64,000 bases of DNA, from NCBI RefSeq assembly GCF_910596095.1, contig NC_056551.1:4204501-4268500 (forward strand), given 5' to 3'. The notes under the pieces were generated by a model that saw nothing but the letters and a program-made list of their open reading frames with translations, was not told the origin of the DNA and ran no database searches. The translations under genes and the position numbers were made by a program. This document shows positions 1 to 64,000 of this stretch, piece after piece. The first letter of the stretch is position 1; each line of letters starts with the position of its first letter. The stretch comes from Thunnus maccoyii. Taxonomy: Eukaryota; Chordata; Actinopteri; Scombriformes; Scombridae.

Positions 1-1284
1 TAAGATACTTCCTCTGCTTTGATGCCAAAACATTCTATATCACCTACCATACTCAGTTTTGTCATAGCAGCCCCAAACCTGAAAATTTGGTGTAGCATCC
101 ATGAAATTTGTTCTTTAATGCAAAGTGTGTTACACTGACCGTCAAAATTTACAACATTTCATTTTACAGGTAAAGAAACAAAGAGATATTTTGGTAAGAG
201 TTTAGCTGTTTTCAGTTTAGCAATTGTTGATTTCCAGAGGATTTTCTTCAAAGAACTGCTCACTTTTATTTCTTCATATTTCAACTACAGTTGGAAATTT
301 GCATATATTAATAACATATTTATATAATTTCATATATGTTGAAGTCTGTGCTTGTCTGTAGACAAATTTACATTTTTGCATGCTCAGCTGACCTGTGCTG
401 CATAGACTGAAGAACTCCGTAGGTCACCTTATCAATTAAAATGAATTGGAATTAATTAATACTACTAGTACTAATGACAGTAGTTCTTTCTGGGGCAATA
501 ATGTACAATAATGATTTACTTTATTACATCTTTATGAACACATTTACAAAGTAACAGGATCAAACTCAACATATGATCAGCTTTTCAGTTGTGATGAAGA
601 GAAGACTTACAGTATGGTGCTGATCCATTAAGTCACATGCAGAAAAATGGCAACAGAAAATATTACAGGAACTATACAAATGTATATCAGACAACAGAAA
701 AACAATTTTATTCATACAACATGTTTTAGGTTAAATGGTGAAACCAAAATTGTTACAACAGGCAAGTGTTATTTCAAAGAAATCTATATGATCATATTAA
801 TTGCGATCAAATTATTTTCCAACAAATACCCAATAATCCAACAAAGTCAGACAAGTCAGTTTTCATATTGTATTTATCCTGTCCAGTGCTAAATATATGA
901 TTTCTAATCCCATACTGCTTTCCTTCAAATAACAGAGGCCTCACAATCCTCGGATCCACATGGATTTAAAACAAGACTTAACATACCTACTTTTTTACTT
1001 CCTTCATCATTATCCCTGACATGTTTTTCAGGTTATCTACTTGTATTTTTCAGTTCTGTTGATTCCTGTGCAACTGTTTACCAAGTATAACAAGTTTTAG
1101 TCTAAAGAGTAATTAATAAAACAAGAAAAAGAAAAAAGATGAAAACTCTTAAATCATCATGAGCAATGATTGACACCATGGCTGAAAAGAGAAAGATCAC
1201 TACATATAGAACGTCTAAATAAGTTGTCGCATGTGTGGTGGTTTGTCTCTGTAGCTTTTAAACTTTGATACGGGTCTGTGATGT
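1..1284. other. 3' flank and probable 3' UTR of the first TRIM gene
   Basis: No coding region is recognised. The part from about 515 to 1284 is similar to 4410-5407, the flank of the second TRIM gene, so it was included in the tandem duplication. A minus-strand AATAAA lies at 520-525 and would give a 3' UTR of roughly 760 nt. The leftmost 500 bases are AT-rich and show nothing I can name. Confidence 0.45.
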
Positions 1285-2919
1285 CTATGTATCTGCGATA
1301 CAGATTTCAGCTGAGGCTCTATCACCATACAAACCGAGTCCAGGACAGAGCGGCTGAGTGAATGTGGTCTGGACTCTGTGGAGGAGAGTCATGGTTTCAG
1401 AGACGCTGTAGAAGGACAGAAGACCTGCTCTGTGATCCAGGTACACTCCTACTCTGGATGACTGAGGGCCTGAGATGGAAGTTCTGATTTTGTTATGTCT
1501 GAATTCATAACTATCATCTGAACATTGTATTGCCCAAGAATGATCATTTTGTCCAAATATACTTTCATATCCTGTTCTGCTAATATTCTTGTATGCAACT
1601 GCTACAAAAACTTGTCCATGACTCTTCACCTCCCAGTAACAACGTCCAGTCAGACTTTCTCTACACAAAACCTGAAACCAGTCAATGAATCTGTCTGGGT
1701 GAAACAGAGTCAAAGATAAGGGACCGTTATAGTGCCTCAAAGATACTGTTCTTATATCATCGACACTTAAGCATCTGTGTGTAGTGTTTCGATCCAGGGT
1801 GATTTCACATGAATACTTCAGGAATTCTGCTCTGGTTCTGGGCTCTGGCTGTGGCAGTAAAGCATCCACTTTAATCTCTGTGAGTGAGATCTTGGTCCAT
1901 CTCTCACTAAGAATGCCCTCTAGTTTATCTCTGACCTCTGAGACAGCTGCTGTCATGACCTCAGTGTACCTCAGAGGACGGATATTGATGCTGGCTGAGT
2001 CTGTAGATTCACTAAGACGTGCCAGCAAGGTGTAAATGCGTAGAAACTGAGTGTGATCCTCTGTATGTGACAGCTGCTTCAACTCCATGTATTTCCTCCT
2101 CAGCTCAGCGATCTCTTGCTCCAGCTCAACCTGAAGCTTGTTGACATGAGTCACTTCAGTTTTCTGATGAGATCTGATCTGCTGCTTCACATCTGTGCAG
2201 ATCTTCTCACTGTCTCTCACGGCTTTATCAGCAGAGCAATTGATATTCTCCACCTCGTGCTGAAGCATCTTCACGACTTTCTCTCTGTCATGGATTCTCT
2301 GCTGGATTTTTTTCTGACTCACCCCAAGCTCTCTCTGCTTCTCAGTCATCTCTGCTGCAGCAGAAACTGTGTCATGGCCTTTATGTTCATCCATTGAGCA
2401 CAGATAACAGATACATTTTTGATCAGTGCGGCAGAAAATCTTCATCACCTCATTGTGACGAGAGCAGACGTTCTCCTGAAGCTTCTTGGAGGGGTCGACC
2501 AGCTTGTGTTTTGCAAAGGCAGGAGATTCAAAGTGAGGCTGGAGGTGTTGCTCACAGTAAGAGACCAGACACTGCAGACAGGACTTGAGAGCTTTCAGTT
2601 TTCTCCCAGTACAGACATCACATGTCATGTCTTCAGGTCCGGCATAGCAGTGATCAGGTGGAGCAGCTTGGAGTCTTGTCTTCTTCAGCTCCTCCACTAA
2701 ATCTGCTAACATGGTGTTTTTCACCAGGACAGGCCTCGGTCTGAAAATCTGTCTGCACTGAGGACAGCTGTTGATTTCCATCTGATTCTCTTCATCCCAG
2801 TAGCTTTTAATACAGTTCATACAGTAGCTGTGTCCACAGGGAATAGTCACTGGATCCTTCAGTAGATCCAAACAGATCGAACAGCAGAGTTTTTCCTGGT
2901 CCATTCTTTGCTGTGCCAT
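1285..2919 (-). CDS. TRIM-family E3 ubiquitin ligase, RING/B-box/coiled-coil/PRY-SPRY (TRIM16/TRIM25-like, fish-expanded)
   Basis: Single-exon frame of 544 codons starting MAQQRMDQEK. The RING is complete C3HC4 (Cys13, Cys16, Cys28, His30, Cys33, Cys36, Cys52, Cys55). A Cys/His-rich B-box region follows at about 95-180, with a second box beginning CSRHNEV. A coiled coil spans roughly 185-290 and a PRY-SPRY domain about 360-544, with the family motifs GRCYWEV and VGVYLD. Such proteins usually transfer ubiquitin to targets recognised by the SPRY domain; many fish members act in antiviral immunity (family knowledge). Compared with the paralogue at 5.4 kb the coiled coil lacks about 12 residues, where the neighbour reads FNELIRLIEKRS; the frame is kept. 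The start is chosen because the paralogue begins identically and the ATG has purine context. Which TRIM subfamily it belongs to is uncertain. Confidence 0.93.
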   Translation of the reverse strand: MAQQRMDQEKLCCSICLDLLKDPVTIPCGHSYCMNCIKSYWDEENQMEINSCPQCRQIFRPRPVLVKNTMLADLVEELKKTRLQAAPPDHCYAGPEDMTCDVCTGRKLKALKSCLQCLVSYCEQHLQPHFESPAFAKHKLVDPSKKLQENVCSRHNEVMKIFCRTDQKCICYLCSMDEHKGHDTVSAAAEMTEKQRELGVSQKKIQQRIHDREKVVKMLQHEVENINCSADKAVRDSEKICTDVKQQIRSHQKTEVTHVNKLQVELEQEIAELRRKYMELKQLSHTEDHTQFLRIYTLLARLSESTDSASINIRPLRYTEVMTAAVSEVRDKLEGILSERWTKISLTEIKVDALLPQPEPRTRAEFLKYSCEITLDRNTTHRCLSVDDIRTVSLRHYNGPLSLTLFHPDRFIDWFQVLCRESLTGRCYWEVKSHGQVFVAVAYKNISRTGYESIFGQNDHSWAIQCSDDSYEFRHNKIRTSISGPQSSRVGVYLDHRAGLLSFYSVSETMTLLHRVQTTFTQPLCPGLGLYGDRASAEICIADT

Positions 2920-4412
2920 TTTACCTCTCAGAGACAGTGATAAATGTAGCCCTCTGATCCAAACTAAAACTCAGTTAATTCATATACGCTTGCTGATCTG
3001 CAGTGTATGGGGCTTGCCAGCTCTTGCACATAGCAGCATGTTGATTACACCCATCTGTACACTGCCAGATCTGTGGAGGCGGAAGTAAGCAAGCAACACG
3101 TGGTCTATTTTTGTTTGAGAGCAGGAAGAAGAGGGAGGGGTTATCAGGGTTTGACTCCTTCTAGGGAGAGGAGCGATTTCAACAAGGCAGTGTGTGTTTT
3201 TAGCCATCGCATAGTTTACTACATGCAATGAAGGGTACAGGACAAAAATGGACAAGGTCGATGTAAAAACAGGTTCTGCTTACAATACACATTTGAAATC
3301 AACCCTACAAAGATGGACTCTTTTTTTTTTTACAGTGTTGCACCGGTGAACTGGCATTTTCCTGGGATGGGCTCAGATTATTTGTGGTGCAGGAGACACT
3401 GTTCAATGTTCTAAATAATCATGATTCAGACAAATCTGTTCCATTCATCAATAATTCATCACTATAGAAAAGTGAACAGTGTCTCATGCAGAAAATGTGT
3501 GTCCTGTTCATTGGCAGAGCTCCTTTTATCTTCCAGGATTCATTACTGTTAACTAAAGAGAAAGGCTTAATTTTTATAGTAATGATAGTATAGTAATGAT
3601 ATGACATATTTTGAGTTGATGACAGATTTTAGCAAAGCATATTTTGATGACAGCCATATTGATCTTGAGACCATCATCAGTAGAGACAGCAGTCATGAAG
3701 CGGCCGATGAGGGTGACCGTGAAGATAGTTCCAATGAAGAAGAGGAAAGTGCCCATTCGTGACAAACAGCAAGGAATTCAGGGAATCAATGTCTCCCTTA
3801 TCAGGGCCCATATGTACAATGTACTCCTGGTGACCTATAAAACCTATAAAATTATTCAATGGGTTCTGTGCTGTCTAAAACATGCAGCTGATTATTCTGT
3901 GGTGCCCCTCTTGTGGGCCCAAGTGCTTACATCATTATAGAGAAAAGCTACTAGCCTACAGATGTGACAATACAGCACACGCCAGAAAGTCAATCACTGT
4001 TTTACACATCCACACAGACCTGAGCAGACGTCTAATTATCCAGAGTAAGTGAGAAGATCCGTGTCAGTTTGTTTAGAACTATATCACAGTCTAACATTAA
4101 TGTGTTCTGAATGACCACTTGAATACATGTAGCTCAGCTCTCAGGTCACTGCTTTTGCAGCAGCACCGCCTGCTGTCCAAATTTAATGACTACCAGTTGA
4201 AGTAAAACGTCCCCTACATCACTTCAAAATGATGCATCAGACATCCTCCATGTTCACTGGTGTGCGTGAGTTGTCGCTGACCACTTACAGAGGCTGTGGC
4301 CAAAATCACATTTATTTTTAGATAAATGAAATAGTTTTACCAACAGAACACCATTACTCTATACATTTGCACATACAGCATTTATAATACTTTTCTTGAA
4401 AAAAAAAAAAGC
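2920..4412. other. Spacer between the two TRIM genes
   Basis: The first 300 bases upstream of the gene resemble 7094-7400 upstream of the second TRIM gene (shared stretches around 2990-3030 and 7185-7215), so the 5' flank was duplicated too. At 3574-3765 the minus strand encodes a short hydrophobic stretch (MGTFLFFIGTIF) without splice support; I do not call it a gene. The rest shows nothing recognisable. Confidence 0.4.
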
Positions 4413-5407
4413 TTTATTCATTGACTTTGTTCACATGTGCAGTCATATCCATATTCACACATATCAGCCTGTTAAAGCAGTATGTTAACACTGTGGAGGA
4501 AAACTTCAAAATTGACAGGAATAAAATCTTCATATGATCAACTTTTCAGCTGTAATTAAAGGAATGTTTGCACTGCAGCTCCATTAAGGCCCATGAAGAG
4601 AAACAGAGACAGCAGAAATATTACAACTATACAAATAAACAACAAGCAGAAGACCTACATTGACCACAGAACAGGTTATAGCTTACATAACAAAAATGAA
4701 ATTAAGATTGGTAAAAAAGTCTGGTTATTTGCCTATACAGTATATTCATGCTAAATATTGTACATGAAAAGCACTGAAATTCCTTTCTGCTGCTATTACC
4801 TTTAGTAATCAAAGGTCACTCTTCAGTTTGCTGAAAAACATTGTTCCTTATTATTATCTCACTGCACAGATTAAAAAGGTAATTCCTAAAATGATAAGTG
4901 TTTTTTAAATCATCATTACATTATTACATCATTTATTTCCATCATTTATTTATTCATTTTACATCACATTTTATTTACATCATTACATTATTTTTGTTAT
5001 CCATTTGTATTTTGATTGTTTTAGCCATTATTGAAGATTTATATTATTTCCCCTTATTTTGTTCATTTTGTTTTGTTTCCTGTGCAACTTTCACTCCTTT
5101 TACAAAAAAAACAACAAAATGAAAAAATATTAACAAAATGTCAGCAACATACAAGCAAACCTGAAGTTGTCGTGAGAAGTGATAGCTACCATGGCTAAAA
5201 AGACAGAGACTAAATTGCCACACTGCATCAATAGAAAATCAGAAACAGAAGTGGTAGTCATGCCTACACTATTGTGCAGGAGATCTCTTGAAACTATAGC
5301 ACAAAAACAACACTGCGAAGAGAGTTAAACAATGAAAATGGGAACAAAACCCATTCTAAAAGTAAAAAGAGAATCTCACCCATCGCCTGTTCAATAATAA
5401 TTCTTGT
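4413..5407 (-). other. Probable 3' UTR of the second TRIM gene
   Basis: The segment downstream of the second TRIM stop is alignable to about 515-1284 downstream of the first. A minus-strand AATAAA at 4413-4418 corresponds in position to the one at 520-525. It is AT-rich, with no competing gene. Confidence 0.4.
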
Positions 5408-7093
5408 CTACTCAAACTCACACAACTCAACTGTGGCATCATAAACAAGCTTTAACCCAGCATAGAGCGGCTGAGTGAATGTGGTCTGGACTCTGTGGAG
5501 GAGAGTCATGGTGTCAGAGACGCTGTAGAAGGACAGAATACCTGCTCTTTGATCCAGGTACACTCCTACTCTGGAGGGCCGACAGACAATATAAGCGTTT
5601 CTTTTGTCATGTCTCAATGTATATTTTTTGTTGACACAATGTAATGCCCAAGACTTGTCATTTTGTCCAAATTCACTTTCTTCTTGTGTTCTTCTAATAT
5701 TATTGTATGTGACTGCGATTGAAACTTCTTCTCCGCTCCACTCAACCTCCCAGTAACAACGTTCACTCAGACTCTCTCTACTCAGGACCTGTAGCTTCTG
5801 AAAAGCAGATGTTTCTGGCTGATTAACAAATGACTTTATTACCCAACCCACTGCAGTTGATAATGTTAGTTCCTTTACTGTTACTTTTCTGTTCCCTTCA
5901 GATAATATCAACTCTGTGTTTGCTGTGCTTGGATCCATCGTGATCTGTTGTGAATATTGTAGGAATTCACCTCTGGTTCTGAACTCTGACTGTGGCAGTA
6001 AAACATCCACTTCAATCTCTGTTGATGAGATCTTGGTCCATACCTCACTAAGAATGCCCTCTAGCTTATCTCTGACCCCAGACACAGCCGCAACCACATT
6101 CTCAAAGTAGCTCAGAGGACGGTTATGGATTCTGGGTGAGTCTGTAGATTTACTGATTTGTGACAGTGAGGCGTACTTTTGGAGAAACTGACTGTGATCT
6201 CCTGTGTGTGAGAGCTGCACCAGTTCAGCATCTTTCCTCCTCAGATCAGTGATCTCCTGCTGCAGCTTCTTCTGAAGCTCTTTGGCCCGACTCACTTCAG
6301 TTTTCTGCTTGGATCTGATCTGCTGCTTCACATCAGAGCTTCTTTTCTCAATCAGACGGATCAACTCATTGAAGATATTCTCGCTGTCCCTCACTGCTTG
6401 ATCAGCAGAATTATTGATGGTCTCCACCTCCTGCTGAAGCATCTTCACATCTTTTTCTCTGTCCTGGATTCTCTTCTTGATTTTTTGCTGACTAGCCTTT
6501 AACTCTTTCTGCTTCTCATTCCTCCCTGCTGCAGCAGAAACTGTGTCATGGCCTTTATGTTCATCCATTGAGCACAGATAACAGATACATTTTTGATCAG
6601 TGCGGCAGAAAATCTTCATAATTTTACCATGATGAGAGCAGATGTTCTCATGAAGCGTCTTGGAGGGGTCCACCAGCTTGTGTTTTTCAAAGGCAGGAGA
6701 TTCATAGTGAGGCTGGAGGTGTTGCTCACAGTAAGAGACCAGACACTGCAGACAGGACTTGAGAGCTTTCAGTTTTCTCCCAGTGCAGAAATCACAGGCA
6801 ACATCTTCAGGTCCGGCATAGCAGTGATCAGGTGGAGCAGCTTGGAGTCCAGTCTTCTTCAGCTCCTCCACTAAATCTGCTAACATGGTGTTTTTCACCA
6901 GGACAGGCCTGGGTCTGAAGGTGTTTCTGCACTGAGGACAGCTGCAGATTTTCTTCTGATCGTCTCCATCCCAGTAGATTTTAATACAGTTCATGCAGTA
7001 GTTGTGTCCACAGGGAATAGTCACTGGGTCCTTTAGTAAATCCAAACAGATCGAACAGCAGAGTTTTTCTTGGTCCATTCTTTGCTGCGCCAT
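5408..7093 (-). CDS. TRIM-family E3 ubiquitin ligase, tandem paralogue
   Basis: Single-exon frame of 561 codons starting with the same MAQQRMDQEKLCCSICLDLL as its neighbour. The RING Cys/His set is complete, and the B-box region, coiled coil with the full FNELIRLIEKRS segment, and PRY-SPRY are all present. It has the length expected of this fish group. Identity to the first copy is very high in the RING and B-box and lower in the SPRY: the stretch after the PRY start differs, and the C-terminus reads VELCEFE instead of AEICIADT. That pattern fits divergence of target recognition with a conserved catalytic end (inference). Same strand and about 2.5 kb upstream of the other copy. No introns needed and no break seen. 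Confidence 0.93.
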   Translation of the reverse strand: MAQQRMDQEKLCCSICLDLLKDPVTIPCGHNYCMNCIKIYWDGDDQKKICSCPQCRNTFRPRPVLVKNTMLADLVEELKKTGLQAAPPDHCYAGPEDVACDFCTGRKLKALKSCLQCLVSYCEQHLQPHYESPAFEKHKLVDPSKTLHENICSHHGKIMKIFCRTDQKCICYLCSMDEHKGHDTVSAAAGRNEKQKELKASQQKIKKRIQDREKDVKMLQQEVETINNSADQAVRDSENIFNELIRLIEKRSSDVKQQIRSKQKTEVSRAKELQKKLQQEITDLRRKDAELVQLSHTGDHSQFLQKYASLSQISKSTDSPRIHNRPLSYFENVVAAVSGVRDKLEGILSEVWTKISSTEIEVDVLLPQSEFRTRGEFLQYSQQITMDPSTANTELILSEGNRKVTVKELTLSTAVGWVIKSFVNQPETSAFQKLQVLSRESLSERCYWEVEWSGEEVSIAVTYNNIRRTQEESEFGQNDKSWALHCVNKKYTLRHDKRNAYIVCRPSRVGVYLDQRAGILSFYSVSDTMTLLHRVQTTFTQPLYAGLKLVYDATVELCEFE

Positions 7094-9760
7094 TTCACCT
7101 CAGGCAGTGAGACAGTGAGTGCCAAATAGTTTCACTTCGCAATAAATGATCCAAACCAACCAAATCTCAGTTCCTTTGCTCCATTTTCACTTGCTGATCT
7201 GTAGTGAATGGGGATCATCAGTTATGGCACTCCACAGCATGTCGGTTATACACATCTGTACACTGGTAGATCTGCGATTATGGCAGGAAGCAGGAAACAT
7301 CTCAACTGAACGGGACTGGCTGAACTTGACAGCAGGAAACAGAGGGAGGGTGTTTACATTTGGTTTCCTCCCAGGAAGAGGAGTGGTTTCTGCAAAACAA
7401 GGTTTTTCAGCCCCACTAACAAGATAAAGTGAGGAGTGTGAGACGTAAAACTAAATGAGCATTTATGTAGACTACAGCAATGCATTTTTTAAAATTTTCC
7501 TTTTATTTGTTGTTATACTTGTTGAGCTTAAAATTTCATTTTCAAGAACGACTTGGCCAGGAGGGCAGCACTGAATCATTGTTGTAAAATAAAATATAAA
7601 CAACATAAACAGGTTACGACAACTGTCACACACTAGGTATGCCACAGTGAGGACATTTTCCCACCGACTAATAAACACGTAACAACACCGATGTTGACAT
7701 TTTACAAAATAAGATATTCGTCAATGATGCTCATCCGTAGAGCGCTTACTTTGATCCTTAACATTAGATTTTTAGTTTGGATCTTCCCCTTATATGAGAG
7801 TTAGTGACAGCGGGCTTCAGGCTGCTGCCAGCGGGTCGTCCTCCGCATACAGCCGGGTTGCGGCATATACAGACGGGGATGAGCCAGAGGACGACCGCCG
7901 CTTAGAACCGCCTGCCATCCGGAGACAGACAAACTGAGAGCAGGCTGAGCAAGCAGAGAGCGGGAGAGTTGCTGCCGAAAACAAACACCGAGAACCGGGG
8001 AGACATGAGAGCAGCTGCTCGTAACGGCTTGTTACGTTACGTTTGTTACGTTACAGCAGCAGGACGGAGAACAGATGTCTCACTCTGCTACTTTCTGCTG
8101 CTGATGATGCTGCTGCACATCGTCCGACTAAGTATTGATAACACGCTTGATACTTTACAAATTGGAGTTTTTTTATATGATGAACGTGGGCGCTGATACG
8201 CGAAAATGACATCAATGGGTTTGTTTCTATATAAAAAGCAAACCTACTGTATGGGCGTTGGGCAAGAAATGTAATCGTTGTGTGTCCCCACACTGTGTAA
8301 CACCAGTGACTGTGTCATATATAGGCCTATGTGTCAAACCCAACTCCTGACAGGAAGATGGATCAGCCAAACTCTAATTATACTGGAAGCTGTAGGCCAG
8401 AGAGGCTTGCAGAGCTGGCGTGCACATGTCCAAAATCTTAAATAGGCTGGGATATATACGTAAGCAAAGGCGTGCTAGTATTATATAGAGGCATTAGCAT
8501 TATTGGTTTTGTATGATTTTGGTTTTTAAGACAATATGTCTGTTTCAAACTTGGTTGATGTGTGCCCATGTCTGCTCCTCTGCAACCTGCAGTTACCTAA
8601 AGCACTTTTCACTAAATCCTATCTGCAGAGATGGGTATGTTTATCCTCACAGATACACATTTGACTGAGATGTAAAGGCTCAATCCCAAAACAGGCCAAG
8701 GTTAAAAGCTACTTAGGCAGGCAGAATAAGAAGACAAAGCCTGAAACAAAACAGCAGAACACAATTTGGAAGTAATTGAGGCTAGAGGGAAAATATGGAA
8801 GTACCTTATGCATTTCAGCAGTTGCTCAGTCTCTGATGTTTTGTCCTTTAACTTCCTGTCTACACCTGAAGAGGAAATGTATCACATTGTGTATGTTTAC
8901 TTTTGCTGCTTGTGATCAACTTGCACCTTGATTATAGCAAATATCTGACCAGTTTCCCAACAGAATGTACAGCATGAAGCACTGCCATAGCTGGAAGAAA
9001 ATAAAAGACTTTCTCCTACAGAAATTTGATAAACATTGACCATTATTTATGATAGTCATGGTGTCTGGTCAGAATGTGTTTGTTTTATTATGTGTATATA
9101 CTGTATAGACTGAATGGTTTTGTTTTTTTTTTTTTTTTTTTTGATGAAAATATAGTCCTGAGCAGTGTCTGCAGCTTTTTAACCATGTTGAGACCAAGGT
9201 GTTAGCAGGATTGTGGTCAGCCTGGTGCTGCAACTTGTCTCATTGCATACATGCATAGATAATGTATCATTTAGTCTCTCTGATAGACATGTAAACTGTG
9301 TTTGGCAGCTGCAGTGTGGGTGAAACAGAAAGAAAATGAGTGACAAGGAAACAGCTTGCTAAAAAATAAGCAGATCATATGCAAAGATTTCAACTGCACT
9401 GATTTTATTATGTCAATATTCGATTCAGAGATAATCCACTTATTATCAGTACTGCTTTCCATTGAGTCCTGGGCGAATAAAACAACAAACAAACAACAAA
9501 ATGGATATCAAAATATTGAATATGGTCATACATGAAATAAAGTATGAAAGTCAAAAATTAATGTGCATCAAACGTATTGAAACTTATTTTGCTATCTAAT
9601 CATAGCGTTCTGAATAGAGAGATTCAGATCCAACTTTAAGTCAACTCTACTGTAATATTGACTGTCTGGTAATTTCATGACACTGTTTTTTTTGTTGTTG
9701 TTGTTGAAATCATAGAGCAGTTTCAGTCTGCAGTCTTCAGACTCTTTGTGTATTTTGTTC
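7094..9760. other. Non-coding spacer with a GC-richer block
   Basis: 7094-7400 is the duplicated 5' flank of the TRIM gene. About 7,800-8,110 is GC-richer and contains a repeated GTTACGTTAC motif near 8030-8055; it could be a promoter remnant or part of a transposon, and I see no gene attached to it. A run of T lies near 9122-9142. Nothing else is recognised. Confidence 0.35.
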
Positions 9761-9769
9761 TCTTGAGTT

Positions 9770-10297
9770 TCAGTGTTGCATTTATGCTGCCTGGTTTTAG
9801 TTTTTTCTCTGTTTCCCTTGTGTGTTCCTCCTGTGTTTATGTGCACCTCCTCTCACCTGCCCTGCATCACCCTGTATAGCCCAGCCCTGCTCCTTGTGTC
9901 TTCCCCAGTTTATCTGCTCCCAGTCTGCCCGTGTGTTGTGTCACCTGTTGTCTGTTTACTTTAGTTCCTGTTTTATTTTGAAATATTTTCTCCTTGTGTC
10001 TTGTCACCTTTACTTCCTGTGTTCGATTACCTCGTGTTTAACCCGTGTCTCGTTTCCCTCACCTGTGTCTAGTTTGCAATCACACCCTGTGTATTTATAG
10101 TCCAATTTTCAGTTTGGTCTTTGTCAAGTCGTCTGCTTTTGTTCTGCTTATGTTCTGTGTTTTTTTCTGTGTTTTTTCCTGGTCCCAGTTTCTCCTGTGA
10201 TTTTTGAGTTCATTCATTAAATATTCAGCATCGTATCCAACCTGCCTGCTGTCTCTGCATTTGGGTCCACCTGTTCCATTCACCCACTACCCTGACA
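9770..10297 (+). mobile_element. LTR-like fossil (candidate solo LTR)
   Basis: C/T-rich block with a TATA-like TATTTATAG at about 10091-10099, an ATTAAA signal near 10216 and a terminal CCTGACA. This order resembles a U3-R-U5 long terminal repeat of fish gypsy-type elements (family knowledge from memory). No internal gene of a retroelement is nearby and the left edge is not sharp. It could be another kind of retroelement tail. Confidence 0.35.
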
Positions 10298-10555
10298 CAA
10301 TGTTTTTGTTTCAAGTGAGCCTCTTATCACTTAACAGAAAAAAACAACAGCAAACAAACAGCACCAGGATTAAATGACAATAAGTGCATCTTTAAAAAAA
10401 AATCTCCAGTGCTTTTTCTTATTATAACACCAAAACAATGTTTTGTCTTAAGTGAGCCTCTTATCATTTAACAGAAAAAAACATCAAAGAAACAGCACCA
10501 GGATTAAATAGCAATAAGTGCAACTTAATAAAAAAAAGTCTCTATAGAATACTTT
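10298..10555. repeat. Direct repeat, two units of about 130 bp
   Basis: Both units begin ACAATGTTTT and run through AGTGAGCCTCTTATCA and CAGCACCAGGATTAAAT; unit 1 is about 10298-10430 and unit 2 about 10436-10555. They are diverged by several substitutions. The first abuts the LTR-like block. Confidence 0.6.
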
Positions 10556-12300
10556 TCACTTTTTCTGCGTTTTGGCGCTGAAACCATATGCCTGAAGCTT
10601 GGCTACACCTGATACTCTGTGGGTGATGGGTTTTCTCTGTGGGACTAGCTACAGCAGCAGTGCCTCTTGCTCCAGGAGTGAAGGTGGAGGCTGCTGCCAC
10701 AGCCACCAGTGGCTTATTCAGGAGGTGAGAAGATGAGGAGGAGGAGGAGGCTGTGGCAACAGTGGCTCTGGCTCCAGGAGTGAAGGAGGAGGAGCTGTTG
10801 TCCCAGAGACAGTAAAAATAGCGCCCGGGACAATGGATATATAAAGAGAACTGGATAGAGGAACAGCACCAGGCTTTGAAACAAATTTGACATAGCGGCC
10901 AGACTGTGTAATTACAATGTCATGTGATGCACACTGGCCCAAAAATACTTTTTCCCATGGACTTACATAGTGAAAGAGACATCTGTAAATCATCATAATC
11001 ATATTATATCATAATCATAATTTGATCCATTTGGTCCAATCACATTTTGAAAGTCTAGACGAGCTGTACGATTGAATTGTTATATCCCCATTCAAGTTAG
11101 CTGGAGGGCTAAACTGGAAGTAGCTGGCTTGGTTGGTGAAAATCACTAGGGTGCTTGCTCCCCCACAGAAGAGGAATCAATGCAGAAGAAGCTGAACTTT
11201 TTTGGCTTCATGTGCCACTGAGCAACTTTCATAGGAGTGAATGGGGCCCTGACGCGGTCTCCAGTTCTCTATAAACATCCGTGCTTGGGACACAATGATA
11301 CGAAGTCTGGGACAGTAGAGAAAACGCTTAAACAAATTTCAAAATAGGAGTTATTTGGATAAACTGACCACATATGGGAATCTAAATGGTTACTTTCTTG
11401 CCTGAAAAAATGGTAAAACTTAATGAAGTGACATATTAACAGCAAACATTTAACAGCTTTTAGCCTGACACAATTTAATCTCCACCATGATTGGTGACCC
11501 ATCACATTCTGTGACTTTCCATGATATTCATCTCAGTCCTCATGCCTAAACCAACCTAACCAACACTGCAGATCACAGAATCTAAAGGCTCACCATATTC
11601 GGTGTATCACCTGTTGGTTTAAATGCTTTCTGGGATACCCAGTTAACTCCTAATGTAGTAAAAAGCCAGTGGTCAAAAAATGCTGAAGTGGTTGAAAAAC
11701 ACCGGCAGTAAAGCAAGTAAGCTCCCTGAAGAAAGCCACAGAGACAGCTAAAACCACAAAGACGTCTAAGTATCTTCCTCCCACAGCTCCCAGTTGCATC
11801 CACATCGTCTATCCAACACAAATGTGGTTGTGATGCCTTGCTTAGCTATATAAAATGTGGCCCACAAAGTGTCATATTATTATTATTACAGTGTAATAAT
11901 GACATGAGATATAGGGAACAGGAGAATGTCAAAGAAGAAGTGCAATTTATTTCATCGATTTTCTCCAACAGCACGAGAACAGCTGTCATTAATGTTACAC
12001 ACAACCATTACACACAGCTACAGATTTAAAACAATACAATAATCTAACTTAAAGATTAAATAAACCATCATCGCAGTGATATCTCAGTCATCATTATTAA
12101 ACATCAGAAGGATGATCAATGATTAATTTTATAGCACTCATACTGAAACAGATGTTACAAACAGCTTCACAATTTAGAATAAAATGGAAAGATTATTGAT
12201 ATGGAGAAATAATGACTTGAATTCATCACTATAAATAATTTAGAAGTCTTTAAATGCACCTTTGATTGACATTTCACTAGAACGCAGTGGAGGCTGTACA
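10556..12300. other. Non-coding, repeat-like spacer
   Basis: No gene recognised. 10620-10810 is a short GC-rich stretch; 11080-11280 reads like a dispersed teleost repeat, but I cannot place its ends. 12300-12325 is an A-rich run that forms the left border of the Pim-like array. Confidence 0.3.
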
Positions 12301-12325
12301 TAAAAAAAAAAAGAAAAAAAAAAAG

Positions 12326-14376
12326 ACCTCAAACTATTCCTTTAAAGGAGAGCTTCAGATTATTTTCAAATCTGTCATAATACATCACCCACATGCACAC
12401 ACTGAAAGGGTCACTGGTCACTGTAGTCTTTGTCTTTACTGGCCTGAAATGAGGGAATTTGGTACTAAAAAGACAAAACTTAAGAAAGCAGCAAACGGTA
12501 TAGCAGTGCACCCAGCTGCCATACTGTAGTGGGACCAGCTTTGTATTCCCCACGTACATACCACTCTGGAGGAGCACATGCAAGGGTACCTGGAATACAC
12601 AGAGAGACAGAATGAAGAGGAGCTTTGTTCAGACAAGAAGGTAATTATACCAGAAACTGGCCAATGAGTGAATAGCAAAAGCAAAAGCCAGATATCATAC
12701 CAGAGAAAGTATGGTGGGGTCTCTCCTGAACAAAACTGCCACATCCAAAGTTCACCAAGCGGACACACGGGACACTGGAGCCAATTTCAACCAAGATGTT
12801 GTCTGATTTTATGTCCCGGTGAAACACACCTTTATGGTGCATTTCATCAGTTGCATCCACCAACTGATTCAGGAAATTCTGAGATCGAAACAGAGAGAAA
12901 TAGATGAGATGGTAAGGGGGGGGCAGGATTCACAACTTCTAATTGTGACCCTCACACACATACAGCTTCAGTACCTTAGCCTCTTGTTCCTCAATAATGC
13001 CTCCTTGGGAATCAAGGTACGTTGTGAGGACTTCAGAGGGAACTGGTCTTTCTGTGACTAAGATAAGGTCCTGGTCCAGATAGTACCAGTCTAAGAGGGA
13101 GACAGCGGCAAACTTCCCGACTGACTCCGGTCCGCCTGCAGCTTTGTGCATGAGGGCCACTTCTACAGGGATCTTGTAGATCTGAGAGACCCAAACAAGA
13201 AAAAAAAAAGATTGGTTGTTGACCTCATCCATGATGAAGAGCAATTCAACATTCCGATGATAGTGCTGCTGATGGAACAGAGATCAGTTTACTCACGTTC
13301 ATTTCATATGATACATTGCCACATGTGGCCCTTTAACATATTTAATAGCTACCTATAAGACAAAAACACAAGTACTTTGGTTTATACTCTGAGGACGTGG
13401 AGAATGATTCATTGTGTTTGTATGTGTGTGTATGGGAGAGGGAACGTGTATGTGATACTTACTGGTGTGTAATCAATTGATCGGAAACCAGCATACACAG
13501 GTCCACAGACATCTTCTCCGATCTGGCATATACCGCTCCTCAAAATCAGCTGCACAAAGACACACAGTTATTGATTATGCTATACAGTAGCTTTGAGAAT
13601 TGTGTATTGCTCAGAAACCTGACTCCAAATGAATTCTCTTGGCAAGAGTGAATAGACCTCAAACTATTCCTTTAAAGGAGAGCTTCAGATTATTTTCAAA
13701 TCTGTCATAATACATCACCCACATGCACACACTGAAAGGGTCACTGGTCACTGTAGTCTTTGTCTTTACTGGTCTGAAATGAGGGAATTTGGTACTAAAA
13801 AGACAAAACTTAAGAAAAATACCAATTTTACTTGTCTAACTCACTCACCTCTACTTGTTATCACTTCAGGGAGTGTGCTTCCATTCTTCCCTTGTGAAGA
13901 TGAAGAGCTGCAGGAGCTCTGGTTGAGCTCAGAGCTCTTCTGCATTTTTCTGGGCGTCTCCTCACAAGTGCTGGCCTTCCTCTTCCTAGTTAGTAGCTCC
14001 TGGACATCCTCTGCAGACACTTCTTTGCATTTGCTGCTGCTTGTGCTGCTATTGGTACTGGCCCTGTATCTCTTCTTGGGGATCTCTCGTTCAGTGTTGG
14101 CTTTTCTTTTGCCTCCTCTACACCAGTAGCAGCAGCTCCTGGTACTGCTGGGACTGCTGCTACTGGTACTGGCCTTGTATCTCTTCCCAGGAAGCTCTTG
14201 TTCAGTGCTTCTCTTTTGCCTCCTCTTGTGCTGACCTCCTCAAACAACACGTAGCTGGGTTCACTGGTGTTAGTGGTTCTGCAGCTATGCTTGTGCCTCT
14301 TCTCTGGAGCCTCCAGGTCAATACTGGCTTTTCTTTTTCTGCTCACACTGCCTGACAGTGCTTTTGCTTTTGTTTT
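12326..14376 (-). pseudogene. Pim-like kinase partial copy U1
   Basis: Exons in minus-strand order: basic N-terminal exon 14376-13849, Gly-loop 13549-13463, VAIK 13352-13297, hinge 13181-12975, catalytic loop 12878-12701, and a cut PPEW exon 12589-12487. The Gly-loop exon is 87 nt instead of 95 (8 nt missing) and the VAIK exon is 56 instead of 48 nt (8-nt insertion), so the frame is broken twice. The first exon and last exon are absent. The left edge joins N-exon intron sequence directly to the middle of the PPEW exon. The catalytic-loop exon is open and reads HRDIKSDN with NFG. This is host gene wreckage, not a working kinase. Confidence 0.85.
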
Positions 14377-14919
14377 CTAGATATAAGAAGAACCTAGTGA
14401 AAATCATTTAATTCTTGGTTGCATTTATTCTTATTGTGTTAACTACACTGGCACATATTGGCCACTGGTATTCCAGTGGCAGATCCATTCATCTCAACCA
14501 AATGTAGAGATTGTTTCTAAAAAACCTCTGGTTGAAAATTCAGGAAGTCAGCACTGACTTGAAGCGCAAGACAAAACAAAAACTTAATACTCTGAATACT
14601 GCCCTGAGTGTCTGCAGGGACTGAAATGTTATGAAATGAGGGGACTGAAATGATAATGACTGCTGAAGTGATCCATGGGATAACTAAGTGATAGACTTGC
14701 GTCTGTCGGCTTGTTTTAGAATGCAGACATGGTGGATGTCAACACAAATTCTATGTAAGTTCAATTAAAGACAGATTTAACACATTTACATTGTGTGCAG
14801 ATAAACTGTAAGTCATCAAATCTAATTGAGAGGGTTGTTAGCCATCAGTCCTGTCTGGTCAACAGAAATATAGCAGCATTAGCATTGCTGCTCTCTCATA
14901 CAGAAACCATATGACTTAC
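14377..14919. other. Joint between U1 and U2
   Basis: 14377-14630 corresponds to sequence upstream of the N-terminal exon, including a piece homologous to the start of exon 2 of the intact gene (near 14590-14625). From about 14636 the sequence switches to the intron between the PPEW and last exons of the next unit. The first exon of the intact gene is missing here. The same joint recurs at 19712-20254. Confidence 0.6.
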
Positions 14920-16043
14920 CTTGGGATAGCTGTGTTGCTGAGTCCCTGCTGAGTTGCATTTTGCCGCACAGTATGCCCATGGTGCTGTTTCTGAAACCAT
15001 GCAGCAAACGGTATAGCAGTGCACCCAGCTGCCATACTGTAGTGGGACCAGCTTTGTATTCCCCACGTATATACCACTCTGGAGGGGCACATGCAAGGGT
15101 ACCTGGAATACACAGAGAGACAGAATGAAGAGGAGCTTTGTTCAAACAAGAAAGTAATTACACCAAAAAGTGGCCAATGAGTGAATGGCAAAAGTAAAAG
15201 CCAGATATCATACCAGAGAAAGTATGGTGGGGTCTCTCCTAAACAAAACTGCCACATCCAAAGTTCACCAGGTGGACACACGGGACACTGGAGCCAATTT
15301 CAACCAGAATGTTGTCTGATTTTATGTCCCGGTGAAACACACCTTTACGGTGTATTTCGACAGTTGCATCCACCAACTGATTCAAGAAATTCTGAGATAG
15401 AAACAGAGAAAAACAGATGAGATGGTAAGAGGGGAGGGGGGGGGCAGGATTCACAACTTCTAATTGTGAATCTCACACACACACAGAGCTTCAGTACCTT
15501 AGCCTCTTGTTCCTCAATAATGCCTCCTTGGGAATAAAGGTGCGTCGTGAGGACTTCAGAGGGAACTGGTGTTTCTGTGACTAAGATAAGATTCTGGTCC
15601 AGATAGTACCAGTCTAAGAGGGAGACGGCGGCAAACTTCCCGACTGACTCCGGTCCGCCTGCAGCCTAATGCATGAGGGCCACTTCTACAGGGATCTTGT
15701 AGTTCTGAGAGACCCAAACAAGAAAAAAAAAAAAAGATTGGTTGTTGACCTCATCCATGATGAAGAGCAATTCAACATTCCGATGATAGTGTTGCTGATG
15801 GGACAGAGATCAATTTACTCACATTCATTTCATATGCTACATTGCCACATGTGGCCCTTTAACATATTTAATAGCTACCTATAAGACAAAAACACAAGTA
15901 CTTTGGTTTATACTCTGAGGATGTGGAGAATGATTCATTGTGTTTGTATGTGTGTGTATAGGAGAGGGAACGTGTATGTGATACTTACTGGTACGTAATC
16001 CATTAATCGGAAACCAGCATACACAGGTCCACAGACATCTTCT
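14920..16043 (-). pseudogene. Pim-like kinase partial copy U2
   Basis: Exons: cut Gly-loop 16043-15989, VAIK 15878-15823 (56 nt, 8-nt insertion), hinge 15704-15498, catalytic loop 15391-15214, PPEW 15102-14920. The hinge exon has a stop right after LMH and the catalytic-loop exon has a stop after GSFV, so it cannot give a kinase. The PPEW exon is full length (183 nt). The Gly-loop exon is interrupted and fused to an A-rich intron scrap and then to the 231-bp tandem repeat. The first, N-terminal and last exons are absent. Confidence 0.85.
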
Positions 16044-16052
16044 AAAAAGACA

Positions 16053-17040
16053 AAAGAAACACTGATTTTTTATGTGAAACTGCTTTATTTAGTGTTTTTA
16101 CCTGTTTTAATCACTGGGTCTGTTTGTTTCGGAGAAGAGGAGACCTCTGTGGACAATTCAGCTCCCGGTAAATCCCTGCTGAATGTCTGGATCTTAAGTT
16201 ATCACAGAAACAAGCTGAGCAAACGTTAGCAGCAGCTCAGCTAACAGCCCCTACCAGACATCCCGTGCCCACTGAACAGCATCAAAGAAACACTGATTTT
16301 TTATGTGAAACTGCTTTATTTAGTGTTTTTACCTATTTTAATCACTGGGTCTGTTTGTTTCGGAGAAGAGGAGACCTCTGTGGATAATTCAGCTCCCAGA
16401 AACTAGCTGAGCAAACGTTAGCAGCAGCTCAGCTAACAGCCCCTACCAGACATCCCGTGCCCACTGAACAGCATCAAAGAAACACTGATTTTTTATGTGA
16501 AACTGCTTTATTTAGTGTTTTTACCTATTTTAATCACTGGGTCTGTTTGTTTCGGAGAAGAGGAGACCTCTGTGGATAATTCAGCTCCCAGAAACTAGCT
16601 GAGCAAACGTTAGCAGCAGCTCAGCTAACAGCCCCTACCAGACATCCTGTGCCCACTGAACAGCATCAAAGAAACACTGATTTTTTATGTGAAACTGCTT
16701 TATTTTGTGTTTTTACCTGTTAAATCACTGGGTCTGTTTGTTTCGGAGAGGAGGAGACCTCTGTGGATAATTCAGCTCCCAGTAAAAACCCGCTGAATGT
16801 CTGGATCTTAAATTATCAGAGAAACAAGCTGAGCAAACGTTAGCAGAAGCTCAGCTAACAGCCCCTACCAGACATACTGTACCTGGTGAACATTGTCAGA
16901 AAAGCACTGATTTTTTTATGTGAAAACTGCTTTACTCAGTGTTTTTCCTGTTTTAATCACTGGGTCTGTTTGTTCTAGAGAGGAGGAGACCTATGCGGAT
17001 AATTCACCACCCAGTAAAAACATCCTTAACGATGAACACT
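16053..17040. repeat. Tandem repeat block A, 190-231 bp units
   Basis: Units start with AAAGAAACACTGATTTTTTA at 16053, 16284, 16475 and 16668, with a diverged fifth starting near 16899. Spacings are 231, 191, 193 and 231 bp, so a short form lacking about 40 bp coexists with the long form. The units carry GAGGAGACCTCTGTGG and AGCAAACGTTAGCAG motifs. No spacers and no coding logic. The same family recurs at 21.7, 23.2 and 25.0 kb, each time to the right of a cut Gly-loop exon or, at 21.7 kb, of the remnant of its intron. Confidence 0.85.
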
Positions 17041-17889
17041 TAAGTAATTCTAACCCAAACGAGCTGGCTGTTTAATAATGAAGACAACAACTCTCAACCG
17101 AACGTCACCTGTAAGATGAGAATCTGTCTGCTGGTTTCTGATTCTTCTTTTCACTCTTTGGGAACATTTTGTCTGTGCTGGAGTCAGATAATACTACTTG
17201 AAGAGTTACAAAGGCTCCACTTCAACCTGATGACCTTGTACATAGAACCAAAGTGTTGACAAATGTAGTTTCAGCTATAAGCATTTTTTTCAGTTCTTAG
17301 CTACCAGCATTATAGTCATTGTTCTTCAGCATTTAGAATTAGCTAACGTTTATCACTAGGAGGACTTAAAGTTTATGTTTGAAGATGAAACAATGAAGTT
17401 CATTATTCTTGCTCATATATTTTTAAGGTTTAATCAAGACTACAATCTGGAAGTAATTTTGACTCAATTGTATTTGTATAGCTCAATATGATATAGAGTG
17501 TCTTAATAGGCCAGCAACAGTTCCTGACCCAGCCCAAAGCTCTCTATGAAGACAAGGAAAAACTCAATAACCATAAGGCAATTGGAAGAAACCTCGGGAG
17601 AGGCAATTCAAAGAGAGATCCCCTCTCCTCGGACGGCTGAGGGTACGACAGGACGTGCTGTTGGGAACAAGTCCAATATGAAAACAGTCCTAATTGATAA
17701 TTATGTAAAAAGGTAGGATTAGGTTGGAGATGGAGAAAGAGGTGACGAGGGGTGCAAAATGGGTAATGAGTGGGGAAAGGATGGGGTAAGGGTAGAGAAC
17801 ATGGTGGGGTACGTTTTGAGGTAGTTAGAGGATGAGTGGGGGAAAAAAGTCCAAAGTGAGGAAGAGGCCTGGTCACAGTGTTGGTAGAA
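17041..17889. repeat. Duplicated flank block (copy 1)
   Basis: 17,040-17,175 recurs at 23,790-23,930 and in part near 25,600. 17,185-17,330 recurs at 27,635-27,780, and 17,430-17,990 recurs at 28,675-29,250. The last part includes a motif (GAAACCTCGGGAGAGGCAAT near 17589) known to me from dispersed teleost repeats. No coding region. Confidence 0.6.
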
Positions 17890-19711
17890 TTAGTTAAGCC
17901 AGGGGTTTAGCTGTAGCTGCTACAGAGTGGCGCACTCCTCAGGGTTTTTCTTCAGACACAGTTGCAAGAAGTCGAGGCAGTCTGGAATGAAGTAGGGAAA
18001 ACAAATTAAAGATGATAATGACTGCTGAAGTGATCCATGGGATAACTAAGTGATAGACCATATGACTTACCTTGGGATAGCTGTGTTGCTGAGTCCCTGC
18101 TGAGTTGCATTTTGCCGCACAGTATGCCCATGGTGCTGTTTTTGAAACCATGCAGCAAACGGTATAGCAGTGCACCCAGCTGCCATACTGTAGTGGGACC
18201 AGCTTTATATTCACAACTTCAGGATTCACAACTTCTAATTGTGAATCTCACACACACACACAGCTTCAGTACCTTAGCCTCTTGTTCCTCAATAATGCCT
18301 CCTTGGGAATCAAGGTACGTTGTGAGGACTTCAGAGGGAACTGGTGTTTCTGTGACTAAGATAAGGTCCTGGTCCAGATAGTACCAGTCTAAGAGGGAGA
18401 CGGCGGCAAACTTCCCGACTGACTCCGGTCCGTCTGTGGCTTAATGCATGAGGGCCACTTCTACAGGGATCTTGTAGATCTGAGAGACCCAAACAAGAAA
18501 AAAAAAAAAAGATTGGTTGTTGACCTCATCCATGATGAAGAGCAATTCAACATTCTGATGATAGTGCTGCTGATGGAACAGAGATCAATTTACTCACATT
18601 CATTTCATATGGTACATTGCCACATGTGGCCCTTTAACATATTTAATAGCTACCTATAAGACAAAAACACAAGTACTTTGGTTTATACTCTGAGGACGTG
18701 GAGAATGATTCATTGTGTTTGTATGTGTGTGTATAGGAGAGGGAACGTGTATGTGATACTTACTGGTGTGTAATCAATTGATCGGAAACCAGCATACACA
18801 GGTCCACAGACATCTTCTCCGATCTGGCGGAACTGCATATACCGCTCCTCAAAATCAGCTGCACAAAGACACACAGTTATTGATTATGCTATACAGTAGC
18901 TTTGAGAATTGTGTATTGCTCAGAAACCTGACTCCAAATGAATTCTCTTGGCAAGAGTGAATAGACCTCAAACTATTCCTTTAAAGGAGAGCTTCAGATT
19001 ATTTTCAAATCTGTCATAATACATCACCCACATGCACACACTGAAAGGGTCACTGGTCACTGTAGTCTTTGTCTTTACTGGTCTGAAATGAGGGAATTTG
19101 GTACTAAAAAGACAAAACTTAAGAAAAATACCAACTTTACTTGTCTAACTCACTCACCTCTACTTGTGATCACTTCAGGGAGTGTGCTTCCATTCTTCCC
19201 TTGTGAAGATGAAGAGCTGCAGGAGCTCTGGTTGAGCTCAGATCTCTTCTGCATTTTTCTGGGCGTCTCCTCACAAGTGCTGGCCTTCCTCTTCCTAGTT
19301 AGTAGCTCCTGGACATCCTCTGCAGACACTTCTTTGCATTTGCTGCTGCTTGTGCTGCTATTGGTACTGGCCCTGTATCTCTTCTTGGGGATCTCTCGTT
19401 CAGTGTTGGCTTTTCTTTTGCCTCCTCTACACCAGTAGCAGCAGCTCCTGGTACTGCTGGGACTGCTGCTACTGGTGCCGCTGCTGGTGCTGCTACTGGT
19501 ACTGGCCTTGTATCTCTTCCCAGGAAGCTCTTGTTCAGTGCTTCTCTTTTGCCTCCTCTTGTGCTGACCTCCTCCAACAACATGTAGCTGGGTTCACTGG
19601 TGTTAGTGGTTTTGCAGCTATGCTTGTGCCTCTTCTCTGGAGCCTCCAGGTCAATACTGGCTTTTCTTTTTCTGCTCACACTGCCTGACTCAGTGCTTTT
19701 GCTTTTGTTTT
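17890..19711 (-). pseudogene. Pim-like kinase partial copy U3
   Basis: Exons: basic N-terminal exon 19711-19158, Gly-loop 18858-18764 (95 nt, intact), VAIK 18653-18598 (56 nt, 8-nt insertion), hinge 18479-18273 with a stop after LMH, a cut PPEW exon 18213-18071, and the last exon 17981-17890 carrying an internal stop (a Gln codon changed to TAG). The catalytic-loop exon is deleted: PPEW sequence is joined straight to the hinge-side intron. The N-terminal exon has its KRKAS start and its conserved end (TRKRKASTCEETPRKMQKSS) in different frames, explained by a 4-nt loss after GGKR. First exon absent. Confidence 0.85.
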
Positions 19712-20254
19712 CTAGATATAAGAAGAACCTAGTGAAAATCATTTAATTCTTGGTTGCATTTATTCTTATTGTGTTAACTACACTGGCACATATTGGCCAC
19801 TGGTATTAAAGTGGCAGATCCATTCATCTCAACCAAATGTAGAGATTGTTTCTAAAAAACCTCTGGTTAAAAATTCAGGAGGTCAGCACTGACTTGAAGC
19901 GCAAGACAAAACAAAAACTTAATACTCTGTATACTGCCCTGAGTGTCTGCAGGGACTGAAATGTTATGAAATGAGGGGACTGAAATGATAATGACTGCTG
20001 AAGTGATCCATGGGATAACTAAGTGATAGACTTGTGTCTGTTGGCTTGTTTTAGAATGCAGACATGGCGGATGTCAACACAAATTCTATGTAAGTTCAAT
20101 TAAAGACAGATTTAACACATTTACATTGTGTGCAGATAAACCGTAAGTCATCAAATCTAATTGAGAGGGTTGTTAGCCATCAGTCCTGTCTGGTCAACAG
20201 AAATATAGTAGCATTAGTATTGCTGCTCTCTCATACAGAAACCATATGACTTAC
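19712..20254. other. Joint between U3 and U4
   Basis: Near-copy of 14377-14919, with the same switch from sequence upstream of the N-terminal exon to the PPEW/last-exon intron near 19,975. The two joints being the same shows that U1-U2 and U3-U4 are copies of one larger duplicated segment. Confidence 0.6.
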
Positions 20255-21655
20255 CTTGGGATAGCTATGTTGCTGAGTCCCTGCTGAGTTGCATTTTGCC
20301 GCACAGTATGCCCATGGTGCTGTTTCTGAAACCATGCAGCAAACGGTATAGCAGTGCACCCAGCTGCCATACTGTAGTGGGACCAGCTTTGTATTCCCCA
20401 CGTACATACCACTCTGGAGGGGCACATGCAAGGGTACCTGGAATACACAGAGAGACAGAATGAAGAGGAGCTTTGTTCAGACAAGAAAATAATTATACCA
20501 GAAACTGGCCAATGAGTGAATAGCAAAAGCAAAAGCCAGATATCATACCAGAGAAAGTATGGTGGGGTCTCTCCTGAACAAAACTGCCACATCCAAAGTT
20601 CACCAAGCGGACACACGGGACACTGGAGCCAATTTCAACCAAGATGTTGTCTGATTTTATGTCCCGGTGAAACACACCTTTATGGTGCATTTCATCAGTT
20701 GCATCCACCAACTGATTCAGGAAGGTCTGAGATAGAAACAGAGAGAAATAGATGAGATGGTAAGGGGGGGGCAGGATTCACAACTTCTAATTGTGACCCT
20801 CACACACACAGAGAGCGTCAGTACCTTAGCCTCTTGTTCCTCAATAATGCCTCCTTGGGAATCAAGGTACGTTGTGAGGACTTCAGAGGGAACTGGTCTT
20901 TCTGTGACTAAGATAAGATCCTGGTCCAGATAGTACCAGTCTAAGAGGGAGACAGCGGCAAACTTCCCGACTGACTCCGGTCCGCCTGCAGCTTTGTGCA
21001 TGAGTGCCACTTCTACAGGGATCTTGTAGATCTGAGAGACCCAAACAAGAAAAAAAAAAAAGATTGGTTGTTGACCTCATCCATGATGAAGAGCAATTCA
21101 ACATTCCGATGATAGTGCTGCTGATGGGACAGAGATCAGTTTACTCACGTTCATTTCATATGGTACATTGCCACATGTGGCCCTTTAACATATTTAATAG
21201 CTACCTATAAAACAAAAACACAAGTACTTTGATTTATACTCCGAGGACGTGGAGAATGATCCATTGTGTTTGTATGTGTGTGTATGGGAGAGGGAACGTG
21301 TATGTGATACTTACTGGTGTGTAATCAATTGATCGGAAACCAGCATACACAGGTCCACAGACATCTTCTCCGATCTGGCGGAACTGCATATACCTCTCCT
21401 CAAAATCAGCTGCACAAAGACACACAGATATTGATTATACTATACATTAGCTTTGAGAAATGTATATTGCTCAGAAACCTGACTCCAAATGAATTCTCTT
21501 GGCAAGAGTGAATAGACCTCAAACTATTCCTTTAAAGGAGAGCTTCAGATTATTTTCAAATCTGTCATAATACATCACCCACATGCACACACTGAAAGGG
21601 TCACTGGTCACTGTAGTCTTTGTCTTTACTGGTCTGAAATGAGGGAATTTGGTAC
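20255..21655 (-). pseudogene. Pim-like kinase partial copy U4
   Basis: Best preserved of the array fragments. Gly-loop 21409-21315 (95 nt), VAIK 21204-21149 (56 nt, 8-nt insertion), hinge 21031-20825, catalytic loop 20726-20549, PPEW 20437-20255 (183 nt). All junctions keep GT/AG and, apart from the VAIK exon, the frames are open. The N-terminal, first and last exons are gone; to the right, intron sequence up to about 21653 is fused to a scrap of Gly-loop exon and then tandem repeat. NFG is present as in all copies. Confidence 0.85.
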
Positions 21656-22089
21656 ACAGGTCCACAGACATCTTCTAAAAAGACAAAAGAAACACTGATT
21701 TTTTATGTGAAACTGCTTTATTTAGTGTTTTTACCTGTTTTAATCACTGGGTCTGTTTATTTCGGAGAAGAGGAGACCTCTGTGGATAATTCAGCTCCCG
21801 GTAAATCCCTGCTGAACATCTGGATCTTTAGTTATCACAGAAACAAGCTGAGCAAACGTTAGCAGCAGCTCAGCTAATAGCCCTTACCAGACATCCCGTG
21901 CCCACTGAACAGCATCAAAGAAACACTGATTTTTTATGTGAAACTGCTTTATTTTAGTGTTTTTACCTGTTTTAATCACTGGGTCTGTTTGTTTCGGAGA
22001 AGAGGAGACCTCTGTGGATAATTCAGCTCCCGGTAAATCCCTGCTGAACGTCTGGATCTTTAGTTGTCACAGAAACAAGCTGAGCAAAC
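21655..22089. repeat. Tandem repeat block B with a Gly-loop exon scrap
   Basis: Starts with the Gly-loop scrap ACAGGTCCACAGACATCTTC, then units beginning at about 21686 and 21916 (about 230 bp apart) of the same family as block A. It ends exactly where the PPEW exon of U5 begins. Confidence 0.8.
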
Positions 22090-22637
22090 CTTGGGATAGC
22101 TGTGTTGCTGAGTCCCTGCTGAGTTGCATTTTGCCGCACAGTATGCCCATGGTGCTGTTTCTGAAACCATGCAGCAAACGGTATAGCAGTGCACCCAGCT
22201 GCCATACTGTAGTGGGACCAGCTTTGTATTCCCCACGTACATACCACTCTGGAGGGGCACATGCAAGGGTACCTGGAATACACAGAGAGACAGAATGAAG
22301 AGGAGCTTTGTTCAGACAAGAAAATAATTATACCAGAAACTGGCCAATGAGTGAATAGCAAAAGCAAAAGCCAGATATCATACCAGAGAAAGTATGGTGG
22401 GGTCTCTCCTGAACAAAACTGCCACATCCAAAGTTCACCAGGCCGACACGCGGGACACTGGAGCCAATTTCAACCAGGATATTGTCTGATTTTATGTCCC
22501 GGTGAAACACACCTTTACGGTGCATTTCATCAGTTGCATCCACCAACTGATTCAGGAAGGTCTGAGATAGAAACAGAGAGGAACAGATGAGATGGTAAGG
22601 GGGGGGGGCAGGATTCACAACTTCTAATTGTGAATCT

Positions 22638-22674
<37 letters not shown>

Positions 22675-23225
22675 CGTCAGTACCTTAGCCTCTTGTTCCT
22701 CAATAATGCCTCCTTGGGAATCAAGGTACGTTGTGAGGACTTCAGAGGGAACTGGTCTTTCTGTGACTAAGATCCTGGTCCAGATAGTACCAGTCTAAGA
22801 GGGAGACAGCGGCAAACTTCCCGACTTACTCCGGTCCGCCTGCAGCTTTGTGCATGAGGGCCACTTCTACAGGGATCTTGTAGATCTGAGAGACCCAAAC
22901 AAGAAAAAAGAAAAAAAGATTGGTTGTTGACCTCATCCATGATGAAGAGCAATTCAACATTCCGATGATAGTGCTGCTGATGGGACAGAGATCCATTTAC
23001 TCACGTTCATTTCATATGGTACATTGCCACATGTGGCCCTTTAACATATTTAATAGCTACTTATAAGACAAAAACACAAGTACTTTGGTTTATACTCTGA
23101 GGATGTGGAGAATGATCCATTGTGTTTGTATGTGTGTGTATAGGAGAGGGAACGTGTATGTGATACTTACTGGTACATAATCCATTAATCGGAAACCAGC
23201 ATACACAGGTCCACAGACATCTTCT
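22090..23225 (-). pseudogene. Pim-like kinase partial copy U5
   Basis: Cut Gly-loop 23225-23171, VAIK 23060-23005 (8-nt insertion), hinge 22885-22684 (202 nt, 5 nt missing, frame broken), catalytic loop 22561-22384, PPEW 22272-22090. The PPEW exon is full length, but its donor is replaced because the tandem repeat begins at the exon edge. The acceptor before VAIK reads TATAAG instead of TATAGG, a change shared with U6. A (CA)n tract lies in the catalytic-loop/hinge intron around 22637-22672. Confidence 0.85.
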
Positions 23226-23231
23226 AAAAAG

Positions 23232-23880
23232 ACAAAAGAAACACTGATTTTTTATGTGAAACTGCTTTATTTAGTGTTTTTACCTGTTTAAATCACTGGG
23301 TCTGTTTGTTTCGGAGAAGAGGAGACCTCTGTGGACAATTCAGCTCCCAGAAACTAGCTGAGCAAACGTTAGCAGCAGCTCAGCTAACAGCCCCTACCAG
23401 ACATCCTGTGCCAACTGAAAGGCATCAAAGAAACACTGATTTTTTACGTGAAACTGCTTTATTTAGTGTTTTTACCTGTTTTAATCACTGGGTCTGTTTG
23501 TTTCGGAGAAGAGGAGACCTCTGTGGATAATTCAGCTCCCGGTAAATCCCTGCTGAACGTCTGGATCTTAAGTTACCACAGAAACAAGCTGAGCAAACGT
23601 TAGCAGCAGCTCAACTAACAGCCCCTACCAGACATACTGTACCTGGTGAACATTGTCAGAAAAGCACTGATTTTTTTCATGTGAAAACTGCTTTACTCAG
23701 TGTTTTTTCCTGTTTTAATCACTGGCTCTGTTTGTTCTGGAGAGGAGGAGACCTATGCGGATAATTCACCACCCAGTAAAAACATCCTTAACGATGAACA
23801 CTTAAGTAATTCTAACCCAAAGAAGCTGGCTGTTTAATAATGAAGACAACAACTCTCAACCGAACGTCACCTGCAAGATG
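23232..23880. repeat. Tandem repeat block C
   Basis: Units begin near 23237, 23427 and 23658 (diverged last unit), same family as block A, followed by the shared unique stretch also seen at 17,040 and 25,600. Confidence 0.8.
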
Positions 23881-24010
23881 AGAATCTGTCTGCTGGTTTC
23901 TGATTCTTCTTTTCACTCTTTGGGAACATTTTGTCTGTGCTGGAGTCAGATAATACTACTTGAAGAGTTACAAAGGCTCCACTTCAACCTGATGACCTTG
24001 TACATAGAAC

Positions 24011-25033
24011 CTGCCATACTGTAGTGGGACCAGCTTTATATTCCCCACGTACATACCACTCTGGAGGGGCACATGCAAGGGTACCTGGAATACACAGAGA
24101 GACAGAATGAAGAGGAGCTTTGTTCAGACAAGAAAATAATTATACCAGAAACTGGCCAATGAGTGAATAGCAAAAGCAAAAGCCAGATATCATACCAGAG
24201 AAAGTATGGTGGGGTCTCTCCTGAACAAAACTGCCACATCCAAAGTTCACCAGGCGGACACGCGGGACACTGGAGCCAATTTCAACCAGGATATTGTCTG
24301 ATTTTATGTCCCGGTGAAACACACCTTTACGGTGCATTTCATCAGTTGCATCCACCAACTGATTCAGGAAGGTCTGAGATAGAAACAGAGAGGAACAGAT
24401 GAGATGGTAGGGGGGAGGGGGGCAGGATTCACAACTTCTAATTGTGAATCTCTCACACACACACACACACACACAGCTTCAGTACCTTAGCCTCTTGTTC
24501 CTCAATAATGCCTCCTTGGGAATCAAGGTACGTTGTGAGGACTTCAGAGGGAACTGGTCTTTCTGTGACTAAGATAAGATCCTGGTCCAGATAGTACCAG
24601 TCTAAGAGGGAGACAGCGGCAAACTTCCCGACTGACTCCGGTCCGCTTAGAGCTTTGTGCATGAGGGCCACTTCTACAGGGATCTTGTAGATCTGTGAGA
24701 CCCAAACAAGAAAAAAAAAAAAAAGATTGGTTGTTGACCTCATCCATGATGAAGAGCAATTCAACATTCCGATGATAGTGCTGATGATGGGACAGAGATC
24801 CATTTACTCACGTTCATTTCATATGGTACATTGCCACATGTGGCCCTTTAACATATTTAATAGCTACTTATAAGACAAAAACACAAGTACTTTGGTTTAT
24901 ACTCTGAGGATGTGGAGAATGATCCATTGTGTTTGTATGTGTGTGTATAGGAGAGGGAACGTGTATGTGATACTTACTGGTACATAATCCATTAATCGGA
25001 AACCAGCATACACAGGTCCACAGACATCTTCTA
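24011..25033 (-). pseudogene. Pim-like kinase partial copy U6
   Basis: Cut Gly-loop 25033-24978, VAIK 24867-24812 (8-nt insertion and the TATAAG acceptor shared with U5), hinge 24692-24486 (open, LSGP instead of AGGP), catalytic loop 24373-24196, and a cut PPEW exon 24084-24011. First, N-terminal and last exons missing. Its left edge joins the unique stretch that follows the tandem repeat, after TTGTACATAGAACC, to the middle of the PPEW exon. Confidence 0.85.
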
Positions 25034-25034
25034 A

Positions 25035-25650
25035 AAAGACAAAAGAAACACTGATTTTTTATGTGAAACTGCTTTATTTAGTGTTTTTACCTGTTTTAAT
25101 CACTGGGTCTGTTTGTTTCGGAGAAGAGGAGACCTCTGTGGACAATTCAGCTCCCAGTAAATCCCTGCTTAACGTCTGGATCTTAAGTTATCACAGAAAC
25201 AAGCTGAGCAAACATTAGCAGCAGCTCAGCTAACAGCCCCCACCAGACATCCTTTGCCCACTGAACAGCATCAAAGAAACACTGATTTTTTATGTGAAAC
25301 TGCTTTATTTAGTGTTTTTACCTGTTTAAATCACTGGGTCTGTTTGTTTCGGAGAAGAGGAGACCTGTGGACAATTCAGCTCCCAGAAACTAGCTGAGCA
25401 AACGTTAGCAGCAGCTCAGCTAACAGCCCCTACCAGACATCCTGTACCTGGTGAACATTGTCAGAAAAGCACTGATTTTTTTTATGTGAAAACTGCTTTA
25501 CTCAGTGTTTTTTCCTGTTTTAAACACTGGCTCTGTTTGTTCTGGAGAGGAGGAGACCTATGCGGATAATTCACCACCCAGTAAAAACATCCTTAACGAT
25601 GAACACTTAAGTAATTCTAACCCAAAGAAGCTGGCTGTTTAATAATGAAG
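25035..25650. repeat. Tandem repeat block D
   Basis: Units begin near 25043, 25275 and 25467, then the shared stretch with GATGAACACTTAAGTAATTC. Same order as in block C. Confidence 0.8.
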
Positions 25651-27630
25651 ACAACAACTCTCAACCGAACGTCACCTGCGAGACAAGAATGTGTGTGCTG
25701 ATTTGTGATTCTTCTTTTCACTCTTTGGGAACATTTTTGTGAATGAAACTTGCCCACAAACAGAGTGGAACAGGTCACCCCCTAAAAATGGACATTTTAG
25801 GGGCATCGATGATGCTAATGATGAAATCTCAGGAACGTTCAGCTCGTCATGAACAGGTGACATTCATCAGGCTGAAACCAGAAATTTATAGCAAATTTAT
25901 GATGTTAAGAGAGTTTGTTGGAACACTTGTGTGAACAAGTCTCACAGAGAAAAAACAGATTTAGATGAGGAAAATGTTCTTGCATGAGGCCCATTGTCAA
26001 CAGTTTTCAGCAGAATTACGTTATAATATCCTGTAAACTACAAGGTCTGTTGAGTTTTTAAAGGCCATTTTTCAGTGTTGTAAGCACCACAAACTAAATA
26101 ATGATTCACCTCCACTGCATTGTGTCAGTGGCAGAAATCTCATACAGATATCTCAAAACCTGGAAAAATAAAATCAATACTATTTGCATGACTAGACACT
26201 AACAGAGGTGAGTGAGAAAAGGCTTTCAATCGACCCTTTCAGGGAGATGTTTATCATAAGTTATCTGGATAAGATCATGATCTAAATAACCAAATGATGT
26301 AAAGTGGTCAGTGACAGCCTTATTTACATGCAAAGTCAAGATGATGTGTTGGGTGTTGGTTGGACAAAAAAAATTAACCTTGGCTTTAGGAAATTGTGTC
26401 AGAAATTCTTCAGTTTCCTGACATTTTAAGACTAAGTCATTAATGGATCATTCGAGAGAATAACCAGCAGATTAATCAATAATGAAAATAAATAAATAAA
26501 TGTGTTCATGTAACTTTCAGCACCCTGTAATGAGCAACAAACAAAAACAGTGGAGATTGTACGACAACGGTATCCATCATTTACACCCTGTAGTGACTTT
26601 ATTATTGGTCCAGTTTTTATGTATTTACATGATGACCAACTAAACATAAACAACTGGTAAATGTGCAAGTTGACTAATTGATTGTTAGGGCTGCAAAGCA
26701 TAGAGAACTTACATCCTAGAAAATCAGGCAGTTAAAGTATTTTTTTTTTTAAATAACTGTGATTCAGAAACTGCCATGTAACACTGTTGTCCAGCTACCT
26801 AAAGAGGAGTAGTATCATGTAGTTCAAACTATCCTATTGTGTTAAGAAAATACAAATGAATCTAAACATTAAATCTAAGTAAAAGAGGAATGATGCATAT
26901 CATTTTGATGCCGAGAGCTGAAAGAGGCACACACCGGACCACTCTGGATCCAACTCACATTCAGGACATTCTTTCCAACAGCCAAAGTGTTCGGTTTCAG
27001 ATCAGTCACTTGTTTGATTTGAATGTTCACAAAGCCTTGGGTCAGTGGGGACATGTTTGCTGTACATACTTTGCCTGTAAGCTGTTCCTTCCAAGATAAT
27101 AGATGTTCTGTTCTTAGTCCTCTTGTAAAATATAGTGTTATATTTTCTGTATGAAGGAAAGGACGACAGATGCCGCTGTGAGAGATGTGTGGATCGATCA
27201 ATGGTTCGGTTGTTTTGGTTGAGATTCTGTGGCAGTTGATTTGTGTTAAATAAGACCAGCATGGAGCCCGTTCCTGAGTAAATATAACTTTGCTGTTACA
27301 AAGAATATTGCCCACTTTCAGCCTTGTGTCCTACAGCTTTAAAGGTTTTTAACGTTTCACATCCCTGAAGGGGAAGAAACAACAAGAAACAGAGCTCTGT
27401 ATTGTGTCACCAATCAAACAAAGTGACTGGTAACTTTGTCATCTCAGCTTCTAAATATCCATAGATATTGGGATCCATCTTATCAAACTCCAGACAAGAA
27501 GCAAAGGAGAGTATTTCCCAAAATGTCTATTGCTTGAATTTTTTAAAGCCTAGTAAAATAATAATGTAAGATTACAAATGCCATTTAAAGCTAACATTAT
27601 AGGTATCAAAATATTGTACAATGTTAAAGA
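25651..27630. other. Spacer inside the Pim-like cluster
   Basis: No gene or kinase exon found. 26430-26700 contains an inverted-repeat-transposon-like AT-rich segment ending TTAGGGCTGCAA, typical of small teleost elements, but its ends are unclear. Confidence 0.3.
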
Positions 27631-29150
27631 AATCTGTGCTGGAGTCAGATAATACTACTTTAAGAGTTACAAAGGCTCCAGTTCAACCTGACAGCCTTGT
27701 ACATAGAACCAAAGTGTTGACAAATGTAATTTCAGTTATTAGCATTTTTTTCAGTTGTTAGCTACTAGCATTATAGTCACTTGTGCAGTGCCCGTTCAAA
27801 ACGTGCCTGTTCAGAAAAGCAGTTTATGGCCTTCCATTGGTTGATTTTGCTGCCAATCAAATGTGTCTACTGTTTTTTTTTTTCCTTCTCTCTCAGGCAG
27901 TTTAACTGAGCAAGGCCGCGTGCCTTTGTCCCGCTCAGCAAATCGGAGCCCACAAGCCGCTGTGATGTGACAGTGTTATATCAAACAGCCCCCTTAAACA
28001 CGGAGCTGAACAGCTCGCTGTTCACTTGTTTATTCAGAGCTTATTAATATTAAACGTGTCGTGTGTCCAACTTACACCAAAAGAACATCTGTCTCCACAG
28101 TAAATCACCTGTTGAGTGTTTGATGGTTGTTCATTTGTGCTTTAGAAAGTAACAGCTGTGAAACAATCAGAAAATAACGTATTTCTGTCATTCATGCTCA
28201 TGCTCTCAGCTCACTATCCCCCCCCCCCCCCCCCCCAATTTTTTTTCTCATCTTTTTTAAAATGAGAGTGGACACCCACAACAAAGCCTGACTGGCCTAA
28301 TTATCAAACAAAAATAGATGTCCTCCTCTCCTATCTCTCATGGCAGGATGGTGCAGCTCTGATCCTGACATGCAGAGCCCAGAAGCCCTGCCCTGCTGCT
28401 GCAGAACTGAGCGGCTTCCTGATCAGTTGTTTATTCCAAGTTAATTAATACTGAATGTTGCGTGTCCAAATTGCATTAAATTACACTCCCTTGTGTCCCC
28501 AACAATACACCCACCAAGTGTGAAGTGGATCGGATGAAAGGTTCTTGAAAAATACAAAGGAAAAACATACATACATAGAGACAAAGATTCCTTTATATAT
28601 ACACTGAAGTCCATAGTTCTTGTTCATATATTATATATACATATATATATGTATGTATATATTCATATATAAGCTTTAATCAAGACTACAAACTGGAAGT
28701 AATTTTGACTCAATTGTATTTGTATAGCTCAATATTATATATAATATTAGTGTCTTAATAGGCCACAACAGCAACAGTTCCTGACCCAGCCCAAAGCTCT
28801 CTATGAAGACGAGGAAAAACTCCTCAATAACCATAAGGCTATTGGAAGAAACCTCGGGAGAGGCAATTCAAAGAGAGATCCCCTCTCCTCGGATGGCTGG
28901 GGGTGCAACAGGAGGTGCTGTTGGGAACAAGTCCAATATCAAAAGAGTCCTGATTGATAATTATGTAAAAAGGTAGGATTAGGTTGGAGATGGGGAAAGA
29001 GGTGATGAGGGGTGCACAATGGGTAATGAGTGGGGAAAGGATGGGGTAAGGGTAGGGAACAGGATGGGGTACGTTTTGAGGTAGTTAGAGGATGAGTGGA
29101 AAAAAAAGAGTCCAACGTGAGGAAGAGGCCTGGTTTCGGTGTTGGTGGAA
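27631..29150. repeat. Duplicated flank block (copy 2), interrupted by an insertion
   Basis: 27,635-27,780 and 28,675-29,150 match 17,185-17,330 and 17,430-17,889. Between them copy 2 carries about 880 bp (27,784-28,665) where copy 1 has about 100 bp of different sequence. The insert contains a 19-base C run at 28218-28236 and ends in an AT-rich tract. Its tail resembles dispersed fish repeats. Comparing the duplicates marks it as a replacement or insertion in one copy. Confidence 0.65.
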
Positions 29151-32100
29151 TTAGTTAAGCCAGGGGTGGAGCTGTAGCTGCTGCAGAGTGGCGCGCTCGT
29201 CAGGGTTTTTCTTCAGACACAGTTGCAAGAAGTCGAGGCAGTCTGGAATGAAGTAGAGAAAACAAATTAAAGATGATAATGACTGCTGAAGTGATCCATG
29301 GGATAACTAAGTGATAGACTTGTGTCTGTCGGCTTGTTTTAGAATGCAGACATGGCGGGTGTCAACACAAATTCTATGTAAGTTCAATTAAAGACAGATT
29401 TAACACATTTACATTGTGTGTAGCTAAACCGTAAGTCATCAAATCTAATTGAGAGGGTTGTTAGCCATCAGTCCTGTCTGGTCAACAGAAATATAGCAGC
29501 ATTAGCATTGCTGCTCTCTCATACAGAAACCATATGACTTACCTTGGGATAGCTGTGTTGCTGAGTCCCTGCTGAGTTGCATTTTGCCGCACAGTATGCC
29601 CATGGTGCTGTTTCTGAAACCATGCAGCAAACGGTATAGCAGTGCACCCAGCTGCCATACTGTAGTGGGACCAGCTTTGTATTCCCCACGTACATACCAC
29701 TCTGGAGGGGCACATGCAAGGGTACCTGGAATACACAGAGAGACAGAATGAAGAGGAGCTTTGTTCAAACAAGAAAGTAATTATACCAGAAACTGGCCAA
29801 TGAGTGAATAGCAAAAGCAAAAGCCAGATATCATACCAGAGAAAGTATGGTGGGGTCTCTCCTGAACAAAACTGCCACATCCAAAGTTCATCAGGCGGAC
29901 ACGCGGGACACTGGAGCCAATTTCAACCAGGATGTTTTCTGATTTTATGTCCCGGTGAAACACACCTTTGCGGTGCATTTCATCAGTTGCATCCACCAAC
30001 TGATTCAGGAAGGTCTGAGATAGAAACAGAGAGAAACAGATGAGCTGGTAAGTGGGGGGGCTGTAAAAATTTCCCTTAAAACAAAATTCAGACTGTTGTA
30101 GACAATGTGGCTTCTGTGGCTGTTTGGACAAGTAAGAATAAAGACATGTGACACTGCTGGTACCAACAGATCCTACTCAGTATGTTCACATGCATACAAG
30201 ACACCAGGTTACATAGGTATTTGGAGAACACATTTAGAGTAACCTGGTTACTGTAAATCTGAGTAAACATACACCATGTCATTAATCAGATTTCTCCCCT
30301 ACCTCGACCTTATTTTGGAAACATAGAGGCTCTGTGTTAGTTTTAAGTTTTAATTAATTGATTTTTGAAAGCCAGCAGTTCCTCATGCTGAGTAAGCGCC
30401 GCATAATAAAATTAACTTTAGACTCATATTATTCGATGATGACCCAATAATGTAAATTACTACAATAATATGCCAATTGCTAATTGTGAATCCATGTGTC
30501 CAATGACCTTGCTTAAACATAAAGTTTAAGCAAGGTCATTGCTGTCACTGAGGACATGTCCTTAGTATTGTTTCAGGGAATTTGGGATTTTTAAAAGCCT
30601 GGCTTTAAAACAGCATTTAGACATGTATCATGTAGGGAGTTGAAATTTTCAGAACACATATTTCAGCAGTTAAATTAACATAGAAAATGTGGAAAAATAA
30701 CATTTAACTTGTTTTGGTGGCTGGTCCAACATTTTTTAAGATTGCACACACACAAACACACGCACACACACACACACACACAGCTTCAGTACCTTAGCCT
30801 CTTGTTCCTCAATGACGCCTCCTTGGGAATCAAGGTACGTCGTGAGGTTTTGAGAGGGAACTGGTCTTTCTGTGATTAAGATAAGCTGCTGGTCCAGATA
30901 GTACCAGTCCAAGAGGGAGACGGTGGAAAAATTCCCGACTGACTCTGGTCCGCCCGCAACTTTGTGCATGAGGGCCACTTCTACAGGGATCTTGTACGCC
31001 TGAGAGACCCATATAAAAAAAAAGATTGGTTGTTGTCCTAATCCATGATAAAGAGCAGTTCAACATTCAGATGATAGTGCTGCTGATGGGACAGAGATCA
31101 ATTTACTCACGTTCATTTCATACGGTACATGTGGCCCCTTAACATATTTGATAGCTACCTATAAGACAAAAACACAAGTACTTTGGTTTATACTCTGAGG
31201 ACGTGGAGAATGATTCATTGTGTTTGTATGTGTGTGTATGGGAGAGGAACATGTATGTGATACTTACTGGTACATAATCAATTGATCGGAAACCAGCATA
31301 CACAGGTCCACAGACATCTTCTCCGATCTGGCGGAACTGCATATACCGCTCCTCAAAATCAGCTGCACAAAGACACACAGATATTGATTATGCTATACAG
31401 TAGCTTTGAGAAATGTATACTGCAAATACTACAAATAATTTATTACTAATAACACTACTTGTAATTGTAAGCCTTCTTATATTTAGACTAATTATAAATG
31501 TATTCTTAACCTTGAAGGAATAGTTCAACGTTTTGTAAAATGCACTTCTTTGCTGTTTTGTTGAAAGTTAGAAGACTGACACCACTCTCATGTCTGTGTG
31601 TTAAAGCTGCACTAATCAATATTTTTATATTAACAACAGAGAAAAATTACTACGACTAGTGAAAGAGGTTTCTCATAGTGACGAATTCATGGAGAATTAG
31701 CACCTAGCTTTAGCAACATGATGGACTTGTTTAGTAGCTTTCAGCTCACTGTTTTGAGTTTATAGCCTAGCATCAAACAGCAGACTGAAATTAGCTGGGG
31801 AGAATACTTGAGCATTTAGCAGCTAAAGAGGCAGATACTTTTCTCAGAAGTTGGTGGACACAAACCAGAGCTAACAGGAGTGAATAATGGACTCAAGTTC
31901 ATCAGATCAACAGACACCTGACTCCAATTGAATGATAATGTTTCTGCTGTATGTGTAAATAGGCAACTGTTTGCTAACATATTAACCATAACAATTTTAT
32001 AAGGTGATAATTTGTCAGTGTTGTGGTTACAGCTTGTTGTGCTTCCCCCAACTGGCCAAAGAGAGAGAGAAAAAAAAACAAAACAATAAAGTTTTAAGTA

Positions 32101-34673
32101 GCTAGAGCTAGGAGGCAATTAGCTATGCATGAAGACATCAACCAGGAGGAAACAGCTAGCCTGGTACAAAATTCCTCCTTCTAAAGCTCACTAACATACA
32201 TATTGCATGGATCTTGTTTGCTCAGTCTGTACTTAAATGTAAACGTAAAAAACTGTGTGGTTTTATGGAGAGTTTCATGCTCAAAGTGTTTCTTGTCAAA
32301 CAACAGCTAGGCACAATAAATTCCTGGATTCTTGTCATTGCTGCAAGCTTGCCAGGAGATGTTGCTCAGGTGGGCAGATGAACAAAATGTTGTTCACTGG
32401 GAAGTAGCTGTAACTCCCCCTCAAAAAACAGGAGGGTACAGTATGTTAATTAATGGGATTTTGGTAGTCTTTTTGTCACTAGTTCTGTGCTAAACTAGGC
32501 TAATTACCTCCTGACTCCAGCTACATAGTGGTATTAATTTTCTCATTTAACTCTTGGCAAGAGAGTGAATAGACCTCAAACTATTCCTTTAAAGGAGAGC
32601 TTCAGATTATTTTCAAGTCTGTCATTATACATAATCCACATGCACACACTGAAAGGGTCACTGGTCACTGTAGTCTTTGTCTTTACTGGCCTGAAATGAG
32701 GGAATGTGGTACTAAAAAGACAAAAGTTTAGAAAGATACTAACTTTACTTGTCTAACTCACTCACCTCTGCTTGTGATCACTCTAGGGAGTGTGCTTCCA
32801 TTCTTCCCTTGTGAGAATGAAGAGCTGCAGGAGCTCTGGTTGAGCTCAGAGCTCTTCTGCCTCTTTCTGGGCGTCTCCTCACAAGTGCTGGCCTTCCTCT
32901 TCCTCGTTAGAAGCTCCTGGACATCCTCTGCAGACACTTCCTTGCGTTTACTGCTACAAGTGCTGCTGCTGGGGCTGCTACAGATGCTGCTCCTGGGGCT
33001 GCTGCTACTGCTGCTGCTCCTGGTGCTGCCACTGGTCCTGTACCTCTTCTTCTGGATCTCTCGTTCAGTGCTGGCTTTTCTCTTGTCTTCTATGCACCAG
33101 GAGCACCAGGAGTGCCAGGAGCACTGGGAGCACAAGCTCCTGGTGCTGCTGCTACTGGGGTTTCTGCTGCTGGGACTGCTACTGGGGCTGCTACAGATGC
33201 TGCTCCTGGGGCTGCTGCTCCTGGTGCTGCCACTGGTCCTGTACCTCTTCTTCTGGATCTCTCGTTCAGTGCTGGCTTTTCTCTTGTCTTCTATGCACCA
33301 GGAGCACCAGGAGTGCCAGGAGCACTGGGAGCACAAGCTCCTGGTGCTGCTGCTACTGGGGTTTCTGCTGCTGGGACTGCTACTGGGGCTGCTACAGATG
33401 CTGCTCCTGGGGCTGCTGCTCCTGGTGCTGCCACTGGTCCTGTACCTCTTCTTCTGGATCTCTCGTTCAGTGCTGGCTTTTCTCTTGCCTTCTCTGCACC
33501 AGGAGCACCAGGAGCACCAGCTACTGGGGCTTCTGCTGCTGGGACTGCTACTGGGGCTGCTACAGATGCTGCTCCTGGGGCTGCTGCTACTGCTGCTGCT
33601 GCTACTGCTGCTGCTCCTGGTGCTGCCACTGGTCCTGTACCTCTTCTTCTGGATCTCTCGTTCAGTGCTGGCTTTTCTCTTGCCTTCTCTGCACCGGGAG
33701 CACCAGCTCCTGGTACTGCTGCTGCTGGGGCTGCTGCTGCTGCTGCTGCTGGGGCTGCTGCCGGGGCTGCCACTGCTACTGGTGTTGCTGCAGGGGCTGC
33801 TACTGGTGCTGCTGCTGGGGCTGCTGCTCCTGGTGCTGCTGCTACTGCTGCTGCTCCTGGTGCTGCCACTGGTCCTGTACCTCTTCTTCTGGATCTCTCG
33901 TTCAGTGCTGGCTTTTCTCTTGCCTTCTCTGCACCGGGAGCACCAGCTCCTGGTGCTGCTGCTGCTGGGGCTGCTGCTGCTACTGGTGCTGCTGCCGGGG
34001 CTGCCACTGCTACTGGTGCTGCTGCAGGGGCTGCTGCTGGGGCTGCTGCTCCTGGTGCTGTCGCTGGTACTGGCCCTGTACCTCTTCTTCTGGATCTCTC
34101 GTTCAGTGCTGGCTTTTCTCTTGCCTTCTCTGCACCGGGAGCACCAGCTCCTGGTACTGCTGCTGCTGGGGCTGCTGCTGCTGCTGCCGGGGCTGCCACT
34201 GCTACTGGTGCTGCTGCTGGGGCTGCTACTGGTGCTGCTGCAGGGGCTGCTACTGGTGCTGCTGCTGGGGCTGCTGCTGCTACTGGTGCTGCTGCTGCTG
34301 CTGGGGCTGCTACCGCTGTTACTGGTGCTGCTGCTCCTGGTGCTGCTGCTGCTACTGCTGCTGCTGCTGCTACTGCTGCTGCTGGGGCTGGTACTCTGAA
34401 TACTGCCCTGAGTGTCTGCAGAGACTGAAATGTTAGTTGATGACATTGTTACATGTAAATTACAAGTCACAACCCATAGATAACCCATTAGAAAACAAAA
34501 ATATTTTAAAGATTAAAAAACAGTAGGAAAACAGGAATGTGAGCTATAACTCCCATATAAATCCACATCATGGATTATCATTTAATGGAGACTGCATCTT
34601 TACTTTGGATTTCACACTCACCTTGATCTCTCGCAAGGCGCAGAGGTTCATGAGAGTATGTAGACGCCATCAT
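29151..34673 (-). CDS. Pim-like serine/threonine kinase (predicted pseudokinase) with repeat-expanded basic N-terminus; intact 8-exon gene
   Basis: Exons: 34673-34622, 34424-32766, 31362-31268, 31158-31111, 30999-30793, 30014-29837, 29725-29543, 29242-29151. All introns are GT-AG, all phases agree, and the sum is 2514 nt, 837 residues plus stop. Exon 1 reads MMASTYSHEPLRLARDQ; exon 2 is the Ser-rich repeat with KRKAS motifs. The kinase part has a loop of GEDVCG instead of GxGxxG, VAIKYV, the PVEVALMHK helix, an ERPVP hinge (Pim hallmark), HRDIKSEN, NFG instead of DFG, a PPEW segment, and the end HPWLN. Pim kinases are constitutively active cytosolic/nuclear Ser/Thr kinases (family knowledge). 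Loss of the DFG Asp and of a loop Gly argues for weak or no catalysis. The basic repeats suggest nuclear location. It is the only local copy without the 8-nt VAIK insertion. Exon 1 could also start at the second Met. Confidence 0.85.
30015..30792 (-). other. Intron with insertion and perfect hairpin
   Basis: Intron between hinge and catalytic-loop exons of the intact gene, 778 nt against about 96 nt in U1. The extra segment is about 30,061-30,740. It contains a perfect 18-bp inverted repeat, 30501-30518 and 30524-30541, with a 5-base loop. A (CA)n tract follows at about 30747-30782. Confidence 0.7.
31363..32765 (-). other. Large intron carrying a dispersed repeat
   Basis: Intron between the repeat exon and the Gly-loop exon, 1403 nt here against 299 nt in U3. 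The additional sequence includes a dispersed element at about 31610-32070 that recurs at 56285-56880. Confidence 0.65.
31610..32070. repeat. Dispersed repeat, copy 1
   Basis: Begins TTAAAGCTGCACTAATCAAT and matches 56285-56880 over most of its length (shared CTGACTCCAA, AATGATA, GTTTGCTAACA and GTCAGTGTTGTG segments in the same order). No coding content; probably a non-autonomous DNA transposon. Confidence 0.55.
32940..34400 (-). repeat. Coding minisatellite in exon 2 of the Pim-like gene
   Basis: A conserved core (plus-strand CTCTTCTTCTGGATCTCTCG) starts at 33044, 33245, 33446, 33641, 33881 and 34082; the spacings 201, 201, 195, 240 and 201 are all multiples of three. On the minus strand each core encodes KRKASTEREIQKKRYR, linked by Ser/Thr/Cys-rich stretches built on AGC/CAG-type triplets. 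A seventh, older copy near the exon end reads KRKASTCEETPRKRQKSS. KRKAS plus KKRYR looks like a bipartite nuclear-localisation signal (inference). Because the units are in-frame, other frames and the opposite strand are open too, but only this frame joins the kinase. Confidence 0.9.
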
Positions 34674-37229
34674 ATGGTTGAAGTAGTTTCAAACAGGATA
34701 TTTTGACAAACAAAGTCACTGTGAAATCCAGAGCTTGTGTAGATCTAGTCAACAGTCTCTGTGTGTGTTTGTCCTTTAGGTTAACTGTGCCTCAGAATGT
34801 GATGACCAGAGTTCCTTTGTTGCATCACAGATGGAATGTGGTCACTTCCACCAAACTCATAGAATATAGTCATCATTAAATATACACATATTTCTTACAT
34901 TATCTACATATTGATACACACAAGTAGGGCATCATTTAAATTTTAAATTAAATTTAAATGAAATATTGATTAAAAAAAAACAAACATTGGTGACATCAGA
35001 TAGTGTCGTCCAGTGCTGTATACAAGTGCATGTAGAAACACACACAAACCAATATTCCAGTTGCAGATTAATCATGGCAGGGATATTTTGGATTGGGTTT
35101 TGAAAAAGTTGTTACATATGCTAATATGTAACAATATGTTATACTTTTCTCTTCATACTAAGTTTAATCATTGTTCTCACCTCATTTAATTCTCCATGTG
35201 TTCCTCATGTCCTCATGTACTGATGTAGCAGTAAAGTCGATCCGTGTCTGATCCTTTGTCAATATCCGTCCAGGGTCTTGACAGACACCCTCAACCTGAC
35301 CAGTCTGTTTAAATACTGACGTGTATTGCCATGATTTTGTCAAATAATTAGACAATTTCATCCATCATTAGTGCAATTACTTAATTCTGATAAATGTTAT
35401 GCCTAACCATTATGACATGTATTTTTTAAAATATGTTGATGTGCACAATAATAATCTTTCACATTGTAATCCCTTTATTTGTAATGTTTTGCTTGTTTGT
35501 GCGCTGCTGCGCATCTGTGTGTGTGTGTAACAAGCAGAGTTACGTGCGTTGTGCACCCGCCTATGTCGGTGCATATTACTATCTTGATAATGTGCAATGT
35601 AATGTATAGTGTAATGTAACACTGAAACACTGCGCCATTGACTTCAGACCAGGTTTTTGTACGTCGATCCTGCAATCGCTCTCTGCTGCCTCAAAACAGC
35701 AATGCACCTGACCACACCTCACTTTAAGACCAACAAGTCCATGGGCGCGAGTACAATTGCCATTTAAACAACGTGGGCGCTAGACAGGAAATTGACAACT
35801 GCGTCGGTTAAACTAGCAAAGACACTTGCATTGCACTTGCTGCCCCTTTGCACCAGGCGTGAGATAAGGCCCCACAGAGTAATATGCATATGCATATAAA
35901 TGTTAATTAATGTTCTATGTTCTTCTACACATCCAATAGGTCAGCTGTTACACACACAGCCCAGGTTCATACTGTTTGGAGTAAAGCAGCTGTCCTCCTG
36001 ATAAATACTGAGCTCCATTAGCAGCGCAGCAAAACTAAAAACTGTAGTTAACTTGACAGGACAGAGGAAACTATCCAGCGATGTTCAGCTTCTGAAATAT
36101 GTTTTTAGACAGACAAGTGAAAAACTTTGAAGATGAAAACGAGATAGGGGAACGGGGAAAACAGGAAAAAACAGGAGGTGGATTACATTTTTTTAATTGA
36201 CATGAAAAACGGAAAAACAAAATAATGCACTTCTTTATCCTGTTATCAAACAAGTTGAACACAGCTTTGGACCACGAAGCAGTAATGCAAGTCCCGTGTC
36301 TAGTCTGTCGGAAAATAAAGGACATCAGTTGAATAGGCAGTCCCACAATGTGGCCCAGGACACGTTGTGTTTACATTGCCAAATGAATGTGGCCACATGC
36401 GGCCCAGACCACCTCTGAATGTGGTCTGAGGTCCTGTTTACACCTGGTATTAACATCTGTCTCGGGTGATCCGTTCACAAATGGACAGCTCTAAGTACAG
36501 GTGTGAAGATGCATTGAGATCCGATCACTCAGACCAGATTTGTGTTTATTGATTGGTCATCTGACAGGACAGTAAACAGTCGGGCTGTTGTAATACAGCA
36601 GATCAGCAAAACTACCTGTGGAACAGGAAAGAAAGCACCAACAGCATCTGATCATATTTAGTCATAAAATGAAAAGTATTGAATCGTGAATCAATCACAA
36701 AAAACACTTGTAACTTTACATATTTTTTCTTCATAAGCCAAAAGGCTTCTCCTTCTACGTTTCAGTGCGTCTGAGCTCCTTCAGGAAAATATGAGGCTGC
36801 ACAGCTGCGTCTCCTATAAAATCATCCTGAGCCTGAAAAGCACATCAGACTTTCACAAACTAAATAAGCATCATTTTATTTAGACATATTCTCTTGCAGA
36901 AATCACTATGTATAAATTATTAAATAACAGTGTAAAGTATTAATTAATTATATGAATGACTTTTAAGCTGAAACTTTAGAGTTTAAACTGTTACTTACTA
37001 AGTTCTACATATTAATGGCTGACATCTACATATCCGACAGTTGAGGTGCTGTGCGTCATGAGTAGTTGTCGTCTCCTCAAAATGACACTGGAGTGAGCGA
37101 GGACGTCCGTCCCGTTTGGTGAATTAAATTCCTCCGTCCTCGTGTCCTCCTCTCTCATCCTCGCTGGAGCTAAGACGTGAGGAAGAGACGCGAGTGAGGG
37201 AAAGAGACATGTTAGTGTAATGAAAAGTA
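34674..37229. other. 5' flank of the Pim-like gene and repeat-like spacer
   Basis: The promoter of the Pim-like gene should lie just right of 34673; I see no clear TATA box. About 35,630-35,890 and 36,360-36,560 read like parts of dispersed teleost DNA transposons (segments such as CTGTTTACACCTGGTATTAA), ends not resolved. No gene recognised. Confidence 0.35.
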
Positions 37230-38054
37230 CTCTCGGTTCAGGTTGGGTTATTGTGGAGGCCAGGTCATCTGATGCAGCGCTCCATCACGCTCCTTCTTGG
37301 TCAAATAGCCCTTACAGAGACTGGAGGTGTGTTTTGGGTCATTGTCATGTTGAAAAAAAAAGATGGTCCCACTAAACGCAAAACAGATGGGATGGCGTGT
37401 TGTTGCAGAATGTTGTGGTAGTCATTCTAGTTAATTGGTGATTTCTGACGCTGGTAACTAATGAACTTATCCTCTGCAGCAGAGGTAACTCTTGGTCTTC
37501 CTTTTCTTGGGCAGTCCTCATGAGAGCCAGTTTCAACATCGTGTTTGATGGTTTTTGCAACTGTAATTGAAGAAACCTTAAGTTTAAACCAAAGTTCTTG
37601 AGATTTTCTGGATTGACTGCACTTCATGTCTTTAAAATAATGATGGACTGTCATTTCTCTTTACTTAGTTGAACAGTTCTCCCCATAATATGGATTACTA
37701 CAGCAGTCAAATAGGGTTATTTGCTGTATACCATCACTACCTCAGCACAACACAACCAATGGTCTCAAACACATTAAAAAGGAAAGAAATCCCACCAATT
37801 AACTTTGACAAGGCACACCTGTTAATTGAAAACCATTGCAGGTGACGACCTCATGAAGCTGGTTGAAGAATGCCAAGTGTGTGCAAGGCTGTCATCAAAG
37901 CAAACAGTGGTTACTTTGAGGAATCTAAAATATAAAAGATATTTTGGTTTGCTTAACACTTTTTTGTTAACTACATGATTCCATATATGTTATTTCATAG
38001 TAATATGAATGAAGATAGTAAAAATGAAGAAAAAAACCTTGAATGAGTACTTGC

Positions 38055-38058
<4 letters not shown>
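37225..38058 (-). mobile_element. Tc1/mariner DNA transposon relic
   Basis: Minus-strand translation shows a Tc1 N-terminal DNA-binding piece near 37427-37654 (QSRKSQE, then CPRKGRPRVTSAAEDKFI) and, after an internal deletion, the catalytic-region motif that normally reads DNDPKHT near 37310-37350 and the MTWPPQ...PNLN region near 37232-37265. Several frame breaks; the C-terminal part of the transposase beyond PNLN is missing. The right end runs to an AT-rich inverted-repeat-like tail beside the (TA)n tract. Confidence 0.8.

Positions 38059-38121
<63 letters not shown>
38059..38121. repeat. (TA)n microsatellite
   Basis: About 31 perfect TA units between the Tc1 relic and the next transposon-like element. 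Confidence 0.95.
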
Positions 38122-38127
<6 letters not shown>

Positions 38128-40372
38128 GCAGCTGGTGACTGAAAACATTGGGGAGGACAGGAGGAAAACCAACATGGAATCTTATAACAAACCCCATCAT
38201 ACTATATAATTGTCCCCCACCTGATGAAATCAGAGGGGGCAATTTTATATGCCAATAAAACAATTTGCTTTCAAAAATAAAAACCCCTGAGTGGTGAAAA
38301 GGCTGCTTCTTTAAATACATTTAGCATATACATATTGTCTCTAAACAAAGAAGTGCTCATTTTAGCCGTGGAGTGGTTCAGGATGTGTCATTTTACCAAC
38401 AAAGTGAAATTCAAATTTATAGTATTGTTTTATTGTGACAACAGATTTATGTTCTCATCGAAAACAGACAACATCTCACATGATTTACACGTGTTTCCTA
38501 TGCATTTTCTTAGTATGCAGAAATATATGAAGTACCACAAAGCTTATAATGTGATACAGGTTCAGATCAGTGCTGAACATTAGAAAGATTGACCTCTTAA
38601 AACATTCACAGATCTAAAAGTGTAGGTTCACATTAGAAAGTATTAATGCATGTATCAAATACATGACTTACACACTCTTATCTATATGCACAACATACAA
38701 AATATAGTCTACAAAGCTGACATGTTAACCCTTGTTATTCTAGTTACTTTAAGCTTATTACTCAATATACGACTCAGCTTGAAAACAAACTGAAGATATT
38801 GTTACAACAAGCAGCAGAAGGAGATAAATTCACACAACAGCCACAAGACATTTAACCATCAGAGATGAAATTAGTGACCAAAGAGACAGAGAGAGAGAAG
38901 CTGTATGTGACTCAAGTTATCTGATGTCTTCTTCTTTCTTTCATGGAGTTGAAGTATCCATGTCATAACATCCATTTGTAGCTGTTGGTCATCTTGTTTG
39001 TTAGTTAACAGAACTTTGTGGCTGCTGGTTAACCAGTCTGATATCATTAGCAACAATGACAAACAAGCTAACTCTCCTGGTTGTTTATCCAGTTGGTTCT
39101 CTCCCCAGCTGCTCCCGGTGGCGTCCTGCCGCTGCTGCGCTGTCCAGTCCAAATCCATCCTCTAGTTAGCTTAACAACAGTCCTTAACAGTCCTTCAGGG
39201 CTGCTACAACAAGTGAACTGTTGGCTAAGGAAAGCAGCTATCTACTACTCGATAAAAGAAGTGAAACGTAACCTCTAAATCTGAAAAAAGGAAATTTGGT
39301 TGTTGCTCAGCCCTCCTGCTAACAACATTCACACCAACACTTCTGTAAACACTGAGAAATACATCAAATACATCAACTCTTCTCTGTTCGTTTTGCTGTG
39401 ATAAACTGCATTAACCCACAAAACTCCCCCCAAAAATTTGTTTATTTGCTGCACTTCCCAGACAACAACTACAGACCTTATAGTGGTATGAACCCAAAAT
39501 AAACTTAGATTTTGCTATGATTTAATTGCAATAAACAAATCAAAAGGATGGCGAAATAACTACAACATGATGCCAATTTGTAAAAAGTCTGAATTCATCC
39601 TGTCTGGTCTGTCCACAAGACAACAAGCAAACAACTTTTAAAATGCTTATTTTCTGAATGGAGTTCGGATCAATCAGAGCTATGCTAACATTGTAGCTGC
39701 TCCATCCACACAATATAATGTCATCTAATACAGCAGCGACACGTTTAAACACAGATATCTACAAGTTTAAATTTAAAGTTATGTTAAGTCACAGGCATTT
39801 AGGTTGTTACTGATGACAGCAGCCGAGGGGGGTGTGTGACTCTGGTGTTAGCTCCGGTTAGGTTGAGATGCGAAAGTGATAATGCGAAAAGATAAATTAG
39901 TTTAAAAATTAAAAAAATAAACCCCTCCCGCCGGTAAACAGCTCAGGATTACATCAGAATCCGGTGCGACTCGTGTGGTGGTCCGGTGTGTGTTTATCCC
40001 TCCAGAAATCAGCAGCAGCACCAATGTGCTCCCCGGTTCTCTCCTCCAGAGCTGGCCGCCTCTCAGCAGCTGTCTGTCGGCAAGCCGTGGCTGAATCCCC
40101 CGGTCCAGCCCCATGATACACGTGAAATTTTCACTGAAGTTGAATATTTTCATACATGAATACATGAATTTCGCATATTCGCGCCATTGGTGTCGCGTCA
40201 TTGGCGTCGGATTTTTTCCAAAAAAGAGAAAAAAAAATAATACTGAGATTTAGTAATGGTTTATTTCAACCAAATCTTTCTTATACTTTGATCTCCCTCT
40301 TGCCTCTCAAAAATAGAGGAGGAGCAACCTCCTCTGTCTCTATGGACCAGCCTCCATATATGTTGACTGATA
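38122..40372. mobile_element. Probable non-autonomous DNA transposon, about 2.2 kb
   Basis: The left end (GTAGTGGCAGCTGGTGACTG) and the reverse complement of the right end (GGAGGCTGGTCC, near 40343-40358) are similar, and both ends are followed inward by GGGGAGG / GGAGG motifs. Both borders are TATA-rich, consistent with insertion into the TA tract. The interior has no long frame. Ends are degenerate, so the family is not assigned. Confidence 0.4.
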
Positions 40373-40380
40373 TGTTCAGA

Positions 40381-40815
40381 TGAGCATGTGATTGAATAGA
40401 CAGCTGGACTACACTAAAACATCTGACATGTCACAGGGAGCCCCAACTAACTAACGTGATCCTTTTTTACAAGGGTCACAAGTCAAAAAGGTTGGGAGCC
40501 ACTGGTTGAATCTTCTGCACTGTATTTTATAAGCTGATCATATGTTTAAAAAAGTGAAATCTTAACCTGCAAAGTAACTAGTAATAGTAGCTGTTAAATA
40601 AATGTAGTGGAGGAAAAAGTACAATATTTTTTTCTGTAATGTAGTTGAGAAGAAATATAAAATAGCATAAAATGGAAACACAAGTAATGTTCAAGTACCT
40701 CAAAAATGTGATTTAAGTACAGTAGTTGAGTAAATGTACTTTCCATCACAGTTTAAATCTATATGTATTTGGTGTTTCTTTAGTGTAAACTGACATAGTG
40801 GTTGTACAGCTCTAA
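40381..40815. repeat. Dispersed repeat pair, copy 1
   Basis: Shares with 42345-42825, in order: CATGTGATTGA, an AAAAAGGTTGGGAGC segment, GTAGTGGAGGAAAAAGTACAA and AAACTGACAT. The AAAGTACAA...GAGTAAATGTACTT part is a common teleost repeat (from memory). Confidence 0.6.
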
Positions 40816-41324
40816 GTTTACTGTAATGGGGAAAAGTAAAGCCATTAAACAGAGAAAGGATTGTTATTGTCTAACTATGGCAAAATTTGTCTTTATCACT
40901 GATTGTGGACCAAAACAACTGCACCAAGACCCTTTGGGGAAGTGGTCTTGGGCTGGTCCCAAATGATTCTGCAAGGGTCCATTTTTGGTGGGAACATGAT
41001 CCGACTAGGCAGCCTGGTCGCCAAAATAAAACGTTGGCATTGTACGTTTCTGCAAACCACAGAAACGTTGAATATCTATGTTTCAACACGTGTAACACGT
41101 AGTGTATTAACATTTCAACAATACGTATCATATTAAAATGTCAACAAAACGTATCATCGCAGCATTTCTAAAGTGATGTAATTCACATGCGATCTATATG
41201 AGCTGACTTTCCTTTTAGGAGGAGGAGGGGTTGGCGGATGGTTACTAAGTGTCTTGGCAGCAAGTTGGAAATCAGCAGAGAGCACGGTTCGAGACCACCT
41301 TGAAACCAATGCCAACTTCCTGTT

Positions 41325-41660
41325 TCAACTGACTAATAACTGATTAATCGATTAGTTGTTTGGCCTATAAAATGTTAGAAAATTGTGAAAAATTTCTATC
41401 AATGTTTCAAAGCTCAAGGTGACGTCCTCATTTGTCTTTATTTGTCCTGATCAACAGTCCACAATCCAAAGATATTCAGTTTACTCTCATAGAGGACTAT
41501 AGAAACCAGAAAATATTTACATTTGAGAAGCTGGAATCAGAAAAATTCGAAATTGTTATCTTGAAAAATGACTCAAAACAATGACTACATTATCAAAATA
41601 GTCTGTGAATAATTTAATAGTTGGGAATTAATTGATTATTTGGCTAATCATTGAAGATCT
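41325..41660. repeat. Small inverted-repeat element (MITE-like)
   Basis: Contains GATTAATCGATTAGTTGTTT at the left and TTAATTGATTATTTGGC at the right, with an internal AAAGATATTCAGTTTACT segment. A fragment of the same family is at 50660-50720 and another near 44560-44610. No coding content. Confidence 0.5.
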
Positions 41661-42177
41661 AGATCTGACCTTTATCCACTCAACTACAAGGCATACTCTA
41701 CAAGTTTGAGCTAAACGGCTCTTGAAGCCAGATGAACTTTTCATGCTAGATTGCAGATGAGGGAAATCAACAGTTTCTAGCAGCTAGCTAAAGGATGAGT
41801 GGAGGTCTGATCTGGACTAGCAATGGAGCATGTATATTTTCTAGATATTTTGGCAGATAGGAGCTTCTTCACGCACTTCTTGTGTTTACTTTGTTGCTCC
41901 TGCCTCAGATCTAACCAATAAACATGCCTTTAGTGATGCATTTTGTTCTGCTCGAATTTTTTTCTGTATGAAAAGAAATCAAATCATTGGGAAAGATGAC
42001 CAACTCATTAACTGATTCGACCAAGAGAAAACCAACTTCCAATTTTAAATTGGCCCCAACTTTCTCTTCATGGTTGCATTTTTACCTTTGACCAGAACTT
42101 CTCATATAACAATTCCTCAACCTAATACTCTAGTTCTGCTAAACAAAGACAGCCTTATGGACCTGCCTGTTGCACAG

Positions 42178-42259
42178 CACTGTGAGCAGGATTTGAAACT
42201 GCGCAGGGAAACCCCATTGGATTTCAAGTCCAACGCCTTAACCACTCGGCCATCACAGC
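42178..42259 (-). tRNA. tRNA-Ser(UGA)-like gene
   Basis: 82 nt, the normal length. The acceptor stem GCTGTGA pairs with TCACAGT (one G-U), the D-arm/A box GGCCGAGTGG is intact, the anticodon loop is CTTGAAA with anticodon TGA, and the serine-type variable arm GGGGTTTCCC is present. The T-arm reads GCAGTTTCAAATCCTGC where the usual form is GCAGGTTCGAATCCTGC, giving one mismatch and a changed B box. No run of four T follows closely on the minus strand, so it may be a decayed gene. Confidence 0.75.
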
Positions 42260-42344
42260 TCTTTTCCTGTAATATATCTTAATATCTTTCATCTCATTGA
42301 TACAATCACTCATTGGCCAGTTACCTGCAAGTACCATAGACTCT

Positions 42345-42825
42345 TCACATGATCATGTGATTGATTAGACAGCCGGACTACAGTATAAACCACAAGCCTT
42401 GAAGGTATTAAGGCCTTGAAAAGAACATTTAAGAAGTTAAGAGGGGGAATGTCTCTTTGGTGGGGTTAGGGTTAACTAGACACTTTTTTTCACACATCAC
42501 AAGCCAAAAAGGTTGGGAGCTAATGGTTTAATCTTAAACAATGCACTGTATTTTAAACTTAACATGTTTTTTATGTAAATCTTAACTTGGAAAGTAACTA
42601 ATAACAAAAGTTGTCAAATAAATGTAGTAGAGGAAAAAGTACAATATTTCTGAACTGTAGTGGAGTATAAACATAGAGTAGCATGAAATGGAAAAACACA
42701 AGTAAAGCAAGTACTTCAAAATTGTGACTAAAGAACATGACTTGAGTAAATGTTTGTAGTTACTTTCCACCATGTGTGATTGGTGTTCCTCTAATGTAAA
42801 CTGACATATTGGTTACCAAATTGAC
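42345..42825. repeat. Dispersed repeat pair, copy 2
   Basis: Counterpart of 40381-40815, with an extra 60-100 bp in its left third. Same orientation; the two flank the MITE-like element and the tRNA. Confidence 0.6.
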
Positions 42826-43188
42826 TACGCCAAGGAACTTTAAGTGCCAAGATAAACAAAACACAAATGTTGCCAAACTGGCTTTCCATGATACTCATAC
42901 CTTGCAGATTATTGAGCAAACGCACCGCTGACTGAAATGTTTTACTGTTAATATGACAGCTTTTGTGTTACTAGTATTACTGCCACTGCCGCTCTTGTTG
43001 CTTATATTGTTACAGCTGCACATACTACAACCACCCCTGCTACTGTTTGTACTGCAGTACTAGCTGTTCCCTGTGCTACTTTCACGGCTGTTACGACAGT
43101 ACCACTACTAGTTCTACTACTTCTCCTGTACCTGCTGTGGTTCCCACAGAAAGCAGGCACGACACACATGCCTTTGAAAAAGGATTGT

Positions 43189-43194
43189 TTTATT
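43189..43194 (-). terminator. txnl1: Polyadenylation signal of txnl1
   Basis: AATAAA on the minus strand, about 226 nt after the stop codon. It defines a compact 3' UTR. Confidence 0.6.
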
Positions 43195-43419
43195 TACAGT
43201 GACTTTCATCAGAATTACAATACAAATGATTTATAGACTGAGAGTCTCCATAGAGAGAATTCATTCCGAGCTTGAGGAGGGCTGCTGGAGGCTGTGTGTG
43301 TATCTGACAGTAGAGTGTGTGTGGCAGCTTTGGCTGAGGGAAAGTCCTTGGATGTATCTGCAGCCTCCTTTTCCTCCTCTTCCTCTTCCTCTTCTCTTCC
43401 TCGCCATTCTTTCTCCTGC

Positions 43420-46400
43420 TCAGTGACTCTCTCCTTTCTTTCCCACAACCTGCGTGGCAACAAAATAAAACCACCATCCATGAGTAAAACAAACACACCT
43501 AAACTAAAATCAATTCAGGTCACTGTGACTGGTCCATACCCTTTTGAAGTCATTCATATTGGTGGCCTGCACTGGAGTGCCTATGAATGTCAGGTAGTTG
43601 ATTTTTGTCGTCTCCTCGTCTCCTTGGTTTGACTTGATAAACAACTGGTGAGAAAAAAAAAGACACACTGTCAATAACATGAAATTAAATACCAATATGC
43701 AGAATTTTAAGGTAATACATAGCACAAACTCATACAAAGAAAGCCATTTTGTCTCAAGCTTGTTCATGTTAACGTTTCAGCCGTAATGCTGGTGATCTGG
43801 CCCTTACCGTAACACTCTGTACGTTCTGAAACTTGACGTAGCGCAGAGGAATCAAGCCATCCTCTTTGTAGTCTTCCTCTGACAGATCCAGAGTCTGAGT
43901 GGCTTCACTCCGTTCAGCGTCATCGAAACCCATCGATCGAGGGAGATTGATGAACACCTTCACCACCTTAGGAGCTTGGGCTGATACAGAGAATGAAGGA
44001 TAAATGAAGCCAGGGAGGAAAGGAGAGGGAAAGAAAGGTGAAAAGAGGGAGGGAGGGAGGGACAGAGGATGTTAGTTATTGGGGAATTGCAATTATTTTC
44101 ATTGCAATATCTTCAGATGAGAGATACAGATTAATGACTGAAGTAAAGAGCAGCAGAAGAGAACTTACCAAAATCTGAAGACTGTAGCTTCATAGAGAAG
44201 AGCTTCACAGGCTGGTTGAAGGCGATAGTTATCAGCAACTGAGCAAGATATGAAACAGCAACATATTAGACAAGTTACCAAATTCAACTGATTAAATAGG
44301 CAAACAGAGAGCACGATCGACTAAAATAGGGCTGAAAAGTCTTTTAAGATTAGTTTTGTGACATTTTTGCTTTCATTTGACAGTTCACAGGATGGAGAAA
44401 CAGGAAATATGGGGAGATAGAGGGTTGACATATGACAATGGTCCTGGTTTGGATTCAAACCAGAGATGCTGTTGTTACATGGTAGGCACTTAAGGCTGCA
44501 TTCAGACCAACAACAGAAATGGTGATCAACATTTTTCACCATTTTCTGACATTTTATGGACCAAACAACCAATCAATTAATCAATAATGAAAATAATCGT
44601 TAATTGCAGGCCTACAACTAATAAAATCTGCCAGTGACAATAGTTATTACAACTGGTAAAGGTTGTTAGAGTTAACAGCTCCTACCTGTTCATCACAGTC
44701 AGACTCCAGGTAGGAGGAGTCTTTGATTAAGCAGTTATCGAAGCCACAGTCGTCGCTCTCGTTGAGGCACTCGCAGCCGGCTTTGTTGACAAAAGGCATG
44801 AGGTCCATCTGAAAACAAACCAGACAAGACAAACTCAACCCCTGGGTCTATTTCAGCTTTTACTTAACTTACAAAATGTTGATGGCCAACCAAAACCTTC
44901 CCAATTGAGCAGTTTTTCTACAGAATGATGAAAGGTGTCTAGAGCATTGTCTACTCACGTATCCCTTTGGAATGTCGGAGTCCTCATTGTTTCCTGGGTC
45001 GTTCTCTGTGTGCTGTTTGATTTTCTCCTCCAGACCTGCAGCGTCCGCCCCCTGATACTGATCCACCCGAACCCTGTTCCTGAAGAACAAGAACGTCGGT
45101 GTTGCTGAGATGTTGTTGGCTGCTGCTGTCGCCTGAGAGAAAAAAAGAGACGGATTGGTAAAACTTGCCTCTCATCCATCTACAAGTTTTCTTTAATAGT
45201 AACATCTGAGACCATAATCACTGAAACCTTGTCTAAAACTGACTGTTGGTCTAAAGTTATGCTGATTCTCCCTGCGTGCAGCTTTGTTTCTCATTCTCTA
45301 ACAGCATCTGTCTAGTGACTTGTGTTCATTCTACATCTCTATATCAGCATGAAGATCAGTTTCTTTAGGTTTGACTCAATCTGCAGTGCTTCACAAGACA
45401 GGAAATGAATGTCTTTGTCGCTGGTAAGTTGCGGAAATTGTGGACCAGTCACTGTTTCAGCAGCCAACCAGCTGTTTTATTTTCATCCCAAATGATAGCT
45501 GGTCCTTGGTTAAAGTAGAGACTTCCTGCACAATGACAAATTAAGGGATTAAGTGCTGGGTATATTCTATATCTTTCTTGCTGTAAACAAATCACATGAA
45601 AAGACCAAAACATCAATGAATTGATCTACAAACAAGTAAGTCTGACATATTTTATTCCTCTCTGCTGTCCAAAAACTCTTAAACCCGTCAGTGAGTCTCA
45701 CTGTTTCACTGGGTGACATGTTCCTTCATTACCATGAACACACACACGGGAGTTTGAATATTAAACTACATTTGTGCGCAGGTTTTATAGATTTAAATCC
45801 TGAGTAGGAACCAGTGGGCTTGGAGATGAGAGCCACAGAGATGGACTAACACACTAGAAAAATTATCACCTCATAAACAATTTTCCAGTTAAACTTTGAT
45901 CTTTGATTCATATCATATCAGGATTTTAATCTGATCAACCTTATAGTTTTGAATGTGGACCTTCAGTATTTGAAGCAAGTCAGATATAAGAATACAGACA
46001 CGGAATGTGTCAGATACATATAACTGACGTTTCAAATATTATGCTGCTGCTCATCCATTGATCAACTTGTCATGAAAATGTCATGAGATGATTGCTGATG
46101 AAATTATCTTTGGGGGATTCTGTGATGCTTCTCGTCCAACTTGTTTCGATTACACAGAAAGGGAGTGAAGGTTGTATTTTGTTTTTGATTCATTATGGAA
46201 TTCAGTAATGAAAAAGACTAACAATCACTCCAAGACAGGAGGAAAGAAAAACAGGGATGCCATTGGTTTGAATGGGTCAACACAAGTTATCTGACCTGAC
46301 TTTGGTACTGGTCTGACATGATTTGAACAGTCATAAAATAATAATATAATATATGTTAATATCAATGCTACATCTGGGTTTTCAGAGAAAATGATTCAAT

Positions 46401-48860
46401 AATATATCATTGTTATTGTTTCATGTTTTCTCCAGTTGTGTTGGAGGGCTGAGTGTACTGTACGTGGCGGATCAGACATACCTGACAGACATGAACATCT
46501 ACTTCAAGGAAGACGACCTGTGGGTACTTGTTACTCAACATGTTGAAAGCTGGAGCTATTCTAACGCAGGGCCGACACCTGTGGAGGCAAAGGAGAGTAC
46601 GTTATTGATCTGCTCTGGTTTTCCATGTAGTGCTGGAAACACTCAATTAATCAAAAAGTGGATCAACAGGAAAGAAACTGACATCAATTTTAATACTCAT
46701 TGAAAAGTTTCAGTTATCTATCAAGTAAAAAGCTAAACTTTAGCTAGTTTAAGCTCCAAATGTCAGGATTCTCTGCTTATCCTTGTTTTATATTGTAGTA
46801 ATAATTTGAGTAATAATTTAATCTGAATAATTTGAGGTTTCTGCACTATTGGAGTGATTTATTACAAACTGGTCATTTCCCAAAGAGCTCTGACTATGGC
46901 TCGACAGAAATCAACATATAACATAATTCAATATTTTAGATATCCCTTTTTTAAAGGAATTGTGAACTGAGTGGGACATTTGAAAAATCAACTTGTCAGT
47001 GCTCTTTGGTGGACAGACTATGAAGACCCTGATTCTGATGACATCTCTCGTTACTTATCAGCTGACATGTTTGCTAACACAGATACAGACTGTCACATCT
47101 GTGACAAGCTGATATCTTCTCCAACGATTCATAGGTTCAAATCTTCAAAAACTCCTCGGGACCCACAGCTGTACTTCGTGTCATCTTCTCTAGTATTACT
47201 TTATTTCTTCCTCACTCACAGCGGCAAAACCTGATAGTAAGCAGCTGCTGGAAGTATTAAAAGGACAAGTTCGCAATTTTTGAAGTCTGTCTCAAAACAA
47301 TACTCAGGTGCTTAAATGAACATTGAAACATGTCTTTCTTGTTGTAATCATTGGCCTGTTCATACTGACTATTAGAAGATCCCTTCATAATTTACTTACA
47401 ATATAAGTGACGGGGGGCAAAATCCTCCTGCAGTGCAAAAATGCATTTAAAAGTTTATCTGAAGCTAATATGAAGCTTCAGTCGTCTAAATGAGTCAAAT
47501 CAAGTAGATATCTTTTAACATTACAGTCTTTTTAGTGCCAAAGTTCCTCTTTTTCCTCTTACTTCCACCACAGCTCAACAGGGAAACACTGTCTGAGGAA
47601 ACATAAAAAGGGAATTTGATGCTAAAAAGACTGTAAATGTGTCAGATATCCACTTGATCTGACTAACTCAGACTGCTGAAGCCTCATATAAGCTTTAGAT
47701 CAAATTTCAAATGCGTTTTTTGCACAAAATGACAGTGTAGACACACTGTGGATTTTGGATTCCATCACTTACATTGGAATTGTATTTGAAGGGGATCTTT
47801 TAATAGCCAGTATGAACAGGAGGAATGATTACAGGGAGGAAAACCTCTTTCACCTGACTGTTGTTTTAAAACAGAATTGAAAAATTGTGAACCTGTCCTT
47901 TAATGTTTACGTTCAGCAGCTGATTACTATATACTGTATATTACTAAATACATTTATGCTTCATTTAAATGCATAATTTTTAGATAAACGCCCATCACAG
48001 CTTAGCTGAGTTCACAGTGATATCTTGAAATTGTTTACTTCACCTGTCCAACTATCAGAATTCCAATTCATTTCAACTGGCATGGGGTGTTTATATTGCC
48101 AAAGAAAGTGTGAACTGAAAACAACAAAAAAAAAAAAGGTACGTACATAGAATGAATATACATACAGATAAGTAACAAATAACTCATAAAATAGAAAAAA
48201 GTAGATTATAATAACAATAAGTGAGAACTATATGAGCACTGCAACAAGTTTTTTGTGTTTTTTTAGTGGATGAATTTAAAGATATTTGTTCTGTAAGTAC
48301 AGTCAACATATCAATGTACAGAAATCAACACAGGTGGTTGACAATTTAAGTGTGAAGACACAGACTGGCTGCTGTTTGGAGTAAATTATAGCAGATCTCT
48401 GTTTAACATTAAGTTGGTGGCAAAGTTGCTGCTTTTCCTGCTGATGATAACAAACTAGAGGTGATAGCTAACTCTCCCTTTAATAAACCAACATATGTTT
48501 AAATCTCAGGACCCCTCGACAGCCAAGTTACTGTAATAGTGCTATGTCATTGTAAGCAACAGAGCTAGTGCGCTAACGGCAGCATGCTAACCTAGTCTTC
48601 CTCGCAATGAAAGCAGCTCCAGTAAGATAACCGTTCTATTCAGCTCATGTCAGCTCCACAAAACAGTTAAACGACGAGCTCTGAATATTTTCCCCCGTCC
48701 TACATTAACAGAAGACATTAACGTGGTAGCCGCGCGGCCTCGGAGCCGGGTGGCGATCTTACCCGGCCATTGTGAACTTCACCACTGCGAGCCTGGAGCC
48801 GGCGGCCGCTAGCTCCGGCTGGAAGTCCGGGTCGCTCCCGATCACTTTAACACCGACCAT
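43420..48860 (-). CDS. txnl1: Thioredoxin-like protein 1
   Basis: Eight coding exons: 48860-48763, 46578-46482, 45132-44959, 44808-44686, 44238-44169, 43980-43808, 43644-43540, 43449-43420. All junctions are GT-AG, phases agree, and the 870 nt give 289 residues plus stop, the same length as human TXNL1. The start is MVGVKVIGSDPDFQPEL. The thioredoxin fold covers about residues 1-107, with the active site CRPC (human CGPC) at the start of exon 2, followed by IAPAFNMLSNKYPQVVFLEV. The PITH domain runs from about 115 to 285 (GCECLNESDDCGFDNC, FINLPRSMGF, YVKFQNVQSVT, FIGTPVQATNMNDFKR), ending VVGKKGESH. TXNL1 is a cytosolic redox protein bound to the 26S proteasome via Rpn11 (family knowledge). 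Fully intact. Confidence 0.97.
45133..46481 (-). other. txnl1 intron 2
   Basis: No coding sequence or clear repeat. AT-rich with ordinary intron character. Confidence 0.6.
47257..47903. mobile_element. Fold-back inverted-repeat element in txnl1 intron 1
   Basis: 647 bp. The left end TTAAAAGGACAAGTTCGCAA is the near reverse complement of the right end (TTGTGAACCTGTCCTTTAA). The symmetry continues inward: CCTGTTCATACTGACTATTA at about 47349 mirrors TAATAGCCAGTATGAACAGG at about 47800, and AAGCTTCA-type segments mirror further in. So nearly the whole element can fold into one imperfect hairpin centred near 47580. No protein is encoded; a non-autonomous DNA transposon. Confidence 0.8.
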
Positions 48861-48900
48861 GGTACAGTTTTGGGGCTGTGGTGTAAACTAGTTACCCGGT
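48720..48900 (-). promoter_or_regulatory. txnl1: CpG-rich start region of txnl1
   Basis: GC- and CpG-rich compared with its surroundings, overlapping exon 1 and its donor. No TATA box is seen upstream of the ATG at 48860, consistent with a housekeeping-type promoter (inference). Confidence 0.45.
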
Positions 48901-51019
48901 GATATTCAAGGCAGGAAACTGAACAACTTGATAAATAAAACGTGTTGTGTTTGCAGCTTTCTGTCACTAGCTGTCCTGTTTCTGATTCAGGATGTGGACT
49001 TCTCATTGGTCGACAGACAACCGGAAAGGTGGGGCTTGAAGTTTCATCTTCTTCTGAGGTTTTTTTTTTTTGGCAGTTTAGAGGCTTCTAAGCCTTTTAC
49101 TGCCCTCCATAGGATAAAGAATGGCTCACGATCAGTTTTATTGCCAAGTAGGATTTGTACATACAAGCAATTTATCTTGGTGTTCTTGTGGTGCATAACT
49201 GTCAAAAATTTACACAAAATTAAGTAGTCCTAAATAATATAAAAAGAAAAGAATTTACAATAAAACATATGTAAAATATATTCTAGGTGAGAAGAGTTGC
49301 TAGGTTTAAAATTTAAATAGACCAGGAGTTAACAGTATATGCTGTGTGCAATTATTATTATTATTATTACCAATATTACCAATATTACCATCTTTAGATA
49401 AACCAAAAATCTCCTCAACAATACACTCCTTTCAGTATTGTATTTCCCACATTTTAGCAAAACATGCTAAAACTACATGAACTACCACTTTAGCATAACA
49501 TGTTTTCCTGTAATCTGCAAACATTTATTCAACACATGGCTCTTAATTACATCCCTTCAAGTCTCTGAGCAACACATTACTTTTTTGATCAGAGCTTGAA
49601 TGCAGAGGTAACGTCCTTGTCTTGTCTCATTTTCTCCTGCCTCTCTCTCTCATCTATTTCTTCTTTCTTTAAAGTTAATTTTCTAATAAATGTGCTTTTT
49701 CTGTTCCCTCAACCTCAGCATGCCATGATGCCCAGGAACCCAGGATAAACTCACATCACAGTTCATCTTCCCAACTCTAACAGAACAGTGAAAATGTCAT
49801 TAATAAGGTCCAGTTGAGCTTTGGATCTCCTGTGTCTACGTGTATTACTGTGATCTGCAGATCAAAGCAGAATGCCCATATAGCACTGGTGGTGTGCAGA
49901 TTTTATTTGAAAGTATTGTTGTAATTAGTAATGCCTTTATATCTCTGGTTGAAATAAACAGGGCACTCCATCAATTTAGTATTGCACTTTCATTTAAAAA
50001 AGTTTTAAAAAGAGTGCTAAAAATGAAAGCAGCACAGGCAAAGATAATCTGAGTTTGTGCTGACTGATGACATCATCAGGGCTATTTAGTAGACAGGGCT
50101 AGGAAGTACATGTCTCCAGAGTGCATCTAGGGACTAAACTGAGACTCATAGTGACTCACCGGGGGCTCTCAGAGGATCCACAGCAGCAGCAAAACAAAGT
50201 GACGATCAGAAACAACATTACAGGTCTGTGTTGACATGAGGTTTCACTCGAACATGTAAATGATGTTTCACTAGTTGTTGACCAGGATTCACTTTAGGTG
50301 GCACTGCAGGTCAGTAAATGGAGCAGAGTCTATGAGAACTGACCAAACATGTTGCTGGCAAGTAACAAAAATGAAATGTCACCAGATCAAGATGTAAAGA
50401 CTCACATGAAAAGAGATCAGTCAGCTGGCTGCAGACAAATAATTGTGCTCATATATGACAATATATATATACAACAGTGTACACATCATTCCTGTTTGCA
50501 GCTCACACTGAAAAAAAAAAAATCAACCCTAAGGTACAACCACACATGCAGGATAAATCCTGATTTGACTGACAGATCTTTTATTATGGAGACTAACAGT
50601 AGACAACAACTACATAAAAGTTGCTAGTTATTAATGTTAATTGGGGCTTTTACTGTCATGATCAATTAATTGATTAGTTGTTTGGTCCATAAAATGTCAG
50701 AAAATTGTACATTTATGGTCAGTTAGATGTTTTCTGATTCACTAGCTTTATGTGTTTAAATTGCTCCCATACGTGAAGTGGTTTTAATGAAAGATAAAAA
50801 GGTATTAAGGTTAATATTAAGGGATTATGTCCCCACAGAGCACTATAGTTAATTCACTTTCATGTCAGCCTCTAACCTATCTGAAATAATTAAAAAAAAA
50901 GTCAAAAAATAGGCCTTAGTAAAAACCACAAAATGACATGTTCGACAGCAACAGGAAGCACGCAGCAGCTCCTTTGTAAAAAATAAAACAAAACACCTGG
51001 TTTAATTAAGAATTCAATT
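48901..51019. other. Spacer between txnl1 and the next CpG-rich block
   Basis: 49131-49330 resembles a dispersed teleost repeat (GTACATACAAGCAATTTATC). A short TTA run lies near 49352. 50660-50720 is a fragment of the element at 41325. No gene found. Confidence 0.4.
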
Positions 51020-51337
51020 ACACACCTTTACCTGTACGTCACGTGACCAGAACACCAACGCGCCCACTTCCGCAGCTTCATAGTCCCTGAATGCCACGCC
51101 GTTGTTTTTAAGAGGCTATTTATTGTTGTTTTAAGCGTTTGGCGTGTCGGACCGGTCCGACGGGTTTGTGCGGGCAGAACAGGTGAGGCTGCGGGGGGAA
51201 GAAGGGCGGGGAGCCGCAGCCGGAGCTCTCTACAAGCAGGAAGAAGAGGAAAACATGGTGCGGTGACAAAACGCCCGGACACCGACTGAGGATTCAACAG
51301 GATTCACGTTTTTATATCAATCTACAAAGGACACAGA
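51020..51337 (+). promoter_or_regulatory. CpG-rich promoter and candidate non-coding first exon (possibly wdr7)
   Basis: Strong local rise in GC and CpG, with GACCGGTCCGACGGG and a G-rich stretch to about 51250. A consensus splice donor follows ACACAGA at 51337 (GTAAGTCC); another donor (CAG/GTGAGG) is at 51182. No substantial reading frame; the ATG at 51255 stops at once. In human, WDR7 starts with a 5' region head-to-head with TXNL1 (established synteny from memory), so the position fits. No WDR7 coding exon was found in the window. Confidence 0.4.
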
Positions 51338-52360
51338 GTAAGTCCAGTTAAATATTTAAATGTACCTGTATGTGTTGGAGTGTTTTGCTTTGAGTTGTTG
51401 GGCTTAAATACACCGAGATCAGGTTCAGGGTTTTACCTGGGCGGCTGCTGCTCAACTCACCTTTCTTCTGCCTATGCTGTTTTAGGGGCTGAAAAGGTTC
51501 ACTGTACAACTTGTGTTGTAGTTGCTGGTAATTTCACCCTCCTTTGGGTGCAGGCTCTGACTTTTTTAATATGACCTATAGTCATATAGTATTGTAGGGT
51601 TTTTGGATTTCCCGATTAAATCCTATCAGATCCGACAAAACCTCTTGGACTTCCTGTAAGGCTCAAAAGAAAAAGTCACTCTCTTGAACTTTGCAGACAT
51701 TTTAAAGGAATATTATACACATAATTGATCATAGAGAAGAAAAATATACAATGATTGACTCTCTTAATCTCTCTCAATTGGTTTAAATGTAGTGAGGCTT
51801 TATATGACACATGGATTGAAAAACATGTTGCCAAAGTTGGGTTATCATTTCTAATAGTTTCTAATATTTTGTCCAACCTGTTCAAAGGCTGTCAATAAAG
51901 AAGCAGTTGAATCAACACCTCTCTAAAACAGATTCAGACACAACTGAACATTTTAATGTTCGTGAACGCAGCATTTATGGCAGCACTGTTGTATTTGACT
52001 ACATTAGTTATAGCATGGCATACCTAATAAACTGGCAGCTGAGTGTACATACAAAAGTAGTGATATACAGTGATGAAACAACCAGCACCTGGTGGCAATA
52101 AAAAAGAGTCACAATCAGAAAAAGACTGACTAGTCTGTTTCTTATAACCCCCCCCCCCCCCCAATTTTGCTCTAAAATAACTCTTTGATAATCCTTTTCA
52201 AACTAAAATCTCATAGCTTCAGGATCATTTCTGATCATGCGTCCTTGAGTAGAAAGTTTGAAGTAGTATTGAGCCTCATTATTTCATTGGTGCCAAGTGA
52301 AGATGTTTTGAAAGATTTTAACAAGGTAATTGGACTTTGTGGGAAATCCATATTATACAC

Positions 52361-52392
<32 letters not shown>

Positions 52393-55300
52393 GTTATTGT
52401 TACAAGAGAGTATTTTTGAAATGTTACATGTCTGGAAGGAGTCTTTCACATTTGATAATCCAGGCTGTACATGAATCAAAGCAAACTACAAACCTTTTAA
52501 AGCCGCCTTTTCGTCTACAAGAGGTAAATCTTTGATGGTAAAAGGAGAGATTTTGGGTGTAGTATCACTTTACCTTGTCACAACATGAATGTGTTAACAG
52601 AAAACAGAAGCCATTAAGACTTCAAGGTCTGCTCTCAAACAAATCGAAATACCTGAATTTGCACTTGTTGAACCACTTTAACACTCTGAACACAGTCTCA
52701 GTTGTAGCTGGTGTTGTCTGAACACAGAGAGAGGTTGCTGGACACATGCGTCCAACCAGTCTGGCTGTTTTTCCATAAACAAGCAATGCGCCTCTTCTTC
52801 AGCAGACAAAGCAAGTTTCAGTCCTTTGATTAGGGAAATGTTAGTCTCTTATGGAAATGGTCAACCTTGAAGACACTGACAGAGAATTTGAATTGTGACT
52901 TGAGAGGGAAATGGATTAAAGGTTTAGCTAAGGTAAGGGCATTGTGGCAGCTGTCTTAGGTTTTCTGTATAATTCCCATATGGACAGTGTGACTGGTTCA
53001 GTTCCTGGATCTGTTTGGGACTGAAGCTCTCTGTCAGCGTGTCACTTTGGGTCGTTTCACATGATTTCCTGTCCTGCCCCTTGAAAACATAGCAGTCTTC
53101 TTCTTCCTCCTCGCCTTTAGCTTGAGCATCACGTCCACCAACTATGGAGTAACGTGAAGATTAGATTGGACAGGATTTGTCAAATATTTCACATTAATGT
53201 ATATATTAAGGGGGAATCTGTTTAACACAGTTGATGCCCCCCCCAGACCCCTAGGGGCCTCAAAAGCCCCAAATTCACTGTCAATTGCATTTTTTGGTTG
53301 TTAGAAATAATTGCAAATTTCATCAGGGGTTTGCACCGCTAAAGTACAATATTAACAAAGATGGGTGCTGCATCGTGACCTTATCATGTGGCTCTGCTCT
53401 TGTATAGGGTCCCTGTGTCAAAATCTAGGGGGCCAATAGAGGCCCAACAACACATTTTTGTTCTGGTGCCCTTCAGTAGGTTAATCTTGCAATGGTTGAT
53501 GGGCAACAAAGAAGGGAATATATATTCAGCTGGAATATATTTGACGTTGTGCCCAATTTAAGGTGTTTTTTAAGGAGTTTGGCTTTCACCAATTTCAAAT
53601 GAATGGACAAATGAGGGGATTTCTGGCTAGTTTAAGGTTTTGAGGGATTCATTATGATTTTTTTTTTTAAGAAATTTTTGTTTCATAATGAGTAGAGCGC
53701 GAGATATAAACTAAACAGAGACCCGAATTTCAATACATTGATCCACCTTTAATCCAGCCAAAATAACTTCTGTCAGACACATTTTTCACTTGACAAGCTT
53801 GAACCCTGCAGAGGTTCAAAGGCAAATGCCACAAATACAACACAGGCAAAGTAGGAGTCAAATACAATTTGAATACATAGGGACGATGTTAGTTCGAGTA
53901 TTTGGAGATGGAGTAAGCCTGCATGATTTCACTGTGTAAGTGAAGTCTAAATGATGTCTGCTGTGGTGAAAAATGACGTAAATTTAGACTCGGTGGAGAA
54001 AACTCCTAAACAAAGGAAAGTAGAAATCTAGAGACCATCCTCATCATCTACAAAAGAATCGAATCTTTAACTCTGGCAGTATTAATACCTTGCTCAGGGG
54101 CCCTGGCAGTGTGAGGTCATATGTTGTGTGCAGTTAGCATCTGTTGTCTCTGTGGACTGACTGTCAGTGAATGGATTTCATTACCTGGACTCCTGCTGTG
54201 AGTAAAATACTGAAGAATCTCAATTAGGTCTCGACTCATTATCCTTCATTAAGCTCCAATAACAGCGAACACACACACACACAGACACACGCACACGCAT
54301 AGCATTTGAGTGAAGGTGACGATGCTTCTATATTTACTTGTACTGATTAGTAGATTCATTAATAAGTTGATTGGCATACAATTAAATGATTTTGATAATT
54401 GTTTATTCTATTTATCAAGCATATGTCCATATTCTCCATGTGAGGATTTGTGTTTTCTGTTAACCACGATGTAAGTTGATATTTCTGACATTTTATAGGC
54501 TAACCAATTCACACATCACCTGCTGTGTTGTTAGTAAATACAAAATCAGTCCGTTAATAATCAGGATAGTATAAGATTAACATACTTAGTGTCAGTTTTT
54601 GTGCAAACTGAACATTTTAAATATGAGGTGTGTGTTGAGTGTTTATCTGTAACTTTCTAAAATAGTTTATTGGCACACGCTCTGACTGGTGATGATAATG
54701 TTATAGTATACAATATGTCTTACACAGCCTTAACAACAGCAGTGTCATATTTTATAATTACGTGACATACTCCTCAACTCACGTTCAGTTCACCCACATG
54801 AACATATTGATATATTTATGGAAAGTCCCTAAGATTCAGGAACAGGTGAAAAAAAGATTAAATATGATCCAGGATGTTCAATTTGAGTAAAAAATCATCT
54901 GTATGACGTTTAAGGTTTACCAGACGCAGTATTATTTGTGAGAAAAGTTCAGCCCCTAATGTACTCATGCAGTGACCTCACTGAAATGAATGATCAGGAT
55001 TTTTTTGGACATAGTTTTCATATCAAACTGAACACAGCCTGGTGCTTTTACACTTATTTACGTGTATATAATTATTATCACTTAAAAAGCCATGACTGGT
55101 AGATGTCGGTAAATAAAAGAGGAGGGTGGTAGATAGTTTGTGGTTTGTTCTGCTGTGTGTGCAGAGTCACTGTATTAAGTGGGAATCCAGCAAAAAACAG
55201 GCATCCATTGTTCCTTTTTGTTTTTCGCCTGTTTATTACACACACCGGCTCAAACAGATTCCCCTCAGGTGCTGCAGAAACCCGACTCTGCTTTAATCTG

Positions 55301-58040
55301 ACTGATAATGCAGTGTCTGTTCTCGCCCAGCCTGGACGGTCAGTCGCAGACACAAATACTTTAAATTCCCTCAACTGCAGTCCAGACAGACCTCCGTCAC
55401 ATCAGGAACTAATCCTGATAATGAATAAGTAAAATATCTTTCATGGTTAAACTTAGACTTACCAGCTCTTGCTACAGGACCTGCTCACTCCAGGAAGTCT
55501 TAAATATTTGTAAGATTGTCACCAGGGAATCTAAAAAAAGTACCTCAAAGATTTTGATGAAATTTGGTTTGTCCAACATCCAAGAAATAACTGATTAGAT
55601 TTGGTGGATCGCAACCCAGTAGATCAGTCTTGTGGCCATTTATAAAACAGGTTCAGTACAAAAATCTTTTTGTCCTGGACTGTACTGGTTCAATATAATT
55701 TGCTTAAATTTGTAAATTTCCTGTTACTTTTTTTCCATCTGCAAATGTCATCTTATCATTGGTACAGAGCATATTGAATTGAGTGTCTTTTTTTCTAATA
55801 ACTCTGACAAATTCTCTTATCCCTCTCTCTTATTCCCTGTTTGACGGGAATTGTCAGAACACACGAATTTCTCAGGTATCCTAACCAAAGTCTGCCACTG
55901 TTTCCTACAAAATTGCCTTTGGGGACCCTCTGGTGACTTTTATGTCTGTGAGCTTTTGTGGTCATGTACTGAAGATAAAGGCCTTCCCCAAACCTACATA
56001 TACCACACATACCACCTGCTGTAGATAAATATCAGAAGCAATCCACTGTGTTGGTACTGGCTGTTTTTCTGTAATGGCCATTCAATCTATTTGCATTCAA
56101 TAACAATAAGGTAGTTTGTATTGTTATTGGAGGAGTCTGCAAGAGAGAGATTTACAGTAAACTTTAATGTTGGTATTCAAATTGACAGAAACATTCTTGC
56201 AAAATTTAATGTCATTTCATCTGTTGGTTAAATGAAATTTAAACATATGGTCATACGTTTTTGTCACAGACCTGTCCCCTTAAAGTATCTACAATCAATA
56301 TTTTTACAATAACAGTGGATCAAATGACAATGTGTTGTGCGTGGCTCGTAGTGATGAACCTACAGAGAATTATCAGCAGCTCTGCAGCTCTCCTTGGCTT
56401 TATAGTGAGTTTCAGCTCATTGTTTAGCTGTCCGGCTGCAACTTCACTGTTTTGGTTCACTCTTAGCATTCTGTAACGTTTCTGGCTGCAACAGGCAGCT
56501 GTTTTTAAAAGAAAAAACTCTTAAAAACCCATTGTACACTACTTGCTCAGCACCAAACGACAAACTGACATGGTTAGCTGTAGACTAGCTGGTGAACATA
56601 GTGGAACAATTAGCAGTTAAAGTGCCAGATATTTCCCTCAGGAGTTGGTAGAGAGCAAAAACAGCTAAAAGAGAGTGAATATTGGGCTTACTTTCATTAG
56701 GTGGACAGAAAAACGACTCCAAATGAATGATAGCGTTGCTCTGTAACTATCAGAAGTATAAGTAGGCAAATGTTTGCTAACAGGTTCAACTTATCAACTT
56801 AAAAGGTGCTGATATGTCAGTGTTGTGCTCACAATTTGTTCCCACTGCTCCCAAGTAGTCCAAAAATCAAAATGAAAACTCCTTTTCTTCCTCCTCTTTA
56901 AAAGAATTATAGAAAGATAAACCTCATCAAAGAACTCAAAATACATTCTCAGTCAATTTGTCAGAGCGCTAGAGCCTGAAACTGTAGGAGTCAGTTACAT
57001 AGGGAGAAAAAGAAATGAACACCTACAGATCAATGATGTGGTTTTCAGTGTTTTGTTCACAAGTAGAGAAAGAAAGTCTCCTTGCTTTTTGTTTCATTTT
57101 TCTAAATCCTCCTCCTCAACCCAGCTGTCTGAGCAAGAGCTGACCCCCTCCCCTCTCAGGTTTCACTGTCGTTGCTCAGGTACGTATGCTCTCCTCTGTC
57201 CTACTCCGTGAACCCCTCCCCCCTCCTCCCTCTTTGTTGTTGCTATAGTGACACCCAGGGGCAGACACCAAAACCTGTTTTCTGACACGGGCAATCAACA
57301 CATTGCTATTGCTGCTGAGCCTCCAATTGGTCGTTTTTTGGTGGAGCAGCGAGTATTGAGGAGGAAAATGGATGAATTTCTTCTTTTTGATGAGGCTGTT
57401 TCCAGGCTTGGTTGATGTCAACGTGTTTTTTCTTCATCTGAAAGTGGAAAAATATATTTATTTATGTAGTTTGTTTATGCTCATGCTGCCTGATGAGAAG
57501 TGAACTGATGTCTGTCAACAGGTCATGTGTCTATTAGGCAGTGTTGCAAAAATTGCAATTAATTTACCACTTCAATTGAAAACTTAGACAGTCTTTCCTC
57601 TTTAATATCCTCAGTTCACTTGAGGCTGCAGTTTCTTTTGTCTATTATTGTTTACTGCTAATAACAGTGCTTCTCAAATGTATTCTTTCATTGCAAAGCA
57701 TGAGAAAATATCCATCCTCCCCCACTCCTATGTATACAGAATTGATTTTTATCAAACATTTAATAATTTTAGGGAAACAGCTAGACAATAAGCCAAGCTG
57801 AAATTCAATAAAATAACTTTATTTAAAATATCAACTGCTTCTTTCCATGCATGTTTCTCTTGACATGCCATTAATAGATGTCTTCATATTTTAGATTTGA
57901 CTGATGTTTTTGTTCAATTTCGTTTGCTATTCTCCCTCAATACACGGAAATAACAAAGGACAAAACATTTTATATACTGTAGATCCTTAAATCTTGATAA
58001 GCAGTGGGTTGGTATGTCTGGGTTGGTATAACTGGCACAA
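51338..58040. other. Long non-coding stretch, possibly intron 1 of the plus-strand gene
   Basis: No coding exon recognised. Contains a C run at 52148-52162, a TTA/ATT microsatellite at about 52358-52400, a short CA tract near 54270-54300, a repeat-like block at about 53215-53600 and a dispersed repeat at 56285-56880. Confidence 0.45.
56285..56880. repeat. Dispersed repeat, copy 2
   Basis: Counterpart of 31610-32070, same orientation and same order of shared segments, with a longer left half here. It links the Pim-like intron and this region as two insertions of one family. Confidence 0.55.
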
Positions 58041-58059
58041 CAGTGGTTTTCACAGGGTT

Positions 58060-58330
58060 TTTTTTCTTTCAGTTGATGTTTCCTCTGTAGCACCTACAAC
58101 ATGCGGAGTCCTTCAGGGTTCAGTTTTAGGACCATTACTGTTTTTTCTATATGTGCGTCTCCTTGGCTACACTATGTAAAAAATGGTGTTGCATTGAATT
58201 GTTACATTCACATATGCGGTTATATCTCCCTGTAAAGCCCAATAATCTTTCTGATCTGTCCTATCTGGTATGTCTAGCAGCTGTGAGAGAATGGATTTCT
58301 GCAAACTTCCTACAACTGAAGAGCCTCTGT
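58060..58330 (+). mobile_element. LINE reverse-transcriptase relic (L2/CR1-like)
   Basis: Plus-strand translation gives CGVLQGSVLGPLLFFLYV, the reverse-transcriptase block that usually reads GVPQGSVLGP. After a frame break come LYLPVKPNN, DLSYLV and AAVREWISANFLQL, which follow the YADDTQIYLP block in this family. The catalytic YADD itself is lost. Truncated at both ends; no 3' tail recognised. Confidence 0.75.
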
Positions 58331-59658
58331 TTCTTCAGAATTAATGCTTGGCCCAGAATTTCTGTGTGCACAGATGGAGCAGTATCTTGGTGCTTTTTCT
58401 ACGTGTGTAGGTATATTCTTTTAATTCGGCCTACAGTTGGCAGATGTTAACTGTGGTGACTTGAAGCGGTGTTTCCTGTGACCGCTTCATAATAAAAGCC
58501 CCTAAAGCAGGTTGCAGTTGGAAAACTTTTAATATCAAGCAGCTGCAAGATGTTTTGGGGATGTATTGTCAGTAGATGAACGTTGTGATGGATTAATGTT
58601 CCGGCAGCACAGCAAAAGAGAGAGCAAATCAGAAAACGGTGATACTGCTGTCTGTTAACTGAAGGTCTAAATAGAAACCTAAAAGTGAATCTAAACTCTA
58701 AACAGCAGCTTCTCTGGTACACAGGAGCTCTGAAACTTCAAAAAAAAATGCAGTTTTCTCCCTAGACAACTGCATCATCCAATTAATGACTAATCTTAAG
58801 CGATTGGGGTGTGACGATACAAAGCATCTAATAATTGCGATGAAGAAAGATGGGACACAATGTCTTGTTGTGTATTGAGGCATGCAGCATGAAGGTCTTA
58901 GGTTTCTAGTTAGTCCACTGCAAAAATGATAGGCACTTTCGACTTTCGTCTTTTTCACAGTCAAGGAAGAAGTTATATTAATAGCGTGCATGCCTTCTGT
59001 GATGACAGGTTTCTAAAGCAGTGTGCGGGCATGACTCAGGGCTTTTGTGCTTTTGTTGTATATTCCTTTGGTGTGGCACGTTTTTTACCTTGATAATGAT
59101 GGCAGTTTGGATGACAAAAGACACACTTTGTAGTAACATTTATCTCTTTATGAAGATATTTAATCTTTTTTCCATCTTGACTCAAACTGAAAATCCTGAC
59201 AGAAACCCTTTTAAAAACACTCCTTCTGGACTCCTGTCAAGACAACTACTGTTAGTATTGGAAATTTGGATAGGTTCTTTCTTTGGGGAGAAACTTAGTT
59301 TTGTGCTTTTTTTTAAGTTCATTTTTCTGTCGAAAATATGTTTCAAAGACAGTTAATTTCCATCTGAACTGTCATCAAGAATAATCAAACCAAAAACACA
59401 GGAAAACATCATTTGTGGTGTAGAATTGTAGAATTATACCTGTAATACTTATTTAAATTACCTACTGAGAGTTGACTTATTTGATTGAGTCATCTTATTT
59501 ACTCTCCACTCCAAGTTTCATTCCTTCTCTCATTCATTCCATCCTGTCTTTCAAACTCTTTGCCCCCACCCCCCACCCACTCAGTTTGCATGTGCAGACT
59601 TGTATGACCAGGCAGAGCTCATTCATTACAACACAGTTCCTTTGGATGCAGTGTTTGC
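58331..59658. other. Non-coding stretch
   Basis: Nothing recognised apart from short AT-rich and T-rich runs. Confidence 0.35.
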
Positions 59659-60046
59659 TTTAAAGGTGCTGTGTGTAGAATTTAGTGGCATCTAATGGAA
59701 CAGACTGTGCAGAAATGGAATATAATATTCATAAGTATGTTTCAATTAGTGTATAATCCTATGAAAATAAGAATTGTTATTTTCATTGCCTTAGAATTAG
59801 CCTTTCATATCTACATAGAGAGCCGGTCCCCTTCCACTGAGGCTGCCATGTTGCACCGCAATATTTCTACAGTAGCCCAGAATGGATAAACCAAACACTG
59901 GCTCTAGAGAGGGCCTTTCACAGCCACCATAGGTTCTCCTACACACTTGGAAGGGGAGGGGGAGTGGAATGGGAGGGGTATTCAGTTGATTGCAATAGCA
60001 ACCTCACCGCTAGATGCCACTAAATCCTACACACTAGTCCTTTAAA
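59659..60046. mobile_element. MITE with 35-bp terminal inverted repeats
   Basis: 388 bp. 59659-59694 (starting TTTAAAGGTGCTGTGTGTAG) and 60011-60046 are inverted copies differing at a few places; both contain ATTTAGTGGCATCTA. The interior has no frame and includes GAGAGCCGGTCCCCTTCC. A small non-autonomous DNA transposon common in teleosts (from memory). Confidence 0.85.
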
Positions 60047-61502
60047 ACTGTGTAGAGGAGCATCCACTGGTCTGGTTTTATCGGTTGTTCTGCTCAGATT
60101 TGATTTGAACTCGACCGTAGTTCAAGGTGGCTAAATAAATAGATCCCAGTTGAACCTAGTAAAAAACATTTGGCCATACTTCAGGTTTCAGAGGGGACAT
60201 TTTTGAAGCCTGGAGTTTGACTGTATTGTTACCTTACATCTATGGAATTGGACCTCCAATCTTTGTAAGTACTGACCAAGATGTATTTGCAGCATTGTGT
60301 GTTAATCTACCTAGTAATTAATTGCATAATGGCACTGAATGCTTGGTGAGATTGCTAGTCTTGTTAAGCTGGTTTAAGCCATGACTTTTGATGTACAGGG
60401 AGCATTTCTATATGCGTTAACCTCATGTTTTGGAACTTTGACCATGTTTAACATAGATATCTGACATCGTAACTGTATATAAATAACAAAAAAACACAAA
60501 AAGCATAATATGTCCCCTTTAATGATCACAACACTCATAAACTGCAAAGTGGTTAAATGCACTGAATGTCCAACCAGCTTGTGGAGGCCACACCTCTACC
60601 CTGGATTCTCCATTAACAGAACAATTTAAGACAATCAACAGGAATATCAGCACCACTTCTCCTGTTGTTGTCCCACACTGCTTGCTTCCCTCGCCTACCC
60701 AATATCTCATAAAAATGAAGTATTCAGCCCCGCTATCACTTCTTTAATGGCATATATCTGAAACTTCCCTGTTTGTAAAATACAGTGGAAACACAAGAAA
60801 TACACTAATATCAGAGTCTCACAAGGCTCTTAAAAGTTCAGCTTAGGTGAAACAGCAGGTTGTGGGCTGTTCTTGCTGTGGTAAAGTGTTATTTGTTTGT
60901 TTCTGAAGCCAGGAATTCCTCATTTGGGCAAGGAGGAAGAGCCTGAATAAACCTGATGATGTTGCATGAGTGAGCAGAAAACACCACTACTGGTGGTTAT
61001 TCATGCCTTGCCTTGCCAAACCTGCCCTAAACACTCCCATCCTGTAGAAGAACAACAACATCTGATCACGCCCATGATTCCTTTTCTTTTTTTCAACATA
61101 TGCAAAAATGTTTGGAATTTATCCTTTATTCCTTTTATTATCAAAGAGTTAGCATATATTTGAGTAGTGATATTTTGCAGTTGACATTGATAGTTAGAGG
61201 ATAACACGCGTCATGTCTTCATCAGTCTAGACAGATGCAACTTGTTGACAACAGTGATATTCCAAAGATTCCAAACAAATAAAAAAATGGCAACAAAATG
61301 CAAGAATGTGGTGTTTAAATTGTATTGTGCATTAACTGTAAGATAACATGGACACAGTGTGTTGTTTCTAACACTTGTTGAAGTAGTGGAGTGTTAAGCA
61401 TGTTTCTGTGTCACTGTAAGATATAGCATGAAACCACTGATGGAAACTTACCTGCAACTGTTCATTAATGTTGCGAAATACTGTCAGCGAGACAGATGCA
61501 CA

Positions 61503-61545
<43 letters not shown>

Positions 61546-64000
61546 TCAAACAAAATGAGCCTTTTATCCATAGAGTTCCTGTTCAGACTGACATCTGCCC
61601 CTTCAGTCATTTGCCGTGCTGACGTACTACTTCAGTAGTGGCAAAGGTTGAAAAACCTGTTAGGATGGAATGTATGCAGCTGATCAGGCAGCAGGCTTGG
61701 CACTGTATGTCCAGCAGCTGGTGGAGATGCCATGGTGAACTCAAATTTCTCTGCCAACAGAAATTAAAGTACCTTTTTCAGTTGAATTTATCCATGACGA
61801 GCCATAAAAAATATGTTTAGTCTGTATGGTCGTATGTCTATGTATTGTTGGCATAAGTGATGAACAGAAATTGAGTGGAATTAACGCCAAACAGCTCAAA
61901 CCAGCACTGTGATGGTCTGGGTTTTAGAGCACATCCTTTGAGACCACTGTGGTGAAACATTTTAGTCGCAATCCAGTGCATTGGCCAGTCAAATGCATGC
62001 AAAGGTAGATAAAGAAATACAATTAAAAATACACACAGAAAAAGATGATATAAAAATAAAATCAGTTCGGAGTACTCAAAGACTGTTGTAAAGAGACTGT
62101 GTAAAGTTCTGCCTCTCATGGTCCTGTATCTAGGTAATAAACATGGCATTTTTAAGAAAAAATATAAAGTCTACTAAGCAAGAAAACTTAAAAACTGAAC
62201 AGTGATGAATCTCAAACTGATCTGGAAGGGAAAAAGATTTCGTTAACTCCAGTAATAGAAATATCAGTTTGCATGAAGGACCCCTTCTTTCCATTTAAAC
62301 ACTACACTTCACAAATTTGAATCCTGCCATGGTTCCTGTCTGGCCCCATTCAGTGCTTTTTAGCGTGTTTATTCTTGGAAACCGGGCTAATGAATCTTAT
62401 CAGCTGTGCTAATGGACTCCTTTACATCATTAAACATTCAGCAGCCTGTCAGTGCCAGTCCAAACTTGGCACCCGCTAACCAGGAACAGTTAGGCGGATG
62501 TCGCGGGGATTTCCCATGAGAAAGTGGGTTCATTACATTGTTGGTCGAGGCGGACATCAAAAATCATCAAGTCAGTCATTTATATCTGCAAAACAGACAC
62601 TATTTAACCTGACTTGTATATTAAACGCCTACATTTCAAAATGGACAAAATAATGTGAATCACAGCTGCCAACCAACCCAACTGATCTGTTGTCAATGTC
62701 TTAGTCAACTCACAATTTATGGAAATTTGTTATTATTCGATGTTACGGGACAGAGTGAACTGTGAATTCAGCAGCCACACAGTTCTCCGTTCTCTATTTC
62801 TCTGTTTAATGTCTTCAGGTTAGGCTAACCCATTGTTGCTAACTTTGGAGCTAACCCCCTTTACTTTTCCAGCACTTGGGGGTCTTGACAAATTGCAGCA
62901 TTTATTAACTGACACACTGTAGTTTGTACTGTTCATTTACTGCAAGACCGACAACTTACTGCTAACCTTTTCCTCTCCTCTGCTCCGCTCACATTCACTG
63001 TCATTTTTCTGCCGATCGCTCTTTCCCCACCCGCTTCACAAACATATTACGCAATCCCGTATTCCTTAACGGAGTTACGCTACCGACAGTTTCCCAGACA
63101 ACAACACAGAGGTTGACTCACGTATTGGAACAGCACTGCACAGAGGCTTCCAAACGCTATTGATTTCCTAATGAATGGCTATTTGGCATTATTTTTGACA
63201 TTAAAAATGTTTTTTTGGCCTGGCAGGGGTTCTCGTTGTTATAATTATAGGAGAAACACTGATTCAGTAAACACTCAGTAAACGTTGAGTACAGTTAGAC
63301 CCAGCAGTCTCCATTAGGTTGGCCGCGTTCAAAGTTGTGAAAACAACGGGGCTGTTTTGAATACACCCTCATTTTTTACCAGGTAGTTTGTTAGTTTGTT
63401 CCTACCGCCACAGGAAATAATGGATTAATCCTGGAAAGCTATTGATGTAGCACGACCAATAAGAATTTAGTCGAACAAGAGCATATTGACCAACTAATCG
63501 ACCAGTCAACCAAGAGACTACAGCCCTACTGGAATGTGTTGACTTAAGTCAAAATAAACAACACTGTCTGTTCATAGTAATGAAGGAATACATAATTCTT
63601 GTTAGTAGGATGAATTAATTGTTGGTTTTGATCTTTTCATAGGATTTGTTGACAATAAAATATAGTCACAAATATAATCATATAATCACAAAAATATAGA
63701 ATATCACCCTTTAAAAAGCCAAATTCTGCCTTTCTTCTAGATTTTTTTCTGTCCATTTCTACATGTTTTGAATGACTGCTTACAAATCCTGAATTGTGGT
63801 CTTTATTTTCATGGTGCTTCATCCTGCTCTTCCAGTCACACTTTCCCAGAAACTAAAACTTTGACAAACCTGATCACAGGTTACATGGTCATGAGGTCTC
63901 GCCATCTCATGTACTAGTGTTAACTGGGTTTTTTCTCAGTCCTTTAACCTGAAACAAAACACCTGGTTTCCTGTTCATGCTAACATGTCTTGTGTCATGT
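60047..64000. other. Non-coding stretch to the window end
   Basis: No coding exon recognised. 60495-60525 ends in CATAATATGTCCCCTTTAA, typical of the end of a small transposon. 63440-63530 carries AATCGACCAGTCAACCAAGA...TACAGCCCTA, likewise an element end. The remainder shows nothing I can name. Confidence 0.4.
61507..61544. repeat. (CA)n microsatellite
   Basis: About 19 CA units. Confidence 0.95.

Follow-up and report, generated by a model that had tools for sequence, protein, structure and literature searches.

The window, a stretch of 64,000 nucleotides on contig C19, carries a Pim-like gene (the focal gene) on its minus strand. The gene model extends from 34670 to 29151 and comprises eight exons and seven GT-AG introns. 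The intron phases fit, and the frame is open over 2502 nt (833 codons plus stop). The window's own 782-Mb genome was used for the comparisons with other loci. The exons of the focal gene are listed below:

34622..34670, minus strand: exon 1, MASTYSHEPLRLARDQ, with a GT donor in phase 1

32766..34415, minus strand: exon 2, rich in Ser and formed by a minisatellite that includes seven bipartite-NLS-like units; donor in phase 1, phases as in the C7 paralogue

31268..31362, minus strand: exon 3, start of the kinase domain, with a degraded glycine loop (GEDVCG)

31111..31158, minus strand: exon 4, with the VAIK lysine present

30793..30999, minus strand: exon 5, with the Glu of helix C and a Pim-like hinge (ERPVP)

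29837..30014, minus strand: exon 6, with HRD present and DFG changed to NFG

29543..29725, minus strand: exon 7, the PPEW region

29151..29242, minus strand: exon 8, the end of the C-terminal lobe and the stop codon

Related copies (the array) are encoded elsewhere in the window:

12488..25032, minus strand: a tandem series of six Pim-like kinase modules, all decayed (each shows a stop, a deletion, or an exon that is partial or missing); two include a copy of exon 2

Tandem repeats of about 190-234 bp (CAGAAACAAGCTGAGCAAACGTTAGC...) are located between Pim-like modules at 16205-17021, 23348-23807 and 25194-25559. Two TRIM-type frames at 1285-2970 and 5408-7099 (minus) match RING, B-box, coiled-coil and PRY/SPRY domains. 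A probable TXNL1-like gene is indicated at 43775-45171 (minus) by frames that match PITH and, weakly, thioredoxin. Together with the expanded Pim-like genes, the TRIM and TXNL1-like genes would suit a teleost.

The exon structure is conserved in a paralogue on C7 (2.93 Mb), whose kinase frame is open. Its exon-2 acceptor and donor phases are identical to those of the focal gene, and exons 3-6 and 8 are of equal length, with the C7 exon 7 being shorter by 12 nt. The exon 1 region of the focal gene is matched at C7 (70%) and at C18:3.91 Mb (80%), and the counterpart at both loci has an ATG, an open frame and a GTGAGT donor. Because exon 1, the splice phases and the kinase-exon lengths match the C7 paralogue, the joining of exon 2 to the kinase exons is well supported by sequence comparison. 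The sequence-only reading had described a coding minisatellite and had named an exon never spliced to the kinase exons as the finding that would speak against it; the repeat is in fact located within an exon phased to the kinase exons. A start codon within an extended exon 2 (MSSTNIS...) is an alternative to exon 1. Both array copies of exon 2 contain an TATATCTAG site upstream of the first unit, and since this stretch is missing in the focal gene, the focal exon-2 acceptor may differ from the ancestral one. The exon 1 region is present a third time in the C18 segment (C18:3909500-3913500), at 80% identity; a search of these 4 kb with focal DNA and protein matched nothing beyond that region.

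Exon 2 contains the following chain of basic units:

34075..34122, minus strand: unit 1, KRKASTEREIQKKRYR

33874..33921, minus strand: unit 2, KRKASTEREIQKKRYR

33634..33681, minus strand: unit 3, KRKASTEREIQKKRYR

33439..33486, minus strand: unit 4, KRKASTEREIQKKRYR

33238..33285, minus strand: unit 5, KRKASTEREIQKKRYR; here 277 nt (33211-33487) are identical to the stretch 201 nt away

33037..33084, minus strand: unit 6, KRKASTEREIQKKRYR

32854..32901, minus strand: unit 7, older, KRKASTCEETPRKRQK, with homologues in two array copies and in C7

The 48-nt cores of units 1-6 show 0 differences across 15 pairwise comparisons. Units are spaced by 201, 240, 195, 201 and 201 nt, with a further 183 nt to unit 7; all spacings are multiples of three, largely because the linkers are built of triplets. 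Two arrays were detected by TRF at exon 2, one of 201 bp (score 1125) and one of 240 bp (score 877). Coordinates, cores and TRF arrays all agree with the initial description of six units and an older seventh, 195-240 bp apart in steps of three. The linkers consist of AGC-rich triplets (182 of the 549 codons of exon 2 are AGC), and Ser accounts for 239 of 549 residues (43.5%). The pattern KR-x10-K[KR]x[KR] occurs seven times in exon 2, a count reached or exceeded in 0 of 20,000 same-residue shuffles, where six of the seven matches are one duplicated unit. No Pfam family was found at E ≤1 for exon 2 or for the two array exon-2 frames.

Variable sites are found at 14 of 48 positions in the near flanks of the units versus 0 of 48 in the cores (Fisher p 4e-5). 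This difference could be due to selection; the core silent sites, roughly nine, are also invariant among the six units, so that homogenisation or recent duplication is enough to explain it. For the same reason, the identity of the six units was rejected as proof of selection at the protein level. Given the 277-nt run that is exact at an offset of 201 nt, part of the repeat array is attributed to recent duplication or to duplication in the assembly. Exon 2 is also nearly free of stops in its three antisense frames, whose longest open runs are 501-543 codons, and in a second sense frame (374 codons). Since the triplet repeat leaves few stops in most frames, open-frame length is weak evidence and was rejected as proof of coding.

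The classical bipartite NLS consensus is KRX10-12K(K/R)X(K/R), with a spacer of 10 in the nucleoplasmin signal, according to the accessible text of PMC6989684 and PMC3121794. All seven focal units, each of 16 residues, fit this consensus with a spacer of exactly 10, which substantiates their earlier description as nuclear-signal-like. KR, the 10-residue spacer and K(K/R)X(K/R) are thus common to the focal unit and the nucleoplasmin-type NLS as presented in the available part of PMC6989684, whereas the focal gene has seven putative copies per protein, inside a Ser-rich minisatellite.

The units also resemble a basophilic phosphorylation site, as had been suggested for KRKAS, with the Ser at position 5 of KRKAST. 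In the available part of PMC5190019, the Pim1 consensus is given as K/R-K/R-R-K/R-X-S/T-X'. Arg at position -3 and Lys at -4 and -2 are present in 7/7 focal units, and the full consensus, i.e. with a basic residue at -5 as well, in 1/7. The 18 listed x10 units, a list limited to non-degenerate units with a spacer of exactly 10, have Ser or Thr as the third spacer residue in 15 cases; for units of other loci this holds in 8 of 11. The full Pim form is found in 5 of the 18. Pim phosphorylation of Notch1 at Ser2152 (K-A-R-K-P-S-T), between two NLS basic clusters, promotes nuclear localization, as stated in the same partial source. The focal units similarly have a Ser in a Pim-like basophilic context within the spacer of the putative NLS. 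Notch1, as described there (PMC5190019), is a Pim substrate with a single site, whereas the focal gene encodes repeated putative sites on a Pim-family protein itself.

A whole-genome search with kinase exons 6-7 yielded at least 54 exon matches at E ≤0.001 among the best candidates scored, and the KRYR-type unit yielded six at the same threshold, all in focal exon 2. At laxer E, these are followed by two array copies and then by one weak match (E 4.98). In both array copies of exon 2, about three units are read in the last open frame and one earlier unit in a different frame; the two or three motifs previously ascribed to them were roughly right. Distinct units fitting KRX10-12K(K/R)X(K/R) number seven in the focal gene, four at C7, two at C9, three at C6, two at C12 and three at C18. 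The five non-focal loci together have 14 such units, and C7 and C9 one additional off-pattern unit each. These counts exclude C13:9.6 Mb, C13:3.0 Mb and C13:31.2 Mb as well as the N-terminal stretches of C12:3866281, C12:6210164 and C12:6222013. With units present at C7, C9, C6, C12 and C18, a motif chain unique to the focal gene was rejected. The proposed expansion in this gene holds for the amplification of one unit and fails for the chain as such, which is shared with five other loci (2-4 units each).

Strict x10 counts were reached in 0 (focal), 0 (C7), 8 (C9), 231 (C6), 0 (C12) and 0 (C18) of 20,000 shuffles. In a looser scan, where a basic pair had to be followed by four residues of which at least 3 are basic, matches in the five non-focal sequences taken together are most numerous at a spacer of 10 (25 matches); 23 are found at 9, 17 at 11, 1-4 at 13-15 and 2-9 at 16-30. 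The loci at C13 speak against a general occurrence of the chain: one KR-x11-KKKR unit is found in the stretch read at 3.0 Mb and degenerate units only in that at 9.6 Mb, and the Pim-like locus at 31.2 Mb showed no basic unit with the filter used. The Pim-like gene at C9:32967363-32970704 has a single 433-codon open frame with three basic units and an intact DFG; being intronless over this part, it is perhaps a retrocopy. At C12:3852900-3855200 (frame from about 1477), the basic units are immediately followed by a Ser-rich tandem stretch particular to this locus (GSSMKSSST-like), which suggests a second coding Ser repeat in the Pim-like family.

Exons 3-8 of the focal gene match Pkinase (E 3.5e-35). 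The nearest PDB match is PIM-2 (E 2.4e-43, full-length domain), and the best 42 rows of the match list are PIM, followed by MARK at 2.6e-18. A two-proline ERP-x-P hinge is diagnostic of Pim kinases, and the focal hinge ERPVP is aligned to ERPLP of PIM-2. The focal domain retains the VAIK Lys, the HRD Asp (HRDIK), the Asn after HRD, and PPEW. The glycine loop (GxGxxG) reads GEDVCG versus GEGGFG in C7. The DFG motif of C7 is replaced by MNFG in the focal gene and by VNFG in 5/5 array copies having exon 6; as NFG is common to these five, it predates the array. DFG is present in 14/15 listed Pim-like loci outside C19; the remaining locus, C1:5.21 Mb, is decayed, with stops inside. Loss of the DFG Asp normally abolishes magnesium-dependent phosphotransfer. 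With this residue and the glycine-loop pattern lost, the focal protein is a predicted pseudokinase and probably inactive. An active focal kinase was judged unlikely in view of NFG. The wording "on a kinase" in the sequence-only reading conceals that the DFG aspartate and the glycine-loop pattern are lost. In comparison with human PIM-1/PIM-2 (PDB 2iwi and others), the domain shares VAIK, HRD, PPEW and the ERP-x-P hinge, lacks DFG and the glycine-loop pattern, and has a long N-terminal repeat exon added.

The reading that we favour, at about even probability, is that the Pim-like pseudokinase carries a nuclear-targeting tail that is multivalent and tunable by phosphorylation. The N-terminal repeat tail would be disordered and would serve as a multivalent importin-alpha-binding, nuclear-targeting tail. 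Ser 5 of the unit (KRKAS) would constitute a basophilic Pim/PKA-type site within the NLS spacer. Its phosphorylation would occur in trans, the protein's own kinase being probably inactive, and would tune nuclear import. One unit was amplified to six identical copies along with an AGC-rich Ser linker; the amplification would have arisen via slippage or unequal exchange in this triplet-rich linker, and its spread need not have been adaptive. We infer expression, disorder, importin binding, phosphorylation and a copy-number effect from the features described above. A further possibility, which we consider unlikely, is a lineage-expanded chain whose bipartite NLSs are phospho-switchable and each contain the type of site that is phosphorylated by active Pim kinases; the pseudokinase would then serve the active Pim-like paralogues as a multivalent decoy substrate in the nucleus or as a sponge for importin-alpha.

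A possible though doubtful explanation is that the gene is relaxed or decaying: the one member still open in a Pim-like cluster that is collapsing, with neutral minisatellite expansion, motifs without effect and a protein that is maybe not made. The loss of the catalytic Asp and the decay of the neighbouring modules fit this explanation, as do the identical cores and the 277-nt exact run, which indicate recent, perhaps unselected, duplication. Divergence from the array copies points in the same direction. Exons 3-5 differ at 7.9-9.1% versus 4.6-6.2% for introns, and the final portion of exon 2 at 7.9% versus 4.7-5.2% for introns. Exons 6-7, however, differ at 1.4-3.9% versus 2.3-5.6% for introns and are less diverged in 3/4 comparisons. 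Summed over nine non-independent comparisons with array copies, 151/2781 exonic and 109/2527 intronic sites differ; exons overall are no better conserved than introns, which counts against a functional reading. Polarisation by C7 in exons 5-7 (exon 7 partly) gives six nonsynonymous changes against three synonymous ones on the focal branch, and five against three on the array branch; no constraint is visible. Against decay, focal gene and C7 (163/263 residues identical) show a dN of 0.257 and a dS of 0.602, a ratio of 0.43 that mixes both branches; the pooled dN/dS versus array copies is 0.44, obtained from non-independent pairs. Exon 1 is still open, and none of the eight focal exons has a lesion, whereas all six neighbouring modules are damaged in the ways listed above. 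In a rough simulation with an assumed indel effect, a kinase frame free of constraint and given 14 substitutions remained open in 0.54 of runs when no indel was added and in 0.02 with two; the openness of the focal frame is therefore modest evidence.

The modules at 12488-25032 are a candidate piRNA-cluster-like array by analogy with Japanese flounder, where, according to the accessible part of PMC12562241, expanded pim-like genes overlap piRNA clusters and overexpression of one such cluster lowered pim1, pim2 and pim3.2. This precedent and the decayed same-strand copies beside the focal gene would suit a locus that acts mainly as RNA, i.e. as a piRNA-cluster-like template of Pim-like copies silencing other pim genes, with an incidental open frame. 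The focal gene, however, retains every splice site and an open frame, both unneeded by such a template, and we regard this role as improbable. A similarly low probability is assigned to direct binding of nucleic acid or a nucleolar partner by the basic units, in which unit number would set avidity and importin signalling would not be the main role. The charge of exon 2 (K+R 89 versus D+E 28) and its Ser-rich context are compatible with such binding, but the spacing of the basic clusters is kept at 10-12 across several loci though the spacer residues differ, for which reason importin-alpha fits better than general charge.

In common with the expanded pim-like genes of teleosts (PMC12562241, in its available part), the focal gene has a Pim-like kinase domain and belongs to a multi-copy family with clustered copies and some supposed pseudogenes. 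An N-terminal bipartite-NLS-like chain is not described in that part of the source, and the focal gene differs by its long repeat exon and NFG. The medaka element Teratorn carries a pim-like gene, as reported in the available part of PMC5601938; nothing linking the focal gene to Teratorn was found here. In the open-access literature, no paper on pim-like genes with nuclear localization was found and none joining pim-like kinases to bipartite nuclear localization, which does not imply absence in print.

The expanded fish Pim-like family is mainly known for its large number of genes and their association with piRNAs. A shared N-terminal feature of these genes would be the chain of basic units, and the 2-4 diverged copies in sister genes versus seven in the focal gene would provide a natural dose series for nuclear-signal valency. 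The exon-2 repeat should be length-polymorphic, and constraint on it is therefore testable in a population. If the pseudokinase were a decoy or sponge, its potency would be set by unit number and would vary between individuals.
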